DNA of 64,000 nt, taken from NCBI RefSeq assembly GCF_000192475.1, contig NZ_AEYW01000018.1, positions 124,001 to 188,000 on the forward strand. Direction: 5' to 3'. Source of the DNA: Ruegeria conchae. GTDB taxonomy: Bacteria; Pseudomonadota; Alphaproteobacteria; Rhodobacterales; Rhodobacteraceae. Every line of letters begins with the position of its first letter. Position 1 is the stretch's first letter. The translations under genes were made by a program, and so were the position numbers. This document shows, one piece after another, positions 1 through 64,000 of the stretch. The notes under the pieces are model-generated. The model was not told where the DNA came from. It saw only the letters and a program-made list of their open reading frames with translations, and did not search any database.

Positions 1-915
1 CCAGCTCGTCCCTGGCCATACCAGTTGCAATTGCTTTGTTGCTGGTCGGTAGACAGCAGTATAGAGCGTCCCGAACCCCGAGCTGAATGCCGTGGAATAG
101 AGAGGCGGACGCAGGAAAGCGTCGATAAACCGCTTTTCGCTTTCGGGGTGCTGGTTGAGACGGTTCAACAGGAACCGTTCCCGCTCGAGCGTAGCGGTAA
201 AGCGTGCATGTTTCGACCATTCCACCTGGCCCTGGTGGTTGGTCGCCACCGGCACGTCAGAGATTTGCGGATGCCGGTCGGGGGCCAGAAACACCGTGCC
301 ATGATTGTACTTTGCGTCCAAAACGGTGACGTTATAGCTCATGTGGCAGGGAATACGACTTAGGCATTCAACCGCTTCAGCGGTTGTTTCGCAGGTTTGC
401 AGAACATAGCGCAGGATCAGTGGAACGCCGAACCCCTCACCCACCTCGCGCCGTCCGCCAAATGTCAGCGACACCGTCAGACCGGCATCGTTTATCCCGT
501 CGAGCAGGCCAAGTACGCCATCACTCATCCCGATCACGCCACGCTCACCCCAGCGGGTTCTAAGCAAGGCGGCATCGAAGGTCTTGGGGTGGTAATCATA
601 GTTTCGCACCAGAATAGGTGTCTTGCCGCGCCAGACCGCCTGGCTGCACCCCGATAGGTATTTCGGCGGGCAGTAAAAACTGAGAAACCGCGCTTGGCTG
701 TCGCTGCCGCCGACCAGTTCAACCACCTCTTCATACAGCGGCATGATCTCGGGCATATGCTGTTCCAGCGCGCGCAGACATTCGCGATAAGTGGGGCGGG
801 CCGAATACCCCTCTTGCGCCCACCATTTGCGGTAAGCGGGCCAGTATTCGGCAAACAGCCCGGCCAGCTTGGGACCGGGCTGCGCCTCGTCGATAGAACG
901 AAAAACAAGCGTCAT
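1..915 (-). CDS. C45-type Ntn hydrolase / acyl-CoA:6-APA acyltransferase-like protein (3' end beyond window)
   Basis: The frame is open from an ATG at 915 to the left edge, giving 305 residues without a stop, so the C-terminus is missing. After a helical N-terminal part comes a Gly-Cys-Ser-Gln stretch with Cys90 as the predicted nucleophile, followed about 14 residues later by an Arg-Asn-Tyr-Asp motif. This is the usual start of the autoprocessed catalytic part of C45 peptidase/acyltransferase family proteins. Members hydrolyse or transfer amide-linked acyl groups. It begins 8 nt after the ATP-grasp gene ends and closes the visible part of the operon. A plausible job is cleaving or forming an amide on the product of the upstream ATP-grasp and decarboxylase enzymes, which is inference. 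The family call is good; the substrate is unknown. Confidence 0.75.
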   Translation of the reverse strand, partial: MTLVFRSIDEAQPGPKLAGLFAEYWPAYRKWWAQEGYSARPTYRECLRALEQHMPEIMPLYEEVVELVGGSDSQARFLSFYCPPKYLSGCSQAVWRGKTPILVRNYDYHPKTFDAALLRTRWGERGVIGMSDGVLGLLDGINDAGLTVSLTFGGRREVGEGFGVPLILRYVLQTCETTAEAVECLSRIPCHMSYNVTVLDAKYNHGTVFLAPDRHPQISDVPVATNHQGQVEWSKHARFTATLERERFLLNRLNQHPESEKRFIDAFLRPPLYSTAFSSGFGTLYTAVYRPATKQLQLVWPGTSW

Positions 916-923
916 AGGACTTT

Positions 924-2372
924 CTACATGATTTTGAACGCGGGGTCTTCCATCGGTTGCGCGGCGGGCAGAGGTTCAGCCGTATAAGCCGAAGTGATCC
1001 CATGGATCCACTTTTTCGACTTGTCAGTCAGTTTGAAACCTTTGGTCATCGACCGCCCGCGCGTCACCAGGATGCCCAGATCAGCCCCTTCATAGCGGTA
1101 ATCTCCAACATTCGAGATACGCAGGAAAAACGCCTCATTCTCGCCCACGGCACGGCGGTGATAGTCGAACCGGTCAAACACCACACGCCCGTCTTCCAGC
1201 ATCTTGTAGATCCCCGATTGCGGGGCCTGCGTGATGCGGTCGACACTGTCATCGGTATGTTTGATCACCATCTGTGACCAACTGTCGATCATGTCCGGGT
1301 CAGCCCAGCGGGCATTCAGTTCCTCGACATCCAGTTCGAACGGTTTCTTCGAAAACTCCAGCAGGTGGAACAGGAACAGCGGCGCATCGGCATGTGCAAA
1401 GGCCGCGTGGTTGGTCATCGAGCTGGCGCCGGTGATGCGCGGGTTCAGCTCACCCAGCCAAAGTTCATCGGTTTTCTTGTCGATCAGGAAGTCGAGTTCG
1501 AAATAGCCACGATAGCCGGATTTGCGCAGTTCTTCTCCGAACTGGAAGGTCAACTGCCGCGCCTGTTCGCGGGCCTTGGGTGGGAAGGCGGTCGAGAAAA
1601 TCTCATTCCCGCACCAGCCTCCGCGATAGGGGGTGAGTTCCTTGAAGCCCACAAGCTCGGTCATCAGCGGGCCGACGATGGTGCCTTCGGACGTCGCGCA
1701 GGCCTCGATCGCCGCACCACGACAATCGATCCGTTTCATGATCTTGATTTCGCCTTCGCCGATGATCTCGTCTTTGTGTTTATTGAAATCGGCCTCTGAC
1801 TTGATGAAAAACGTCGTGTGGCCGCTGTCGCCAAAGGCAGACTGCAGCACCAGATCGTTCCCCAAGCCGGCCTTGTCGCAGATCTTTTTAAGGTGATCGT
1901 AACTTTTAACCACGCTCAGCGTGTTGGGCACCGAAGGCACGCCCGCCTTGTTGCCGATGCGGACGGTTTCGATCTTGTTGTCGCATTTGGTGCGCAGCTT
2001 GGCTTTGGGGAACCAAAGCTGACCGCCCAGTTCCTTGACCAGCTTTTCGGTGGTTTCATCGAACATCAGGAAGACGAACTTGGGCTTGCCGCCGCGCCGT
2101 TTGACCAGATCAATGACTTCTTTGTGCTGTAGCAGATAGTTGTTGATGTCCTCGATGGACTGGAATTCGTCATGCGGCATTTCAGAAGGTACGAACACGT
2201 TCGGATGTCGCCCGTCAAAGCAATCCATGTAGCATATATAGGTGAAGTTCATCACCCACTCATCCAGCCCCAACAGGTTGAAATTGGTCGCTGACACGAA
2301 ATAGATCGGGTCCTTGTTGGTATGAAAATACCGGCGGATTTCCGAGATGTTTTTCAGCACCTTCTTTGGCAT
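924..2372 (-). CDS. ATP-grasp ligase, biotin-carboxylase-like
   Basis: 482 residues. An ATP-grasp fold is supported by a glycine-rich loop (Gly-Asp-Ser-Gly-His-Thr, residues 181-186), a strand ending Phe-Glu-Leu-Asp (291-294) and the metal-binding Gly-Glu-Leu-Asn-Pro-Arg (307-312), where Glu308 and Asn310 should bind Mg-ATP. No biotin carrier domain or biotin-attachment motif is present and no carboxyltransferase gene is nearby. A carboxylate-amine ligase role is therefore more likely than carboxylation, although databases usually call such proteins biotin carboxylase. The start is preceded by a GGGAGG ribosome-binding site 17 nt after the decarboxylase stop, so it belongs to the same operon. 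The acceptor and donor substrates cannot be read from sequence. Confidence 0.75.
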   Translation of the reverse strand: MPKKVLKNISEIRRYFHTNKDPIYFVSATNFNLLGLDEWVMNFTYICYMDCFDGRHPNVFVPSEMPHDEFQSIEDINNYLLQHKEVIDLVKRRGGKPKFVFLMFDETTEKLVKELGGQLWFPKAKLRTKCDNKIETVRIGNKAGVPSVPNTLSVVKSYDHLKKICDKAGLGNDLVLQSAFGDSGHTTFFIKSEADFNKHKDEIIGEGEIKIMKRIDCRGAAIEACATSEGTIVGPLMTELVGFKELTPYRGGWCGNEIFSTAFPPKAREQARQLTFQFGEELRKSGYRGYFELDFLIDKKTDELWLGELNPRITGASSMTNHAAFAHADAPLFLFHLLEFSKKPFELDVEELNARWADPDMIDSWSQMVIKHTDDSVDRITQAPQSGIYKMLEDGRVVFDRFDYHRRAVGENEAFFLRISNVGDYRYEGADLGILVTRGRSMTKGFKLTDKSKKWIHGITSAYTAEPLPAAQPMEDPAFKIM

Positions 2373-2389
2373 ATGGTCCTCCCAGTCCC

Positions 2390-5122
2390 TTATGATTTCT
2401 TAATTGTTTTCAAAGCGTCTTCGGTAAATATGCGCAGGCCCAGATCGGCGCGGAATCCATGGATTTCCGAGACGTCCAGTTCCTGCATGAATTTAAGGAT
2501 TTCAGGACTGATCACCTGCCCCGGCACAAGAATGGGAAAGCCCGGCGGATAAGGGATCACAAATGTGGCCGAGACCATCTCTTCCCCTGTTTCAAGCCGG
2601 TCCAGCATGTCTTTGTCGGGCTCGACATAGTCGCAGTTGTCTTCGTCATAAGACAAGAAAAACGCTGTGCGGATGTCGCCTGCCTCAGTGCCTTTTTCAC
2701 AGCGGAACGCATCGTGGAACCGGCTGAAATCGGGCAGCGGCGGGACGTGTTCGCTCAGGTTCCTGACGCGCTTCTCAAAGGCCCGTTTTTCCATCTTGGA
2801 CGCATCGTCCATCAGATCGTCGAGTTCCTTGGCGATCTCGACCAGCACCTCGATCAGATAGGCGACCGAACTGCGCGTGGTACCAATATTGGTCATGAAC
2901 AGCACGGTGTTGCGCGAGGTTTTGTTGATCTGGATGCCGTATTTGTCCATCAGGATCTTGGTCTTGAAGGTATCGCCATCCCAGCCGGTCGCGCCCACAT
3001 GGAGCGTGATACGCGTGGCATCCAGAACGAACTCATCCTTTGCCCAGCAATCCCAGACATCGGCCCAGCCCTGATCCGGGTCGAAATAGCTGGTCATGCC
3101 GCTTTCGCGATATTGCTCGGGGATCATGTCGCCTGCGGTGACCAGCCGGAAGTATTTCTTGAGCAATGGATGCGTCGTCACCGCCCGGCGGATTGCCATG
3201 GCGCTTTCGACCTGCCGCTGGACGAACTCATACCCTTCGATCTCAACCTGCCTGCGGCCCACGTCCAGCGATGCAATGATCTGGTAGTTGGGTGAGGTTG
3301 AGGTGTGGGTCATATAAGCCTCATGAAAGGCTTCTTCGACAGCACCTTTGAACTGCTGGTCATTGACGTGGATCATTGAGCCCTGCCGCAAGGATGTCAG
3401 CGTCTTATGCGTTGATTGCGTCGCATAAACCCGGACCCGCGCATCGGGGGGCGCAATCAGGCGTGTGTTCAGCCATACCTCATCGTCAGCGCCTTCGAGA
3501 GTCGCCTGTTGCGCCTCATAAGCCTCCGCTTGTTTTGTCGAACGGAATTGTTCGCGCAGAATATTGGCCGACCGCATTGCGGTTCGTACACGTGAGTTGG
3601 GCGCAAATCTTGCATAGGCGAACCACGCTTCATCCCACAGGAACACGAGGTCTTTCTTGATCGCCAGACATTCCTGCATCACCCGCTGAACGTTATAGAC
3701 GATGCCGTCAAAGGTGCAGTTGGTCAGCAGCACCATGCGCACGCGATCCAGCTTGCCCTCGGCACGCAAGGCCAGCAGTTTATGTTTGATTTCACGGATC
3801 GGCACCGCGCCGTACATCGAGTAGTCGTGCAGCGGGTAGCTGTCCATGTAGACCACGCTCGCCCCCGCCAGCACCATACCGTAATGGTGTGATTTATGGC
3901 AGTCACGGTCGACCAGCACGATGTCACCGGGCCGGACCAGCGCCTGCACCACGATCTTGTTGCAGGTCGATGTTCCGTTGGTGGCAAAGAAGGTCTGTTT
4001 AGAGCCAAACGCGCGAGCGGCGGCTTCTTGCGCCTCCTTTATCGGTCCTTTGGGTTCCAGCAGCGAATCCAGCCCGCCCGAGGTGGCAGAAGTTTCAGCC
4101 ATGAAGATGTTCGATCCGTAGAAAGCCCCCATGTCTTGAATCCAATGGCTGCGGCTGATGGATTTACCCCGGCTGATCGGCATTGCGTGAAACACGCCTG
4201 TGGGCTGTTTGGAGTATTCCTTGAGCGCTGTGAAGAAGGGCGTCTTGTACCTTCGTTGCACCCCCCGCAGGATGTTCAGGTGCAGTTCCAGAAAGTCTTC
4301 CTGATTGTAGAACACCCGCCGGCACAGGCCCAGATCAAGACCGGCGATATCTTCCGCCGAGCGGTCAGTGATCAAATAGGCATCCAACTCGGGACGAAGC
4401 ATACCGATCCGGCGGCAGGTTTCTGGTCCGTATTCCGAGGGCGACAGCGCATCAAGATCGGCGCCCTCGCCATAGAGGCTGATATAGCGGCCCAAAACAT
4501 TGGTTTCGTTCTTGGATTTCAGGCTCAGGCCCGGGCGGACGATCACAGCCTGAACGTTCTGATTGAACAGAACCCCGATCAACGCGTCCTCGACACTAGG
4601 AACCACAACGGTTTCATATATGAACTGGTCTTCGCTGCGGCGCATCCGTTGCAAGCTGGTTTGCAGGAAGCGTTCCTGATGTTCGTTGACGTTGTCGACG
4701 ATCATCACTTCGAAATAGGGCCGCCCCAGCGCGCGCGCCTCGTGGCTTTGGGCCGCTTCGTCCTCGAACTCATCGCCTTCGGTTTCATCCGCGATCAGGG
4801 GGATCGAGCGGCGACGATACGCCCCCGATGTAAGCGCACGCGACACCCGGCGCACGGCGGTTGAGAAATCGCCAAAGTTGCCATGATCCAACAACCGACG
4901 CAGGTAGTCGAAGGCCGACCCGCCTGGAAAAGCGAAATACACCTCGATCGGGGCCAGCGCCTGCAACAATTGCCGCGCGCGGTCTCGATCCTTGTCACTT
5001 GCACTTTGATCCAGAGATTCGGCCGTTTCCCGCAGCGCGCTCCATCGGTCTGCTCTCAGCTGTGAGGCGCTGTAGTAGTCCGAGATAGTGTGGAGCTTTT
5101 CGCTATCGGAAATGCCGTGCAT
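2390..5122 (-). CDS. PLP-dependent Orn/Lys/Arg decarboxylase (fold type I, large form)
   Basis: 910 residues, longer than biodegradative arginine or lysine decarboxylases (about 710-760). The N-terminal extension of about 130 residues is unlike theirs. A receiver-like wing domain follows (about 135-200), then the aspartate-aminotransferase fold with Gly-Thr-Ser-Thr (383-386), an Asp-Glu-Ala-Trp cofactor segment (497-500) and the Schiff-base lysine in Ser-Thr-His-Lys-Thr (Lys573). It should remove the alpha-carboxyl of a basic amino acid to give agmatine, cadaverine or putrescine; which one is not decidable here. It sits 42 nt after the nitrilase-family gene, whose relatives include agmatine-pathway amidohydrolases, so a polyamine-related pathway is plausible. 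A GAAAGGA ribosome-binding site precedes the ATG. Confidence 0.85.
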   Translation of the reverse strand: MHGISDSEKLHTISDYYSASQLRADRWSALRETAESLDQSASDKDRDRARQLLQALAPIEVYFAFPGGSAFDYLRRLLDHGNFGDFSTAVRRVSRALTSGAYRRRSIPLIADETEGDEFEDEAAQSHEARALGRPYFEVMIVDNVNEHQERFLQTSLQRMRRSEDQFIYETVVVPSVEDALIGVLFNQNVQAVIVRPGLSLKSKNETNVLGRYISLYGEGADLDALSPSEYGPETCRRIGMLRPELDAYLITDRSAEDIAGLDLGLCRRVFYNQEDFLELHLNILRGVQRRYKTPFFTALKEYSKQPTGVFHAMPISRGKSISRSHWIQDMGAFYGSNIFMAETSATSGGLDSLLEPKGPIKEAQEAAARAFGSKQTFFATNGTSTCNKIVVQALVRPGDIVLVDRDCHKSHHYGMVLAGASVVYMDSYPLHDYSMYGAVPIREIKHKLLALRAEGKLDRVRMVLLTNCTFDGIVYNVQRVMQECLAIKKDLVFLWDEAWFAYARFAPNSRVRTAMRSANILREQFRSTKQAEAYEAQQATLEGADDEVWLNTRLIAPPDARVRVYATQSTHKTLTSLRQGSMIHVNDQQFKGAVEEAFHEAYMTHTSTSPNYQIIASLDVGRRQVEIEGYEFVQRQVESAMAIRRAVTTHPLLKKYFRLVTAGDMIPEQYRESGMTSYFDPDQGWADVWDCWAKDEFVLDATRITLHVGATGWDGDTFKTKILMDKYGIQINKTSRNTVLFMTNIGTTRSSVAYLIEVLVEIAKELDDLMDDASKMEKRAFEKRVRNLSEHVPPLPDFSRFHDAFRCEKGTEAGDIRTAFFLSYDEDNCDYVEPDKDMLDRLETGEEMVSATFVIPYPPGFPILVPGQVISPEILKFMQELDVSEIHGFRADLGLRIFTEDALKTIKKS

Positions 5123-5164
5123 GAAGTTTTTCCTTTCTGCCGATACCGAAAAGTTGGGCTGGTA

Positions 5165-6133
5165 TCAGTCTGTGCCGGAGCGCCCTTTGTAGAGATACAG
5201 ATTGTCGGGCTTGGTTGCGGCGTCTTCTTTATATCCCAGCGCCGTTCTGGGGTCGGATGCAGCGACACCCGCAACGTCGCCTTTTTGCGGAATACGCAGT
5301 GGGCCCAGCGTATGCAGATAAGCATCCGCCCCGCTGGTACGGTCATAAACCGGAAAGTCCGCCTCGCGGTCACGGAAACTCTTGAGAACCTGCCCCAGAC
5401 CTTTCAGTCCAACTTCGCGTTGACGACGGACCTGATCCAGATCGATCTCGATGGGGAAGATGTCCTCTTGCCCTGCCGATTGGTGCAGCACAGTGGCCGA
5501 AGGATCAACGACCAGCGAGCGGCCTACGCCCCCAGCGGCCAAACCGTTCACGTCAAACACATAGCATTGGAATTGCGCCGCGGTTGCCTTGGCAATCGAT
5601 AGCTCGGCCTCGCGGTCGGTTGTGCCAGTCAGGACCGGATGCAAAAGAACCTCAACCCCCTGAGAAGTCAGGTGCCGTGTTGTTTCGGGGAACCAGATAT
5701 CATAGCAGATCGACAGGCCAAACCGGCCCACTTCCGGCACGTCGAATATGCAGAACTCGGTGCCTGAGGCGATGTTTTGTTCATAAGGCTTGAACGGGAA
5801 CATCTTGGAGTATTTCGAAACGATCTCACCATCCGGGTTGATCACCACGGAAGTGTTATAGATCCGCCCATCCTCGCGTTTCTCGAACATCGAGCCAGGG
5901 ATCAGCCAGATCCCGTAACGCCGCGCCGCGTCCTGAAAGCGCGACAGGTCGTCATTGGGAAAGGGTTGGGCAAACCGGTCAAGCGGACCATGAGGCGCCA
6001 GCTCGCTGAACAAGGCCATCTGGGTCCAGGGGAACCGAGCCATCATGATGTCGATCCGATGCAACATAGCGTCGACATTCGACTGCAGCGCGCCGACATG
6101 CATCTGGATTCCGGTTATCGCAAAGGGGGTCAT
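5165..6133 (-). CDS. carbon-nitrogen hydrolase (nitrilase superfamily)
   Basis: 322 residues with the complete nitrilase-fold triad in order: Glu44 (in Ser-Glu-Leu-Ala-Pro), Lys110 (Tyr-Ser-Lys-Met-Phe) and Cys143 (Ser-Ile-Cys-Tyr-Asp-Ile). Such enzymes cleave or transfer non-peptide C-N bonds: amidases, N-carbamoylputrescine hydrolases, beta-ureidopropionases. The ATG overlaps the stop of the preceding 45-codon gene as ATGA, so translation is probably coupled. Between a basic amino-acid decarboxylase and an ATP-grasp enzyme, an amidase acting on a carbamoyl- or acyl-polyamine would fit, but the substrate is not shown by the sequence. Confidence 0.85.
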   Translation of the reverse strand: MTPFAITGIQMHVGALQSNVDAMLHRIDIMMARFPWTQMALFSELAPHGPLDRFAQPFPNDDLSRFQDAARRYGIWLIPGSMFEKREDGRIYNTSVVINPDGEIVSKYSKMFPFKPYEQNIASGTEFCIFDVPEVGRFGLSICYDIWFPETTRHLTSQGVEVLLHPVLTGTTDREAELSIAKATAAQFQCYVFDVNGLAAGGVGRSLVVDPSATVLHQSAGQEDIFPIEIDLDQVRRQREVGLKGLGQVLKSFRDREADFPVYDRTSGADAYLHTLGPLRIPQKGDVAGVAASDPRTALGYKEDAATKPDNLYLYKGRSGTD

Positions 6134-6267
6134 ATTTCGTTTCTTCTCATTTTCTCGCCGATTGCGACCGCCGCTATGATCCGGCGCTCTTCATCGGAAC
6201 ACAAAATCGTGTATTCACGCAAGCCTGCTGTCCTCAGGCCAATTGTTTTGGAAGATTCCGGCGTCAT
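6130..6267 (-). CDS. 45-residue protein of unknown function, coupled on both sides
   Basis: The ATG at 6267 overlaps the stop of the 116-residue gene as ATGA, and its own stop overlaps the nitrilase ATG in the same way. This double coupling is the main reason to accept so short a gene. A longer frame reaches 6363, but that extension lies inside the neighbouring gene and is probably spurious. The product is charged and rich in Arg, Glu and Ile, with one cysteine, no signal peptide and no membrane segment. I recognise no family. It could be a small subunit of a neighbouring enzyme, or simply a translational link. Confidence 0.55.
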   Translation of the reverse strand: MTPESSKTIGLRTAGLREYTILCSDEERRIIAAVAIGEKMRRNEI

Positions 6268-6614
6268 AGAGCCTCTTCCTCGGCTGCATCCTCTGTCAGT
6301 GTTTCCACAAAATCGATATCGTTGCGGACCCAGAAGAACCGAAAGCCACAACTGCGCAGCCATTTTTCAAGGCGGTCCAGGCTGGACCATTCCCGCCGAA
6401 GACCGCGGGTGGATTCGACCAACGCCCATTGGCTATCGACCAGAAAATACACCGTCCAGGTGTTGGGATGCGTCGAGTGGTTGGCAAAGCCGCCGCTGAC
6501 CACCTCGCGCGCTGTGCGCACAGCGACAGGGTAATCTCCGATGCGGTTTTCAGCAGCAAGAATCGCCAGATCGTTTTGACGGATCGTGAAAGTCGGGAAC
6601 GGGGCGACGCTCAT
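6264..6614 (-). CDS. uncharacterised 116-residue protein
   Basis: Soluble, mixed alpha/beta-looking protein with several aromatic residues (Trp-Thr-Val-Tyr-Phe and Phe-Arg-Phe-Phe-Trp-Val stretches), no signal peptide and an acidic C-terminal tail. Its ATG overlaps the stop of the VOC gene and its stop overlaps the start of the 45-residue gene, both as ATGA. It is therefore the second of four genes joined by 4-nt overlaps. I do not recognise the family. A co-translated partner or subunit of an operon enzyme is the only inference the context allows. Confidence 0.7.
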   Translation of the reverse strand: MSVAPFPTFTIRQNDLAILAAENRIGDYPVAVRTAREVVSGGFANHSTHPNTWTVYFLVDSQWALVESTRGLRREWSSLDRLEKWLRSCGFRFFWVRNDIDFVETLTEDAAEEEAL

Positions 6615-7081
6615 GCAGCCTCGGTCTGTACGGCGTCGAGCAACGCCTTACGCCGTTCACTAATCTCCGCCGGTTTGAGGTTTTCGATACGGGTCGCAAG
6701 CGTCCAGACATGGCCGAAGGGATCGGCGATTGTAGAGCAGCGTTCACCCCAATAGGTATCGGTCGCCTCGGCAATCAGGCGGGCGCCATTTTCCAGCGCT
6801 GTCGCGAGGGTCGCGTCAGTGTCTTCGAGATACATGTGATGTCCAACCGGTGTGACCGTGCCCGAAACGGCGGGACCATGCGCACCCCAACCGGCGGTGA
6901 CAAACAGCATCGAATTGCCAATCTTGATGGTGGCAAATCTCGGAGCCTCTTCCACGTCACAGGACTGAACCTTCGCACCAAAGGCGCTTTCGTAGAACTG
7001 CAGCGCTGCGGGTACGTCAACAACAGCAAGCGACGCGGTGCAGGTACGATAGCCACGGGGCAGAGTGGCAGGCTTCTTCAT
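6611..7081 (-). CDS. VOC (glyoxalase/PhnB-like) family protein
   Basis: 156 residues from the ATG at 7081, chosen because a GGAGAGG ribosome-binding site lies just upstream; an upstream ATG at 7144 lacks one. The sequence has paired beta-alpha-beta-beta-beta units typical of the vicinal oxygen chelate fold: an N-terminal Phe-Tyr-Glu-Ser-Ala-Phe-Gly motif and a C-terminal Asp-Pro-Phe-Gly-His-Trp-type motif (here Ile-Ala-Asp-Pro-Phe-Gly-His-Val-Trp). PhnB-like members are often metal-binding, with diverse roles (isomerase, dioxygenase, resistance). It is the first gene of the seven-cistron operon and is followed by a pair of likely operator palindromes upstream at 7142-7200. Confidence 0.75.
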   Translation of the reverse strand: MKKPATLPRGYRTCTASLAVVDVPAALQFYESAFGAKVQSCDVEEAPRFATIKIGNSMLFVTAGWGAHGPAVSGTVTPVGHHMYLEDTDATLATALENGARLIAEATDTYWGERCSTIADPFGHVWTLATRIENLKPAEISERRKALLDAVQTEAA

Positions 7082-7141
7082 TATTCCGGTCCTCTCCGAA
7101 TTGGGCGACGGTCGCCCTAAGTGACATGCAGGAATTTCCCG

Positions 7142-7200
7142 CACTATGCACCATACTGTGGCTCATTCCGGCGAGGCCTGCAACACTATGATGCATAGTG
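7142..7200. promoter_or_regulatory. two palindromic operator-like sites upstream of the VOC operon
   Basis: Site B (7184-7200) is CACTATG, 3 nt, then CATAGTG, a perfect 7-bp dyad. Site A (7142-7160) has the same left arm CACTATG and an imperfect right arm. Their starts are 42 bp apart, about four helical turns, and they lie between the broken cupin regulator and the first operon gene. This is the position expected for operators of that regulator. Promoter boxes were not clear to me. Confidence 0.5.
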
Positions 7201-7221
7201 CTGATTTTTCACTCCAAATGC

Positions 7222-7603
7222 TCAGAAAGTTGGCGGTGTGCTGGCGCTGATGATCCGGCAGACTTCGGGGCCGACCTGCCGGAACCGGTGCGGCGTGCGA
7301 CTGTTGAAGTAATAGGCATAGCCGGCCCCAGAACCTTGCGTTGATCGCCCACCGTCACCTCGACCCCGCCCGAGATCACGACGCCGGCCTCTTCCAACTC
7401 ATGGCCATACATCGCCCGCCCTGTGTCGGCGCCAAAATCATAGGTCTCCTGCAAGATCATCATCGCGCGCGCATGCAGGTTCGATCCCACCTGCCGCAGC
7501 GACAGCCCGCCCCTGCCGATCTTGGTCAGTTCTTCAGCAGCGTAGAACACTGTCTGCTCACTTTCGATCTCGAACGAGAAAAAGTCCGACATGCTGATCG
7601 GGA
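7222..7603 (-). pseudogene. remnant of an HTH/cupin (PuuR-like) transcriptional regulator
   Basis: Only the C-terminal part of an XRE-cupin regulator is left. It covers the linker that begins with Asp-Phe-Phe-Ser-Phe-Glu and the cupin with His-Glu-Leu-Glu-Glu-Ala-Gly-Val-Val. After Val-Leu-Gly-Pro the frame shifts by one base. The other frame restores the expected ending (Tyr-Tyr-Phe-Asn-Ser-Arg, then Pro-His-Arg-Phe, ending in Pro-Pro-Thr-Phe before a stop at 7222-7224). The N-terminal DNA-binding half is absent because the IS element begins at 7604. The gene is thus broken twice. It probably once controlled the operon to its left. Confidence 0.75.
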
Positions 7604-8421
7604 GGTGCTGTCAGACGAATTTGAACCAGTCTCTGCTAGGCCAGTAGAGCTGCCCTTTATTCGGCACAAAGACCGCGCCACTCGGCGAGAGCGGCGGCGC
7701 GGGTCAGCTTGAAGGTGTCTCGGCTTGCTAGCGATCTTTCCTGGTCGAAGTGGTTGTATACGGAGGAATGGACGGAAGCGAATTTCTGCAAACTTCGCAT
7801 GCGCCTGAAACGTTGCATGGCGCGTTCGCGTCGTCGAAACGGCAGGTGCGAGTTCTCGACGCGGTTGTTGAGCCACCTACCCGTCCTTTGTTTTTCGGTA
7901 GCGCCCAGCTCTCTGAGCGCGGCTCCCTATGAGGCGAAGCGATCCGTGACGACGGTTTCCGCTTTGCCGTGTGGCTTCATCAATTTCTTGAGGAATTTCA
8001 ATGCGGCCTGCTTGTTTCGGTGTTTGGTGACAACGGCTTCCAGCACCTCGCCTTCGTGATCGACGGCCCGCTAAAGATAAAGACGCTTGCCGTTCACCTT
8101 CACGAAAACCTCGTCCACGTGCCACTTCCATTTGGAAAATGCTCTCAAGTGCTGAACACGCTTTCTTCGGATCTCAGAAGCAAACACTGGGCCAAACCTG
8201 TTCCACCAATACCGGACAGTTTCGTGACTCACGTCGATGCCTCGCTCGTGCAACAGATCTTCGACATTCCGAAGCGAGAGCGGGAACCGGATGTACAACA
8301 TCACCGCAAGGCGGATGATCTCGGGGCTGGTTTCGAAGTACTTAAAAGAGGCAAGATTGGTTATGGGCAAAAGCTACGCAAGACCCCTGCCCGCCTCAAG
8401 CCAAGTTCTTCTGACAATACC
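7604..8421 (-). mobile_element. IS6-like insertion sequence, 818 bp, decayed copy
   Basis: The left end reads GGTGCTGTCAGA and the right end, read inward, GGTATTGTCAGA. The same 818-bp length and the same ends are found at 50209-51026, in the same orientation. The encoded transposase is IS6-family and inactive here. The flanks show no 8-bp target duplication, so this copy has recombined or lost a neighbour since insertion. Confidence 0.85.
7657..8364 (-). pseudogene. IS6-family transposase, inactivated
   Basis: Aligned by eye with the intact copy at 50262-50969, this gene has lost its ATG start (ATA at 8364). It carries a TAG where the intact copy has the Trp codon of Cys-Leu-Trp-Arg, and another TAG where the intact copy has the Tyr of Phe-Ala-Ser-Tyr. 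The rest is nearly identical in frame, ending at a TAA at 7657-7659. Several independent lesions mean it is not simply a sequencing slip and that this copy is older than the right-hand one. Confidence 0.85.
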
Positions 8422-8477
8422 TTGCCGTCAATTGATGTTCTGCAGGGACACAGCCTTTTTGACCTCTGGGCGAGAAC

Positions 8478-9398
8478 TCAAGCCGGTTGAGATTCTTTTG
8501 GAATAATCGCCCCCGAATGCATCACGATCTGCGACGCGAGTGAATGCCCGTACTTCATGGCTACGCTAGTATCTCCGGTCTGCAGAAAACGGCCCAGAAA
8601 ACCACCATTAAAACCATCTCCCGCCGCAGTTGTGTCGACCACTTTGTCCACCGCTTGGAACTGCTTATCTGGTTGCGGGCCTTTCAAGCATAGCGGACCT
8701 CGATGACCACGTTTCAGAGCCCCATTTTCGATACCATATGTCTGGAAGCGTTTGACAACCTGATGTTCTGAAATCTCGTCAAACAGGGTCAACTCATCAT
8801 CCAACGAGGGCAAAGCAATGTCACATTGTCGCCAAGCAGCTTCGACCGCGGTCAAAGCAACGCTCTTTGATGGCCACAATGACCGGCGATAGTTGCTGTC
8901 GAAAACAAACTTTCCACCCATTGAGCGATAAGTTGGCAACCAATTTAGAAAGGCGTGACGGATTTTCTCATCTAGAATCGCAAGTGTGATTGCCGAGGCG
9001 TAGACAACGTCATATTTTTCGAGGGACTGAAATGGATGACGTTCATTCTGCTGAAAGAGCAGACGCGCGACGGATTGATGGCGCCAGTATTGGAAACTGC
9101 GCTCTCCGGATGGATCTGTTGCGATAGTATAGACACCGGGCAATCGACCTTCAATCCTTCCCAAATCGTTGATGCCAATTCCCTCCGCCTGAACAAATCG
9201 AGAGATTTCGTCAGAGAAGTGGTCGCTTCCCAGCAGACTGACAAGACTGACACTGTGTTTGGCAGGCAAGGTGCGGCGTAAATAGATCGCTGTGTTTAGC
9301 ACGTCACCCGCAACTCCGATTCTGGCTGTACCGGGAATGGTAGTGGCAACCAGTTCCATCATGACTTCACCGATGCAGGCGACTTTCAAAGATTTCAT
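8478..9398 (-). CDS. kdgK: PfkB-family sugar kinase, probably 2-keto-3-deoxygluconate kinase
   Basis: 306 residues of the ribokinase/PfkB family. The C-terminal signature Asp-Thr-Thr-Ala-Ala-Gly-Asp-Gly-Phe-Asn-Gly-Gly contains the catalytic Asp and anion hole. The N-terminal Gly-Glu-Val-Met-Met-Glu-Leu and the Tyr-Tyr/Arg-type substrate loop region resemble KDG kinases. Next to an IlvD/Edd dehydratase it most likely phosphorylates the 2-keto-3-deoxy acid formed by that enzyme, at the expense of ATP. It ends 57 bp from the IS and is the last gene of the minus-strand operon. The exact sugar acid is not determined, and no aldolase gene follows it. Confidence 0.75.
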   Translation of the reverse strand: MKSLKVACIGEVMMELVATTIPGTARIGVAGDVLNTAIYLRRTLPAKHSVSLVSLLGSDHFSDEISRFVQAEGIGINDLGRIEGRLPGVYTIATDPSGERSFQYWRHQSVARLLFQQNERHPFQSLEKYDVVYASAITLAILDEKIRHAFLNWLPTYRSMGGKFVFDSNYRRSLWPSKSVALTAVEAAWRQCDIALPSLDDELTLFDEISEHQVVKRFQTYGIENGALKRGHRGPLCLKGPQPDKQFQAVDKVVDTTAAGDGFNGGFLGRFLQTGDTSVAMKYGHSLASQIVMHSGAIIPKESQPA

Positions 9399-9431
9399 TG
9401 GCCGTACTCCTTACCGGAACATTGCTTTGCA

Positions 9432-11213
9432 TCAGTGATTGTGTCTGAGGGCGAACTTTCGTTCGATGTCCTGAAATTTAGGTGCCTGCCTCAGCACCAT
9501 GCCTTCCGAAAAGGGTTGAACAGAGTCTCGGAACATTTGCTGCCATGGGGTTTGGCTTGCTGGGGCCTTGAAGCCTCCCGCGTTTTCCAGCGTCCTTCGT
9601 CGGTCAGCCAGTTCTTCATCGGCGATCAATACATTGACCGCCCGATTGTTCAGATCTACCCGCACCCGATCTCCGGTCTGCAATATTGCGAGACCACCGC
9701 CATCGGCTGCCTCGGGTGAAGCGTTCAGGATTGAAGCGGAACCGGATGTTCCCGATTGCCGTCCATCCCCGATACAGGGAAGGGAGTGAATACCTTGTTT
9801 GATGAGGTAGGACGGCGGTCGCATGTTTACCACTTCAGCACCGCCCGGATATCCAATAGGCCCTGCACCCCGCATCACCAGAATGCAATTTTCATCGATT
9901 TCAAGGTTCGGATCGTCGATGGTTTCGTGAAATACCTCTGGCCCGTCAAATACGACGGCGCGCCCTTCAAACGCATTCGGATCGTTTGGATCGCAGAGAT
10001 AGCGCCGGCGAAAGGCATCACCGATGACCGAGGTTTTCATAATGGCGCTGTCAAACAGATTGCCCTTCAGATTGAGAAAACCGGCATCCTGCAAAAGAGG
10101 GTTTTCCACTGAGCGAATGACATCGGCGTCTGCGGCCTCAATCCCTGAGTTGTTTTGGGCGAGCGTCTTACCGTTGGCGCAGATCGCATCCGGATTCGGC
10201 AGCAATCCTGCGCGCATTAGCTCAGCGACAACAGCGGGCACACCACCAGCGCGGAAAAAGTCCTCACCCAGATACTGGCCTGAGGGCTGAATATTGGCCA
10301 ATAGCGGAATGGCGTGACCCAGCCTTTCCCAATCCTCATTGGTCAACTCGATACACAGATGACGGGCAATTGCATTCAGGTGAATCGGCGCGTTGGTCGA
10401 CCCCCCCAGCGCAGAGTTGATGACGATGGCATTCTCGAACGCTTCGCGGGTCATGATCTTGCTCGGACGCAAATCCTCTCGCACCATTTCGACAATGCGC
10501 AAACCAGTGTAGTAGGCCATTTGCCCACGTTCCCGATACGGCGCGGGTATGGCGGCACAACCCGGAAGTTGCATACCCAGCACCTCGGCGAGCGAGTTCA
10601 TGGTGGATGCAGTTCCCATTGTATTGCAATAGCCAACCGAAGGGGCGGATGAGGCGGCAAGCACAAGAAACTCTTCTGCGTCGATTTCACCTGCCGCCAG
10701 TTGTTGCCGCGCCTGCCAGATAACACTTCCCGACCCGGCCCGTTCACCCTTGTACCACCCATTCAGCATTGGCCCGACTGACAGCGCGATCGCAGGAACA
10801 TTTACGGTCGCCGCAGCCATTAACAGCGCAGGCGTTGTCTTGTCGCATCCAATGGTTAGCACAACCCCATCAATAGGATAGCCAAACAGTGTTTCCACTA
10901 GTCCCAGATATGCCAAGTTCCGGTCCAGCATGGCGGTTGGGCGTTTTCCGGTCTCCTGAATCGGATGCACCGGAACTTCCAGCGCAATACCGCCAGCGGT
11001 TCGAATGGCCTCGCGCGTGCGCTGCGCGAGCTCAAGATGATGACGGTTGCAGGGTGAAAGGTCGCTGCCGGTCTGGGCGATCGCGATGATCGGTTTGTCG
11101 GACCTCAATTCTTCCAGTGTCAGCCCGTAATTCAGGTATCGCTCCAGATAAAGAGCCGTCATCTCGGGATCATCGGGATTGTTGAACCACTCACGCGAGC
11201 GAAGCTTGGTCAT
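9432..11213 (-). CDS. IlvD/Edd-family sugar-acid dehydratase
   Basis: 593 residues from the ATG at 11213, which lies one base after the stop of the preceding oxidoreductase gene; a longer frame to 11240 would overlap it. The family is shown by Ser-Pro-Cys-Asn-Arg-His-His and by Thr-Ile-Gly-Cys-Asp-Lys-Thr-Thr-Pro, which contain the Fe-S and Mg-binding residues. Gly-Gly-Ser-Thr-Asn-Ala-Pro and a C-terminal [10 protein letters not shown] are also typical. It should dehydrate an aldonic acid (arabonate, xylonate, gluconate or galactonate type) to a 2-keto-3-deoxy acid. Clustering with a KDG-type kinase and sugar oxidoreductases argues against a branched-chain amino acid role. Confidence 0.85.
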
Positions 11214-11214
11214 G

Positions 11215-12324
11215 TCACCGCCCCACCCATGCGCCGTCATTGGCGGACGAAGATTGGGCCGCCGCTATAAACCACATCCCGTCCAGACCGTCCTGCAAAT
11301 TCGGGATCAGCGCATTATCGGTGCCCGAGGAAATCACATCGGCGATGTCATTGTAGAGCGTTGCAAAACCTTCCAAATACCCTTCAGGATGTCCTGGCGG
11401 GATGCGGGTCCAATCCGGGCCCGTTCCGGCCCCACCCCGGGTCAGGATCTGTTTCGGTTCGCCAAAGCGCGTGTAGCTCATATGGTTGGGGTTCTCCTGT
11501 GCCCATTCGAGCCCACCTTTGTCGCCATAGATGCGCAGGCGCAGACCGTTTTCGCAGCCCACCGCCACCTGACTGGCCCAAAGCATTCCCCGCGCGCCGC
11601 CTTCGTATCGCAGCAGGATATGTGCATTGTCGTCCACCTTTCGGCCAGCGCCAAAGCTTTGCAGATCCGCAGACAGCACCTGAACCTTTTGTCCGGTAAC
11701 AAAATTGGCCAGATTGAACGCATGAGTACCGATGTCACCAATTGCTCCAGCCCCGGATCGGGTCGGATCGGTGCGCCAACCGGCCTGCTTGTGACCGTCC
11801 TGTTCCAGCGGTTCGGTCAACCAGTCTTGCGCATATTCCGCCTGTACCAACCTGATTTGCCCCAAATCACTGCGCGCAACCATGGCGCGGGCCTGCCGGA
11901 TCAGCGGGTAACCAGTGTAGTTGTGGGTCAGAAAGAACCGGGCCTTGCTGGTTTCGGCCGCAGCCTTAATCGCATCAGCTTCCTCGTTGCTGGCAGCAAG
12001 AGGTTTGTCGCAAATCACGTGGATACCCGCATTCAGAAACGCAGCGCTGGGACCAGCATGCATGTGGTTGGGGGTCACGATGGCAACCGCATCAATCCCA
12101 TCCGGGCGGGCAGCCTCGGCCGTTGCCATATCCTCGTAAGAGGCATAAGACCGGCTCGATGCGATCCCAAGTTCAGCGGCACTGGCCGCCGCCCGATCCG
12201 GGTCCGAGGACAGAGCCCCAGCAACAAGTTCAAACCGACCGTCAATACGGGACGCAATACGGTGCACCGCGCCGATAAAAGCCCCCTGCCCGCCGCCAAC
12301 CATGCCCAGTTTCAAACGTGTCAT
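11215..12324 (-). CDS. Gfo/Idh/MocA-family NAD(P)-dependent oxidoreductase
   Basis: 369 residues. The N-terminal Rossmann fold has Gly-Met-Val-Gly-Gly-Gly-Gln-Gly. The family signature with the catalytic lysine appears as Cys-Asp-Lys-Pro-Leu-Ala in place of Glu-Lys-Pro. A Gly-Asp-Ile-Gly-Thr-His motif in the C-terminal domain supplies the second set of active-site residues. Members oxidise or reduce cyclic polyols and sugars at one hydroxyl. The ATG overlaps the stop of the upstream isomerase gene as ATGA. With the isomerase and a second oxidoreductase in the plus-strand operon, it probably transforms the imported sugar before dehydration. Confidence 0.85.
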
Positions 12325-13376
12325 AGCCCCAGCATCCCCTTGATCATTGCCTCATCCCGCTCGCCACCGGCGAAGTCGTCAAAGGCTTTCTGTGTGACCT
12401 CGATCAGGTGTTTCTTAATAAACGGCGCGCCCTCGGCCGCGCCCTGTTTGGGGGATTTAATGCAGCATTCCCATTCCAGAACCGCCCAGCCGTCATAGCC
12501 GTATTGGGTCAGTTTCGAGAAGATCCCGGCGAAATCCACCTGGCCGTCGCCAAGCGATCGGAACCGGCCGGCGCGGTTTACCCATCCCTGATAGCCAGAA
12601 TACACACCTTGCCGCCCGTCCGGATTGAACTCGGCGTCTTTAACATGAAATGCGTTGATGCGGTCATGGTAGAGATCGATGAACGCCAGATAATCCAACT
12701 GCTGCAACAGGAAATGGCTCGGATCATAGTTGATCATCGCCGCCTCGTGTCCACCGCAGGCATCGACAAACATCTCAAACGTTGCGCCGTCAAACACATC
12801 CTCGCCCGGATGGATTTCGAATCCTATGTCCTGCCCGTGATCAGAATAGTGGTTCAGGATCGGGGTCCACCGGCGGCCAAGCTCGGCAAAGGCTTCCTCG
12901 ATCAGCCCGTCGGGCCGCTGTGGCCACGGGTATAGAAACGGAAAAGCCAAAGAGCCGGTAAAGCTGACAGTATGATTGAGGCCGAGCCGCTCGCTCGCAA
13001 TCGCAGCTTTTTTCATCTGGTCCACCGCCCATGCCTGACGCTTGGCCGGGTTACCGCGACAGTCTTCCGGTGCGAAGGCATCAAAGGCTGCGTCATAGGC
13101 CGGGTTTACCGCGACCAATTGGCCTTGCAGATGGGTCGACAGTTCGGTGATCTCGACCCCGGCATCCGCGCAAATGCCTTTGACTTCATCGCAATAGGCC
13201 TGGCTGTCCGCTGCCTTGTCCAAATCAAAAAGACGCGCCTCAAAGGTCGGTATCTGAACCCCTTTGTATCCAAGCCCGGCGGCCCAGGCTGCGATTTCAG
13301 CAAGTGAGTTGAATGGCGCGTCATCCGCCGCGAATTGCGCCAGAAACAGAGCTGGCCCTTTGATCTGAGTGCTCAA
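12321..13376 (-). CDS. sugar phosphate isomerase/epimerase family protein (AP-endonuclease-2-like TIM barrel)
   Basis: 351 residues with TIM-barrel metal ligands visible as Gly-Phe-Glu-Ile-His-Pro-Gly, Asn-Tyr-Asp-Pro-Ser-His, His-Val-Lys-Asp-Ala-Glu and a late Leu-Glu-Trp-Glu. These give the Glu/Asp/His/Glu set of xylose-isomerase-like enzymes. Proteins of this kind act on keto-sugars, inosose or keto-glycosides and typically sit beside Gfo/Idh/MocA genes, as here. It is the first enzyme gene after lacI on this strand, 24 bp away. Confidence 0.8.
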   Translation of the reverse strand: MSTQIKGPALFLAQFAADDAPFNSLAEIAAWAAGLGYKGVQIPTFEARLFDLDKAADSQAYCDEVKGICADAGVEITELSTHLQGQLVAVNPAYDAAFDAFAPEDCRGNPAKRQAWAVDQMKKAAIASERLGLNHTVSFTGSLAFPFLYPWPQRPDGLIEEAFAELGRRWTPILNHYSDHGQDIGFEIHPGEDVFDGATFEMFVDACGGHEAAMINYDPSHFLLQQLDYLAFIDLYHDRINAFHVKDAEFNPDGRQGVYSGYQGWVNRAGRFRSLGDGQVDFAGIFSKLTQYGYDGWAVLEWECCIKSPKQGAAEGAPFIKKHLIEVTQKAFDDFAGGERDEAMIKGMLGL

Positions 13377-13400
13377 GTCGGTCTCCTTGATGTTCGAACG

Positions 13401-14435
13401 TCAAAGGCTGTGAAGGGCGCTACGGTCGGGCACTTCCAGACATTGCATGGGTGAAATATCGGGGTTCTGGATCGCCTGAATTGTGGCCTTGGCCAGAAAT
13501 GCTCCGGTCGTATCCACGTTCTCGTGCACCACAATGATCTCGGGGCGCACAAATTGCAGCATTGGAATGGCCTCTTTCGACACGATGTCGAAATCGCGCC
13601 CAACCCGGAAATCCAGGCTTTCCATTCCAGCCACAACCGCCATGGTCGCGTTGGTCGAGGCGCATATGAATCCGTCTATCTTGGGGTCTGCAGCCATCTT
13701 TCGCGTCGCCCATTCACGGGTTTCGAATGTGGTGGCATCGCTGTGCACCTGTTGTGCAACATGCAGATTCACACCCTGCTTTTCAGCAGCCACCTTTGCC
13801 CCGTTCACCATCTCCAATGCATAGTTCTGGTCAAGCGGAGGGGCGACCAACACAAGGTTTCGACGCCCCTTGCGTACAAGTTCATCAACCCCCAGCCGCG
13901 CATAGGTGAAATTGTCGAAATCGTAATAAGCATGTTGCCCTGCCCACTTGGTGCGCCCATGGGTGGCAAAGGGAAACTTGCGGTCCATAAGGTATCTTGC
14001 GCGCGGGTCCTCGATCCGGACCTGATTGAAGATAATGCCATCGGCTGTCTGATTTTCAACGATATATCGCACCGACTCCATTGGATCATCATCGGGCAGG
14101 ATCGGAATCACGTTCAGATGATAAGGGGTCTCACGAAGGGACACCCCGATCGACGATAACAGGCGCGCAGTGACATTCATCATTTCGCGTTCAGTCGACA
14201 TCACCAGTGAGATCACATTGGTGCGTCCGGTCCTCAGACCAACGCCAGCGCGGTTCGGGACATAACCAAGTTCCTTGGCGATTTGACGAATCTTTTTCTT
14301 GGTTGATTCGCTGATATCAGGCGCATCCGCCAATGCACGCGAAACGGTGGGAACAGCCATTCCACTCACTTCCGAAATGGTCTTGAGGGTCGGCTTCCGA
14401 GAGCTTGATCTGGGCGCAGGGCTTTTGTTTTTCAT
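13401..14435 (-). CDS. LacI-family transcriptional regulator
   Basis: 344 residues. The N-terminal helix-turn-helix (about 17-45) has Thr-Leu-Lys-Thr-Ile-Ser-Glu-Val-Ser-Gly and Pro-Thr-Val-Ser-Arg-Ala-Leu, then the hinge Leu-Gly-Tyr-Val-Pro-Asn-Arg. A periplasmic-binding-protein-like effector domain follows. It is divergent from the ABC importer, and two LacI-type operators lie in the shared intergenic region near the importer's start. It should repress the importer and probably its own operon until the sugar or an intermediate binds. Confidence 0.9.
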   Translation of the reverse strand: MKNKSPAPRSSSRKPTLKTISEVSGMAVPTVSRALADAPDISESTKKKIRQIAKELGYVPNRAGVGLRTGRTNVISLVMSTEREMMNVTARLLSSIGVSLRETPYHLNVIPILPDDDPMESVRYIVENQTADGIIFNQVRIEDPRARYLMDRKFPFATHGRTKWAGQHAYYDFDNFTYARLGVDELVRKGRRNLVLVAPPLDQNYALEMVNGAKVAAEKQGVNLHVAQQVHSDATTFETREWATRKMAADPKIDGFICASTNATMAVVAGMESLDFRVGRDFDIVSKEAIPMLQFVRPEIIVVHENVDTTGAFLAKATIQAIQNPDISPMQCLEVPDRSALHSL

Positions 14436-14530
14436 CGTTTTTACCTTCGCTTTACTGAGGCCGATCAGAACTGCAGGGCGATATCTGATGGCGTCAAATC
14501 TATCCAGAAAGAAAACTGTTGCAAGCTCAA

Positions 14531-14566
14531 TCTAAAACGTTATAGAAAAATCTACAACGATTTAGT
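14531..14566. promoter_or_regulatory. twin LacI-type operators in front of the sugar ABC importer
   Basis: TCTAAAACGTTATAGA (14531-14546) is a 16-bp palindrome, with only its fifth base pair off symmetry, centred on CG as expected for LacI-family sites. TCTACAACGATTTAGT (14551-14566) is a weaker version on the same axis. The centres are 20 bp apart, two helical turns. The second site ends 4 bp before the GGGAGGA ribosome-binding site of the substrate-binding-protein gene, so a bound repressor would sit over the transcription start or the leader. Confidence 0.7.
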
Positions 14567-14581
14567 TGGGAGGAAAATGCA

Positions 14582-15811
14582 ATGAAGATCAAAGCCGCAC
14601 TGGCAACCACTGCAGCATTTATTAGCGCTAGCGCGTTGAGTGCTGCCGATCTTGAGGTGACACATTGGTGGACATCCGGAGGTGAAGCGGTTGCTGTTTC
14701 GGAATTCGCCAAGGCCGTAAATGAAAAGACGGCGCATAACTGGGTAGACGGCGCGATCGCCGGATCCGGCGGCACGGCGCGTCCAATCATCATCAGTCGC
14801 ATCCTGGGCGGTGATCCAATGGCAGCGACACAGCTGAACCATGGCCGTCAGGCGGAAGAACTGATCGAAGCAGGCCTGATGACGGACCTCACCGATCTGG
14901 CCGAGGCCGAAGGTTGGAAAGACTTCGTTTATCCTTCGTCCCTGCTAGAGGGCTGCACCTACGAGGGGCGCATTTACTGCGTTCCGGTGAACATTCACTC
15001 GACCCAATGGCTGTGGCTCAGCCACGACGCCTTTGAACAGGCCGGTATTGAGGTACCAAAGGACTGGTTCGAATTCGTCGCCGCCGCACCCAAGCTGGAA
15101 GAAGCCGGATTGGTGCCGATGGCACAGGGTCAGCAAGGCTGGCAGCAGGCGATCGCGTTCGGCGCATTGTCAATCAGTGTGGTCGGGATCGACACCTGGA
15201 GCAAAGTTGTCGTCGAAAAGGATGCCGACGTAGCCGGCGGACCGGAATATGCCAAGGTGTTCCAGGCTTCGGCTAATGCCCGCGAACTGGCGCGCAACAG
15301 CAACGTGCAGGACTGGAATCTTGCCACCAACATGGTGATCACCGGCAAAGCGGGTGGACAGATCATGGGTGACTGGGCTCAAGGCGAGTTTGCCGTAGCT
15401 GGTCAAGTGGCAGGCGAAGACTACACCTGCCTGCCAGGTCTGGGCCTGAACCAGGTCATCGACACCGGTGGTGACGCGTTCTATTTCCCCGTCGTCGACG
15501 ACCCCGATGTAAAAGCTGCACAGCTTGAGATGGCCTCGATCCTGATCTCGAAAGAGGCACAGGTCGCCTTCAATCTGGCAAAAGGTTCGCTGCCCGTCCG
15601 GGGTGACATTGATCTGTCGACGGCAAATGACTGTATGCAGAAGGGTCTTGCGATCCTTGCAGCGGGTGGCGTGTTGCCCAATGCGGACCAAACTCTGTCC
15701 GCAGACACTCAAACTCAGATCAAGGATCTGATGGCCGAGTTCTGGGCTTCGGACATGACCGCCGAAGATGCACAGGCCCGGTACGCGTCGATTATCGCGT
15801 CTGCCGACTGA
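14582..15811 (+). CDS. carbohydrate ABC transporter substrate-binding protein (CUT1)
   Basis: 409 residues with a signal peptide ending Ala-Leu-Ser-Ala-Ala before Asp-Leu-Glu-Val, so it is exported to the periplasm. The Trp-Trp-Thr-Ser-Gly-Gly-Glu-Ala start of the mature protein resembles glucose/mannose-binding proteins of family 1. A strong GGGAGGA ribosome-binding site precedes the ATG. It is the first gene of a six-gene plus-strand operon that encodes both permeases, an ATPase and two enzymes. The ligand cannot be fixed from sequence; the enzymes suggest a sugar, sugar acid or glycoside. Confidence 0.9.
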   Translation: MKIKAALATTAAFISASALSAADLEVTHWWTSGGEAVAVSEFAKAVNEKTAHNWVDGAIAGSGGTARPIIISRILGGDPMAATQLNHGRQAEELIEAGLMTDLTDLAEAEGWKDFVYPSSLLEGCTYEGRIYCVPVNIHSTQWLWLSHDAFEQAGIEVPKDWFEFVAAAPKLEEAGLVPMAQGQQGWQQAIAFGALSISVVGIDTWSKVVVEKDADVAGGPEYAKVFQASANARELARNSNVQDWNLATNMVITGKAGGQIMGDWAQGEFAVAGQVAGEDYTCLPGLGLNQVIDTGGDAFYFPVVDDPDVKAAQLEMASILISKEAQVAFNLAKGSLPVRGDIDLSTANDCMQKGLAILAAGGVLPNADQTLSADTQTQIKDLMAEFWASDMTAEDAQARYASIIASAD

Positions 15812-15820
15812 GCCTGACAT

Positions 15821-15852
15821 GTCGGGGCGCGCTACTCCCCCCGCGCCCTGAC
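15821..15852 (+). terminator. stem-loop between binding-protein and permease genes
   Basis: GGGCGCG (15825-15831) pairs with CGCGCCC (15842-15848). Four flanking pairs, one a G-U wobble, extend the stem to 11 bp with a 10-nt loop. No T-run follows, so it is more likely an RNA-stabilising or partial-attenuation hairpin than a full terminator. This is a common way to keep binding protein in excess over permease. Confidence 0.55.
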
Positions 15853-15869
15853 CCTTAACGGGGTTACCC

Positions 15870-16793
15870 ATGACACTTGCAGATACCGCACGCGTATCCG
15901 ACAACCCGGTACGCCGTCCAAAACAACTGTTTCGCAACCTAAGCGCCAAATTCGCCTCGATCCCGATGATCCTCACGGCACTTGTGGTGTTTGTCGGCGG
16001 CACGGCGTGGACAGTCGCACATTCCTTCACCAAGTCTCGCCTGCTGCCAAAGTGGGACTTTGTTGGACTGGATCAATATGAACGGCTCTGGAACAGCAAC
16101 CGCTGGATCATTTCGGTCGAAAACCTATTGATCTATGGTGTCTGCTCACTGGTTCTGACCATGGTCTTGGGTTTTACCCTCGCGGCCCTTCTGGATCGCA
16201 AGATTCGGTTCGAGGGCGCGTTTCGCACCATCTTTCTATATCCTTTCGCCCTGTCCTTCATCGTTACCGGTCTGGCCTGGCAATGGATCCTGAACCCCGA
16301 TTTCGGCATTCAGGGCGTTGTGCGCAACATGGGTTGGGAGAGCTTTACTTTCGACCCGCTCAACGATCCGGATATCGTTATCTTCGGCATCCTGATCGCA
16401 GGTCTCTGGCAGGGCACCGGCTTTGTAATGGTCATTATGCTGGCCGGCCTGCGCGGAATAGATGAAGACATTTGGAAAGCCGCACGTGTCGATGGCATCG
16501 GCATCACCAAAACCTATGTCCGCGTGATCATCCCAATGATGCGCCCTGTTTTCGTGACCGCCTTGGTCATCATCGCCAGCGGCATCATCAAGCTTTACGA
16601 TCTTGTGGTCGCGCAGACCAATGGCGGCCCGGGCATCGCATCCGAAGTCCCGGCCAAATACGTCATCAACTACATGTTCGAAGCGCAGAACCTTGCGCAA
16701 GGCTTTGCTGCCTCAACCATGATGTTGCTGTCGGTCATCATCGTGCTGGTCCCGTGGGCTTATCTGGAATTCGGAGGAAAGAAACGTGGTTGA
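15870..16793 (+). CDS. carbohydrate ABC transporter permease (CUT1, first subunit)
   Basis: 307 residues, an inner-membrane protein with about six hydrophobic segments. The cytoplasmic EAA loop (Ala-Ala-Arg-Val-Asp-Gly-Ile-Gly) docks on the ATPase. An N-terminal helix and a long first periplasmic loop with Lys-Trp-Asp-Phe-Val-Gly-Leu resemble MalF/UgpA-type subunits. Its stop lies 8 nt inside the next permease gene, so the two are coupled. Confidence 0.9.
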   Translation: MTLADTARVSDNPVRRPKQLFRNLSAKFASIPMILTALVVFVGGTAWTVAHSFTKSRLLPKWDFVGLDQYERLWNSNRWIISVENLLIYGVCSLVLTMVLGFTLAALLDRKIRFEGAFRTIFLYPFALSFIVTGLAWQWILNPDFGIQGVVRNMGWESFTFDPLNDPDIVIFGILIAGLWQGTGFVMVIMLAGLRGIDEDIWKAARVDGIGITKTYVRVIIPMMRPVFVTALVIIASGIIKLYDLVVAQTNGGPGIASEVPAKYVINYMFEAQNLAQGFAASTMMLLSVIIVLVPWAYLEFGGKKRG

Positions 16794-17703
16794 TGCGACA
16801 TCCCCAACCGCTGGACGGATTCTGGAAGGCCCGCGCGGCAGCAAGCCGAAATCGCGTCTCTCGCGCCGCAACATATTCCTCTATGGCACGTTGCTGCTGG
16901 TTTCGATCTACTACCTGCTACCGCTCTACGTGATGATCGTAACCTCGCTGAAGGGGATGCCGGAAATCCGGTTGGGCAATATCTTTGCGCCACCTGTCGA
17001 AATCACTTTTGAGCCCTGGGTAAAGGCCTGGGCAGAGGCCTGCACGGGCATCAACTGCGATGGCCTGAGCCGTGGGTTCGGAAATTCGGTGAAGATCCTG
17101 ATCCCATCGCTTATCCTGTCTATTTCGATTGCAAGCGTGAACGGCTACGCGCTTGCCAACTGGCGGTTCAAAGGGTCCGAAGTGTTCTTTACCATCCTGA
17201 TCATCGGGGCCTTCATCCCCTATCAGACCATGCTCTATCCCATCGTGATCATCCTGCGGGAGATCGGGTTGATGGGCTCGCTCTGGGGGCTGGTTCTGGT
17301 GCACACGGTGTTTGGGATGCCGATCCTGACCTTGCTGTTCCGAAACTACTTCACCTCGCTGCCGGAAGAGCTGTTCAAGGCCGCCCGCGTCGACGGTGCT
17401 GGGTTCTGGGGCGTCTATTTCCGGGTGATGCTGCCCATGTCGATCCCGATTTTCGTGGTCGCGATGATCCTGCAGGTCACCGGCATCTGGAACGACTTCT
17501 TGTTCGGCGTGATTTATACAAAGCCCGAAACTTACCCCATGACGGTGCAGCTGAACAACATCGTGAACTCGGTCCAGGGCATCAAGGAATACAACGTCAA
17601 CATGGCCGCGACGTTACTGACCGGCCTTGTCCCTCTCGTCATCTACTTTGTTTCCGGCAAACTCTTCGTACGCGGCATCGCCGCCGGCGCCGTGAAAGGT
17701 TGA
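16786..17703 (+). CDS. carbohydrate ABC transporter permease (CUT1, second subunit)
   Basis: 305 residues starting at a GTG, supported by a TCGGAGGAA ribosome-binding site inside the end of the previous gene. A basic cytoplasmic N-terminus (about 30 residues) precedes six membrane segments. The EAA loop reads Ala-Ala-Arg-Val-Asp-Gly-Ala-Gly. It pairs with the preceding permease to form the channel of the importer, a MalG/UgpE-like role. Confidence 0.9.
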   Translation: MVDATSPTAGRILEGPRGSKPKSRLSRRNIFLYGTLLLVSIYYLLPLYVMIVTSLKGMPEIRLGNIFAPPVEITFEPWVKAWAEACTGINCDGLSRGFGNSVKILIPSLILSISIASVNGYALANWRFKGSEVFFTILIIGAFIPYQTMLYPIVIILREIGLMGSLWGLVLVHTVFGMPILTLLFRNYFTSLPEELFKAARVDGAGFWGVYFRVMLPMSIPIFVVAMILQVTGIWNDFLFGVIYTKPETYPMTVQLNNIVNSVQGIKEYNVNMAATLLTGLVPLVIYFVSGKLFVRGIAAGAVKG

Positions 17704-17707
17704 CCCT

Positions 17708-18796
17708 ATGAACATTAATTCCCATTCCGTCGAAGTCCGCGATCTGGACCTGCACTTTGGCGAAGTCAAAGTTCTGCAAGAGCTGAACATCGACATCCAT
17801 GAAGGCGAGTTTCTTGTGCTGCTGGGGTCGTCCGGTTGTGGCAAATCCACCCTGTTGAACTGTATCGCCGGGCTGCTAGACGTGACCGACGGGCAGATTT
17901 TCATCAAAGGTCAGAACGTAACCTGGAAGGAGCCATCAGACCGTGGCATCGGCATGGTGTTTCAGTCTTATGCGCTGTACCCGCAGATGACTGTCGAAGG
18001 AAACCTGTCCTTCGGCCTCAAGAATGCGCGCGTTGCCAGAGATGAGATCGCCAAGCGCGTGGCGCGGGCCGCCGAGATATTGCAGATCGAACCTTTGCTC
18101 AAACGCAAGCCGGGCGCATTGTCCGGCGGTCAGCGCCAGCGCGTCGCCATCGGCCGGGCACTGGTACGTGATGTCGATGTGTTCCTGTTTGACGAGCCGC
18201 TCTCGAACCTTGACGCCAAGCTGCGCACCGATCTGCGAGTTGAACTCAAACGTCTGCATCAGCAGCTCAAGAACACCATGATCTATGTGACGCATGATCA
18301 GGTCGAAGCGATGACACTTGCGGACCGGATTGCCATCATGAAAGGGGGCAAAATCATGCAATTGGGCAGCCCGGACGAAATCTACAACCGGCCACAAAAC
18401 ATCTATGTCGCAGGTTTCATCGGCAGCCCGGCAATGAACATGATCGAAGGCCGCATCGACAATGGCCATTTCGCCGGACACGACCTGTCGCTGCCGCTGG
18501 ACGGCTACGAATTCGAAAGAACAGACCACCACGCCGGACCCGTTGCCATCGGTATTCGCCCCGAACATGTTCTGACCGGCGACGCGGTTGAGACTGCTGC
18601 AGCACAGGCAGAGGTCGAAGTTCAGATCGTCGAGAAACTGGGTTCGGACACTCTGGTACACTCCACCCTTGGGTCACTCAATTTACGGTTCCGCATGGAT
18701 GGGCTTAGCCGCGTGACCGAAGGCGATCGCCTGCGAATTGGTTTCGATACTTCACGGGCTTCGCTGTTTGATGCCGTGACCGAGACGCGGTTGTAA
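17708..18796 (+). CDS. sugar ABC transporter ATP-binding protein (UgpC/MsmK type)
   Basis: 362 residues. Walker A is Gly-Ser-Ser-Gly-Cys-Gly-Lys-Ser-Thr, the signature is Leu-Ser-Gly-Gly-Gln-Arg-Gln-Arg-Val-Ala, Walker B is Phe-Leu-Phe-Asp-Glu-Pro, and the switch His is in Thr-His-Asp-Gln-Val-Glu-Ala-Met. A C-terminal OB-like regulatory domain of about 120 residues follows, as in MalK. It energises the importer from the cytoplasmic side. The gene begins 4 nt after the second permease. Confidence 0.95.
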   Translation: MNINSHSVEVRDLDLHFGEVKVLQELNIDIHEGEFLVLLGSSGCGKSTLLNCIAGLLDVTDGQIFIKGQNVTWKEPSDRGIGMVFQSYALYPQMTVEGNLSFGLKNARVARDEIAKRVARAAEILQIEPLLKRKPGALSGGQRQRVAIGRALVRDVDVFLFDEPLSNLDAKLRTDLRVELKRLHQQLKNTMIYVTHDQVEAMTLADRIAIMKGGKIMQLGSPDEIYNRPQNIYVAGFIGSPAMNMIEGRIDNGHFAGHDLSLPLDGYEFERTDHHAGPVAIGIRPEHVLTGDAVETAAAQAEVEVQIVEKLGSDTLVHSTLGSLNLRFRMDGLSRVTEGDRLRIGFDTSRASLFDAVTETRL

Positions 18797-18821
18797 TCCG
18801 CGTCAGATGAAAGGAAATATC

Positions 18822-19565
18822 ATGCCTGCTATTTCATATCAGCTTTACGGTTCGCGAAACTGGCCCCTGCTGGACACGCTCGCCATGCTTTACGCAACAG
18901 GATTTAACGAGGTCGAAGGATATGGTGCCCTGTTCGCCCAGGCACCTTCGCTCACGGAAGACCTCGCAACGGCGGGGCTGAACATGCCCACATTGCACTA
19001 CGGCCTCGCCGACCTTGAACGCGACCCGGGCGCTGCGATTGATCTCGCCCAGGCTGTTGGAGCCGAAGCGGTGTTCGCACCCTTTCTAGATGCCGAAGAC
19101 CGCCCGACGGATCGCGCCGGTTGGGAAGTATTTGCCGAACGTCTGGTAGCAGCCGGCAAACCACTGCAAAAGGCCGGGCTGATCTTCGGCTGGCACAATC
19201 ACGATTTCGAACTGGTCGATCTGGGTGATGGCGTAACACCGCTGGACATCATCGCCGGGGCCTCGCCCGATCTGAAGCTCGAGCTTGATCTCGGCTGGGT
19301 CGTACGCGCCGGGCTGGACCCGGTTCACCTCATCCGAACCTACGGCGATCAGATACATTCGGCGCATATCAAGGACCTTGCACCGCAAGGCGACTGTGTT
19401 GACGAAGACGGTTGGGCCGATGTGGGTTATGGGGTCATGGACTGGACCGCGATCCACGGCGCGCTTCAGGGCGCCGGCGTCTCTCGTTATGTCATCGAAC
19501 ACGACAACCCGAACGACCACCACCGTTTCGCGTCGCGTTCGCTGGCAACCGTACAAGCCCTTTGA
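18822..19565 (+). CDS. sugar phosphate isomerase/epimerase family protein
   Basis: 247 residues from the ATG at 18822. An in-frame ATG at 18807 exists, but the AAAGGAAAT between the two is a good ribosome-binding site for the second. TIM-barrel metal motifs include Gly-Trp-His-Asn-His-Asp-Phe-Glu, Glu-Leu-Asp-Leu-Gly-Trp and His-Ile-Lys-Asp-Leu. It resembles inosose dehydratase, 3-keto-sugar isomerase or hydroxypyruvate-isomerase-like proteins. It is a second, shorter member of the same superfamily as the product of 12321-13376, so the pathway probably has two isomerisation, epimerisation or dehydration steps. Confidence 0.8.
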   Translation: MPAISYQLYGSRNWPLLDTLAMLYATGFNEVEGYGALFAQAPSLTEDLATAGLNMPTLHYGLADLERDPGAAIDLAQAVGAEAVFAPFLDAEDRPTDRAGWEVFAERLVAAGKPLQKAGLIFGWHNHDFELVDLGDGVTPLDIIAGASPDLKLELDLGWVVRAGLDPVHLIRTYGDQIHSAHIKDLAPQGDCVDEDGWADVGYGVMDWTAIHGALQGAGVSRYVIEHDNPNDHHRFASRSLATVQAL

Positions 19566-19574
19566 GGATATTCC

Positions 19575-20711
19575 ATGAGCAATCTTGGCGTCGGCATCAT
19601 AGGATGCGGCAGCATCTCTACTACGTACCTAAAATTTGCGCCCCTTTTCAGAGGGCTGGAAGTCCGCGCGGTCGCGGACATCAATATGAGCGCGGCACAG
19701 TCCCGCGCCGAAGAGAATGATATCCGCGCCGAGACGGTAGATGACCTGCTGGCCGCCGACGACATTGACGTTGTCGTCAATCTGACCATCCCCGAGGCCC
19801 ACTTCGACCTAACCAAGCGTATTCTCGAGGCCGGAAAACACGCCTATTCAGAAAAACCTCTGGTCCTGACATTGGATCAAGGCGAAGCCCTGCGGGATCT
19901 GGCCGAAAGCAAAGGGCTACGCGTGGGCTCGGCACCGGACACGTTTCTGGGTGGTCCGCACCAGCAAGCACGGGCGGTCATCGATGACGGCCAGATCGGC
20001 CGCGTGATCGGCGGAACCTGCCACGTGATGTCCCGCGGCATGGAGCATTGGCACCCAAATCCGGACTTCTTCTTCCAACCCGGTGCAGGCCCGATCCTTG
20101 ATCTCGGCCCATACTACATCACCAATCTAATCCAGCTGATCGGTCCGGTTAAGGCCGTCTGCGCCATGACCGCCGCAAGTTTTCCCACGCGTACAATCGG
20201 CAATGGCGACCGCGAAGGCGAAGAGATCCCGGTCAATACGCCAACCAATATCCACGCGCTTCTTGAATTCGAAAATGGCGCCATCGTGACCTTGGGGGCC
20301 AGTTGGGACATCCGCGCTCATACACATCCAAATATGGAGCTATACGGCACCGAGGGCACGATGCAGGTGCCCGACCCAAACTTCTTCGGCGGAGACGTGA
20401 TGGTTTCCGATCAAGCTGGCGACCTGCATCCTTTGCCTGGCTCAGAGCATCCATTTGGCGTTCCGAATGAAATCCACGGCGAGGATAGGCTTCTGGCCAA
20501 CTATCGCACCGCTGGGTTGGCGGACATGGTACAAGCAATACTGGAAGGACGTTCCCACCGTTGCAATATCGATCTGGCCATTCACGCGGTTGATGTGATG
20601 ACGTCCATTCTGGACGCAGGGGAACACCGACGCTGGGTTGAAACCTCGACGACATGCACCAGGCCCGATCCACTGACCGAGAATGACGCTCGTTTATTGC
20701 TTGTCCCATAG
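19575..20711 (+). CDS. Gfo/Idh/MocA-family oxidoreductase (second paralogue)
   Basis: 378 residues. The Rossmann Gly-Ile-Ile-Gly-Cys-Gly-Ser-Ile-Ser, the catalytic Ser-Glu-Lys-Pro-Leu (the classic Glu-Lys-Pro form) and Asp-Leu-Gly-Pro-Tyr-Tyr in the C-terminal domain define the family. It differs clearly from the paralogue at 11215-12324, so it is probably a different step or a subunit partner rather than a duplicate. It is the last gene of the ABC operon and begins 9 nt after the isomerase. Confidence 0.85.
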   Translation: MSNLGVGIIGCGSISTTYLKFAPLFRGLEVRAVADINMSAAQSRAEENDIRAETVDDLLAADDIDVVVNLTIPEAHFDLTKRILEAGKHAYSEKPLVLTLDQGEALRDLAESKGLRVGSAPDTFLGGPHQQARAVIDDGQIGRVIGGTCHVMSRGMEHWHPNPDFFFQPGAGPILDLGPYYITNLIQLIGPVKAVCAMTAASFPTRTIGNGDREGEEIPVNTPTNIHALLEFENGAIVTLGASWDIRAHTHPNMELYGTEGTMQVPDPNFFGGDVMVSDQAGDLHPLPGSEHPFGVPNEIHGEDRLLANYRTAGLADMVQAILEGRSHRCNIDLAIHAVDVMTSILDAGEHRRWVETSTTCTRPDPLTENDARLLLVP

Positions 20712-21038
20712 ACGACGCTATCCAGTTCGCGGTCTTGTTCTATGTTCGGTATGATATCTCCGTGATCTGGAAGAGATCATGCATGTCAGGGGCACCGATG
20801 GCCTTTCCCGAGTCTGCGTGGTGCTCGATCAATTCAGCGACTAAATGGGGCATCTGTTAGCGGTGCTGGGAGACCAATGCGAACCAGTCTCTACTAAAAT
20901 GGCGGCGCACGAGAACACCCCGGGAACTCCGGGCGATCTTCTAACTTTCTGAATTTTCTCGGTTCTGATCGAGCGAAGCGACTTCGAACTGAACGTCGCT
21001 CTACTCAGGAGTGGCGCGCACCTGGCGCGAAACGCCGC
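20712..21038. other. intergenic stretch holding a vestigial IS end
   Basis: No gene is visible. A small dyad TGATCT, 5 nt, AGATCA lies at 20763-20779, without a T-run. The relic IS end is at 20862-20901. The remainder (20902-21038) shows no recognisable coding or repeat content. The stretch marks the border between the sugar island and the recombinase/defence region. Confidence 0.6.
20862..20901 (+). mobile_element. solo left end of the IS6-like element
   Basis: The segment starts GGTGCTGGGAGAC and continues with GAACCAGTCTCT. It matches the left ends at 7604 and 50209 at about four positions out of five, in the same orientation. The similarity stops after about 40 bp and no transposase remains. 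I read it as the scar of a third copy lost by deletion, although chance similarity outside the 12-bp core cannot be excluded by eye. Confidence 0.6.
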
Positions 21039-21425
21039 CTACTCGTTTTCACCAGCCCGTGCCTCGGAAGTTCCGAGAAGGCCGTCCAAGACATTGAGCA
21101 CCTGAAGAAGGGTTTCCCGAGTTTCGTGAAGTCCCGCCCCTATCTTCAACTCGCCTCGCCCAGCCAACGAGAGCACAGCAGCCAACACCTCGTTCGAATT
21201 CCGCATGAGCTCAACCAGATGCTCTCCAGCCGGACCGTGGGAGCCCGCGAGCCAGTTCTTGGCTGTTCGCTCCGAGACACCCGTCCAGCGCATCACGATC
21301 TTGATCGCCCGATGAGATCCGCCGAGCTCCCGCTTCAACGCGGCCGCAATGGCCATTTGGTATTTTAGTCGATCGACCTTCCCTTCGTCGTCATCTGGAA
21401 AAGTTTTGCCCATCTTAGGAAACAT
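21039..21425 (-). CDS. small helix-turn-helix protein next to the recombinase
   Basis: 128 residues. A helix-turn-helix is suggested at about 35-65: Ile-Lys-Ile-Val-Met-Arg-Trp-Thr-Gly-Val-Ser-Glu-Arg-Thr-Ala-Lys-Asn-Trp-Leu, which looks like an XRE/Cro or terminase-small-subunit recognition unit. A GGAGG ribosome-binding site precedes the ATG at 21425. It is divergent from the serine recombinase gene, about 120 bp away, and may regulate the recombinase or act as a directionality factor. The exact family is not recognised. Confidence 0.7.
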   Translation of the reverse strand: MFPKMGKTFPDDDEGKVDRLKYQMAIAAALKRELGGSHRAIKIVMRWTGVSERTAKNWLAGSHGPAGEHLVELMRNSNEVLAAVLSLAGRGELKIGAGLHETRETLLQVLNVLDGLLGTSEARAGENE

Positions 21426-21549
21426 TTTTCTGAACCTCCGCGTCTATGCTTCGGATCCATGGAATCACAGGCATTTCCCGTGACTTGCCGAAGGCGAAAA
21501 ATGAAAGGCTCGGTTCTTGAGCTGGAGGGACGGACATGACGGAGGCGCA

Positions 21550-23091
21550 GTGGCGCCAGGGGGAGCGCGACCTCGGCGCGCCGCTCAATACGTCCGGATG
21601 TCGACCGAGCACCAACGCTATTCGACCGAGAACCAGTCGGACGCGATCGCGCATTACGCTGAGCAGCGCGGGATCGAGATCGTCCGCACCTATTCGGATG
21701 AGGGAAAGAGCGGTCTAAGGATCCAGGGCCGCGATGGGCTCAAGCAGCTCATCGATGACATTCAATCCGGCAAAGCCAATTTCGAAGCGGTGCTCGTCTA
21801 CGATATCAGCCGCTGGGGTCGGTTTCAGGATGCGGACGAAAGCGCCTATTACGAGTACATCTGCAAACGTGCCGGCATCTCCGTCATCTATTGCGCCGAG
21901 CAGTTCGAAAACGACGGCAGTCCGGTCTCTACGATCGTCAAAGGCGTCAAGCGCGCCATGGCCGGAGAATACAGCCGCGAGCTGTCGCAGAAGGTCTTCA
22001 CAGGTCAATGTCGCCTAATCGAACTCGGCTATCGCCAAGGCGGTCCACCCGGCTTCGGCCTGCGGCGCATGCTGATCGACGAGCATGGGATAACGAAGGG
22101 CATCCTGGAGCGCGGTGAGCACAAGAGCATTCAGACAGATCGCGTCACCCTAGTCCCAGGCCCTGCCGAAGAGATCGCCATCGTCAAAGAAATCTTCCAA
22201 GCCTTCGTTGAAGACCTGAAATCCGAAACCGAAATCGCCGAGTCTCTGAATGCCCGCGGCATTCTAACGGACCTCGAGCGTGCTTGGACCCGCGGGACCG
22301 TCCATCAAATCCTGATCAACGAGAAATACATCGGCAACAACGTCTGGAACCGCAACTCCTTCAAACTGAAGAAGCGGCGCGTCCAAAACGATCCCAAGAT
22401 ATGGGTCCGAGCTGAAGGGGCTTTCGAGGGCATCGTCGATCCGGATCTGTTCGCGGCCGCCAACGCCATCATCAGCGCGCGATCGAGCAAGCTCACCGAC
22501 GACGAAATGCTCGAGGGTCTGAAGGAGGTGTTCGAGGCCGAGGGCTTTCTGTCTGGTCTCGTTATCGATGAAGCCGAAGCGTTGCCATCTAGCAGCGCGT
22601 ACCGATCACGGTTTGGGAGCCTCTTACGCGCCTACCGGCTGGTCGGGTTCAAGCCTGATCGGGACTACAGATACATCGAGATCAATCGACGCTTGCGCGA
22701 GCTGCATCCGGATATCGTCGGCGAAACGATTGCTGGCATCGAAGCTTCGGGCGGCAGCGTCGAACGACATCCCAAAACAGACCTGCTCACCATCAACGGC
22801 GAATTCACCGCGTCTCTCGTCATCGTTCGTTGCAGCGAAACCAATGCGGGCTCTCTCCGGTGGAACATCCGCTTCGATATGAGCCTCAAGCCCGACATCA
22901 CGATCGCCGTGCGCATGGATCGGCCGAACCAACGGCCGCTCGACTACTACCTGCTTCCGAGCCTAGACATGACCCTCCCCCGCATACGCCTGGCCGAACA
23001 CAACGGTTTGTCGCTCGATGCCTATCGTTTCGAGACGCTAGATCCCTTGTTCGACATGGCGGTCCACGTCCCTGTTCCGGAGGTGGCCTGA
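21550..23091 (+). CDS. large serine recombinase (resolvase/invertase N-terminal domain)
   Basis: About 513 residues. The resolvase catalytic serine is in Tyr-Val-Arg-Met-Ser-Thr (Ser18 with this start). A Gly-Leu-Arg-Ile-Gln-Gly-Arg-Asp-Gly-Leu segment and Asp-Ile-Ser-Arg-Trp-Gly-Arg carry the conserved arginines. A recombinase domain (Gly-Phe-Gly-Leu-Arg, Thr-Arg-Gly-Thr-Val-His-Gln-Ile-Leu) extends to about 330. The last 180 residues are not a zinc-ribbon type that I recognise. GTG at 21550 has a GGAGG 4 nt upstream; a TTG at 21517 is the alternative start. The stop overlaps the first ParB-like gene as TGATG. It probably integrates or excises the island. Confidence 0.85.
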   Translation: MAPGGARPRRAAQYVRMSTEHQRYSTENQSDAIAHYAEQRGIEIVRTYSDEGKSGLRIQGRDGLKQLIDDIQSGKANFEAVLVYDISRWGRFQDADESAYYEYICKRAGISVIYCAEQFENDGSPVSTIVKGVKRAMAGEYSRELSQKVFTGQCRLIELGYRQGGPPGFGLRRMLIDEHGITKGILERGEHKSIQTDRVTLVPGPAEEIAIVKEIFQAFVEDLKSETEIAESLNARGILTDLERAWTRGTVHQILINEKYIGNNVWNRNSFKLKKRRVQNDPKIWVRAEGAFEGIVDPDLFAAANAIISARSSKLTDDEMLEGLKEVFEAEGFLSGLVIDEAEALPSSSAYRSRFGSLLRAYRLVGFKPDRDYRYIEINRRLRELHPDIVGETIAGIEASGGSVERHPKTDLLTINGEFTASLVIVRCSETNAGSLRWNIRFDMSLKPDITIAVRMDRPNQRPLDYYLLPSLDMTLPRIRLAEHNGLSLDAYRFETLDPLFDMAVHVPVPEVA

Positions 23092-23981
23092 TGGCAGACC
23101 CGCAACCCCAAACAGCTAAATTGATCCCGATGGATCGCATCACCGTCGTGAACCCGCGCGTGAGGAACCGAAAAGCTTTCCGAGAGATTGTCGACAACAT
23201 CGCCGAGCTCGGGCTGAAACGGCCAATCACCGTCGCAGCCCGCCAGAGCGAGGATGGCTTGCGATTTGATCTGGTCTGTGGCCAGGGGCGCCTCGAGGCT
23301 TTCCAGGAACTCGGACAAACAGAAATCCCAGCAATCATCATCGACGCCAGCAGCGAAGACTGCCTGGTGATGAGCCTCGTAGAAAACCTGGCACGCCGAC
23401 AGCATCGGGCCCTCGACCTTCTGCGCGATATCAGAGGCTTGAAGGAGCGCGGCTATTCTGGCCCGGAGATCGCGCGCAAGACCCAGCTTTCTCTCAAGTA
23501 TGTCCGCGGTGTCCTTCGGCTGCTTGAGAGCCGTGAGCATAGATTGCTCAGAGCTGTTGAAAGCGGAAAGCTTCCTGTCAGTGTCGCCGTCGATATCGCG
23601 GAAGCAAAAGACTCGGACGTGCAGGACGTTCTCCGCCAGGCCTACGAGAACAACCAGCTGCGCGGCGGCCGACTGATGGCCGCGAAACGCCTGGTCGAGG
23701 CCCGTCAGCAATACGGGAAAGGACAACCAAGTGCAGACCGGAAGAAAAGGCGCTCACTGTCCGTCGAAGGCCTGATCCGGACCTATCAGAACGACGTCGA
23801 AAAGAAACAAGTCCTTCTGCGTAAGGCGACCGCGACCCGTAACGAGCTGATGTTCATAACGGAGGCCCTTCGCAAACTCCTGAATGACGAAAACTTCGTC
23901 ACCCTTCTCAGGGCCGAAGGGTTGGCGACGATCCCGAAGAACCTCTCTGACCGCTTGGCCGCTCGAACGGGAGACCTCTGA
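23091..23981 (+). CDS. ParB-like nuclease/CTPase-domain protein 1
   Basis: 296 residues. The ParB N-terminal domain covers about 10-100, with Cys-Gly-Gln-Gly-Arg-Leu-Glu-Ala in place of the usual Gly-Glu-Arg-Arg box and Leu-Val-Glu-Asn-Leu-Ala-Arg. A helix-turn-helix middle follows (Gly-Pro-Glu-Ile-Ala-Arg-Lys). Starting at the ATG that shares a base with the recombinase stop removes a spurious upstream extension. No ParA gene is present. With the recombinase and second ParB-like gene it forms a three-gene cassette. Plasmid-type segregation seems less likely than a role in recombination or defence-island control, but this is inference. Confidence 0.8.
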   Translation: MADPQPQTAKLIPMDRITVVNPRVRNRKAFREIVDNIAELGLKRPITVAARQSEDGLRFDLVCGQGRLEAFQELGQTEIPAIIIDASSEDCLVMSLVENLARRQHRALDLLRDIRGLKERGYSGPEIARKTQLSLKYVRGVLRLLESREHRLLRAVESGKLPVSVAVDIAEAKDSDVQDVLRQAYENNQLRGGRLMAAKRLVEARQQYGKGQPSADRKKRRSLSVEGLIRTYQNDVEKKQVLLRKATATRNELMFITEALRKLLNDENFVTLLRAEGLATIPKNLSDRLAARTGDL

Positions 23982-24880
23982 TGGCACGATCCGGACGCTC
24001 CAAATCGATCAACATGGCGTTTGAAAAAGACCTCATTCAACTGCCACTCGAACAGATCTGCCCGCTCTACGCCGTTCGCAAAGAAACCAAGGACACGGTG
24101 AAATACCGCCAGGTCGTCGCTTCCATCAGAGAGGTCGGGCTCGTCGAGCCCCTCGTCGTCGTCCGCGGCCAATCCGATCCTGAGAAATACATGCTGCTCG
24201 ATGGGCATGTGCGCCTCGCAATACTGAGCGACCTCGGCGAGCAGGATGCGCCGTGTCAGGTTTCGACGGACGACGAAGCCTTCACATACAACAAGCGCAT
24301 CAGCCGCCTCGCCACCATTCAGGAACACAAGATGATCCTGAAAGCGCTCGAGCGCGGCGTTCCCGAAGAACGGCTGGCCCGGGCCCTCAATGTGAACGTC
24401 AAATCCCTGCAGGACAAAAAGCGCTTGCTGGATGGCATCTGCCCAGAGGCAGCTGAGCTTCTCAAGGACAAGCAGGTCGCGCTGACCGGGTTCCAAATCC
24501 TGAAGAAGATGAAGCCGATGCGTCAGATCGAAGCCGCAGAGCTGATGGTGACGATGAACAAATACACCGTCAATTACGCCCGCTCACTTTTGGCTGCGAC
24601 GCCGGCTAGCCAGTTGAAAGATCCGGAGAAGCCGAAAGCTGTGAAAGGGATCTCCCGCCAGCAACTCGAGCTGATGGAGCGTGAGTCCGCGAATTTGGAG
24701 CGAGAGTTGCGCCTGGTCGAAGACACCTACGGTAGCGATCACCTCGATCTGGTTCTGGCCCGCGGCTACGTCTCAAAGCTCATCACCAATGCGCGCGTCA
24801 CACGGTATCTCGAGATGTATCATCCCGAGTTTCTGCCTGAGTTCGAAAAGATCACGGAGACGGAGGCCCTGGCCTCCTGA
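23981..24880 (+). CDS. ParB-like protein 2 (plasmid RepB C-terminal-domain type)
   Basis: 299 residues. Pro-Leu-Glu-Gln-Ile-Cys-Pro-Leu-Tyr opens a ParB N-terminal domain, with Leu-Leu-Asp-Gly-His-Val-Arg-Leu in the Gly-Glu-Arg-Arg position. The rest is helical and matches what is usually labelled RepB C-terminal. The ATG shares a base with the previous stop, so recombinase, ParB 1 and ParB 2 are translationally coupled. It diverges strongly from ParB 1 and is not a recent duplicate. Forty nucleotides after its stop the first 196-bp hairpin repeat begins. Confidence 0.8.
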   Translation: MARSGRSKSINMAFEKDLIQLPLEQICPLYAVRKETKDTVKYRQVVASIREVGLVEPLVVVRGQSDPEKYMLLDGHVRLAILSDLGEQDAPCQVSTDDEAFTYNKRISRLATIQEHKMILKALERGVPEERLARALNVNVKSLQDKKRLLDGICPEAAELLKDKQVALTGFQILKKMKPMRQIEAAELMVTMNKYTVNYARSLLAATPASQLKDPEKPKAVKGISRQQLELMERESANLERELRLVEDTYGSDHLDLVLARGYVSKLITNARVTRYLEMYHPEFLPEFEKITETEALAS

Positions 24881-24917
24881 TCCGAGCAGTTCGGTCAATT
24901 TCGGCTGAGCTGCATTC

Positions 24918-25113
24918 GGGGACCCGGACCCACAGAAGCGCGGGGACCGCAGGAGACGCCGCACAGTGGGGCGGATCGAGTGCGGAGGTGGGGATGGCGG
25001 CGATCCCGCGCGGGGCCCACCTAGCCGAGATTATCCACTCGGCCAGACTTGCGAGAATTACCTCGCATGGGAGCCGGAGCGACTGACCCCAGGAAAGACG
25101 TTCCGGCTCATCA
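24918..25113 (+). repeat. 196-bp hairpin-rich non-coding repeat, copy 1
   Basis: About 80-85% identical by eye to 29952-30147, with the same length and orientation. Conserved parts include CGCGGGGACCGCAGGAGACG and three stem-loops: GCCGAG/CTCGGC (25024-25029 with 25038-25043), TGCGAG/CTCGCA (25050-25055 with 25062-25067) and, in this copy, GAGCCGGA/TCCGGCTC (25071-25078 with 25102-25109). Loops ATTATCCA and AATTAC are unchanged between copies. It has no convincing reading frame. It could be a structured RNA, a recombination site or a mobile non-coding element. Confidence 0.8.
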
Positions 25114-25199
25114 GTTTTCCTAGCCCGATGTGAATTGTTCCGAATTCAATGGGTTGGAGGAATCATTTGAACCGCTAGACTGCTTGCGAGGTGACCGGA

Positions 25200-28100
25200 A
25201 TGGCGCGCGAGCGAGCAGACAGTTTCATATCAAGGTTTTTGTTTCGTGGTTCCAAGGAACGCGAGCAAGAGGCTGTGGGCGTCGATGTCGAGCAAACGTC
25301 CGAAAGCGCCCCCGAGAATGAACTGGTCTGGGCGACTAATGGGGAACGATCTGTCCGAGAGCTTGTAGAGCGCACTCTGAATGGATCAAACGCTCTCGTC
25401 GTGACTGGATACCAGGACTTTCTGTCCGCGATGTCGATCATACTTCGGGTTCGGCCAAGCATTGTATCCGACCCCCCTGAAACGATCAGGATCATATTTG
25501 GAACAAATACCGACAATCAAAGCCGCATGGACGGTGATGGGCGTGAGCTGTCGGAAGAGGCCCGTGACTATTTCCTCGAAACGCGCGGGCTTTCGCTTCG
25601 TTCCCTCGACGAATTACGGGCTGTCCTGGCTTACGATGCGATCGCATCGGGAGCGATCTCACTTCGTATCTTCGACAGTGATTTGGCTCGGGAGCGGTTC
25701 GGTCGTACCCACGCGATGCTTCACGCGAAGCTCTTCATCAGTGACGCGGGCGCGCTCGCCGGCAGCGCCAACTTCTCGGTTGGCGGCCTTAGACGCAACC
25801 TCGAGTACGTCGACGATCTTCAAGCTTTCCCTGATCTCGCCACAACGCGTCGCGCAGTTGCCGAAGACTTCTGGACGCTTGGTACCGACTGGACTGAACA
25901 AGCTCTCGAGATCCTTAGGGCACTTTTGAGGCCCGTGAGCGCCGAAGAAGCCCTCGCCCGAACAGTTCACGAAATGACGTCCTATGCGCCGTGGCGTGTT
26001 GGCGGTGACGGCGCCGCTGGGCGATCGCCGCTGCCGTTCCAGACCGACCTCGTCTACGAGGCCGCAGGCACAGCCTACGAGCACGGGTTTGCATTTGTCG
26101 AAGCACCGACAGGTGCAGGCAAGACGGACATCGGCAAGCACTTGGCGACTGTCTTGCCGACGATGCACTCGAGCGTCGTTCTCAGACATGGGAATGAACG
26201 TCCTGACCAAACGCGCAATGGCGCGCTCGGCATCATTCCCGCAAGCGTTTTCCGCAATTGGGACAAGAGCAAGCCAGCAAACCTCAATCTCATCAAGCAC
26301 AGCCATCTTTCGCGCAGTAAAGGCGAAGAGGCCGAAGAGCTTGAGGAGATCAACCGAGGCGTACGGTCTTCTGCCTCCATGATCGTGGACGAGAGTCATC
26401 GATTGAACTCCCGCTATCTCGCCCCGTCGAGACGTTCCCTCGTCTTCGAACAAAGCCCTGCGATCTGGACGTCGTGCCTGTCAGCGACCCTGATGGGGAA
26501 CCAGGGCCTGGATGGATTGCTCGCCTTTCATGAACGACGCGCCTCGATCTATGTGCCCCCCGAAATCACCGCCAAGATCAACGACAACCTCAAGCGAGGA
26601 CGCGAGAGAGCATCCGAGCTGAACACACTCCGCGCTCTTCGGCAAAACTTCGAGGATCGTCAGCGGTCTGGCATGGAAGACATGTTCCTGTCCGAAGCAG
26701 ACCTGGCGCAACCAATCGATGAAGCCGAAGAACGTCTTGCAGGCAAGCGGCTCGATCCACGCGAAATCCAGGCCGACATGGCGGACGCACTAGCGCCCTA
26801 CGTGGTTAGGCGTCAGCGCCATTGCGTCGGAGAGTCCAAGAAACGCGGGCCTGGGATCTATGCGTACCCTGAGATCGAAAGCATCAGGATCGACGCCGAA
26901 CTCACGCCTGAGCAATCGGCCATCCTGGACGAAATCAGAAGACTGGCTGAGAGCATCTCGACAGGCACAACTCTTGTATCTGCCGACCCAAAAAGAGCAG
27001 GCCATACGGAAGTCCGCTTTCATGACAAGGCGCGGATCCACATTCGGAACTTTCTGGCGATCTTGAGGTCGTCAATCACCTTCGCGCGAGAAGATTGGGA
27101 ACGCAGGCGGGCCGCAGATGCAGATGCGCGCGGCCGCACGTCGATTGGCGAGAGCCTTAGGCGCTCAGAACGTGAAAGCCGCGGTGGGAAGACCGCAACA
27201 ATCACTATCACACCGAAGAGCGGCGAGCTTCCTCTCGACAAACGCACGACGACGCCGATTTGCGACCGCATCGGTGAATTGCTGCAGAGCCCGGAACTTG
27301 ATGCGATCGATGAGCAGCGCGCCGAACATATGGCAGAGATGCTCAATCAGCATCGGCAGGTGATCTTCCTGTCTGAGCGGATTGGCGTTCTGGAGGTCTA
27401 TGCACGCCTTCTGTCTTCCCGGAAGGGCCCAAAACCCGACGTGATCCTTGTGGCTGCCAATCACAAACTGGGACCTGGTACCGGCATTACCGTCGCCCGA
27501 AATGGTGCAGAAGCCCAAGAATACCTGGCTCTCGACGGCAAGAAGGCGTCCGACGACCACCGCCGAGCCATGTTCATGACCTTTCAAATGGCCGAAGGCA
27601 TCAACCTCCAGCGCGCACGCGCCCTGGGCATCGTCGGCGTTACTTCGGACATCAAGAGCATGCTTCAGGGCTTGGGGCGGATCGACCGCATCGACAGCCC
27701 GCATTCCAAGATCACTTACACCACCTTCGATCTGCCTGGGCTTGTGCTGTCGTCCGACAAAAAAGGCCGTGATCGCATCGAGTCCATCGCTCTGCTTTCT
27801 GGCGTTGGTGCTTCAGATCTCGCAGACGAGTATCTCGAGTTTTCTGCCGGCGATCTGACAGACCTGATCCTGGAGCAGCATAAGAAACCGCGGCCGCTTC
27901 GCCGGAACAACCTCTACGATCTGGTTGAAGACATGCGGCGCAAGCTGCCAGACGATCTCCTTCTGTCCATGGAGCGCATCAAGCCTCAAAGCCTTTGGGG
28001 CGCTGAGCTGTGTCTTCTCGCCGGCAAGACACCGATGAACATCATTGCCCTTGGTGGGCGCTCGCCCTCGTTGGTCGAGGCGTCCTATTTGCCACCGCGA

Positions 28101-28679
28101 CTATTGGCCGTCCGCGAGACAGGCGATCGACAAGAAATCATCCGGGATCAGCCAGAAGTGACGCGGCTGCTGCGCGAGGCCTATGGGGAGACCGTTAAGG
28201 CCGGAAAACACCAGGACCGGCCGACAGAAGCCGAGCTCAGTTCCGTGATTGAGGGCCTTCAGCCGACTTTGGAAGGTCTGGCACACTGGGATATACGTCC
28301 CGAGCGCACGGTGTCACTTCTAGAGTCTTTGGACAGGTTTCTCGCGTCCGGGCCTTCAAAGAACCAAGGTTACAATCGGTTTGGGCATCTGACGCTCCCA
28401 TCTTTGGAGAAACTGGCAGAGGCCTGGGCCCAAGAGCTCGATCCCCACTGGATTGAAGCCAAGAAGGACGTTAGCCAACGCAGCGAAAAAGAAAGAGAGA
28501 TCCCGGATTATCTGGGGATCGATGCGATTTACGGTTTCTTTGAGCAGCAGCCATCAAAGACTCTCTCGGAAGTGCGTGCTCGAATGGAAGAGTTGTTCGG
28601 CGCGGCGGAACAAGCGTCAAGAAACGCAAACACGCAGATCTTGGATAGGGTCGCTGTGATATTTCAGGCAAATAGGTGA
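25200..28679 (+). CDS. PLD-nuclease/SF2 helicase fusion
   Basis: 1159 residues from the ATG at 25200, chosen because GAGGTGA lies at the right distance; a GTG at 25191 has no such site. The N-terminal phospholipase-D-like domain has His-Ala-Lys (175-177) and Gly-Ser-Ala-Asn-Phe-Ser (188-193), a single HKD half-site as in PLD nucleases that work as dimers. The helicase has Walker A Ala-Pro-Thr-Gly-Ala-Gly-Lys-Thr (302-309), Asp-Glu-Ser-His (397-400), Leu-Ser-Ala-Thr, and a C-terminal Gly-Leu-Gly-Arg-Ile-Asp-Arg-Ile-Asp motif VI. It probably tracks on and cuts foreign nucleic acid. PLD plus helicase recalls Mokosh-type anti-phage systems, but the helicase family and domain order differ. Confidence 0.8.
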   Translation: MARERADSFISRFLFRGSKEREQEAVGVDVEQTSESAPENELVWATNGERSVRELVERTLNGSNALVVTGYQDFLSAMSIILRVRPSIVSDPPETIRIIFGTNTDNQSRMDGDGRELSEEARDYFLETRGLSLRSLDELRAVLAYDAIASGAISLRIFDSDLARERFGRTHAMLHAKLFISDAGALAGSANFSVGGLRRNLEYVDDLQAFPDLATTRRAVAEDFWTLGTDWTEQALEILRALLRPVSAEEALARTVHEMTSYAPWRVGGDGAAGRSPLPFQTDLVYEAAGTAYEHGFAFVEAPTGAGKTDIGKHLATVLPTMHSSVVLRHGNERPDQTRNGALGIIPASVFRNWDKSKPANLNLIKHSHLSRSKGEEAEELEEINRGVRSSASMIVDESHRLNSRYLAPSRRSLVFEQSPAIWTSCLSATLMGNQGLDGLLAFHERRASIYVPPEITAKINDNLKRGRERASELNTLRALRQNFEDRQRSGMEDMFLSEADLAQPIDEAEERLAGKRLDPREIQADMADALAPYVVRRQRHCVGESKKRGPGIYAYPEIESIRIDAELTPEQSAILDEIRRLAESISTGTTLVSADPKRAGHTEVRFHDKARIHIRNFLAILRSSITFAREDWERRRAADADARGRTSIGESLRRSERESRGGKTATITITPKSGELPLDKRTTTPICDRIGELLQSPELDAIDEQRAEHMAEMLNQHRQVIFLSERIGVLEVYARLLSSRKGPKPDVILVAANHKLGPGTGITVARNGAEAQEYLALDGKKASDDHRRAMFMTFQMAEGINLQRARALGIVGVTSDIKSMLQGLGRIDRIDSPHSKITYTTFDLPGLVLSSDKKGRDRIESIALLSGVGASDLADEYLEFSAGDLTDLILEQHKKPRPLRRNNLYDLVEDMRRKLPDDLLLSMERIKPQSLWGAELCLLAGKTPMNIIALGGRSPSLVEASYLPPRLLAVRETGDRQEIIRDQPEVTRLLREAYGETVKAGKHQDRPTEAELSSVIEGLQPTLEGLAHWDIRPERTVSLLESLDRFLASGPSKNQGYNRFGHLTLPSLEKLAEAWAQELDPHWIEAKKDVSQRSEKEREIPDYLGIDAIYGFFEQQPSKTLSEVRARMEELFGAAEQASRNANTQILDRVAVIFQANR

Positions 28680-28982
28680 ATCTGTCTTATGAATTTTGCT
28701 AAAGTTTCCCGAAGCCAACTATTAACTGCAGCACAGCACCCTCGGATACACACCGCTGGCTCCGGAAGCAGGTCGTTGCAGCTCGGAAGGTGGGCATGCA
28801 CCCAAAACCGAGCTGCGTCACAGAGTGACAGCAGATCTAAGGCGGTGGAGCACCAATAAATAGACGAAAGAGAAAGCCGAGAACGAGCAGAAAATGTCGA
28901 ATCTATCAACTCCTCCGAGAGCCATATTTCGTCACATTCAAGAGAACCTTATCCCGCTATCACACATTGAGAGAAGCTCCGC
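28680..28982. other. intergenic stretch without recognised content
   Basis: Visibly AT-richer than the preceding gene. I found no convincing gene, strong hairpin or repeat. It presumably carries the promoter of the PIN-domain gene, whose start lacks a strong ribosome-binding site. Confidence 0.5.
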
Positions 28983-29858
28983 ATGACACTGAATCTATTC
29001 TTGGACGCGAATATTCTTCTATCGTTCTACGCACTTTCCAACTCTGATATTGAACAGCTCAAACAGCTTAATACAGAAGTTAAGAACAAGAATATTCTGT
29101 TACTTGTAAGCGACCAATTGGTCAGCGAGGTCGAGAGGAATAGGGAAGCAAAAATTGAAGATGCATTCAAAGTGTTTAGGGGCAGTGCCTTCAAGTCTCA
29201 GGCTCCTTCATTTATTAAACCCCTAAAAGACTTTGAGGACCTTCAGGGGCATCTAAAAAAGGCCAATGAGGCACATGCCAAGATCGTCGGTGCAGTAAAC
29301 GGTCTCATTGAGAATCACGAGCTTGATGCCGACAATGTCATTGCTGAACTTTTTAAGGAAAGTTTGGTGACAAAGATCAAAAAGAAACATTACAAAGCCG
29401 CACTCAAGAGATTTCATGAAGGCAGGCCGCCAGGGAAGAAGAAAGTAACTCTGGGAGACGAATTGAATTGGGAGTTCTTGCTAAGAGCCGTTCCGGAAGG
29501 AGAGGACTTGCATTTGGTCTCTTTGGATGGAGATTTCTCGTCTCCGCGAGATAGTAAGAAGGTGAATTCGGCTCTTCAAAAGGAATGGGAGAAAAAGAAA
29601 AAATCGAAGTTGCACTTTTACTACGAGCTAAATGATTTTTTCAAGAATCACATACCAAATATCAAGCTAGCGACGCAGGCAAAGCTGGATATCATAATTG
29701 GAAAATTGAAGCGTTCCGGGAGTTATGCAACAACCCATTCCATTATCGCGGAACTACCAACACCTCCAGAATTTACTGACAAACAAATTCTAGACCTCAA
29801 AGAGATTTTTTTGAAACCAACTCTCAAGTCAGTGACATTCGCGGTGATGCAGATGTAG
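28983..29858 (+). CDS. PIN-domain protein (DUF4935-like), frameshifted near its end
   Basis: 291 residues as read. The start Leu-Phe-Leu-Asp-Ala-Asn-Ile-Leu-Leu-Ser has the first PIN acidic residue. Later acidic positions include Ser-Glu-Val-Glu, Gly-Asp-Glu-Leu and Ser-Leu-Asp-Gly-Asp-Phe. This is the layout of a PIN-fold RNase of the DUF4935 kind. Base composition is much more AT-rich than its neighbours, a sign of transfer. At a run of seven T (29806-29812) the frame slips: one more T would give a further 36 sensible codons to a stop at 29918-29920. Either a mutation, a homopolymer sequencing error or programmed slippage is possible. It is paired with the PLD-helicase between the two hairpin repeats. 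Confidence 0.7.
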   Translation: MTLNLFLDANILLSFYALSNSDIEQLKQLNTEVKNKNILLLVSDQLVSEVERNREAKIEDAFKVFRGSAFKSQAPSFIKPLKDFEDLQGHLKKANEAHAKIVGAVNGLIENHELDADNVIAELFKESLVTKIKKKHYKAALKRFHEGRPPGKKKVTLGDELNWEFLLRAVPEGEDLHLVSLDGDFSSPRDSKKVNSALQKEWEKKKKSKLHFYYELNDFFKNHIPNIKLATQAKLDIIIGKLKRSGSYATTHSIIAELPTPPEFTDKQILDLKEIFLKPTLKSVTFAVMQM

Positions 29859-29951
29859 AGCCTATCTTTGAAATGATTAAGGAAAGGCTCAAGGACATAA
29901 AGGTAGAAGAGCCGGAGTAAGCAGCGACCTTCAGGTAGTCCTCAGCATGTT

Positions 29952-30147
29952 GGGGATCCGGATCCGCAGAAGCGCGGGGACCGCAGGAGACGCCGCACAG
30001 AGGGGCGGATCAAGTGCGGCGTTGGGAATGCGGCGAACCAGCGCGGGGCCCACCGAGCCGAGATTATCCACTCGGCCGAACTTGCGAGAATTACCTCGCA
30101 ACGGAGCCCGAGCGGCGGACCTGACGGAAAGGCGCTTCGGCTCATCA
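29952..30147 (+). repeat. 196-bp hairpin-rich non-coding repeat, copy 2
   Basis: Same orientation and length as copy 1 at 24918-25113. The two central hairpins are perfectly kept (GCCGAG 30057-30062 with CTCGGC 30071-30076, and TGCGAG 30083-30088 with CTCGCA 30095-30100). The third, outer stem is weaker than in copy 1. Together the copies bracket exactly the PLD-helicase and PIN gene pair, about 4.8 kb. Confidence 0.8.
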
Positions 30148-30160
30148 ACGATTGACGGCG

Positions 30161-30718
30161 CTACGCTGTCGGGTCTCGAAGCAACGAATGGTGATCATCA
30201 TATCCGTGCTGCGAAAGTGCCTCGAGAGCCTCTATGCGACCTTTGCGACTGTGATCGCCGTCGACCACATGGTTGATCGCCTGCAGGCGCCTAAGGTGGT
30301 CTTCGTACAAGGCGTGGTGATGGCTGCCAGCGAGCACCAGCGCTAGATACCAATCGAATGGCTCAAGTTCAGGTTCGGTAGCGCTCGCAAAATAGGTTGT
30401 CGCAGTGAGCGTTGCTCCGGTTGAAGTGCAGGTCACGCGGAAACTATCATCACGATCGTAGCCGTAGCCGGCGCCTTCAGCGCGATCGAGGTTGCGCAAT
30501 TCGGACCGCTCAATCTCGAAAAGTACGCCTGGGGTGACAACCTCCTGAAACTCAGACTTAATCAGTGTCGCCTTACCAGAGCCATCCTTGCTCGGTTTGC
30601 TGAATTCTAGTCCAAAGCTGTGAGCATGCGCCGTGCCGATCACGCGGGCCGTGCTGCATCGTGCGTTCAGACGCGCCGGCAGCATGTTCGATCCGTAGGC
30701 GAAATAGGTAAAACTCAT
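30161..30718 (-). CDS. gamma-glutamylcyclotransferase-like protein
   Basis: 185 residues. Tyr-Phe-Ala-Tyr-Gly-Ser-Asn-Met at the N-terminus is the substrate-binding loop of the GGCT/AIG2 fold. The glutamate in Asp-Arg-Ala-Glu-Gly-Ala-Gly-Tyr is the likely catalytic residue. Family enzymes release 5-oxoproline from gamma-glutamyl compounds or cleave gamma-glutamyl-amine bonds. It is the last of the minus-strand defence row, 63 bp after the PLD gene, so it may be read through from it. Its role in this setting is unknown. Confidence 0.8.
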   Translation of the reverse strand: MSFTYFAYGSNMLPARLNARCSTARVIGTAHAHSFGLEFSKPSKDGSGKATLIKSEFQEVVTPGVLFEIERSELRNLDRAEGAGYGYDRDDSFRVTCTSTGATLTATTYFASATEPELEPFDWYLALVLAGSHHHALYEDHLRRLQAINHVVDGDHSRKGRIEALEALSQHGYDDHHSLLRDPTA

Positions 30719-30781
30719 CGACCGTCTCCAATCTAGATATTCTGAAGACCAATTGCCTTGGCCCTTGGCCGCCTATGCGAG

Positions 30782-33247
30782 CTACAAAATCTCTCGTTCA
30801 GCTGAATAGATTTTCCCGCAAATTGTTCTGTGTCCGCGCATCAATACTTCTGGGTCGACACAGAGCCGTTCGGCATATTGGGCGCTTAGACCCTCCATGA
30901 CCTGCGTGAACGAGGGAGCCAGCAGCTCCTCCTCGGAGAGATGCGTCCGACGGTACGTTTGTTCCAGAAGAGGGGCGATGTGGCGGGCGATCTTTTGGCG
31001 CTCAGCACCTGACATTGGGGCCGCGAGACAGGCCTGTAAACACCAAAGACACGTAGCCCAGCATTCGATCAGGTCGGCTGGAAATTGATCATGATCTGTA
31101 TCGAGTTTTAAACTGTAGACTGCAGGTGACCGGCCACCGAATATCTTGAAGAGCAAGCGCCCAATCACAAGGGGCCAGCTATTGGGATCCGCCTCGACGG
31201 GGAGCACCTGCAGCGAAGTCCTACCTTCTTGTTTGTCCTTCTCTTTGTCTGTGCCTTTCCATCCTGCAGCGCAGATGATCATCAGCAGCGCACGCAGACG
31301 CAGGAAGTCACGCGGCGACAGTTGGTTTCGTTCCTGTTTCAGATCGATCCGTTTTGAAAAGTTGTTCGCTGCAGAAACAAGTTGATCCTTCGTCGCCTTA
31401 CGCTGTTTGGCGCGGCGGCGACGCTCTTCTTCGTCGGGCTCGGGTCGTGACTCCGGCTTGGGCTTGAGCTCAAAGTCCTCGCCCGCCGCCATGGCGGCCT
31501 CTGCGTCTCCGGTTTCGTCGCCTAGGTCAAAAGCTGCTTTGAGCGTTTCTTCGTCTTCCTCTTCTGCGGCCGCCAGTAGAACACTCAATCCAACAATGCG
31601 GTTCAGAAATCCACGAACGATCGAAACATCGCTTCCACCCAAGCTGTTGTGCAGAACAGCACCGGATTGATGTGGTCGGCGACCAGAAATGAATTCTTCA
31701 TAGTTCAGCTTAAGATGGCTATTGCTGGCGCCATCGTCCGCCGGTTTTTGAGCCTTTGGGATAGAGACGCCTTCGCCACTTGCCTCTGTATCGGTATCCT
31801 CGATCTTTTCCAAGACATCGAGAACTTCGAGCAAGGCAAGGCTTGCTTCAGTTTCACCGTCGAGCTGCGCGAGCACGTTTTCGGTTTTGCGCGAATGCGT
31901 CTCTCGGATGGATGCCTGCAAGACATCGATGTGAGTGATAATAGCCGGTGCATAACCCTCGGATTCGAAGAGTCCAGCGAAGGCCGGAATGTCTTCTGTG
32001 GCATCAACGTGGTAGCGCAGCTTTCCAGACCCGTTGTCTTGGAGCCTCGAAGGTGATGCATCGATTACTGCGCCCGACGTATTGAGGAGTTCGATCTCGC
32101 GGTTCTCAGGATCGCTGATATGCGCAGCCGGGCGCCAGCTCAGCGTGTCCCCATGAAGCGAGAACAAGCCGGTGTGGCGCTGGGAGAGCCCATCGAGTTC
32201 GAGATCATCCTCGTAGTGCAACTCAGGCAAGTCTGCAGGCTGGATGCGTTTTTCATCCTTAAGGATTCTCTCAAGCCCAAGAGCTGTAGCGGTGCCTCCA
32301 GTCGGAAATCGACGGTACAGGCTCGCCTCTTCATTGTGACCCGCCATGCTTCCTGTTCCAAGAGCTGCAAGCGTACAATTTGCACTCCCGATCAATAAGT
32401 GATCAGCACTGTCCGTTTCAGCAATTAGGGCTTTGGCATGAATGAACCGCCCGCTCTCGAAGCCGTCGCGGCGATAGAGTTTTAGGTTTGGGAGTTTGTC
32501 TGCAGCATCCCTTGGAAACAGCTCGGTTTCCGGGTCGATGAGCACGGCAATCTCTTTGGGCGCCAAACTGTCCGCCAAATAAGAGAGCGCAGTGAGTTGC
32601 TCATCCCAGTACGGACTGACGACGATCAACCGATTGACCGGCTCGTCGATCAAGGCTGTGTAGCGAGGACCAATGCCCGAATTAGGTCTCGCCAGTAGCA
32701 ACGCAGCCTCTGTACCATCGGCCAAGGTGACCAATCCCTCGGCTGGAGTTGCGCTCCGCAACCATGCTGATCGGTTCAGCATCCATTCTTGCTGCATTGG
32801 AAGCATTGGGTCGGAGTGATCCATGAAATCGCAAAGATATTCCCAAGCTTGGGCGATCAACGCCTGCTCGCCATCTTGTTCAGCCCCGCAACTCAAAAGC
32901 GCCACCAGTTCCAAGTTTCCGGCAAGTCCGGCCGCAGTCAGGTTTGCGGAACCGATAATGAGGCGGCCGCCCTTGCGACCCACCTGCAAGAAGAGCTTCG
33001 GGTGGAAAAGCCTTTGTGTGGTTGCTCCACCGGCCGTGTAGAGCTTCCCAGCTTGCCGCGGCAACAATGACGCACCACCAAGGGCGTGCGTAAGCATTCG
33101 TCCATCCGCAATGACCATGTTGTTGCGGCACCCGCCCCCCCGGACACGCGGTAGAACGATATTCTCATACGCATCGAAATCGATGCCGAAAGTCGTAGCG
33201 ATGCTGCTGTGATATCCCTTGTCGGCAAAACGCTCGTAAAGCCTCAT
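30782..33247 (-). CDS. phospholipase D-like protein with two HKD motifs
   Basis: 821 residues. Two PLD half-sites are visible: His-Pro-Lys (82-84) with Gly-Ser-Ala-Asn-Leu-Thr (99-104), and His-Ala-Lys (270-272) with Gly-Ser-Ala-Asn-Cys-Thr (287-292). They could form one complete active site in a single chain. The C-terminal 500 residues are not recognised; they include a basic Arg/Lys-rich segment of Arg-Arg-Arg-Ala-Lys-Gln-Arg type that may bind nucleic acid. The ATG overlaps the stop of the 529-residue gene as ATGA, so the two are coupled. It is probably a nuclease effector, with a partner supplied by the upstream gene. Confidence 0.75.
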   Translation of the reverse strand: MRLYERFADKGYHSSIATTFGIDFDAYENIVLPRVRGGGCRNNMVIADGRMLTHALGGASLLPRQAGKLYTAGGATTQRLFHPKLFLQVGRKGGRLIIGSANLTAAGLAGNLELVALLSCGAEQDGEQALIAQAWEYLCDFMDHSDPMLPMQQEWMLNRSAWLRSATPAEGLVTLADGTEAALLLARPNSGIGPRYTALIDEPVNRLIVVSPYWDEQLTALSYLADSLAPKEIAVLIDPETELFPRDAADKLPNLKLYRRDGFESGRFIHAKALIAETDSADHLLIGSANCTLAALGTGSMAGHNEEASLYRRFPTGGTATALGLERILKDEKRIQPADLPELHYEDDLELDGLSQRHTGLFSLHGDTLSWRPAAHISDPENREIELLNTSGAVIDASPSRLQDNGSGKLRYHVDATEDIPAFAGLFESEGYAPAIITHIDVLQASIRETHSRKTENVLAQLDGETEASLALLEVLDVLEKIEDTDTEASGEGVSIPKAQKPADDGASNSHLKLNYEEFISGRRPHQSGAVLHNSLGGSDVSIVRGFLNRIVGLSVLLAAAEEEDEETLKAAFDLGDETGDAEAAMAAGEDFELKPKPESRPEPDEEERRRRAKQRKATKDQLVSAANNFSKRIDLKQERNQLSPRDFLRLRALLMIICAAGWKGTDKEKDKQEGRTSLQVLPVEADPNSWPLVIGRLLFKIFGGRSPAVYSLKLDTDHDQFPADLIECWATCLWCLQACLAAPMSGAERQKIARHIAPLLEQTYRRTHLSEEELLAPSFTQVMEGLSAQYAERLCVDPEVLMRGHRTICGKIYSAEREIL

Positions 33248-34833
33248 GTCTGCGCAGCCTCCTGGCCTTTGGAGGTGAGGCCTTCAACGGTGAGCAGACC
33301 CACGTCTTTAAGGAACGTGATAGCAGGCCCCAATCGAGGGTTGGTAAAAACGGGTCCGTCTTTTTCCCTGAGGCGGAGTTTGCCGTCGTCAGTTTCAATG
33401 AGAAACGTGTAGTCACCCTGGTGACGCAGTTTGCGCAGCGCCACCCACAAATGGCGCCGGATCACCCGCTCTTCGAGCACCCGCTCAATCGTTGTTCGGA
33501 AGGGCGCGTCTAGATGGCGATCGAGAAAGCGCGTTTCGCTCAATAGAGATCGAAATGCATCGGGGTTGAAGCCGCCAAGCGGCTCCTTCAGGTCTGCACC
33601 AGTCGCCTCAATCAGGCGATGCAAGATCGATAGCAAACGCACGGCCTTCGCAGCCACGCTCGGTTCGCAGACACGAGCATCGTCACGACCCGCTCGGATG
33701 ATCTCGTTGGCCAAAGATATCTCGGAGTCAGGATCGTCTTCATCGAATGCATTCTGCGCAGGCTCGGTGACGGCGGTGAAAGCTCTCCAGCTCGACGGCT
33801 CGACTTCCAACTCAGCGATTATCGCATCAGCACAAAGGCCGATCAGGCGCGCCATACTGAGCCCGACTGGGTGCTCTCCCAGCACGTCGAGAGTGAACTT
33901 CAACAGGGTTTCGTTGGCGATGTGACAAAGATCGTTAGCTTGGTACACCCACCAACGCGCACGCTGTGCCTCCAATGCCGGATCGTCGAGGTCGAGAGCA
34001 TTGCCAGCTTGATCTTGTCCAGCATAGAGGACCCAGCGGATCTCTTCCGCACGGGGCTCCTTCCCCAACAAATCCGCAACCTTCAAGATCAACTGGATGC
34101 TCAATTTTCGCGACAAGGCGCCCGCGGTTGGCGCATTTGAGCGGGTCAAGAGAATGTCTTCGTAGAGGTCTTGCTCAGTGCTTCCTGAGGTGATCCGCGA
34201 CGGCAAAAGGGGTGCCAGTTTATCGAGCTCTTCTCGCGAAACTTCGCCCTGCTCAATAACTGAAAAGTACGCATCCGCCGTAGAGCCGAGTGTATCCTCG
34301 AAAGCCTGTGCCAGTCCCTCTCCAAGCGGTTTGCTCGGGAGGGGAATGTCGTGCTCATCTGACCGATCGAAGACCCCGATCTCGAACAACTGGCTGCGAT
34401 AGGCAGCACCAAAGGCACCCCAAGCCTGCTTGAGATAGTAGTTCTCGCTGCCTGGTTCGGCCGCCATAGCGAATTCGATGGTTTCGCCAATTTGATTTTC
34501 AAGCGATTTGGCTGCCCAGTCGGTTCCCGCGACGCCGGACTCGCCGCCATGGTGGCTGGCCACTAGCGCGTATAGAGCCTCGGCGCGACGGACATACCGC
34601 TTCCAATTGTTTGGATCTGTATCCCCAACCTGCTTTGCATAGCGATGAGCGAGCCAAGCATAGAGCCCATAGTAGCGCATTCGCAGGGTCACGTTTGAGA
34701 TGCCGGGCAGGAATGTTTGGTAAAGATTGACGCTGCTATTCTGCATTCCGAGAGGATCGAGACCGTTTTTCTTCCGGTACTCGGTCCACTCTGGAAAGGC
34801 GGTTTTTGCCTCTTCGCTCACTACTTCGTCCAT
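33244..34833 (-). CDS. uncharacterised 529-residue protein coupled to a PLD protein (DUF6361-like?)
   Basis: Predicted soluble and largely helical, with a conserved-looking N-terminal stretch Thr-Leu-Arg-Met-Arg-Tyr-Tyr-Gly-Leu-Tyr-Ala-Trp-Leu. I associate this with proteins that accompany PLD nucleases in defence loci; DUF6361 is the name I recall, unverified. No nuclease, helicase or ATP-binding motif is visible. It is 31 nt downstream of the RecB-like helicase gene and coupled by ATGA to the PLD gene. A sensor, adaptor or regulator for the nuclease is a reasonable inference. Confidence 0.6.
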   Translation of the reverse strand: MDEVVSEEAKTAFPEWTEYRKKNGLDPLGMQNSSVNLYQTFLPGISNVTLRMRYYGLYAWLAHRYAKQVGDTDPNNWKRYVRRAEALYALVASHHGGESGVAGTDWAAKSLENQIGETIEFAMAAEPGSENYYLKQAWGAFGAAYRSQLFEIGVFDRSDEHDIPLPSKPLGEGLAQAFEDTLGSTADAYFSVIEQGEVSREELDKLAPLLPSRITSGSTEQDLYEDILLTRSNAPTAGALSRKLSIQLILKVADLLGKEPRAEEIRWVLYAGQDQAGNALDLDDPALEAQRARWWVYQANDLCHIANETLLKFTLDVLGEHPVGLSMARLIGLCADAIIAELEVEPSSWRAFTAVTEPAQNAFDEDDPDSEISLANEIIRAGRDDARVCEPSVAAKAVRLLSILHRLIEATGADLKEPLGGFNPDAFRSLLSETRFLDRHLDAPFRTTIERVLEERVIRRHLWVALRKLRHQGDYTFLIETDDGKLRLREKDGPVFTNPRLGPAITFLKDVGLLTVEGLTSKGQEAAQT

Positions 34834-34864
34834 TCAAATCCCGTTTCAATCCTGTCACAGTAAA

Positions 34865-37800
34865 TCATATTGATTTTAGAGGGTTAGCCAATTCTAGATA
34901 TCCACAGAAAGCATTTGCCAACTGCATCTGCCGCGGAGTCCGACACTCCGCCTCGAAAACCTTTGGCGACGCGACCAAGACCGCAACGCACTTGGCCCTC
35001 GAGATTGCGACGTTGAAGCGGTTCGCACTGTACAGGAACTCCATGCCCCGTGGCGCGTCTGCATGGCTCGATGTCGCCATCGAGTAAATCGCTATAGGCG
35101 CCTCCTGGCCCTGGAATTTGTCGACAGTCCCGACGCGAGCACCCGGCAACCGCTGTTGAATTTCAAAGACCTGTGCATTGTAGGGTGCGATGATCAGGAT
35201 GTCCTCGAGCGTTAGAGGCTTCTCCTGACCCTCCCGATCAACCCATGTCGGTTGACCTGACAAGACCTCTTCAACAAGTCCGGCAACGGCATCGGCCTCC
35301 TCGATCGACGAGCTCTGGTTGCCCGAGTGGTCGACGGGCAAATTCCGAAGACCTGCTCCGGTCAGGGACCCTGCACCGCGGATTTCCTGCAGCTCGCATC
35401 CTTCTACAGAGTGCAGCTTGTCGTCATAGAAAAGATCAGAATTGAACTGGCAGATATCGGGATGCAGGCGCCAGGTTTTCTCGAGGAAGAGGCCTTGATC
35501 TTCAGCGATCGTATGCGAGTCTCCAAGAATATGCTCGAGCGCGGAAACCCCCGTCCCGTCCGGATGCGTGCCCTGCGTGGGCTGGTCCAGCTGTTGCGGA
35601 TCCCCAAGCAAGATCAGGGCCTTCGCGCTCTGAGCAACTGCCAGGACGTTCGCTAGCGACATCTGCGCGGCTTCGTCGATCACGAGCACATCGAGCAACT
35701 CATGTGCGTCAGCGCGAGACCAAAGAAAGTGCGTCGCACCGGCAACCTGCGCTGATCCTGAGCCCAGCGCGGCATAAACACCGGCATTGTCGGTCACGAA
35801 CTTCAACCGGTCCTGATCAGGTTCCATCTCGCCGGACTTCGGTTTCTGAACACAGCAGAGATCGACCTTCATCTCCGGGACGGCTTCGACGACCTTGTCG
35901 AGCAGGTTGCGGATCACCTTGTGACTGTTGGCCGTGATCCCGACCTTCTTTCCACGCTTGACGAGTTCGCAGATCATGCGCGCGCCCGTGTACGACTTAC
36001 CAGTTCCCGGAGGGCCCTGAATCGGGAAAACGCCTTCACCAAGCTCGCGAGCTACGCGAAGCGAAGCGTCCAGGGTCGTTTCTCCCGGCTGTCGGATCGG
36101 TCCATCGCCAAGTTGCGGTTGGAGACGCAGCAAGAGTGCCCGGGCGCTCTGATATGGCCCTTCTCCTTCGATGCCATTATCAGCGACATACTCCCCAAGC
36201 CGCATCAGGCTGTCGGCCTGTTCCTTCGTATTGAACATCTGATGCGCGAAGACGCCCTCGGGATGGATGTCGGCCGTCTTCCCCATCTTCTTGATGTCGA
36301 CTGTCCGATCATCCGCAGAAACCGCGATCACGCTGCCGATTTTGTCGCCGCCATTCATCCGCAATGCTTCGTCGCCACGAAGATCCGTGTCCTGCTGCGG
36401 GAATGCATAACGGTGCACGGGCGTCCGAGCGCCCGGTGGCGACACGTCGCCAGCAAACACGAGCTGTGACAACGCGGCGCGCTCGTCGATGAGTTCTTCT
36501 GGCGTGAGCGCGGAAAGCCGGAAGTATTCCCACCAGGCTGCCTTGTCCTCACGGCGATGCCAGTCGAGGATATTCGCGAGGATCCAACGGGCGTGCTGTT
36601 CTTCGCTCCGCTCTTCGATATCCGCGGGCAGGTCGGCCGTGAGGCGCTCGATCAGAGCCTGCACTGCTTCCTGACGTTCTGTCAGCGCCTCGCTTGGCTC
36701 CTGATCGGACGGCAAGGGACGCGGAACAAGCGTGCCGGCATCGACAAGCTCCTGCCGGCGACGTTCAAGCCATTCGCGCAGAGCAATGGTCGAAGTGCAA
36801 TCCTCGTAATTGTAAGACCGCACGGTCGCGCGCACCTCGCCGTCGATGGCATCGATATCGCCTAGCTCGAGTCCGGCTTGCAGACGCGCAAGCGCGACGT
36901 TGGCATCTGGCAGACTGATGTCCCGCTCAAAGCCGTAGATCGGCTCCAACTTCTTGATCGAGTAGCTTTCGACGCCGGCGCGCAGTCCATTGCGCACTGC
37001 GCTGTAGAGATCGACCAGCAGATTGCTGCGCAGGAAATCGTCGATCTCATCTTCGCGGGTCGCATACCGGCCCATAAGCCGTTTCAGCGCCCCGGGCTCG
37101 TAAGGTGCGTAGTGGTAGATGTGAAGATCCGGATACTGTTCCCTGCGCGCATTCACGAAGTCCACGAAGCACTCGAAGATGGCCTTCTCGCCTTCCCGGT
37201 CGAACGCCCAATCTGCCGTATCGGCCCAGGCGCCATTTTCATCGCGATAGATGTAACCGAAGAGATACTCAAGGCCGTGCTCACCAACAAACGCATCGCT
37301 TTCGATGTCGAAGAAGATGTCTCCGTCAGACGGTTCAGGCAGCAAGCACAAGCCGATATCTTCGACGATCGGCAGGAGCTCGTACCGGACCTCTCCGGCC
37401 TCGCGGGACTCCATCTGAATGCGGGCCTGCTCACGGGCCTTCTCGTAGGAGAGCGGCGACCCCTTCTTCGGCTTCCAGGGCATGGGCGTCGGCATTTCCG
37501 CGAGCGCTGCCGCGGTCGTGATCCCGTTGTCCTGAAGCTCGGCAGTCTGGTTCTTGCTGATCCCGGCGACCAGGCAGAGATGGTCATCTGCGCGGCGCCG
37601 TGCGTCACACTGGGTCCGCCATCTGCAGATGTCGCAGTGTTCCTTTGGCTCAGGATACTGACCTCCGAGCGATCCGTCGGAAGTCGCCGCTTCAGCGGCG
37701 GCCTTAGCCTTCCGGAAATACGCGGCGTAGTCCGCATATCGAAACTCTTGCGGTTCGAAGTCGGACCAAGGCGCCACGACGTACACATATTCAGGCGCGA

Positions 37801-38281
37801 TCCCCTGCACCTGTTCCAACAGGTCGGCGTAGAGACAAAGCTGAAGCACCGAGCCAGCCTTGGTCTCGCGGGCAAGTTTCGTGTCGATGATCTCGTAGGA
37901 CCATGATCCGAGACTGCTGGGTTTCTCGACCCGCCGCAGGATGTCGGCCCGCCCGACCCACCTTTGATGTGCAAGCGCCGCCTGGACGATAATCTGAACG
38001 CCGGACGCCATCGCAGCGCGGGTCTCGTTAACGGCCGCTGGGGTGATGTCGCCCCCGTCGATCCGAACAGATGTCAGTCCCTGAGCCTCAAGATGCTCGA
38101 TGAACGCCTTTTCATGCTGGTCGCCCCGCTCGCGCAAGATCTCGAGAAGCGGGTCCCAGTGCTTCGGTTTCGCAAGCGCCCCTTCGGCGACCTGAAGATC
38201 CAGCTCCGTCAGATGGGCGCAGTTCAGATGGCCGACGAGGTCGGATGCGCTCAGGACGATCTTATCGATGTGCTTTTTCAT
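34865..38281 (-). CDS. TM0106-type RecB-like nuclease fused to RNase H-like domain and SF1 helicase
   Basis: 1138 residues in three parts. The N-terminal RecB/Cas4-type nuclease has Gly-Arg-Ala-Asp (110-113) and Ile-Ile-Asp-Thr-Lys (131-135). Its four cysteines (Cys21, Cys216, Cys219, Cys225) should hold a 4Fe-4S cluster as in AddB and Cas4. A ribonuclease-H-like domain has Phe-Phe-Asp-Ile-Glu-Ser-Asp (323-329). The C-terminal Upf1/Dna2-like helicase has Gly-Pro-Pro-Gly-Thr-Gly-Lys-Ser (756-763), Asp-Glu-Ala-Ala and a late Val-Ala-Ile-Ser-Arg-Ala. It could unwind and degrade DNA ends or RNA-DNA hybrids. The ATG overlaps the stop of the DnaQ-like gene as ATGA. Confidence 0.85.
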   Translation of the reverse strand: MKKHIDKIVLSASDLVGHLNCAHLTELDLQVAEGALAKPKHWDPLLEILRERGDQHEKAFIEHLEAQGLTSVRIDGGDITPAAVNETRAAMASGVQIIVQAALAHQRWVGRADILRRVEKPSSLGSWSYEIIDTKLARETKAGSVLQLCLYADLLEQVQGIAPEYVYVVAPWSDFEPQEFRYADYAAYFRKAKAAAEAATSDGSLGGQYPEPKEHCDICRWRTQCDARRRADDHLCLVAGISKNQTAELQDNGITTAAALAEMPTPMPWKPKKGSPLSYEKAREQARIQMESREAGEVRYELLPIVEDIGLCLLPEPSDGDIFFDIESDAFVGEHGLEYLFGYIYRDENGAWADTADWAFDREGEKAIFECFVDFVNARREQYPDLHIYHYAPYEPGALKRLMGRYATREDEIDDFLRSNLLVDLYSAVRNGLRAGVESYSIKKLEPIYGFERDISLPDANVALARLQAGLELGDIDAIDGEVRATVRSYNYEDCTSTIALREWLERRRQELVDAGTLVPRPLPSDQEPSEALTERQEAVQALIERLTADLPADIEERSEEQHARWILANILDWHRREDKAAWWEYFRLSALTPEELIDERAALSQLVFAGDVSPPGARTPVHRYAFPQQDTDLRGDEALRMNGGDKIGSVIAVSADDRTVDIKKMGKTADIHPEGVFAHQMFNTKEQADSLMRLGEYVADNGIEGEGPYQSARALLLRLQPQLGDGPIRQPGETTLDASLRVARELGEGVFPIQGPPGTGKSYTGARMICELVKRGKKVGITANSHKVIRNLLDKVVEAVPEMKVDLCCVQKPKSGEMEPDQDRLKFVTDNAGVYAALGSGSAQVAGATHFLWSRADAHELLDVLVIDEAAQMSLANVLAVAQSAKALILLGDPQQLDQPTQGTHPDGTGVSALEHILGDSHTIAEDQGLFLEKTWRLHPDICQFNSDLFYDDKLHSVEGCELQEIRGAGSLTGAGLRNLPVDHSGNQSSSIEEADAVAGLVEEVLSGQPTWVDREGQEKPLTLEDILIIAPYNAQVFEIQQRLPGARVGTVDKFQGQEAPIAIYSMATSSHADAPRGMEFLYSANRFNVAISRAKCVAVLVASPKVFEAECRTPRQMQLANAFCGYLELANPLKSI

Positions 38282-39207
38282 TGCTGCGCCTCCCAGAGAC
38301 GCTCCGAGAAGCGGTTTAGCGCTGTGACCTTATGCGTTGGCACATTGGCGTCACGACCGTAGATTTCGGCCCGGAGCCAATCGATCTCCGCCTTGGGGTC
38401 AGATGTGATCGTCCACCAGACCCTACCGAGTGGAAGTTCTGCCGGCCGCCAGCGATAACCGCGCTCCTTCAGCTTCAGGCGTTCATCGTAGGGAGCATCA
38501 ACCGCTCTAATAAGGTATTCTTCGCGCAGAGCCGCATCGCGCACGGCTGACATGATCCGCTGGTTTGATTGAGGGAGCTTCTGTGCAAGCAGCGCAAGGC
38601 AAGCTTCACAGTCGGCCAATGCCCGATGACCTTCGTAGAACCAGCCAAACTGCATTCCAAGATAATCGAGCTTACCAGCAGAGAAACCCTCGCGCAGCCA
38701 ATCGACACTCGTGAGTGTGCAGCCCCAAGGCTTCCCGGCAAAGCAGGGCCAGTGTTTCTCGACCATCACCCGATCGAAGTTGGCGTTGTGCGCGATGATT
38801 AGGTCGGCATCTGCCACCAGCGCCTCGACAACGGACCCGTCGATCGCCCGTCCCGCAACCGTTTCAGCAGTCAGACCGGTGACCAGACTGGCTTCGTCCG
38901 AGATCGGAACACTAGGCTCACGCAGTCCATCGAAGGCCCGGCCGTGGGCGATCTCAAGGACACGACCAGTGTCGAGCTCGTAGGTGAACGGAAGCATGGC
39001 GAGCTGGATGACCTCGTCGCCCTCGAGCGAAAGGCCGGTGGTCTCGACATCTAGAACGAGGGCATGCTTAACGGCACCCCCGCGAGGATTGTTCAGGCGG
39101 CGTGGAAGGGCCAACCGACGAAGGAGGCGCCAGTCGTCCACGTGGGTGTGCGCTGCGGTCTGAATGACCTGATCAGTGCGGATCGCAAAGAGACTGTGAT
39201 CGTTCAT
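38278..39207 (-). CDS. DnaQ-like 3'-5' exonuclease (DEDDh)
   Basis: 309 residues. All DEDDh residues are seen: Asp53 and Glu55 in Asp-Val-Glu-Thr-Thr-Gly, Asp145 in His-Asn-Ala-Asn-Phe-Asp, and His194/Asp199 in His-Arg-Ala-Leu-Ala-Asp. After the nuclease (to about 210), a C-terminal extension with Gly-Tyr-Arg-Trp-Arg-Pro and Val-Trp-Trp-Thr resembles the short module often fused to such exonucleases. It is coupled to the RecB-helicase gene by a 4-nt overlap, which suggests a joint DNA-degrading machine rather than replication proofreading. Confidence 0.85.
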   Translation of the reverse strand: MNDHSLFAIRTDQVIQTAAHTHVDDWRLLRRLALPRRLNNPRGGAVKHALVLDVETTGLSLEGDEVIQLAMLPFTYELDTGRVLEIAHGRAFDGLREPSVPISDEASLVTGLTAETVAGRAIDGSVVEALVADADLIIAHNANFDRVMVEKHWPCFAGKPWGCTLTSVDWLREGFSAGKLDYLGMQFGWFYEGHRALADCEACLALLAQKLPQSNQRIMSAVRDAALREEYLIRAVDAPYDERLKLKERGYRWRPAELPLGRVWWTITSDPKAEIDWLRAEIYGRDANVPTHKVTALNRFSERLWEAQQ

Positions 39208-39304
39208 CGCGCCACCTCTATAAGTGTTTTCACCAAGGATTGATCAGCTGCTCGCCATCTCACAACCGACGCTTTCCCTTTCAATTCGCCAGCAAAGGCT
39301 TCTC

Positions 39305-41019
39305 TCAAACGCCTTCCAGCACATCCGAACAAATTGCGTCCCGCCCACAAAGTGCCAAGATTGATTTGGCGCGCGAGATCCCGACATACAGCGTGCCACG
39401 GCGTTCATTTCTTGGTAGTTCGTCCAACCCCCACAAAACAAGGACCTCACCTTCTAAACCCTTGAACCTGGCGACCGTTTCTACGGTAACTCCTGGTTTG
39501 CTTGCATTTTCGATGCCCTTCCAGCAGAGGCCTGATGGCAGGGACACGCGATGTAAGGCGCTCTCGTAGTCTTTGCGCTTCATCCTATCCGCAATCAAAA
39601 CGACGATTGACGAACTTGGGATCTTTTCGACGGTCAAAAGCTTCGAGACAAATTCTTGGATCTTCTTCGCCTGCTTGGGCAAATCGGGTGCCGCCAAGAT
39701 CTCGATATTGTCGCCATCCAAATCCGGCGGGTCGATCAATGGACCTTTGTAATACTGGTAAGCCGTTTCGTGAATTTTTTTGTATTCCGGCAATTGAAGG
39801 ACAGCGTGATGGGCGAGGCGTCGGCGGGAAAGGTGCTCGCTCTCGTGTAAACGTCTTGATTCTCATCGTGAAAAACATAAAGTGGTGAGGTATTGCCGTC
39901 CCGCAGCAGCATTTCGATTGGAAGCCAATACTCTTCTCCAAAATCTTGGCCTTCATCGACGACGATGGCGTCGTAGCGAACATCGACGATATCGAGCGCA
40001 TACGCTAGTGCGATCGGAAAATAGTGATCCCAAAGATCCAATCCAGGGAAGGACGCCTTGGCCTCGGCGATCAGATCTCGACCACTCTCCCGACACGCTT
40101 CATCCACGATACGCTTGCAGAGCTTGTGAAAACCAAAGACATCAAGGTTTTCTTGGCCGCTACAGACGTCCTCCAAATGGCTTGCCAATGGGACGTTGTA
40201 GCAGGTCAGTAACGTTCTGAAGCCCTCGTCTGCAAGCCGCTTCGCTTTCTCGACTGCAAGAACCGTCTTCCCAGTTCCTGCGCCGCCGCTGATCGCGACT
40301 CGCCTTTGCCGGGAGAGCAGATCCAGTGTTTGAATCTGCCTATTGGTCAGGCGCAGTCGCTGGCTTTTTTCCAGCTCGATTTGAGCAGACAAGAGCGGCC
40401 GAGTTTGTACGACGCGAGCAAATATCCGCTGCATCAGCTGAATACCACCAGCACCCATCGGGTTGGTCCAGGAATTTGCGTCATCGCTGGACCAGTAGTT
40501 GAAAGCTTGCTCCAACCACGCACCGAGATTGGCAAGATCTGACCGGTCTCCAATGATCTCCGTTGGGGCATTGGGGCCCTTCAAAGCCCGTCCATCATCC
40601 ACGTCTGGAAAGAAGGCTGCGTGTCCCGTCGAAACTTTCTTGAGCCCTAAGCGCGCCCAGTCCCGATGTTCTCTTAGCTTGGACAAGACATTGAATTTTC
40701 CCGTCATGGATTGGCGAAATGGATCCTTGATCTTGTGCTCTCGACCATTTCGATCGATTGATGACCACTCGCCTGTTGTGTAGTCCGCTCGTATGCGTCC
40801 CCCTTTGACTTCCACGACCAAGAACCCGCGATCGGGATGACAAACTAGAAAATCTGCTTCGCCGTCTCGAGCACCACCCTCCGATCTCGAAATCCACCCC
40901 ACTGAATGGAACACATGATACTCGCCCTCGAGGGAGGTGCAGGCTTCGTAGAACTTGATTTCGGCGGAAGGGATATCTTCCCCGTAGTTACCTCGATAGT
41001 CTGGATAAAGTCTCACCAC
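39305..41019 (-). pseudogene. NERD-nuclease/UvrD-like helicase, frameshifted at an A7 run
   Basis: Start at GTG 41019, 8 nt after a GGAGG that lies in the end of the upstream gene. NERD nuclease residues are Asp56, Glu70 and Lys72 (Glu-Ala-Asp, then Val-Glu-Val-Lys-Gly-Gly). Helicase Walker A is Gly-Gly-Ala-Gly-Thr-Gly-Lys-Thr (245-252), followed by Val-Asp-Glu-Gly-Gln-Asp. At seven A (T on the plus strand, 39775-39781) the first frame runs to a stop at 39736. One extra A would join it to the second frame (39305-39793), which carries the last motifs, including Gly-Ile-Ser-Arg-Ala-Lys. About 570 residues if restored. Mutation, sequencing error or slippage-based control cannot be separated here. 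Confidence 0.75.
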
Positions 41020-41023
41020 GGCA

Positions 41024-44000
41024 TCAATCCTCCAGCAATTCCATAGTGGTCGCATTGAAGGTTATTGATTTCGTCCCCCAATCTTTGAATTCGATCTTGA
41101 GCTGGGTCATGACGCCGATTTTCTTGATTTCGAGGATTGTTCCAATACCAAAGCCTTCTACTTGGATACGTCGGCCAGCTACGAATTGTGCTTTGTAGTC
41201 CCCTCCCTTTTCTTCCGCGACCTCTCGCCAAACCCGATCGAACCAAAATTCATCTGCTTTGAAAAATGGATTTTTGATCGCATTGATCTTTCTCTTCTTT
41301 GGCTCCAAAGCGTGTTCGACGACGTAGAGCCAAGCTTCATCTGGATGATCCTGGGCGAATGAAATCTGCGTTCTTGAGAGCTTCACCCCTCTGTCGGTCC
41401 ATTCACCGTCCAAACCTTTCACTTCGATGAGACGCTTCTCGTCAGCATTTTTCGATCGGGACATCACATCGTAGCCCGGATTGAAATGCGGCTGACGTTC
41501 GGGCAGAAAATCTCGGTTTAGCTCGTAATCCATCACTGCTTTCATGGCCGCCTCGTCGATTGCCGAAATCCGCTCACGACTAGGTCCAGATCCTTTCCCG
41601 GCTTCTCCTAGCTCGTCCTTCTCGGGTTTGACGTAAGACCTCATCCATTCGGTTCTTGCCTTCCTAGTCGTTTTTGCGGGGTCCTTGTCTATGGATGACG
41701 ATCCAGAGCTTGAGCCTGGAGTTTCGCTCGTTGCAGATCCAGACGACCCTTCACTTCGCTTGTGTCCCGGCTCTTGGGTTCCTGAGGATTCAATACCAGT
41801 TGTCTTCTTCTTGGCTTCCGCTGCGATATCCGCGTCGGATGCGGCTTTCTCTGCGCCTATGTCTGGATCGTCGATCACCTCGTCGTCTTCAACTTCCCAA
41901 TCGGCTGGATCTTGTTCAGATCCCGTTCCAAAACCCAGCTCCCCGATTTCGTCTTCAGGCAGCACTTCGGTTGGAAATTCTTCTGTCTCTGGCGCGCCGT
42001 AGCCGGCTTGCCTGAGTTCGTACGCGGCATCTTCGCGAGAATTTGCACTCAGAACCAACTTGGCAATCAGAGCAAACTGGCCGATTGACGCTTTGCTTTC
42101 CCCTGCCAGTAGCGTCGAGAATATCGCTCGAAAGGCCGGAATCCAGTAGTTGCCAGGCAAGTCTAGAAGTACATACACCCTCGCCTCGTTGGAATCGAAG
42201 ACCACCTCGTCATTTCGCGGCGGCGACGCGAATGGAACATCATCCAAATCGAAGATAGAACGAGCGGTCAGAGCATCCGTCCGAACCAGTTCGATGTTTC
42301 GAAGAGTCTTTTCGAGATGGATCCGTGTTTCCCTGCGTAGATCGACACATAGCCATCCAAGTAGATCACTTCGTTCTCGCACCAACTGCGTCGCATCTTC
42401 GTCGTCGATCACGTCTCCCAAATCAACTATTTCCAGCCGCGTCACCAGAGATAGCGGTCGTATCTTGAACCAATCGATGAGCTCTACCGTTTCAGCAGAC
42501 GAACGCACCAAACGTGCGTCGAGATCTCCTCCGAATGGCTCTGCCAGCCAATCACTATCCTGTATGGCGACTTCGTCGACGAAAGCGAGTGTTCCGGCGA
42601 GGGTGAATAGAAACGGATGTTCCCGAAGTCGTTCCAGGTGCAGAGATGTGCCCGCAGGATTGTCGCGTAGCTTTTCCGAAAGGGTTCTGGTGCAAACATC
42701 ATGAACCAGCGAGATCTCACCGGGCAGAAGCGATGCGTCGCCACCAAACTCGTCGGCGATGTCGATCAGTACGTCCACGTATGTTTCGGTGGAGGGCTCT
42801 TCAGTTACACCAAGAAAGTCGAATAGCTCCTTGTATTCATGCATCCACTCTGGTGCCTTGAAACAGTACCGCGCCAGATGCGGTTTGCTCCAAAAGAAAC
42901 GATCGGTTCCGATGAACTCCTTCCTCTTGGGGGCGTAGATGCATCTCTCGTTCTTCAATCGCTCGATGAAGAACTGGTCGCCTTCCTTCTTCAGACGCTC
43001 ACTCAAGATCTGATAACTGTGCTTGCTCGGCTCCAGCCCACGTTCGATACAGTCTTCGAGATGGTCGACGATGATCGACGTGTCCGGTTCTGCCGGCATT
43101 TGAAGAAATTCCAGAAATTCCCTATTCAGCCGACGCCCCATACCAGTTACACCCAGCACTGCCACCTGTGATGAAAACCCTCCCGCCCGGAAAGGCTGAT
43201 ACAATTCATGTGGGGAATACCAATACTCGGTATCCAGCTTGCCTTCTTTCTCCGCGGGAAGCCAATCCGTATGCCGCATTCTTGATATTTCGTCCTCGAA
43301 CTGCTCTTCGTTCTTAGCCAAAATCTCGTCTTGATAGACTTCGAGTATGAAACCAAAGATTTTGGAAATAGCGCCTCGTGTTTTGTCTGAGGGCGGATCT
43401 TCCACGACCACTTCGATCCTATCCAAGGCGTGCGTCAGCGAAGGCCTGGATCGCATGCCAAGAGAACGAAAAAAGCCCAGATAGAGCTCCTTCCTCGACT
43501 CGCCGAAGATGCTTTCGTCGACCCACAAGGCATCATCGTCTCCTAGGATTTCGGCGAGCGCGTCGGTCTTCGCGTAGCAATCTCTGGCAGCTCTCAGGAG
43601 GCCATCCTTGGTTTTTACCAAATGCAGAGCAGCTAAGGTCTCCCTCGTGCCTTCTTTATCGAGCAAGTCCTTCTTTGATACGAGTACATCAAGCAGGGCG
43701 ACGTAATGCTCATTCGAGAGGTCTTCGTCCAGAATGTCTGCCAAATGCTCTTCGATGTAGGCCTGGAGCGTCAACGTTTCGACTTCCAAGACCTCTTTGA
43801 GGAACTTTCGCGCCCTATCCCCGAAGTAATCGAGATCCAAAGTATCGAAGCGACCAATCGGATCGTCGAACCCTCCGGGTAAGACGGCCAGTCGTGGCGT
43901 CAAAAAACGCCCATGACCTGCCAGAAACGGCGTCGAAGCCACATTTGACGAGTAATCATGGTCCTCATCGCGGGGATACTCGACTAGAAAATCATAGAAC

Positions 44001-45829
44001 GCACGTACCCGTTTTTTATCGCGAGACAAGAATGAAACGGCAGTCTCTTCATCTTGTACCCGTTCTGCCAGTTCACCCAGGACATCCTCGAAGACGAACT
44101 CAGGAGCGAGAGAGAAAAGCTGTGGGAATTGTACGAAATCTTCCGAAGCCATCGGCAACTCAGGAAAGAAATTGCGGACATCTTGTACTTTCGCCTGGGC
44201 CGGCAGCCTTTTCAGTTCGGACAGCTTGGCCAATCGACCATCGAAACTTGGGGCAATCCGCAATTTACACAAGTCTGCTTTTTGCCGTCGCAGTTCACTC
44301 TCTGGCCCGCTAATCACCCGTAAGTTCTGCCTCGGTTTTTCCGACAGTGTATTTTCCAAAAAATATTCCAAGATACGCCAAATGGGTGAAACGGCATCAT
44401 GCAGACTGGACCAATCCGGTTCGGAACCTGGGTCAAATTCGGCCTGATCCCAGGACTTCAGAGCGTCTACGAGTCTCTTGAGAGTCAAATCAGACACACC
44501 CACCGCTCGAATGACAGACTTGAAGGCCTGCAAAGACGAGTTGATTGTCGGTATTCCTATTTTTTCCAATGACCTTTCTTGATCAGCCCCGAATTGCGCT
44601 GGCAAAAGCCTACAATCGGAACGGCCAACCCATTCGTCGGCACTCGTCAAATAAATACTGGCGTCGACCGCTGCTTCAGAAATCTCCGCCCAGAACACCC
44701 CGAAGTGGTCATCGTTTCGATTTTGGTACGCTTCGTCTAAGAGCTTCCAAAGCCCCTTGGGACCGAGAACATCCTTCAAGCTTTCCAAACGCCCAGCGAC
44801 CTCCTGGGCGGCATACCCCAAAAGCATCTCGTTCCAATATCGTTCGTGCTGCTCGCCCGTGAGAACGAGAGCTTTTCGTGTTTGCTCCGGAAAAAAGTCA
44901 GCGTTGATGTGGCAGGGTACCGGCGAATCCTGTTCGGTGGGCAGGTACGCAAAAAGTCGTCCCGTACGTTCCTCTTGATCGTCGAGACGAAAGGCGATTT
45001 GAGCGGTCGTCTGTCGGTCTAGCCTCTCTATCGCCACGAATCTTTCTTTCAGCGGGCGCGCTGCCTCTTCGGCATCCAGATGAATGACGTACCACTTTTC
45101 GCGTCTATTCTTTCTTTCGAAAAAAAGTTCTAGGTGGTTTTCATCTTCGACGGACTTCTGAACGAAACTCACTCTTTTTCCGTTCAGTAAGACCTCTATC
45201 GAACCCAAGTTTTTAAGGAATAGAAGGCAATCCTCGGCGGTGGTCACCAGATCGTCTTTAAGTGCCTTTAGGCTTTCTAACGAAAAGGCCGAAGCGCTGA
45301 GAGCCTCCCGAATTGGGCTTCGATCATCCAGCGCCCAAGTAATCTGAATCTCCGATCCATCGACCGGGTCGATCGTTCGGATCTGGTTCTTTTCAGACAG
45401 AGGGTCGAGCGTTAGTTCAACGTCCCCAGAACGAATGATGGGTTGATCCGTCAATTGGTAAACCGAGACAAAACCGATACCGAACCTACCGATCAATCCG
45501 GGTTGGTTGTATTTGTTTCCGCTTCCTACCTTGCTGATCGCGTGGAAGTCACAAGCCTTTCGCTTCCTAAGCTGCGGACTTCCATTCGTCGTCCAAAGGC
45601 ATTCATCCGAGTTCAGTCCACAGCTGAGGAACTCTGCGTCGTTCCACACGACCAACGCCTCGTCAGTGATGTCGAACCGAATGCTCTTTGCACCCGCATC
45701 ATCGGCATTCTGGATGATTTCGCGCGCCATGGAGTCGAATCCCTGTAGACCCGTCAGAATCTGCCGAATGTTGCTAATCAGTGGTGCAGAGTAAGATAGC
45801 TCTCGCACCCTATTCACAAGGTTGGACAC
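41024..45829 (-). CDS. sacsin-like GHKL ATPase with DUF3883 nuclease-like domain
   Basis: 1601 residues. The Hsp90/sacsin-type ATPase is at the N-terminus, with Glu-Ile-Ile-Gln-Asn-Ala-Asp-Asp-Ala-Gly (about 37-46) and Gly-Arg-Phe-Gly-Ile-Gly-Phe (about 117-123). A long helical middle of about 1000 residues and a low-complexity Ser/Gly/acidic linker follow. The DUF3883 domain has His-Phe-Asn-Pro-Gly-Tyr-Asp (1448-1454) and Ile-Glu-Val-Lys-Gly (1468-1472), a PD-(D/E)XK-like pattern. The last 60 residues, with Phe-Gly-Ile-Gly-Thr-Ile, resemble the small beta-barrel tail of UvrD/PcrA. Its stop lies just before the helicase start, so they form a pair. It may be a large sensor-nuclease for defence. 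Confidence 0.8.
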   Translation of the reverse strand: MSNLVNRVRELSYSAPLISNIRQILTGLQGFDSMAREIIQNADDAGAKSIRFDITDEALVVWNDAEFLSCGLNSDECLWTTNGSPQLRKRKACDFHAISKVGSGNKYNQPGLIGRFGIGFVSVYQLTDQPIIRSGDVELTLDPLSEKNQIRTIDPVDGSEIQITWALDDRSPIREALSASAFSLESLKALKDDLVTTAEDCLLFLKNLGSIEVLLNGKRVSFVQKSVEDENHLELFFERKNRREKWYVIHLDAEEAARPLKERFVAIERLDRQTTAQIAFRLDDQEERTGRLFAYLPTEQDSPVPCHINADFFPEQTRKALVLTGEQHERYWNEMLLGYAAQEVAGRLESLKDVLGPKGLWKLLDEAYQNRNDDHFGVFWAEISEAAVDASIYLTSADEWVGRSDCRLLPAQFGADQERSLEKIGIPTINSSLQAFKSVIRAVGVSDLTLKRLVDALKSWDQAEFDPGSEPDWSSLHDAVSPIWRILEYFLENTLSEKPRQNLRVISGPESELRRQKADLCKLRIAPSFDGRLAKLSELKRLPAQAKVQDVRNFFPELPMASEDFVQFPQLFSLAPEFVFEDVLGELAERVQDEETAVSFLSRDKKRVRAFYDFLVEYPRDEDHDYSSNVASTPFLAGHGRFLTPRLAVLPGGFDDPIGRFDTLDLDYFGDRARKFLKEVLEVETLTLQAYIEEHLADILDEDLSNEHYVALLDVLVSKKDLLDKEGTRETLAALHLVKTKDGLLRAARDCYAKTDALAEILGDDDALWVDESIFGESRKELYLGFFRSLGMRSRPSLTHALDRIEVVVEDPPSDKTRGAISKIFGFILEVYQDEILAKNEEQFEDEISRMRHTDWLPAEKEGKLDTEYWYSPHELYQPFRAGGFSSQVAVLGVTGMGRRLNREFLEFLQMPAEPDTSIIVDHLEDCIERGLEPSKHSYQILSERLKKEGDQFFIERLKNERCIYAPKRKEFIGTDRFFWSKPHLARYCFKAPEWMHEYKELFDFLGVTEEPSTETYVDVLIDIADEFGGDASLLPGEISLVHDVCTRTLSEKLRDNPAGTSLHLERLREHPFLFTLAGTLAFVDEVAIQDSDWLAEPFGGDLDARLVRSSAETVELIDWFKIRPLSLVTRLEIVDLGDVIDDEDATQLVRERSDLLGWLCVDLRRETRIHLEKTLRNIELVRTDALTARSIFDLDDVPFASPPRNDEVVFDSNEARVYVLLDLPGNYWIPAFRAIFSTLLAGESKASIGQFALIAKLVLSANSREDAAYELRQAGYGAPETEEFPTEVLPEDEIGELGFGTGSEQDPADWEVEDDEVIDDPDIGAEKAASDADIAAEAKKKTTGIESSGTQEPGHKRSEGSSGSATSETPGSSSGSSSIDKDPAKTTRKARTEWMRSYVKPEKDELGEAGKGSGPSRERISAIDEAAMKAVMDYELNRDFLPERQPHFNPGYDVMSRSKNADEKRLIEVKGLDGEWTDRGVKLSRTQISFAQDHPDEAWLYVVEHALEPKKRKINAIKNPFFKADEFWFDRVWREVAEEKGGDYKAQFVAGRRIQVEGFGIGTILEIKKIGVMTQLKIEFKDWGTKSITFNATTMELLED

Positions 45830-46276
45830 TGCTTGATTCCGTTCTTCAGCCTAAGTCGTTGATCCACTCAAAAAGCGGTGCTGATTTGATTGTGCACCCT
45901 TCCGTCTTCGTAACTGTGTTTTCTGCAATGAATACGGCAAATCTATGATTTACATCAAGTAATGAGCCTCTGGGCATTTGCTACGATCTTACTAGGCTGC
46001 CGGAACGTTGGTCAGCCTAAAATAGCCAGTCATGTTTACGGTCCAGTGTTTAGAGTGAGATTGATGCTGGACGAACAAAACTTGTAGAATGCCTCGTGAG
46101 AGTTCGAAACCAAGCGAGAAATTTCGCATTGGGACCCATCGAAACGAAAGGTATCGGTTGTCTGTGAGCTATACAAAAATTAGAGTGGAAGAAAACAGGC
46201 GTCTCCTTTTCGACTTGGCTCTGGGTGACTGGTGGCGCTGAAAAGACTCGGTGGTAGCAGTTAGAGCCATCATCAA
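45830..46276. other. divergent intergenic region between the sacsin-ATPase and dcm genes
   Basis: 447 bp without a convincing gene. It must carry the divergent promoters for the minus-strand defence row and the dcm-vsr-helicase operon. The part from 45890 to 46200 is AT-rich. A 25-codon frame with a GTG start (about 46165-46242) has no supporting signal. No clear palindrome or T-run hairpin stood out. Confidence 0.5.
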
Positions 46277-47392
46277 ATGGGAGGCCCCGAGCACGTGGCG
46301 AACATTGCCTGCATCGATCTGTTCTGTGGAGCCGGCGGCCTTACTCGGGGGCTTCAGAACGTCGGTGTGAACGTCGTCGCTGGGGTCGATGTCGACCAGG
46401 CATGCAAACACGCTTTCGAAGTCAACAACAATGCAAAGTTTCTCCTCGAAGACGTCAGCGAGTTGGCGCCTGAGAAGCTGAACGATCATTTTGGAGACGC
46501 ATCAATACGGGTGCTCGCAGGTTGCGCCCCGTGTCAGCCGTTCTCGACATATTCGCAGCGTTACGAAACCGTCGGCACGCCGCGTTGGGGCCTGATGTAT
46601 CATTTCGCGCGCCTCGTCAAAAACACACGACCCGAATTCGTGACCATGGAAAACGTGCCCACGGTGATCAAGCACGACGTCTACAAGGACTTCGTTAGAA
46701 CGCTCGTGAATCTCGGCTATCGCGTCTCGAGTGGCGTCGTGGATTGCACGAAATACGGGCTCCCGCAGACCCGGCGCAGAACCGTGCTCTTGGCCTCGTT
46801 GGACCGAACGATCGAACTGATCGCCCCACCCGAAGACGCAATACACACCGTACGAGACGCGATCGGCACCATGCCAGCGCTCAAACAGGGTCAATCATCC
46901 GAGGATGATCCGCTTCACGCGGCCGCTCGTCTTTCGGATCTAAACCTCGAACGTATCCGCGCGTCCCGACCTGGAGGCACCTGGCGGGATTGGCCGCAAG
47001 AGCTCGTCGCCGAATGCCATCGCAAAGACAGCGGCCGCACTTATCCCGGCGTCTACGGCCGGATGGTCTGGGATGCACCGTCGCCGACAATGACGACGCA
47101 GTTTTTCGGCTTCGGCAACGGTCGCTTCGGCCATCCAGAGCAAGACCGGGCCATTACGTTGCGCGAAGGCGCCATTTTACAGGGATTTCCACTCGATTAT
47201 TCTTTCGTTCCTGAGGGATCCCCTATTCATTTCAAGACATTGGGGCGAATGATCGGAAATGCCGTTCCGGTCACCCTCGGAGAAATCATTGGACAGAGTA
47301 TCTTGGCAAGTCTCGACGAGACCGAAAAACCGACGAACAGAGAAGACGATCATGAAACCAAGCGGGAGTGTGGTAAAACCCTCGTCGCCTGA
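46277..47392 (+). CDS. dcm: DNA (cytosine-5) methyltransferase
   Basis: 371 residues with the ordered C5-methylase motifs: Asp-Leu-Phe-Cys-Gly-Ala-Gly-Gly (14-21, AdoMet site), Pro-Cys-Gln-Pro-Phe-Ser (85-90, catalytic Cys86), Glu-Asn-Val-Pro (125-128), Gln-Thr-Arg-Arg-Arg (164-168) and Gly-Asn-Ala-Val-Pro near the end. The target-recognition region between the last two is short. Its 3' end overlaps vsr by 41 nt. It probably protects host DNA within the linked restriction or DISARM-like module; no classical restriction endonuclease gene is adjacent. The start is uncertain because the ATG at 46277 has only a weak ribosome-binding site. Confidence 0.9.
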   Translation: MGGPEHVANIACIDLFCGAGGLTRGLQNVGVNVVAGVDVDQACKHAFEVNNNAKFLLEDVSELAPEKLNDHFGDASIRVLAGCAPCQPFSTYSQRYETVGTPRWGLMYHFARLVKNTRPEFVTMENVPTVIKHDVYKDFVRTLVNLGYRVSSGVVDCTKYGLPQTRRRTVLLASLDRTIELIAPPEDAIHTVRDAIGTMPALKQGQSSEDDPLHAAARLSDLNLERIRASRPGGTWRDWPQELVAECHRKDSGRTYPGVYGRMVWDAPSPTMTTQFFGFGNGRFGHPEQDRAITLREGAILQGFPLDYSFVPEGSPIHFKTLGRMIGNAVPVTLGEIIGQSILASLDETEKPTNREDDHETKRECGKTLVA

Positions 47393-47780
47393 GGCTTCGG
47401 CTCGACTGGCGCGCGTCAGACAGAAAGACACGGCGGCGGAGCTCCGATTGAGACGCACGCCGCACGCACGCGGGCTGCGATACCGTCTTCATATCCCACT
47501 TCTCGAAAAACCACGTCGCGTGGCGGACATCGTCTTCAGGCGCAGGAAGCTAGCGATCTTCGTCGATGGCTGCTTTTGGCATGGTTGCCCCCAACACGGC
47601 ACCAGTTCCAAGAGCAATGCCGATTTCTGGCGAGACAAAATCGAGACGAACAAGCGGCGCGACCTCGATACGAACCGACGCCTCACCGAAGCCGGCTGGC
47701 GTGTCTTACGGGTCTGGGAGCACGAAGACGCCGAAGACGCGGCCGATCGGATAATGAAAGCATTGGAGTTCGACGCATGA
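47352..47780 (+). CDS. vsr: very short patch repair endonuclease
   Basis: 142 residues from the ATG at 47352, inside the 3' end of dcm. Family motifs are Lys-Asp-Thr-Ala-Ala-Glu-Leu-Arg-Leu-Arg-Arg, Arg-Val-Ala-Asp-Ile-Val-Phe with the metal-binding Asp, and Val-Asp-Gly-Cys-Phe-Trp-His-Gly-Cys with the zinc/catalytic residues. It nicks next to T:G mismatches produced by deamination of 5-methylcytosine, so it is a natural companion of the cytosine methylase. Its stop overlaps the helicase ATG as ATGA. Confidence 0.9.
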   Translation: MKPSGSVVKPSSPEASARLARVRQKDTAAELRLRRTPHARGLRYRLHIPLLEKPRRVADIVFRRRKLAIFVDGCFWHGCPQHGTSSKSNADFWRDKIETNKRRDLDTNRRLTEAGWRVLRVWEHEDAEDAADRIMKALEFDA

Positions 47781-50317
47781 CATCGATGGAGCCCACATCC
47801 GGCGAACGAACCATCTCCTTTGCGCCTCCAGAGGTCGGTCAATTGGTCGACGTTCGGCGGCGCCAATGGATCGTGGCTGATGTCGATAGCAGCGCCCTTC
47901 GCCCCGGAGCGCCCAAGCAGAGCCGCGTGCGCCTGGCTTCGATTGACGAAGATGCGCTCGGTGAAGAACTCGAAGTTATTTGGGAGTTGGAACCCGGCGC
48001 CCACTCCCTGGAACGCGCCGGTTTGCCAACGATGACGGGTTTCGACGACCCAGAAGATTTGCAAGCCTTTCTAGACGCCGTGCGGTGGGGAGCTGCCACG
48101 AATGCAGATCGCGGCTATCTGCAGTCGCCGTTTCGAAGTGGTGTCAGTATCGAGGACTATCAGCTGGACCCTCTGGTGCGGGCCATCGACATGGCGCGTA
48201 CGAACCTCCTCATCGCAGACGACGTCGGTTTGGGAAAGACGATCGAAGCAGGCCTCGTCGTTCAGGAAATGCTTCTGCGCCATCGAGCGCGCACCCTGCT
48301 CGTGCTTTGCCCCGCCTCGCTGCAGGAAAAGTGGCGTCTCGAAATGGAGGAGAAGTTTGGCCTCGAGTTCAAGATCGTCGACACGGACTACGTCAAGGCT
48401 CTACGCCGCAAACGTGGGCTCCACGCCAACCCTTGGACGTCCTACCCTCGGCTGATCACGTCGATCGACTGGGCCAAGCAAGGTGAAGGATTGCGGCTCT
48501 TCAAAGACGCCATTCCCGCCCATATCGGGCATCCACGCAAGTTCGATCTGATGATCGTCGACGAGGCCCATAACGTTTCACCTACGGTTGGCAAATGGGC
48601 GGTAGAGAGCCTGCGAACGCGATTGGTCCGACTTATCGCCCCGCATTTCCAGCACAAACTCTTTTTGACGGCGACGCCACATGATGGATACACCGAGTCC
48701 TTCACGGCTTTGCTCGAACTTCTCGACGATCAAAGGTTTGCCCGGAACGTTCTTCCCAACGAGACGCAACTGTCTCGCGTGATGGTCCGCCGCCTCAAGA
48801 GCGACTTGGTCGACGCGAACGGAAAGAAGATCTATCCGGAGCGTCGTCTGGAAGCCCTCGAAGTCCAGTATTCCGAAGAGGAACACGCGGCTCGCAAACT
48901 CCTGGATGACTACATTGCTGAGCGAACGGGCAACGATGCCGGTGGTCAAGCTGGCGCCTTCGTCTACCAGCTCCTCAGAAAACGTCTCGCGTCGTCACCG
49001 GCCGCCTTCGCGGCCACCCTCGAAAAACACATCGAAACGATCGAAGGCCGCAGACCGACCGAACGCAAGTCGAGCAAGCTCGACGAACGGATCCTTCGGC
49101 GCGCAATAGACCGCACACGGGAAGACTACGACGATGACGATCTTCGGGAGACCGCAGAGAGCGAAGCACTCGAAGAGATCGGTCGCCGACTGCGACCGCC
49201 GACGGACAAGGAAAGCCGCCTGCTCGCCCAGCTGAGCGGTTGGGCCAATGGCGCGCGGCATCGCTCCGACGCCAAAGCAGACGCCATTCTCGAGTGGTTG
49301 GAAAGCCATCTGAAGAAAGACGGGGAATGGACCGAAGAACGCGTGATCCTCTTTACCGAATATCGCGCCACGCAAACCTGGTTGCAGGAAATCCTCGTGA
49401 GCCATGATTTCGGCGGGGATCGACTGCGCATGATCTTTGGGGGCATGGACAAGGATGAGCGCGAGGAAATCAAAGCCGCATTCCAAGCCGACCCGTCCAG
49501 ATCACCCGTCAGGATCCTGCTCGCAACGGATGCAGCTTCCGAAGGGATCGATCTGCAGAACCATTGTCATTTGATGATCCATCTCGAGATCCCCTACAAC
49601 CCGAACGTCATGGAACAACGCAATGGCCGTATCGATCGACACGGGCAGCGTGCAGACGAGGTCGTCATTTGGCACCCAGTAGATGCGGACGGCTCTCACG
49701 GCCAGGACATCCTGAAGGCCCTTCAAAAGCTCGATACGATGCGCGCCGACATGGGCAGCGTCAACCCCGTGATTGCTCCACAACTGCCAGACCTTCTGGA
49801 AGGCCGCCGCAAGACGCTCGACACGACGCTCGCGGATGCGCGCATCGCGCGATCCAAGCAATTCGTACGGGCTGAAAAAGACCTCGGAGAGCGGGTCAAG
49901 AAGCTCCACGACCGATTGGCTGAAACACGCGATCTGCAACACTTCTCGCCTGGAAACGTCGAACGCTGTGTCCGAACGGCCCTCCGCCTCGCGGATTGGC
50001 CAGATCTCGAGCCCGTCTCTCTCGAGAACGCTCCTGACGGAACGGCGTTCAAAATGCCCGCGCTATCCGGATCCTGGCAGCGCTGTCTCGAAGGCCTACA
50101 GCATCCGTTTTCGGGCGAGGTCCGCCCGATCACCTTCGATCACGAGGTGGCAAAGGGGAGAGATGACGTCGTGTTGGTGCACCTCAACCACCAACTGGTG
50201 CAAATGAGGGTGCTGTCAGACGAATTCGAACCAGTCTCAGTTTGCCGCGGGAACCGTGAACCTATCCGGAACAAAGTTGACGCCACTCGGCAAGAGCGGC
50301 GCTGCGTGTCAACTTGA
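47777..50317 (+). CDS. drmD: DrmD-type SNF2 helicase of DISARM, 3' end replaced by an IS
   Basis: From ATG 47777 (ATGA with vsr) there are 810 native codons up to the IS border at 50208, then about 36 codons of IS sequence to a TGA at 50315. The opening (Gly-Gln-Leu-Val-Asp-Val-Arg-Arg-Arg-Gln-Trp-Ile-Val-Ala) and Asp-Asp-Val-Gly-Leu-Gly-Lys-Thr (148-155) match DrmD helicases. So do Val-Asp-Glu-Ala-His, Leu-Thr-Ala-Thr-Pro-His and Gln-Arg-Asn-Gly-Arg-Ile-Asp-Arg. Those are usually about 1000 residues or more, so the C-terminus is lost. DISARM class 1 normally continues with drmMI, drmA, drmB and drmC; none is in the window. The ATPase core is intact, but system function is doubtful. Confidence 0.8.
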   Translation: MTSMEPTSGERTISFAPPEVGQLVDVRRRQWIVADVDSSALRPGAPKQSRVRLASIDEDALGEELEVIWELEPGAHSLERAGLPTMTGFDDPEDLQAFLDAVRWGAATNADRGYLQSPFRSGVSIEDYQLDPLVRAIDMARTNLLIADDVGLGKTIEAGLVVQEMLLRHRARTLLVLCPASLQEKWRLEMEEKFGLEFKIVDTDYVKALRRKRGLHANPWTSYPRLITSIDWAKQGEGLRLFKDAIPAHIGHPRKFDLMIVDEAHNVSPTVGKWAVESLRTRLVRLIAPHFQHKLFLTATPHDGYTESFTALLELLDDQRFARNVLPNETQLSRVMVRRLKSDLVDANGKKIYPERRLEALEVQYSEEEHAARKLLDDYIAERTGNDAGGQAGAFVYQLLRKRLASSPAAFAATLEKHIETIEGRRPTERKSSKLDERILRRAIDRTREDYDDDDLRETAESEALEEIGRRLRPPTDKESRLLAQLSGWANGARHRSDAKADAILEWLESHLKKDGEWTEERVILFTEYRATQTWLQEILVSHDFGGDRLRMIFGGMDKDEREEIKAAFQADPSRSPVRILLATDAASEGIDLQNHCHLMIHLEIPYNPNVMEQRNGRIDRHGQRADEVVIWHPVDADGSHGQDILKALQKLDTMRADMGSVNPVIAPQLPDLLEGRRKTLDTTLADARIARSKQFVRAEKDLGERVKKLHDRLAETRDLQHFSPGNVERCVRTALRLADWPDLEPVSLENAPDGTAFKMPALSGSWQRCLEGLQHPFSGEVRPITFDHEVAKGRDDVVLVHLNHQLVQMRVLSDEFEPVSVCRGNREPIRNKVDATRQERRCVST

Positions 50318-51026
50318 AGGTGTCTCGGCTGGTGAGCGATCGTTCCTGATTGAAGTGATTGTAGACGGAGGAATGAACGGAGGCGAATTTCTGTAAACTT
50401 CGCATGCGCCTGAAACGTTGCATCGCGCGTTCGCGTCGTCGGAAAGGCAGGTGCGAGTTCTCGACGCGGTTGTTGAGCCACCTGCCCGTCCTTTGTTTTT
50501 CGAGCGCACCCAGTTCTCTGAGCGCGGCTCTGTATGAGGCAAAGCGATCCGTGACGACGGTTTCCGCTTTGCCGTGTCGCTTCATTAACTTCTTGAGGAA
50601 TTTCAGTGCTGCAGCTTTGTTTCGGCGTTTGGTGACAACGGCTTCCAGCACCTCGCCTTCGTGATCAACAGCCCGCCAAAGACAATGCCGCTTGCCATTT
50701 ACCTTCACGAAAACTTCGTCCACGTGCCACTTCCATTTGGAGAACGCGCGCAGTTGCTGAACACGCTTCCGTCTGATCTCAGCAGCAAACATCGGCCCGA
50801 ACCTGTTCCACCAATATCGGACAGTTTCGTGGCTCACGTCGATGCCTCGCTCGTGCAACAGATCTTCGACATTCCGAAGCGAGAGCGGGAAACGGACGTA
50901 CAGCATCACCGCAAGGCGGATGATCTCTGGGCTGGTTTTAAAGTACTTGAAAGAGGCAGGCTTGGTCATGGACAAAAGCTACGCAACCGCCCTGCCCCGC
51001 TCAAGCAATGTTAATCTGACAAGACC
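50209..51026 (-). mobile_element. IS6-like insertion sequence, 818 bp, intact copy
   Basis: The left end is GGTGCTGTCAGA and the right end, read inward, GGTCTTGTCAGA. It contains one full transposase gene. Length, ends and orientation equal those of the copy at 7604-8421. The left neighbour is the interrupted DrmD-type helicase and the right neighbour a truncated GlxA-type regulator, with no 8-bp duplication. The two sides were therefore probably not contiguous before the insertion or rearrangement. Confidence 0.88.
50262..50969 (-). CDS. IS6-family transposase
   Basis: 235 residues from the ATG at 50969; a TTG at 50975 is a possible earlier start. The DDE catalytic residues are Asp84 (Trp-His-Val-Asp-Glu), Asp141 (Thr-Asp-Arg-Phe-Ala-Ser) and Glu180 (Arg-Arg-Arg-Glu). 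An N-terminal helix-turn-helix contains His-Glu-Arg-Gly-Ile-Asp-Val-Ser-His-Glu-Thr-Val. IS6-family enzymes work by replicative transposition, forming cointegrates with directly repeated copies, which fits the two same-way copies in this window. No lesion is visible, so it is probably active. Confidence 0.92.
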   Translation of the reverse strand: MTKPASFKYFKTSPEIIRLAVMLYVRFPLSLRNVEDLLHERGIDVSHETVRYWWNRFGPMFAAEIRRKRVQQLRAFSKWKWHVDEVFVKVNGKRHCLWRAVDHEGEVLEAVVTKRRNKAAALKFLKKLMKRHGKAETVVTDRFASYRAALRELGALEKQRTGRWLNNRVENSHLPFRRRERAMQRFRRMRSLQKFASVHSSVYNHFNQERSLTSRDTFKLTRSAALAEWRQLCSG

Positions 51027-51256
51027 CTATCGACTGCTACTGTCAGCCCTGAAGAAGAATTTATGCTATCGCCCGTTTCGCTGGCTGTTTTCCACTGAAA
51101 GAAGGCCTTACCCATTGCTTCGTTGGCGGCGGCCAGAGAGTCGATGCCGGATCCCAGTTCCAATGCCGAGAACCCGGGCATCAATAAGAATACGAAGCGG
51201 TTCACCTCAACAAGTTCACTTAGAACCACATCCATGTCTTTCTCTGGCCGCCCCAT
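51027..51256 (-). pseudogene. GlxA-type AraC regulator, only the N-terminal part left
   Basis: The first 76 residues, from an ATG with an AGGAG ribosome-binding site, match the DJ-1/PfpI-like sensor domain of GlxA-family regulators: Phe-Val-Phe-Leu-Leu-Met-Pro-Gly-Phe-Ser, then Ser-Leu-Ala-Ala-Ala-Asn. The IS begins directly after, removing the rest of the sensor domain and the AraC DNA-binding domain. The gene starts 15 nt after the dimethylglycine-dehydrogenase-like gene ends. GlxA-type proteins such as GbdR control betaine and carnitine breakdown in other bacteria, so it probably regulated its neighbours and is now inactive. Confidence 0.8.
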
Positions 51257-51270
51257 GGTTTTTCTCCTGA

Positions 51271-53721
51271 TCAAGAACGCATGTTTGCGCCGTTGGCGTC
51301 GTAGATTGGTCCTGCCAGAACCAGCGCGTCGTAGAAGTTGCCCAGAATTTCCACCTGAAGCGTCGTTCCCGGCAGTGCGAACTCGGCTGCGACGTAACCC
51401 ATCGCCATCGACTTGCCGACATGGTGCGCATAGCCGCCCGAGCTGACGTAGCCGACCGGTTCACCATCTTTCAGGATCGCCTCGTCATGGGCCACGTCGA
51501 TCCCCTCGACGTCGATGGTCATTGTCACCAACTTCTGCGAGACCCCTTCATCGCGGGCTTTCAGCGTTGCTTCTTTGCCGACGAAGTCCTTCTTCCAGTT
51601 GATGAAGACATCCATGCCGGATTCGACAGCGTCGAAGTCGGGACGGTATTCCATCGTCCAGACACCCCAGCCCTTCTCGAGTCGCATCGACAGCAACGCA
51701 CGCGCGCCGTACCAGCGATAGCCCAGATCGGCGCCGGCCTCTTCGATGGCGTCTGCCAGGCGCATCAGGTATTGCGGTTTGCAATAGATTTCGTAGCCCA
51801 ATTCGCCAGAGAAGCTGATCCGGTTGATGATCACCGGCACGCCGCCGACAAAGGTCTGGCGCAGGTCGCGGAACTTGAAGGCTTCGGCTGAAACATCGTC
51901 CCGCGTGATCCGGGCCAGCAGGTCTCGCGATTTCGGGCCAGACAATGCAATGCCGTGCCAGTCGTCTGAAACGTTGGCATAAGAAATGCCAGCAGGCAGG
52001 TCTTTTTCGAACCAGCGGCGGTGTGCCTCTTGCATCGCGCCCGAGCCGAACAGCATAAAGTGATCCTCGGCCAGGCAAGCCACCGTCAGTTCGCCGTAAA
52101 GCTTGCCCTTGGGTGTCAGCATCGGCGTCAGAGCCAGGCGTCCGGGCTTGGGAACAAACCCGGCAAGGATATGGTTCAGGTATTCGCGAACACCCTCGCC
52201 CTTGAACTCATGCTTGGCAAAGTTGGCAATCTCAATGCCACCTACGGCCTCGCGCACGGCCTTGATCTCCCGTCCGACATAATCGTGAGACCGGTTGCGC
52301 TCGAACGAGGGAACCTCGTGCGCATCTTCCGGGCCATCGGCAAACCAGAGTACGTTTTCGAGGCCGAAACCCTGATCCATCACCGCACCTTTGGCGATCA
52401 TGCGATCATAAAGCGCGGTTGTCTTCTGCTTGCGGCCCTTGGGCAGGGTTTCATTCGGGAAGGTCATCACGAACCGGCGTTCGTAGTTTTCCGACGACTT
52501 GATTGTGCCCCAGTCAGGTGTCGCGAACTCACCAAAACGCGCCACGTCCATCGCCCAGACATCGATGGATGGCTCGCCGTCGATCATCCATTCCGCAAGG
52601 GTCAGACCCACGCCGCCGCCTTGACAGAAACCCGCCATGACACCAACAGCCACCCAGTAGTTCGTCATGCCCGGAACAGGGCCGATCAGCGGGTTGCCAT
52701 CAGGGCCAAATGTGAACGGGCCGTTGATCACATCCTTGATCCCGGCATTGGCCATGGCCGGAAGGCGTTGAAATGCGGTTTCCAGACGATCTGCCACGCG
52801 ATCCAGATCCGGCGGCAGCAGTTCATGACCAAAATCCCAGGGCGTTCCGCCGACTTTCCACGGGGTCGCCTGAGCCTCATAGGTGCCCAGCAACATGCCC
52901 TGCCCTTCCCGACGGCAGTACACGTTGGCCTCGAAGTCGATGCCGTGCGGTAGCTGCTGACCGAAGTTCACGACTTCGTCCATGCGCTCGGTGATCAGGT
53001 AGTGGTGCTCCATCGGCTGAACCGGCAGATGAAGGCCCGCCATATGGCCCACCTCACGCGCCCACAGACCGCCGCAGTTCACGACATGTTCTGCATTGAT
53101 CGTGCCTTTGGGGGTGACAATGTCCCAGCTGCCATCGGGGCGCTGTGTCATATCGGTGGCGCCACAGTGGGTGAAATACTGGGCGCCATGCGCCTTGGCC
53201 GCCTTGGCAAAAGCGTAGGTCGTGCCGGACGGGTCCAGATGGCCGTCCTGTGCGTCCCACAGAACCGCGTGATAGTGGTCCGGATCGATCAGCGGATGAC
53301 GCTCGGCCAGCTCCTTGGGCGAGATGAATTCCTGATCCAGCCCCATGTAGCGCGCTTTCGAACGCTCGCCCTTCAGGTAATCATACCATTCCTTGGTCGA
53401 GGCGGCATAAAAGCCACCAGTTTGATGTAGACCAACGGATTGCCCGGACAGTTCTTCGATCTCTTTATAGAGATTGATCGTGTATGATTGCAGGCGCGAG
53501 ATATTCGGATCCGAGCTGATGGTGTGGATACCGCCGGCCGCGTGCCAGGATGAGCCGGATGTCAGCTCGTCACGTTCAAGCAGGACCGCATCCTTCCAAC
53601 CGAACTTGGCCAGGTGGAACAGGATCGAGCAACCAACAACGCCGCCGCCAATAACAACGACTTTGGCGTGCGACGGCAGTTTCTTTCCGCCTGTGGACTC
53701 GTCGGTCTGAATAGTAGGCAT
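51271..53721 (-). CDS. FAD-dependent oxidoreductase/GcvT fusion, dimethylglycine- or sarcosine-dehydrogenase-like
   Basis: 816 residues. The N-terminal FAD domain has Val-Ile-Gly-Gly-Gly-Val-Val-Gly-Cys-Ser and a DAO fold to about 430. The C-terminal half is a GcvT-like tetrahydrofolate-binding domain, with Gly-Tyr-Glu-Ile-Tyr and a final aminomethyltransferase C-terminal barrel. Such fusions oxidatively demethylate dimethylglycine, sarcosine or related N-methyl amines and pass the one-carbon unit to tetrahydrofolate. The MttB-type gene upstream on the same strand suggests a betaine-like substrate chain. Which N-methyl compound is used is not determined. Confidence 0.85.
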   Translation of the reverse strand: MPTIQTDESTGGKKLPSHAKVVVIGGGVVGCSILFHLAKFGWKDAVLLERDELTSGSSWHAAGGIHTISSDPNISRLQSYTINLYKEIEELSGQSVGLHQTGGFYAASTKEWYDYLKGERSKARYMGLDQEFISPKELAERHPLIDPDHYHAVLWDAQDGHLDPSGTTYAFAKAAKAHGAQYFTHCGATDMTQRPDGSWDIVTPKGTINAEHVVNCGGLWAREVGHMAGLHLPVQPMEHHYLITERMDEVVNFGQQLPHGIDFEANVYCRREGQGMLLGTYEAQATPWKVGGTPWDFGHELLPPDLDRVADRLETAFQRLPAMANAGIKDVINGPFTFGPDGNPLIGPVPGMTNYWVAVGVMAGFCQGGGVGLTLAEWMIDGEPSIDVWAMDVARFGEFATPDWGTIKSSENYERRFVMTFPNETLPKGRKQKTTALYDRMIAKGAVMDQGFGLENVLWFADGPEDAHEVPSFERNRSHDYVGREIKAVREAVGGIEIANFAKHEFKGEGVREYLNHILAGFVPKPGRLALTPMLTPKGKLYGELTVACLAEDHFMLFGSGAMQEAHRRWFEKDLPAGISYANVSDDWHGIALSGPKSRDLLARITRDDVSAEAFKFRDLRQTFVGGVPVIINRISFSGELGYEIYCKPQYLMRLADAIEEAGADLGYRWYGARALLSMRLEKGWGVWTMEYRPDFDAVESGMDVFINWKKDFVGKEATLKARDEGVSQKLVTMTIDVEGIDVAHDEAILKDGEPVGYVSSGGYAHHVGKSMAMGYVAAEFALPGTTLQVEILGNFYDALVLAGPIYDANGANMRS

Positions 53722-53893
53722 ATTTCGTTTTTCCTCAGGAATTCAGCTTTCACTCTGACTGCATTTGGGTGCGCGCTCCTCGTTTTGACCCAAAGCATCT
53801 ATCTCGGTGAAAAGGGGTTCACTTCTTTGCAGTGGATTGCTGGTGAGCAGAACGATCCCGGTTGTCGCGACCGTCCTGGCGAACCTGCAAGTG

Positions 53894-55453
53894 TCAGAAA
53901 TCCGTGGCAGCACCGCCCTCGGCCTTGCGCTTGACGACAAAGGCGTCAAGCTCGTCCCTGATCGCCGGGTCCAAGGCCGGGGCCTCATAGGTGGCAAGGC
54001 GGTTTTTCCACTCTGCGTTGGCACGCTCAATCGCAATCGGCGATCCGGCCTCCTGCCAGGTCTCAAAGTTGCGCCAGTCACTCAGGATTGGCGAATAGAA
54101 GGCGTCGCGATAACGCGCCTGGGTGTGTTCAGTGCCAAAGAAGTGACCCGCTGGCCCAACCTCATTGATGGCTTCCAGCGCAAGGTCTTCCGGGCTAGTC
54201 GAAACCGGCTGAAGAAATTCCGTGACCATCTGCAGCAAGTCGATGTCAAGCATCACCTTCTCATACGAGCAGCACAGCCCTCCTTCGAGCCACCCTGCCC
54301 CGTGCATGAGCATGTTGGCGCCGCCATTGATCGCACCCCAAAGCGAGAAGACCGCCTCATACGCCGCTTGCGAGTCAACCGTATTGGCCGCGCACACATT
54401 CGAAGAGCGATACGGAATGCCGTAGCGCCGCGCCAGCTGTCCACCGATATGCTGCGCCTTCATGTATTCCGGTGTGCCAAATGCTGGCGAGCCGGTCTTC
54501 ATATCCACGTTGGACGTGAAGCCGCCATACATCACCGGCGCACCTGGCCGCACAATTTGGGTAAAGGCCACACCCGCCAGAGCTTCGGCGTTTTGCAGCG
54601 TGACGGCACCCGCAATCGTAACGGGCGCCATCGCCCCTGCCAGCGTGAAGGGTGTGATCACAACAGGCTGGCCCATCTCGGACAACGCCATCACGCCCTG
54701 CATCATCGGAATATCGAGCTGGAGAGGAGAGTTCGTGTTGATGATCGAGAACATACAGGCCTGATCACGCATCTGGTCGTGCGTCAGACCATGGGCAATC
54801 CGCGTCATCTCGATTGCATCGGAGACACGCTCCTCACCAAGTGAGTAGATGCAATAGGCCTTATCGGTAAGCGCGATGTAATCCTGAATACAGTCAAGAT
54901 GGCGGATAGATGCGTGAATATCGACAGGCTCCACCGGATACCCACCCGTCACGTTTAGAACGTTGTGCATCTGGGCCAATCGGAGGAAGTTGCGAAAATC
55001 TTCCTGATTGCCTGCGCGCCGGCCCCGATCCGTATCCGAACAATTCGGCGCGCTTGCCATCATGTTGAATACAATGTTGTTTCCGCCCATGGTCACGTTG
55101 TGCTGGGCGTTTCGCGCGTGGAGCGTGAATTCAGACGGCACGCTTGCAATGGCTTCGTTGATCAGATCAGGATCGAAGCGCACACGTTCTTCACCGTCCC
55201 GGACATCAGCCCCCGCTTTTTTCATCGCTGCACGCGCGTCGTCATGCAAGACATCCAGGCCGGTTTCTGAAAGCAGTTTCAGGGATGCCTGGTGAATGTG
55301 TTCAACCTGATCATCCGAAATCAGCTCAACGGCAGGATAGGAACGCTTAAGCTGCGCGAACGGGCGCTGCACGATTGCCGGGGCTGGTACCCCGCCATCA
55401 CGGCGACGCCCACGGCGCCCGCGCGCTTTCTGGGCCAGTTGTTCAGTTGTCAT
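53894..55453 (-). CDS. trimethylamine methyltransferase family protein (MttB superfamily, non-pyrrolysine)
   Basis: 519 residues with a basic N-terminal stretch (Gly-Arg-Arg-Gly-Arg-Arg-Arg) and the MttB TIM barrel, including Gly-Ala-Pro-Val-Met-Tyr-Gly-Gly and Gly-Ala-Gly-Trp-Leu-Glu-Gly-Gly. The frame has no in-frame amber codon, so it is a non-pyrrolysine member such as glycine-betaine or proline-betaine methyltransferases. These transfer a methyl group to a corrinoid protein; no corrinoid-protein gene is in the window. It is 172 bp upstream of the dimethylglycine-dehydrogenase-like gene and may supply its substrate. Confidence 0.85.
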   Translation of the reverse strand: MTTEQLAQKARGRRGRRRDGGVPAPAIVQRPFAQLKRSYPAVELISDDQVEHIHQASLKLLSETGLDVLHDDARAAMKKAGADVRDGEERVRFDPDLINEAIASVPSEFTLHARNAQHNVTMGGNNIVFNMMASAPNCSDTDRGRRAGNQEDFRNFLRLAQMHNVLNVTGGYPVEPVDIHASIRHLDCIQDYIALTDKAYCIYSLGEERVSDAIEMTRIAHGLTHDQMRDQACMFSIINTNSPLQLDIPMMQGVMALSEMGQPVVITPFTLAGAMAPVTIAGAVTLQNAEALAGVAFTQIVRPGAPVMYGGFTSNVDMKTGSPAFGTPEYMKAQHIGGQLARRYGIPYRSSNVCAANTVDSQAAYEAVFSLWGAINGGANMLMHGAGWLEGGLCCSYEKVMLDIDLLQMVTEFLQPVSTSPEDLALEAINEVGPAGHFFGTEHTQARYRDAFYSPILSDWRNFETWQEAGSPIAIERANAEWKNRLATYEAPALDPAIRDELDAFVVKRKAEGGAATDF

Positions 55454-55645
55454 CCGATAGTACCTTCATTGCCGGAGTTAAGCCTGAGAACGAGTGGATT
55501 GGGCGTTACGCCTCAAGTCATTTGCTGCTTACGGCGGCAGGCAAAGAAACCTGACCGCGATTCGTCGCTCAATCCTGCGTGGGCCCGCGAACGGAAAAGT
55601 CCGCTATTACTTGGAGGTACCAGTCGCTGTTTCATTTTTAATTTT

Positions 55646-55676
55646 CCAATATGCCGCACGAGATGCGGTATATTGG
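55646..55676. promoter_or_regulatory. 31-bp palindrome upstream of the MttB-type gene
   Basis: CCAATATGCCGCA, 5 nt, TGCGGTATATTGG: 13-bp arms with one mismatch. It lies between the XRE-cupin regulator's stop and the MttB-type start, about 190 bp before the latter. No T-run follows on either strand, so an operator is more likely than a terminator. The neighbouring XRE-cupin protein is a candidate ligand. Confidence 0.6.
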
Positions 55677-55716
55677 ATAAATACCATATTTCAGTCAATA
55701 GGTTTTATAGGCCCTC

Positions 55717-56310
55717 TCAGACTGACGCTGTAGGTTCCTGATATTGAGTCGGCTGAGCCACAAGAAGGATGGCCTCCGTTTCTCCATCCGCCTCGTTGTT
55801 AATGCGATGATTGCAGTCACTGCGGTATCGCAATGTATCGCCCGCCTCAGCCCGAACAGTTCGTCCAGCGACCGTTACCGACAGTGAGCCGGACAGGCAG
55901 GTCAGGTGCTCGAAGGTTCCAGGCGCATGGGGCTTTGAATCAAGCTCTGCTCCGACCTTCATGAGAAGCCTGTGCCACTCTACGGGAAGAACAGTGCGTC
56001 GCGGGCTCAGCATATAAATCTCGCATTTACCGTCCGCACTTCGCTGCATCGGCGTGGAATAGTGATGAAGATGCTCGATTGGATCCTCGCCACCAGGCGT
56101 GCCCTCAAGCAAGCTAAGGTCAACGCCAAGTGCCTGAGAAAGGGCCCAGACTATGGAAAAGGTCGGGTTGGTGGCACCCCTCTCAATGGCGGATAGCATC
56201 GATCGGGACACCCCTGTACGCTCAGAGAGTCGCTCAAGGGTCAGGCCCAGCGATTTCCTGGCTTCCTTCATAATTTTCCCGATTTCAGGTGTAGGTAAAG
56301 GTGTGTTCAT
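55717..56310 (-). CDS. XRE-family regulator with C-terminal cupin
   Basis: 197 residues. The helix-turn-helix covers about 10-60 (Leu-Thr-Leu-Glu-Arg-Leu-Ser-Glu-Arg-Thr-Gly-Val-Ser-Arg-Ser-Met-Leu-Ser). The cupin is at about 105-185, with Ala-Pro-Gly-Thr-Phe-Glu-His and Gly-Asp-Thr-Leu-Arg-Tyr-Arg. Such proteins sense small molecules, often amino acids or amines. It is divergent from the threonine synthase gene, with a repeated TCCAC-type box in between, and convergent in setting with the palindrome upstream of the MttB-type gene. It is not the missing half of the broken regulator at 7222-7603. Confidence 0.85.
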   Translation of the reverse strand: MNTPLPTPEIGKIMKEARKSLGLTLERLSERTGVSRSMLSAIERGATNPTFSIVWALSQALGVDLSLLEGTPGGEDPIEHLHHYSTPMQRSADGKCEIYMLSPRRTVLPVEWHRLLMKVGAELDSKPHAPGTFEHLTCLSGSLSVTVAGRTVRAEAGDTLRYRSDCNHRINNEADGETEAILLVAQPTQYQEPTASV

Positions 56311-56318
56311 TCCGTAAT

Positions 56319-56379
56319 TCCACTATATTAGATTTTTGTTTACGAACGATAGAGGTCTTGCTAAATCCACAATATTAGA
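56319..56379. promoter_or_regulatory. direct repeat boxes between the XRE-cupin and threonine synthase genes
   Basis: TCCACTATATTAGA (56319-56332) and TCCACAATATTAGA (56366-56379) differ at one base, are 47 bp apart start to start and lie in the divergent intergenic region. They are candidate binding sites for the XRE-cupin protein controlling itself and the threonine synthase gene. Confidence 0.5.
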
Positions 56380-56395
56380 AATCTTGGAAAATGCC

Positions 56396-57793
56396 ATGCT
56401 CTACTCAAGTACTCGCGGGAACGCACCCGCTCGATCTCTCCGAGAGTTGCTAAGCCGTGGAACTGCCGAAGATGGCGGTCTTTACGTGCCTGAGGCCTGG
56501 CCCGAACTTACATCCAGCGAATTGGCCACGCTGAGCGGGCGGGCCTACGACCAGATTGCATCGGATGTTCTGGCACTGTTTGGCGGAGCAGAGTGGCAAC
56601 AGTGCGACTTCACCACAGGCATAAGAAAAGCGCTGGCCGGTTTCGAACGCAATGATGGCCCACCTCTGTCTCGCCTGGATGACCAGATGTGGAGCATGGA
56701 GCTTTTCCATGGCCCCACGCTCGCTTTCAAGGATTACGCCCTCGCCCCTTTGGCGGAAGCGATCGATCGGGAACTCACAATCACTGACAAGCGCGCGACC
56801 GTACTCTGCGCAACGTCGGGAGATACTGGCGCAGCCACCGCAAATGCCTTTGCGGGACGTTCGCGAGCCAATGCAGTAATTCTGTTTCCGGAGGGCCGCG
56901 TCTCTGATGTTCAACGCAAGCAGATGACCTGCCTGGGAGCCGCAAACGTTCAGGCAATTTCCGTTCGAGGCGACTTTGATGACTGCCAATGCCTAGTCAA
57001 AAACCTGTATCAAAGCGAAGCTGCCAAAGAATATAGCTATACGGCTGTGAATTCGATCAACCTGGCCCGGATCCTCCTTCAGGCGTCCTACTACATTTAC
57101 GCTTCGGTCAAAATCCACAACGATTGCGGCCAACCCGTGAACTTTGCTGTCCCCAGCGGGAATTTTGGGAATGTCTTTGCGGGCTATATCGCGAAGCAAA
57201 TGGGCGCTCCCATTGGGAAGTTGATCGTCACATCGAACGAAAATGATGTCCTCCCCCGGCTTTTCGAGACTGGTATGATGTCGAAGGCAGAGACAATACC
57301 GACGATCTCACCGAGCATGGATATTCAGGTTTCCAGCAACTTTGAGCGTATGCTGTGGATCCTGAAAGGACGCGACGGGAACGCAACGCGCGACATGCAA
57401 AAGCAGCTCGCTGAGAAGTCTATTTACGAACTTTCGCAATCCCAGCATTCAAGACTGACCAAAGACTTCGATGCGATGAAGTGCGGCAAAGATGATGCCT
57501 TAAACACCATGCGCCAGATCCATAAGCAGTTCGGCAAGATCATTTGCCCACATTCGGCAACCGGCTACTTCGCGGCGGATCAGCTGAGGGCAACGCTTAA
57601 CGGACCCATTGTTGTCGCTGAAACAGCTCATCCCGCAAAATTCCCGACGGCAGTTGAAGAAGCGCTTGGAACACTTCCAGAAACTCCGGTGCGGCTGGAA
57701 GACTTATTTGCCCGCGAAGAGGAGTTCACAACCGTCGATCCGACGGTTGAAGCGGTGCTAAGTGTGATCGATGGAATATTCGGAACGCCATGA
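56396..57793 (+). CDS. thrC: threonine synthase
   Basis: 465 residues from the ATG at 56396, which gives the family's usual N-terminus (Ser-Thr-Arg-Gly); an upstream in-frame start at 56336 would add a non-conserved extension. The PLP lysine is in Ala-Phe-Lys-Asp-Tyr-Ala. Thr-Ser-Gly-Asp-Thr-Gly-Ala-Ala and Pro-Ser-Gly-Asn-Phe-Gly-Asn are the phosphate-binding and conserved loops. It converts phosphohomoserine to threonine. No other threonine-pathway gene is near. Its stop overlaps the next ATG as ATGA. A specialised paralogue acting on a related phosphorylated substrate cannot be excluded. Confidence 0.88.
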   Translation: MLYSSTRGNAPARSLRELLSRGTAEDGGLYVPEAWPELTSSELATLSGRAYDQIASDVLALFGGAEWQQCDFTTGIRKALAGFERNDGPPLSRLDDQMWSMELFHGPTLAFKDYALAPLAEAIDRELTITDKRATVLCATSGDTGAATANAFAGRSRANAVILFPEGRVSDVQRKQMTCLGAANVQAISVRGDFDDCQCLVKNLYQSEAAKEYSYTAVNSINLARILLQASYYIYASVKIHNDCGQPVNFAVPSGNFGNVFAGYIAKQMGAPIGKLIVTSNENDVLPRLFETGMMSKAETIPTISPSMDIQVSSNFERMLWILKGRDGNATRDMQKQLAEKSIYELSQSQHSRLTKDFDAMKCGKDDALNTMRQIHKQFGKIICPHSATGYFAADQLRATLNGPIVVAETAHPAKFPTAVEEALGTLPETPVRLEDLFAREEEFTTVDPTVEAVLSVIDGIFGTP

Positions 57794-58578
57794 AGCTGAC
57801 GTGCTTAACCCCGGAAGTTCAATCTCTTCTGAGTGAACCGCGTGACATCCTTCTGATCGGGATGTCGGGAATTGGAAAGACGCTTCTTTCGAGCTTTTTG
57901 AACCAATCCGGGGCGTGGCGCTATGTGTCGATAGACGCCCAAATCCAAGGGCAGTATTTGCGCAAGCAGATACTTGACGCATTCAATGCCGAGGTCAGCA
58001 AGGGAGCTATGCTGTCCAGGCTGCAGGAACTGGGCATTCTCAACTTGGGCGACGAATTGTGCAAGGACACGCTTGCGCCATTGACTTCCTATTTGGGGAT
58101 GCCTGGAGACCCAGACAGAGGCGGGATTGAATTCAACGAATATGTGAAACGGCAGAACTTTCATAGGCAGGCTGAACTCACCGCAGTCGAAGGCCTTCTT
58201 AGCCTGGAATCCGATCAGCCAGTTCTGGCTGATTCAAGCGGGTCGTTCTGCGAATTGTTTGCGGCTGGTGATCCCACATTTTCTGCTTTGAAAGAAAGGT
58301 TCCTCATCGTTTCGCTTAGGGAGAGCGATGAACTCGTCCAGAACCTGATAGTCAGGTACGTTGAGAACCCAAAACCAATTTACTATCCTCCAGACCTGCT
58401 TTCTGAATATTGGAGTGAGTATTCAGAAATGGCCGGAGACCGAGACAGTGATATCGATCCAACGATGTTCGCGCTTTGGTCGTATCAGAAGCTAATTTCG
58501 GTCAGGCGAGATAAATTTGCGGCACTAGCTAGGCAGAGCGACATATCTATTAGTGCCGCAGATTTGCGATACGCCTGA
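57790..58578 (+). CDS. uncharacterised P-loop protein coupled to threonine synthase
   Basis: 262 residues. Near the N-terminus a Walker A, Gly-Met-Ser-Gly-Ile-Gly-Lys-Thr (about 24-31), follows a beta strand (Ile-Leu-Leu-Ile), as in small-molecule kinases of the shikimate-kinase type. A clear Walker B is not seen and the C-terminal half is unfamiliar. The ATGA overlap with thrC argues for a joint function. A kinase preparing or modifying the threonine synthase substrate is a tempting inference, but homoserine kinases belong to other folds. Confidence 0.65.
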   Translation: MKLTCLTPEVQSLLSEPRDILLIGMSGIGKTLLSSFLNQSGAWRYVSIDAQIQGQYLRKQILDAFNAEVSKGAMLSRLQELGILNLGDELCKDTLAPLTSYLGMPGDPDRGGIEFNEYVKRQNFHRQAELTAVEGLLSLESDQPVLADSSGSFCELFAAGDPTFSALKERFLIVSLRESDELVQNLIVRYVENPKPIYYPPDLLSEYWSEYSEMAGDRDSDIDPTMFALWSYQKLISVRRDKFAALARQSDISISAADLRYA

Positions 58579-58722
58579 GTCTTCATCGACCAACGCGCCA
58601 GGCCATGTTGAGAACGATTATTCTTCGAACACTATTATGTCTTGCGTCAAGTTGACCTCCATCACAGATACCAGCTTGTTTCATGTCGGAAAGTAGATGT
58701 GAGCCCCTTTTGTGAACACGGC

Positions 58723-59652
58723 CTAGTCGGAAACAACTTCTATCAGTTGATTGATTAGCCAGATGTGTAGAGGACTATTGGCGTCTCGAATATGACGAAC
58801 TGCATGGAGTTTGAATATTCCCCCTGCGATCGGTAGGGGTCGGTGGGATATATCGAACCTCCGAATGTTGTTATTTGCGGCCCGCTTAGGCAATGTCATC
58901 ACAAGGTCGGAGCTTTCCACAATCGATAGAGCGGAAAAAAGTGAAGGCACAATCGTCTGAATGTTTCTTCTAAGCCCTTGAAGTTGCAGAGCTTGGTCGA
59001 CCAAGTTTCTAGTAGGACCATGCGGTGAAATGAGCAGGTGGTTCGCCCTGGCTATTCGTTCAAATGTCAAATCTTCCTCCAAAAGAGGATGACCATTGCG
59101 ACCTACCAGCACGTAATCTTCTGAAAAGAGCTCTTCTGAAACAAAGTGATTTTCACTTTTTGCCGGAAAGTCGAAATATCCTATCGCGAGATCAATGCGC
59201 CCCTGCGTCAGGGCCTCAAGAGCTTCGTCGTTGAATAATGAAAATGCGTGGATATTGATGCCCGGACTCACCTTGCGCAGCTTCGCAACCAGCGGCGGAA
59301 TTACCCCGGTAAGCTCGTAGTCAAATGCACCTATCTTCAAGTCGGTGGAAGTAGAACTCGGTTCGAATTCATCGGCACCTTCTAATGTTTGTGAAATGAG
59401 TCGAACAATTCTGCGAACTTTCGGTTCCAATTCGTGCGCTAAAGCAGTTGGTTCTAGCCCATGCGCGCGCCTTAGAAACAGCGGGTCATCATAGAGTTTT
59501 CGAAGACGCTTTAAGGCATGGCTGACGGCAGGTTGGGTCAGCCCCATCTCGCGCGCGACGGCTGTGGCCTGCCTGTGGCGCATGGCCCCGAGAAACACCA
59601 GGAGTATGGTGGTGTCGACAAGTCTGAGATCAATTTGATTTATATCACTCAT
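58723..59652 (-). CDS. LysR-family transcriptional regulator
   Basis: 309 residues. The N-terminal winged helix has Arg-Gln-Ala-Thr-Ala-Val-Ala-Arg-Glu-Met-Gly-Leu-Thr-Gln-Pro-Ala-Val-Ser-His-Ala-Leu, then a linker helix and a two-lobed effector domain. It is closest in style to NodD/LeuO-like members with Pro-Leu-Phe-Leu-Arg. It is divergent from an ABC importer operon with a palindrome at the shared start region, so it probably activates that operon in response to the imported compound. Confidence 0.9.
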   Translation of the reverse strand: MSDINQIDLRLVDTTILLVFLGAMRHRQATAVAREMGLTQPAVSHALKRLRKLYDDPLFLRRAHGLEPTALAHELEPKVRRIVRLISQTLEGADEFEPSSTSTDLKIGAFDYELTGVIPPLVAKLRKVSPGINIHAFSLFNDEALEALTQGRIDLAIGYFDFPAKSENHFVSEELFSEDYVLVGRNGHPLLEEDLTFERIARANHLLISPHGPTRNLVDQALQLQGLRRNIQTIVPSLFSALSIVESSDLVMTLPKRAANNNIRRFDISHRPLPIAGGIFKLHAVRHIRDANSPLHIWLINQLIEVVSD

Positions 59653-59654
59653 AG

Positions 59655-59666
59655 AATGAATTCATT
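59655..59666. promoter_or_regulatory. 12-bp perfect palindrome in the LysR/ABC intergenic region
   Basis: AATGAATTCATT immediately precedes the lysR start codon on the minus strand, about 65 bp before the ABC ATPase gene. This is a place typical of LysR autoregulatory sites, although short AT-rich dyads also arise by chance. Confidence 0.4.
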
Positions 59667-59732
59667 ATTGTGAAAGTGGCTGACCGTCTAGCCTTATCTC
59701 AATCGTATGCAAGGCGATTCCGGGAGGGATAG

Positions 59733-60782
59733 ATGGCGGAAATCCAACTTCGCAACATTGGCAAGCGTTGGGGCAGCTTCATTGGGGTGGACAATTTCGA
59801 CCTTAAGATTGCGGACAAGGAGTTCTTAGTCCTTCTGGGCCCTTCGGGCTGCGGCAAAACCACAACCATGCGGATGATTGCAGGACTCGAAGACGCCAGC
59901 GAAGGCGACATTTTGATCGACGGCCTGCGGGTTAATGAAATGGAACCAAAGGATCGCGATGTGGCGATGGTGTTCCAGAGTTACGCGCTTTACCCGAACA
60001 TGAACGTTTATGAGAACATTCGCTTTCCGCTGAAAGTGCGCGGCGTCGATCCAAATATCCATGACGAAAAGGTGCGGCGAGCCAGCGCGATGGTTGAGTT
60101 GGATGACTTCCTACATCGGAAGCCTGCTGAACTATCGGGTGGACAGCGGCAGCGTGTGGCGTTGGCTCGGGCAATTGTACGTGAACCAAACGTTTTCCTG
60201 ATGGACGAACCTCTTTCGAATCTGGATGCGAAGCTGCGGGTTTCGACGCGGGCGCAGATCAAAAACCTGAGCCACGAACTGGCGGTGACCACCATCTATG
60301 TAACCCACGACCAGATTGAGGCGATGACCTTGGCGGATCGGGTTGTGATCATGAAACAGGGTGTTGTGCAGCAAGTGGGTTCACCTGTTGAGATCTACGA
60401 CAGCCCCGCCAACGCTTTCGTCGCCAGCTTTATCGGCAACCCTGCAATGAACCTGATGGATGGCGATATGTCAGGTGGAACTTTCCGCGCACAACATGTC
60501 GACGTGCCGGGATTGAGTGCACCAGATGGCAAGGTCACCCTTGGCTTCCGGGCCGAGGACGCCAACGTCGTCGAAATCGGCGGCCAGATCAACGCTCCAA
60601 TCTACACGATGGAACTCCTGGGTGACGCGACCATGGTTTCGGTTCGCATCGGCGGCGCGCTTGTCTCGGTAAAAGCAGACAAATCTTACCGCGCCGAGAT
60701 CGGTGAAATCGTTTCGATCAACGTCGCCCCTGAACACTTCCATCTGTTTGATCAGAAATCTGGAGCACGCATCGGAAACTGA
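59733..60782 (+). CDS. sugar ABC transporter ATP-binding protein (UgpC/MalK type)
   Basis: 349 residues. Walker A is Gly-Pro-Ser-Gly-Cys-Gly-Lys-Thr-Thr, the signature Leu-Ser-Gly-Gly-Gln-Arg-Gln-Arg-Val-Ala, Walker B Phe-Leu-Met-Asp-Glu-Pro, and the switch region Thr-His-Asp-Gln-Ile-Glu-Ala-Met. The C-terminal regulatory barrel is present. A GGGAGGG ribosome-binding site precedes the ATG. It is the first gene of the operon, unlike the sugar importer at 14582-18796, where the ATPase comes fourth. Confidence 0.95.
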   Translation: MAEIQLRNIGKRWGSFIGVDNFDLKIADKEFLVLLGPSGCGKTTTMRMIAGLEDASEGDILIDGLRVNEMEPKDRDVAMVFQSYALYPNMNVYENIRFPLKVRGVDPNIHDEKVRRASAMVELDDFLHRKPAELSGGQRQRVALARAIVREPNVFLMDEPLSNLDAKLRVSTRAQIKNLSHELAVTTIYVTHDQIEAMTLADRVVIMKQGVVQQVGSPVEIYDSPANAFVASFIGNPAMNLMDGDMSGGTFRAQHVDVPGLSAPDGKVTLGFRAEDANVVEIGGQINAPIYTMELLGDATMVSVRIGGALVSVKADKSYRAEIGEIVSINVAPEHFHLFDQKSGARIGN

Positions 60783-60860
60783 CACATGGGACATTCCGAA
60801 ACAGCCGAGAAACCGGGTGCAAAGTTACAAGATGCGCCCAACATCAAAGGGAGAAAACAC

Positions 60861-62105
60861 ATGCTCATCAAAAAACTATTCGTTGCTGGAGCAATGGCAG
60901 GACTAATGGGGACGACTGCTTACGCGGCAGATTGCGGCCCGTCTGATCAGTCCATCCGTATACTTGCGAGTGATTTTCCCGCCATTCACGCTGTGGCGGG
61001 CACCGCAGAAGGAAATTGCGCCGAAGCAGCCTCAGAGTTTTCGCGCAATCATACGACCGAAGCCCGACAGATCATGAACGCGGCGCTCACTCCGGATCCT
61101 GCCGAATACACCAGCGTAATTGTAGCTAATTCGACACTGACACAATTGATGAATGATGGACTGGTCCGTCCGCTGAACGATCTAATCGAAAGCCACGGTC
61201 AGAATATTCCCGACAATCTAAAGATCGCCATTGACGGCAATGTCATGGCCATTGCTTTCATGGCTAATGCGCAGCACCTGTTCTCACGCTCCGACATTCT
61301 GGCGCAAGTGGGGATCGACAGCGCTCCGAGCACCTATGACGAGGTGATTGAAGCTGCAAAGGCGATCCGGGATGCCGGAATCATGGAATATCCCATCGTC
61401 ATGAACCTGAAGACTGGCTGGAATGTAGGCGAGTCCTTTAATCTGGTCTTTCTTGCGCACGGTGGTGAGTTCTTCAAACCCGGCACCGCCGAACCAACTG
61501 TCAACAGCGAAGCTGGTATTGCTGCCTTGGAAACACTGAAAGCGATGGTGGAATACGCGCATCCAGACCATCTTACGCAAGCCTCGAACGAAACGCAGGG
61601 ACTTTGGGAAGCTGGCGAGGCCGCACTTGGTATCATGTGGGGGTCTCGTGGAGCGCCAATCCTCGACGATGAAGGGTCAAGCGCGGAAGTTACGTCGAAT
61701 ACAGTTCTATCCGCTGCACCCTCAGTTGAACCGGGTGGCATCCCCGGAGCAACACTATGGTGGGATGGCTTCACAATCTCCACGAATGTATCTGACGCTG
61801 AAGCAGAAGCGACATTCGCTGCACTGGCAAGCGCGTTGACGCCGGAAATGGTCGCGGCCAACAACGACGACGCTGTTTGGTTGCTCGAAGGATTTACGCC
61901 TGGCCCAGCGGCAGCTGGTGTTGCGGCAACTGTTCAAGGCGGGGCGCAACCGTACCCGATGCTTCCTCAGATCGGATTGCTGCACGCTGCATTGGGTTCC
62001 GAGCTGTCGGACTTCCTAAAAGGTGACGAAAGCGCCGAGAAGGCGCTTGCCGATGTTGAGGCTGCATACAGGACAGCGGCGAAAGAAGCGGGCTTCCTTC
62101 AGTAA
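60861..62105 (+). CDS. ABC transporter substrate-binding protein (CUT1, family 1)
   Basis: 414 residues from the ATG at 60861, which follows a GGGAGA ribosome-binding site and directly gives a signal peptide (Lys-Lys-Leu-Phe, hydrophobic core, Ala-Tyr-Ala-Ala). An upstream in-frame ATG at 60786 would bury it. The mature part has two-lobe family-1 features (Asn-Ala-Ala-Leu-Thr-Pro-Asp-Pro, Gly-Gly-Glu-Phe-Phe). The ligand is unknown; the operon has no metabolic enzyme inside the window to suggest one. Confidence 0.9.
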   Translation: MLIKKLFVAGAMAGLMGTTAYAADCGPSDQSIRILASDFPAIHAVAGTAEGNCAEAASEFSRNHTTEARQIMNAALTPDPAEYTSVIVANSTLTQLMNDGLVRPLNDLIESHGQNIPDNLKIAIDGNVMAIAFMANAQHLFSRSDILAQVGIDSAPSTYDEVIEAAKAIRDAGIMEYPIVMNLKTGWNVGESFNLVFLAHGGEFFKPGTAEPTVNSEAGIAALETLKAMVEYAHPDHLTQASNETQGLWEAGEAALGIMWGSRGAPILDDEGSSAEVTSNTVLSAAPSVEPGGIPGATLWWDGFTISTNVSDAEAEATFAALASALTPEMVAANNDDAVWLLEGFTPGPAAAGVAATVQGGAQPYPMLPQIGLLHAALGSELSDFLKGDESAEKALADVEAAYRTAAKEAGFLQ

Positions 62106-62124
62106 CTCCCCTGATCGAGCGCGC

Positions 62125-62150
62125 GAGGGGGGTACTTGTAAGCCCCCCTC
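62125..62150 (+). terminator. stem-loop after the binding-protein gene
   Basis: GAGGGGGG (62125-62132) pairs perfectly with CCCCCCTC (62143-62150) over a 10-nt loop, with no T-run. It sits in the same place as the hairpin at 15821-15852 in the other importer operon. A partial terminator or RNA-stabilising element that raises binding-protein levels over permeases is likely. Confidence 0.6.
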
Positions 62151-62181
62151 AACCTAACACCCACCGACGGGGACATTTGAC

Positions 62182-63213
62182 ATGAAGCATCGCACATTCT
62201 TCTGGTTCATCCTACCAACTCTTTCAGCAATGATTTTGTTCATCGCTCTGCCAATTGTTTCTGTCTTTATCCAATCGCTTTTCGTTCAACACGAACAGGT
62301 TCTGGTTGTTTCGGAAAGTTGTGGACCTTTTGGATGCAAGGAGTCCACCTCGGTCGATCTTGAGGCGACACAGAAACTTCGTGATGAAGCACCTTTAGGC
62401 AAGTTCAATGGATTGGGTACCTATACAAACCGCTCGCACTTGGCCTTTGCCGAAATTGGCGAGGCTTGGGCAAACACCGAGACAATGGGCGAGTTCTGGC
62501 GAGAGCTGGGTGACCTGCCATTTTATAATGCTCTCACCTTTACCCTAGCATACACGTTCATAGTAACGCCGATGGTCCTGATCCTCGGTATGGCCGTAGC
62601 GGTGGGTGTGAACACCCTGCCGCGCAAGCTCAAGGGCGCAGCGATCTTTGTCTCACTCTTGCCCTTCCTTGTCACACCGCTGGTCGGCTCGCTGATCCTG
62701 TTCTGGATGGTGGATGGCGACGGTGTCATCGGCGCAACCATTCAAAACATCTTCAATGACCCGAACCTCAGCTTGAAAGCTTCCACCGGTCTCATGTGGT
62801 TCATGCTTATGGTATATGGTGTCTGGCACACTTTGCCTTTCAGCTTCATCACATTTTATGCCGGGTTACAAACGGTTCCCGCGGACACAATGGAGGCCGC
62901 GCAGATCGACGGAGCCTCGAAGTGGCAACGCTTGGTCTACGTCGTGGTGCCACATCTGATGCCACTCGTGACCTTCGTGACACTGATGCTGATCATGGAC
63001 AATTTGCGGGTGTTTGAACCGATCGTGAGTTTCTCTGCCGAGGCCCACGCCCGGTCACTGAGCTGGATTATCTTTAACGACCTGCGCGAAAGCGGCAACC
63101 CACTCTACGGTTCGGCCGGGGCAACGTCTTTGATCACAATCTTCTTGGTTGTCATCCTGATGATGCCGGTACTCGTTCGCACTTGGCGCGATTTCACACG
63201 CAAATCTCACTGA
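62182..63213 (+). CDS. ABC transporter permease (CUT1, first subunit)
   Basis: 343 residues. After the first membrane helix comes an unusually long periplasmic segment (about 37-115) with a Cys-Gly-Pro-Phe-Gly-Cys pair that could form a disulphide. About five more membrane helices follow. The EAA loop is Ala-Ala-Gln-Ile-Asp-Gly-Ala-Ser. Lengths near 300 are usual, so the extra part is the periplasmic loop, as in MalF-like subunits. It forms the channel with the next gene's product. Confidence 0.88.
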   Translation: MKHRTFFWFILPTLSAMILFIALPIVSVFIQSLFVQHEQVLVVSESCGPFGCKESTSVDLEATQKLRDEAPLGKFNGLGTYTNRSHLAFAEIGEAWANTETMGEFWRELGDLPFYNALTFTLAYTFIVTPMVLILGMAVAVGVNTLPRKLKGAAIFVSLLPFLVTPLVGSLILFWMVDGDGVIGATIQNIFNDPNLSLKASTGLMWFMLMVYGVWHTLPFSFITFYAGLQTVPADTMEAAQIDGASKWQRLVYVVVPHLMPLVTFVTLMLIMDNLRVFEPIVSFSAEAHARSLSWIIFNDLRESGNPLYGSAGATSLITIFLVVILMMPVLVRTWRDFTRKSH

Positions 63214-63223
63214 GGACAAGATC

Positions 63224-64000
63224 ATGGCGAGAAAAGCAGAAACACGCATGACCCCACTGAAACTGTTCTCCTTCACGATGGTAGGGTTATGGCTGCTTAT
63301 CGCAGCGTTCCCCTTCCTTTGGACCTTCTGGGGAAGTTTCAAGGTGCAAGCCGATTTCCTGTCCAAAGCGGATTGGATGAACGCCGTGCGAGGGACCAAC
63401 ACACTCGAACAAACCGGCAGCACATTCACTGGACAAGGCTATTACGGCGCGTGGGTGACGGAAGATTTTTGGTTCAACTTTAAGAACACCAGCATTGTCG
63501 TGTTCTTTACAGTCGTCATTTCCCTGACGTTCGGCACGCTTGGAGGCTATGCCCTGGCGCGCTCGGGTTTTCGGTATGCATTTTGGATTCTCATGGCCGC
63601 ACTCGTGTTTCGTGCCATGCCACATATAACATTGGTTTCGGGTTATCTGTTGTGGTTCTTCGAATGGAATGTCTGGGGCATATTACCGACTACAATCATA
63701 GTGTTGGTGGCAATAAATCAACCCTTTACCCTTTGGATGTTGCATTCGTTTTTCAAGAACATCCCTAAAGACATGGACGAGAGTGCCATGGTCGACGGTT
63801 GTACACGTTTTCAGGCCTTCAGACACGTGATTGTTCCGGTAATGTGGCCTGGTGTAATCACCACCGGTTTGTTCAGCTTTCTGCTGGCGTATAATGATTT
63901 CACCGTCGCCGTGATGCTTCTCAGCGAAGAGAACGAGACAATAATCCCCGCAATCAACAGCTTCATGGGGACCACTCAAGTCGAAGGCAAGGTAATGTAT
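63224..64000 (+). CDS. ABC transporter permease (CUT1, second subunit; 3' end beyond window)
   Basis: The frame is open from the ATG at 63224 to the right edge, 259 codons without a stop. The first membrane helix is near residues 13-35. A periplasmic insertion (about 40-75) holds Gly-Gln-Gly-Tyr-Tyr-Gly-Ala-Trp. The EAA loop (Glu-Ser-Ala-Met-Val-Asp-Gly-Cys) is visible before the end. It starts 10 nt after the first permease and completes the importer. Further operon genes lie outside the window. Confidence 0.88.
   Translation, partial: MARKAETRMTPLKLFSFTMVGLWLLIAAFPFLWTFWGSFKVQADFLSKADWMNAVRGTNTLEQTGSTFTGQGYYGAWVTEDFWFNFKNTSIVVFFTVVISLTFGTLGGYALARSGFRYAFWILMAALVFRAMPHITLVSGYLLWFFEWNVWGILPTTIIVLVAINQPFTLWMLHSFFKNIPKDMDESAMVDGCTRFQAFRHVIVPVMWPGVITTGLFSFLLAYNDFTVAVMLLSEENETIIPAINSFMGTTQVEGKVMY

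Follow-up and report, generated by a model that had tools for sequence, protein, structure and literature searches.

The question raised by this locus is whether seven adjacent genes on one strand encode one machine, three coupled pairs or an accumulation of separate systems. The window, the whole 64,000-nucleotide stretch of Ruegeria conchae DNA that was analysed, carries these genes at 30161-45829. All seven are encoded on the minus strand, at the coordinates given in an earlier note made from the sequence alone, and the domain readings of that note agree with profile searches (Pfam, PADLOC and NCBIfam). In the order in which they would be transcribed, they encode a TmtA-type (Tiamat) sacsin-like ATPase, a NERD-UvrD helicase, a DEDDh exonuclease, a RecB/RNase H/helicase protein (hereafter RecB/helicase), two proteins here called A and B, and an AIG2/GGACT (gamma-glutamyl cyclotransferase-like) protein of 185 aa (30161-30718, minus strand; Pfam). 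Two 4-nt overlaps occur within the row, one between the DEDDh and RecB/helicase genes and one between A and B, and both read ATGA in the sequence, as had been reported. Sequence comparison favours reading the row as separate antiviral-type genes that have accumulated, and not as one machine. It would be a defence-island stack in which A-B is the shown unit, and TmtA (with the NERD helicase), RecB/helicase and DEDDh are independent neighbours. This reading is given a probability of about 0.65.

Conservation of the A-B pair

Gene A (33244-34833, minus strand) encodes a mostly helical protein of 529 aa without a Pfam match. Gene B (30782-33247, minus strand) encodes a PLD protein of 821 aa (Pfam) with two HxK...SxN half-sites, and the stop of A and the start of B share the ATGA at 33244-33247 on the minus strand. 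A scan of genome contigs with A as the query gave 16 loci, which a search with relatives and the inclusion of plasmids brought to 22; A adjoins B in 21 of these 22 first loci. The order A then B was found in 32 further loci from Alpha- and Betaproteobacteria and from Bacteroidota (Myroides, Prevotella). The counted loci are L005-L024, L054-L056, L059-L061, L080-L084 and L091, with the A of L020 in pieces. Several rows were removed before counting: those for the same place (L003, equal to L056; L043 and L044, equal to L054 and L055; L042 and L053, the gene pair of L008), L058 and L089 (one contig, with A and B scores identical to those of L006), and fragments (L004/L057, L062, L063, L090 and L092). 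Flanks of mostly 10 kb or less were read on each side, a range beyond which a distant third gene would fall.

The junction between the two genes is also conserved. A 4-nt overlap was observed in 26 of the 30 other A-B junctions read, and an overlap of 8-23 nt in the remaining four; the junctions of L020 and L054 were omitted from this count, the start in L054 being ambiguous. In alignments of 22 rows (the window and 21 of the 32 loci, close duplicates omitted), the pairwise distances of A and of B were correlated with r=0.972, and a value as high was reached in 0 of 5000 permutations. Plasmid records gave 13 matches to B and 16 to A, with 12 records common to both at neighbouring coordinates. 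An A gene was present by HMM in the thirteenth B record, and the match in the four A-only records spans only about 70 residues. The pair is present both on plasmids and in contigs of a viral collection; B had no match in the phage collection. The pair is uncommon, A being found in 4 of 385 genomes of the class and 3 of 249 of the phylum, with its own genome counted each time. On these sequence comparisons the A-B pair appears to move between bacteria on its own as a tightly linked unit, and it is the only unit of the row shown to be conserved. The earlier note had held that pairs occurring independently would indicate separate systems, and A-B does occur in this manner.

No homologue of TmtA, DEDDh or the cyclotransferase-like protein was found by tblastn in the 32 further A-B loci (stretches of 10 to 32 kb), and there is no sign that the cyclotransferase-like gene is part of A-B. 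Helicase matches by tblastn in the same loci were weak and partial and came from four of them, with 43 bits to the NERD helicase in L009 and 47-59 bits to RecB/helicase in L013, L017 and L024.

Overlapping genes, strict pairing, co-variation and a presence on plasmids and in viral-collection contigs would also suit a toxin-antitoxin-like or abortive-infection pair, in which A holds a toxic nuclease B until infection. B is, however, far larger than usual toxins, and the A homologue in an Azaca-like locus (described below) is accompanied by a helicase, an arrangement that a recognition subunit would fit better. A toxin-antitoxin-like or abortive-infection pair is considered rather unlikely.

The other genes of the row

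RecB/helicase (34865-38281, minus strand; 1138 aa) combines a TM0106-type RecB nuclease with RNase_H_2 and an SF1 helicase (AAA_11/AAA_12; Pfam). Its score of 248.5 bits against TIGR03491 (cut-off 97.45) gives it the RecB-like nuclease feature of the TM0106 family, of which it is an ordinary member with no notable difference. Relatives occur in 9 of 385 class genomes (its own counted) and in plasmid records (249 at E<=1e-5; 59 over at least 80% of the protein). The DEDDh protein (38278-39207, minus strand; 309 aa) likewise exceeds the cut-off of NCBIfam NF006615 (294.3 bits against 207), which places it in the PRK09182 subfamily of 3'-5' exonucleases. This subfamily is common (9 of 190 genomes, 351 plasmid records). 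A coupling of DEDDh with RecB/helicase, one of the three pairs that had been contemplated, recurred in no other locus read. No match to DEDDh, A or B was found around the 24 RecB/helicase loci (L036-L040, L045-L052 and L115-L125, several of them short or truncated where a contig ends); the count of 0 of 24 for DEDDh was read from the RecB/helicase side, the DEDDh relatives L064-L072 having short flanks.

At the head of the row, the 1601-aa ATPase (41024-45829, minus strand) matches the TmtA model PDLC03969 over its full length (1275 bits, residues 8-1597). Pfam SACS and NOV_C both score above cut-off, which corresponds to the GHKL/sacsin-like ATPase and DUF3883-type C-terminus of the Tiamat protein. 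The window ATPase differs in that PADLOC's other TmtA models give at most 221 bits. Tiamat has been described as a one-gene system, whereas a NERD-UvrD helicase gene follows TmtA in the window and also in Sphingomonas naphthae, where the pair is intact and the helicase gene starts 2 nt after TmtA. In the window the helicase gene (39305-41019, minus strand) is split over two frames. An N-terminal piece (39736-41055, 439 aa) and a C-terminal piece (39305-39793, 162 aa) each match a different end of one PADLOC model, RTasNERD-Hel, and the change of frame falls at a run of seven identical bases near 39775. Homopolymers of 5 or more are absent from the gene of an intact relative (L035). The break may be present in the organism or may stem from the assembly. 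The helicase is of UvrD type; the Pfam NERD domain gave no match in it at E<=1e-3, and its relatives are annotated as NERD. The earlier note had placed the helicase start 4 nt past the ATPase stop, which holds with a GTG start codon, but what it took for a single gene occupies two frames.

TmtA was found only in its own genome among the 385 class genomes (E<=1e-20) and in seven plasmid records, two of them with at least 80% of the protein covered. In a Microvirga relative no NERD-UvrD gene lies behind TmtA, and further NERD helicases of this type have different partners. Genome G176 carries 46 residues of the TmtA N-terminus (59% identical) that lead, with a change of frame, into the second half of a NERD helicase. 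From its sequence this arrangement is a deletion fossil of the TmtA and NERD pair, and it lies convergent with a RecB/helicase gene. Neither TmtA nor the NERD helicase had a match in the viral contigs. Because there is one intact parallel, one fossil, one relative without the helicase and other partners elsewhere, TmtA and the NERD helicase appear to be a plausible pair, likely but thinly supported.

The one strand, the two ATGA overlaps and the short gaps would be expected if the whole row were one multi-protein machine, with TmtA as the sensor, helicases and exonucleases for DNA processing and A-B as the final nuclease. Moreover, since DEDDh and RecB/helicase overlap and 31 nt separate RecB/helicase from A, the row could be co-transcribed. 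An association among the row genes beyond chance is possible, because relatives of RecB/helicase lie near the TmtA-NERD remnants of G176 and beside an Azaca-like locus in Bradyrhizobium. The set was nevertheless absent from every other locus read (32 A-B loci and 24 RecB/helicase loci), no A, B, DEDDh or RecB/helicase was found near the two full-length plasmid relatives of TmtA, and the helicase gene is broken in the window. These observations make a single machine very improbable. The genes themselves are real by homology, and what sequence comparison shows of their co-occurrence extends as far as co-location in a defence island. If the accumulation reading is right, genes that share one strand and are joined by ATGA overlaps can, within such an island, be a stack of unrelated systems.

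Surroundings of the row and of A-B elsewhere

Two genes resembling DISARM components neighbour the row on the plus strand. The first (46277-47392) encodes a cytosine methyltransferase whose best PADLOC match is DrmMII, and the second (47576-50317) encodes a DrmD-type SNF2 helicase whose C-terminus is missing and which ends in an insertion sequence. The top match of this helicase gene is labelled DrmA, and the gene also scores 1200 bits as DrmD. DrmB had no match among the window proteins scanned with PADLOC, all of which lie beyond position 25190. The insertion sequence (50209-51026, minus strand), with an IS240-type DDE transposase (50262-50975), forms the right island edge, and synteny with the same-genus genome G001 (94-96%) starts at its outer end, at 51014. 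A second copy of the insertion sequence, at 7604-8421, shares 87% identity and its orientation with the first but has no long transposase frame. The 43 kb between the two copies hold the row, the DISARM-like remnant and a recombinase-RepB-RepB trio.

The neighbours of A-B elsewhere were also compared with PADLOC. Matches (E<=1e-10) were obtained for 11 of 20 neighbours, which were hand-picked and mostly the larger ones, at 8 of 13 loci. The systems represented were SoFic, type IIG, Druantia, type I-D Cas10, Qat, type I R-M (two loci) and DISARM. Annotated A-B plasmids add Zorya and type I R-M as neighbours, and in Myroides A-B lies inside an R-M gene row. As a control, the 10 largest or nearly largest frames were taken from part of one same-genus genome, and one of them matched PADLOC. 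The contrast is indicative only, because these control proteins, all from that one genome, are smaller.

A-B compared with Azaca and other PLD systems

Azaca consists of ZacA, ZacB and ZacC, of which ZacC is a helicase. In A-B, too, an uncharacterised protein is followed by a PLD protein, and the PLD gene directly after A, overlapping it, is of the ZacB family. The ZacB model matches all 22 B rows (best E 7e-20; 61.7 bits for the window B), and the ZacA model matches 14 of the 22 A rows (E<=1e-3; best E 1e-7), the match of the window A being weak (20.2 bits, N-terminal 90 of 396 positions). The Bradyrhizobium genome in which A-B adjoins DISARM (L013) has another locus (L100), about 18 kb distant, where genes resembling A and B are accompanied by a helicase. 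Profile comparison of this locus with A-B gave E values of 2.5e-7 for A and 2.8e-11 for B. Since its helicase scores about equally as ZacC (90 bits) and as DrmD (97 bits), the locus is Azaca-like and not proven Azaca. Judged by these profiles, B is a remote homologue of ZacB and A is probably one of ZacA. In genome G656 an A-like gene (L097, L101) has a different PLD-like neighbour, which sheds no light on Azaca.

The difference from Azaca lies in the helicase, as A-B has no ZacC in the same operon. Among 23 genomes or records that carry A-B (L016 not included), the ZacC model (E<=1e-5) found seven matches, in four of them; none is a ZacC gene beside A-B, and none falls in the Ruegeria genome itself. 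The only near match is a 38-bit motif inside the DISARM drmD of L013, a gene that scores 1420 bits as DrmD. A-B is Azaca-related but short of one defining Azaca feature, because no ZacC gene stands beside it. A resemblance to Azaca had been suggested earlier for the A, B and helicase genes together. It holds for A and B and fails for the helicase, since RecB/helicase does not travel with A-B and the PADLOC scan gave no ZacC match. RecB/helicase was also considered as a ZacC substitute, and no second case was found.

A further explanation is that A-B is an Azaca that borrows its helicase, either from elsewhere in the genome or from a neighbour (DrmD, ZorD, HsdR or RecB/helicase). Helicase genes of other systems are often near A-B, and the drmD gene of L013 begins about 220 nt after B. 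The neighbouring helicases come, however, from different systems, and the ZacC matches in four of the 23 genomes or records include no ZacC gene adjoining A-B, so that a borrowed helicase is held to be improbable. A-B is best read from these comparisons as a helicase-less, Azaca-related nuclease defence module.

The PLD superfamily features are present in B, which carries both half-sites (H82/K84 and H270/K272, each HxK...SxN, with residues invariant in the alignment) on one chain and is predicted to adopt a PLD fold resembling Tdp1 and PLD3. Lipid-acting PLDs match the B model as well as nucleases do, and for this reason we infer its nuclease action; B is a probable DNA-cutting enzyme. Protein A has a conserved N-terminal block, DPLGMQ...LPGISNVTLRMRYYG, and no fold or function was found for it. 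Parts of its N- and C-terminal blocks of highest conservation have low confidence in the monomer model, which would suit an interface. In the proposed working of A-B, the two half-sites of B would form one active centre of a phosphodiesterase (nuclease). A, produced in step with B, would bind it and provide for the recognition of invading DNA or for loading on it. The pair would work without a counterpart of ZacC, the motor of the related Azaca, and would act by cleaving foreign DNA or, on being triggered, by killing the infected cell. Tentatively, and at somewhat less than even odds, A-B would be a self-sufficient two-gene immune system of its own kind in at least two phyla, in which a helical sensor directs a Tdp1-like PLD nuclease and no ATP-driven motor takes part. 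Azaca would then be the A-B core with the helicase as an add-on, and motor-free protection and the recognition target of A would become directly testable.

Among the literature matches listed, mostly without subscription papers, no description of A-B or of a helicase-less Azaca was found. A PLD-like domain is listed for Azaca (PMC10952713), Azaca and Tiamat are counted among largely uncharacterised systems (PMC12926258), and both are reported from a single hotspot in Pseudomonas, which parallels the combination in the row (PMC12629846). A paper that describes PLD nucleases belonging to YprA-helicase systems makes no mention of Azaca (PMC12458937).

Two other PLD systems resemble B less closely. 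The PDC-M27B model of PDC-M27, a PADLOC candidate with a PLD protein and a helicase, matches 19 of the 22 B rows, but the window B scores 27 bits against 62 for ZacB, and an M27C-type helicase is absent from the A-B unit. Models of DrmC, the PLD protein of DISARM, match up to 17 of the 22 B rows around one half-site; they are short and cover only the motif region of B, which has 821 aa and A, not DrmB, as its partner. The most interesting part of the row is A-B, which would be a distant, helicase-less cousin of Azaca.

Insertion sequences and the remnant at the island edge

An insertion sequence encoding an IS240-type transposase occurs twice in the window, at 7604-8421 and 50209-51026; the copies share one orientation and 87% identity over 819 positions, and together they enclose a 43-kb island. 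A long transposase frame is present only in the right copy, at whose outer end synteny with a genome of the same genus begins. Divergent genes for a DrmMII-like methyltransferase and a DrmD-like helicase occupy 46277-50317. Because the DrmD-like gene lacks its C-terminus and terminates inside the right-hand insertion sequence, this segment is a DISARM-like remnant.

A repeat-flanked segment and its adjoining trio

A direct repeat of about 196 bp (24918-25113 and 29952-30147, 87% identity) brackets genes for a 1162-aa PLD-motif protein (25191-28679) and a PIN-domain protein (28983-29858), and a recombinase-RepB-RepB trio (21517-24880) adjoins them. The repeat-flanked segment may be the cargo cassette of a mobile element. 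The same trio was observed at 13405-16237 of a viral-collection contig (L123), with 54-65% identity. About 5 kb from that trio lies a relative (36% identity) of the window's RecB nuclease/helicase gene, and this arrangement points to a mobile element in common.

Helicase relatives in other settings

In three other viral-collection contigs (L117-L119) the RecB/helicase is represented by its C-terminal quarter alone, at 89-90% identity, and the fragment that follows it recurs at 20861-21007 of the window. At 7454-8483 of L052, a locus of another genome, an N-terminal piece of the sacsin-like ATPase TmtA continues, in a different frame, into the latter half of a NERD helicase; this fossil is convergent with a RecB/helicase gene. 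Four-gene rows encoding a UvrD helicase, a second helicase, a DUF1998 protein and a NERD helicase were seen at L085 and L086, which are hosted on Azospirillum and Rhizobium plasmids. In Bradyrhizobium, an Azaca-like locus (812-9611 of L100) is adjoined on the opposite strand by a RecB/helicase relative at 36% identity to that of the window.
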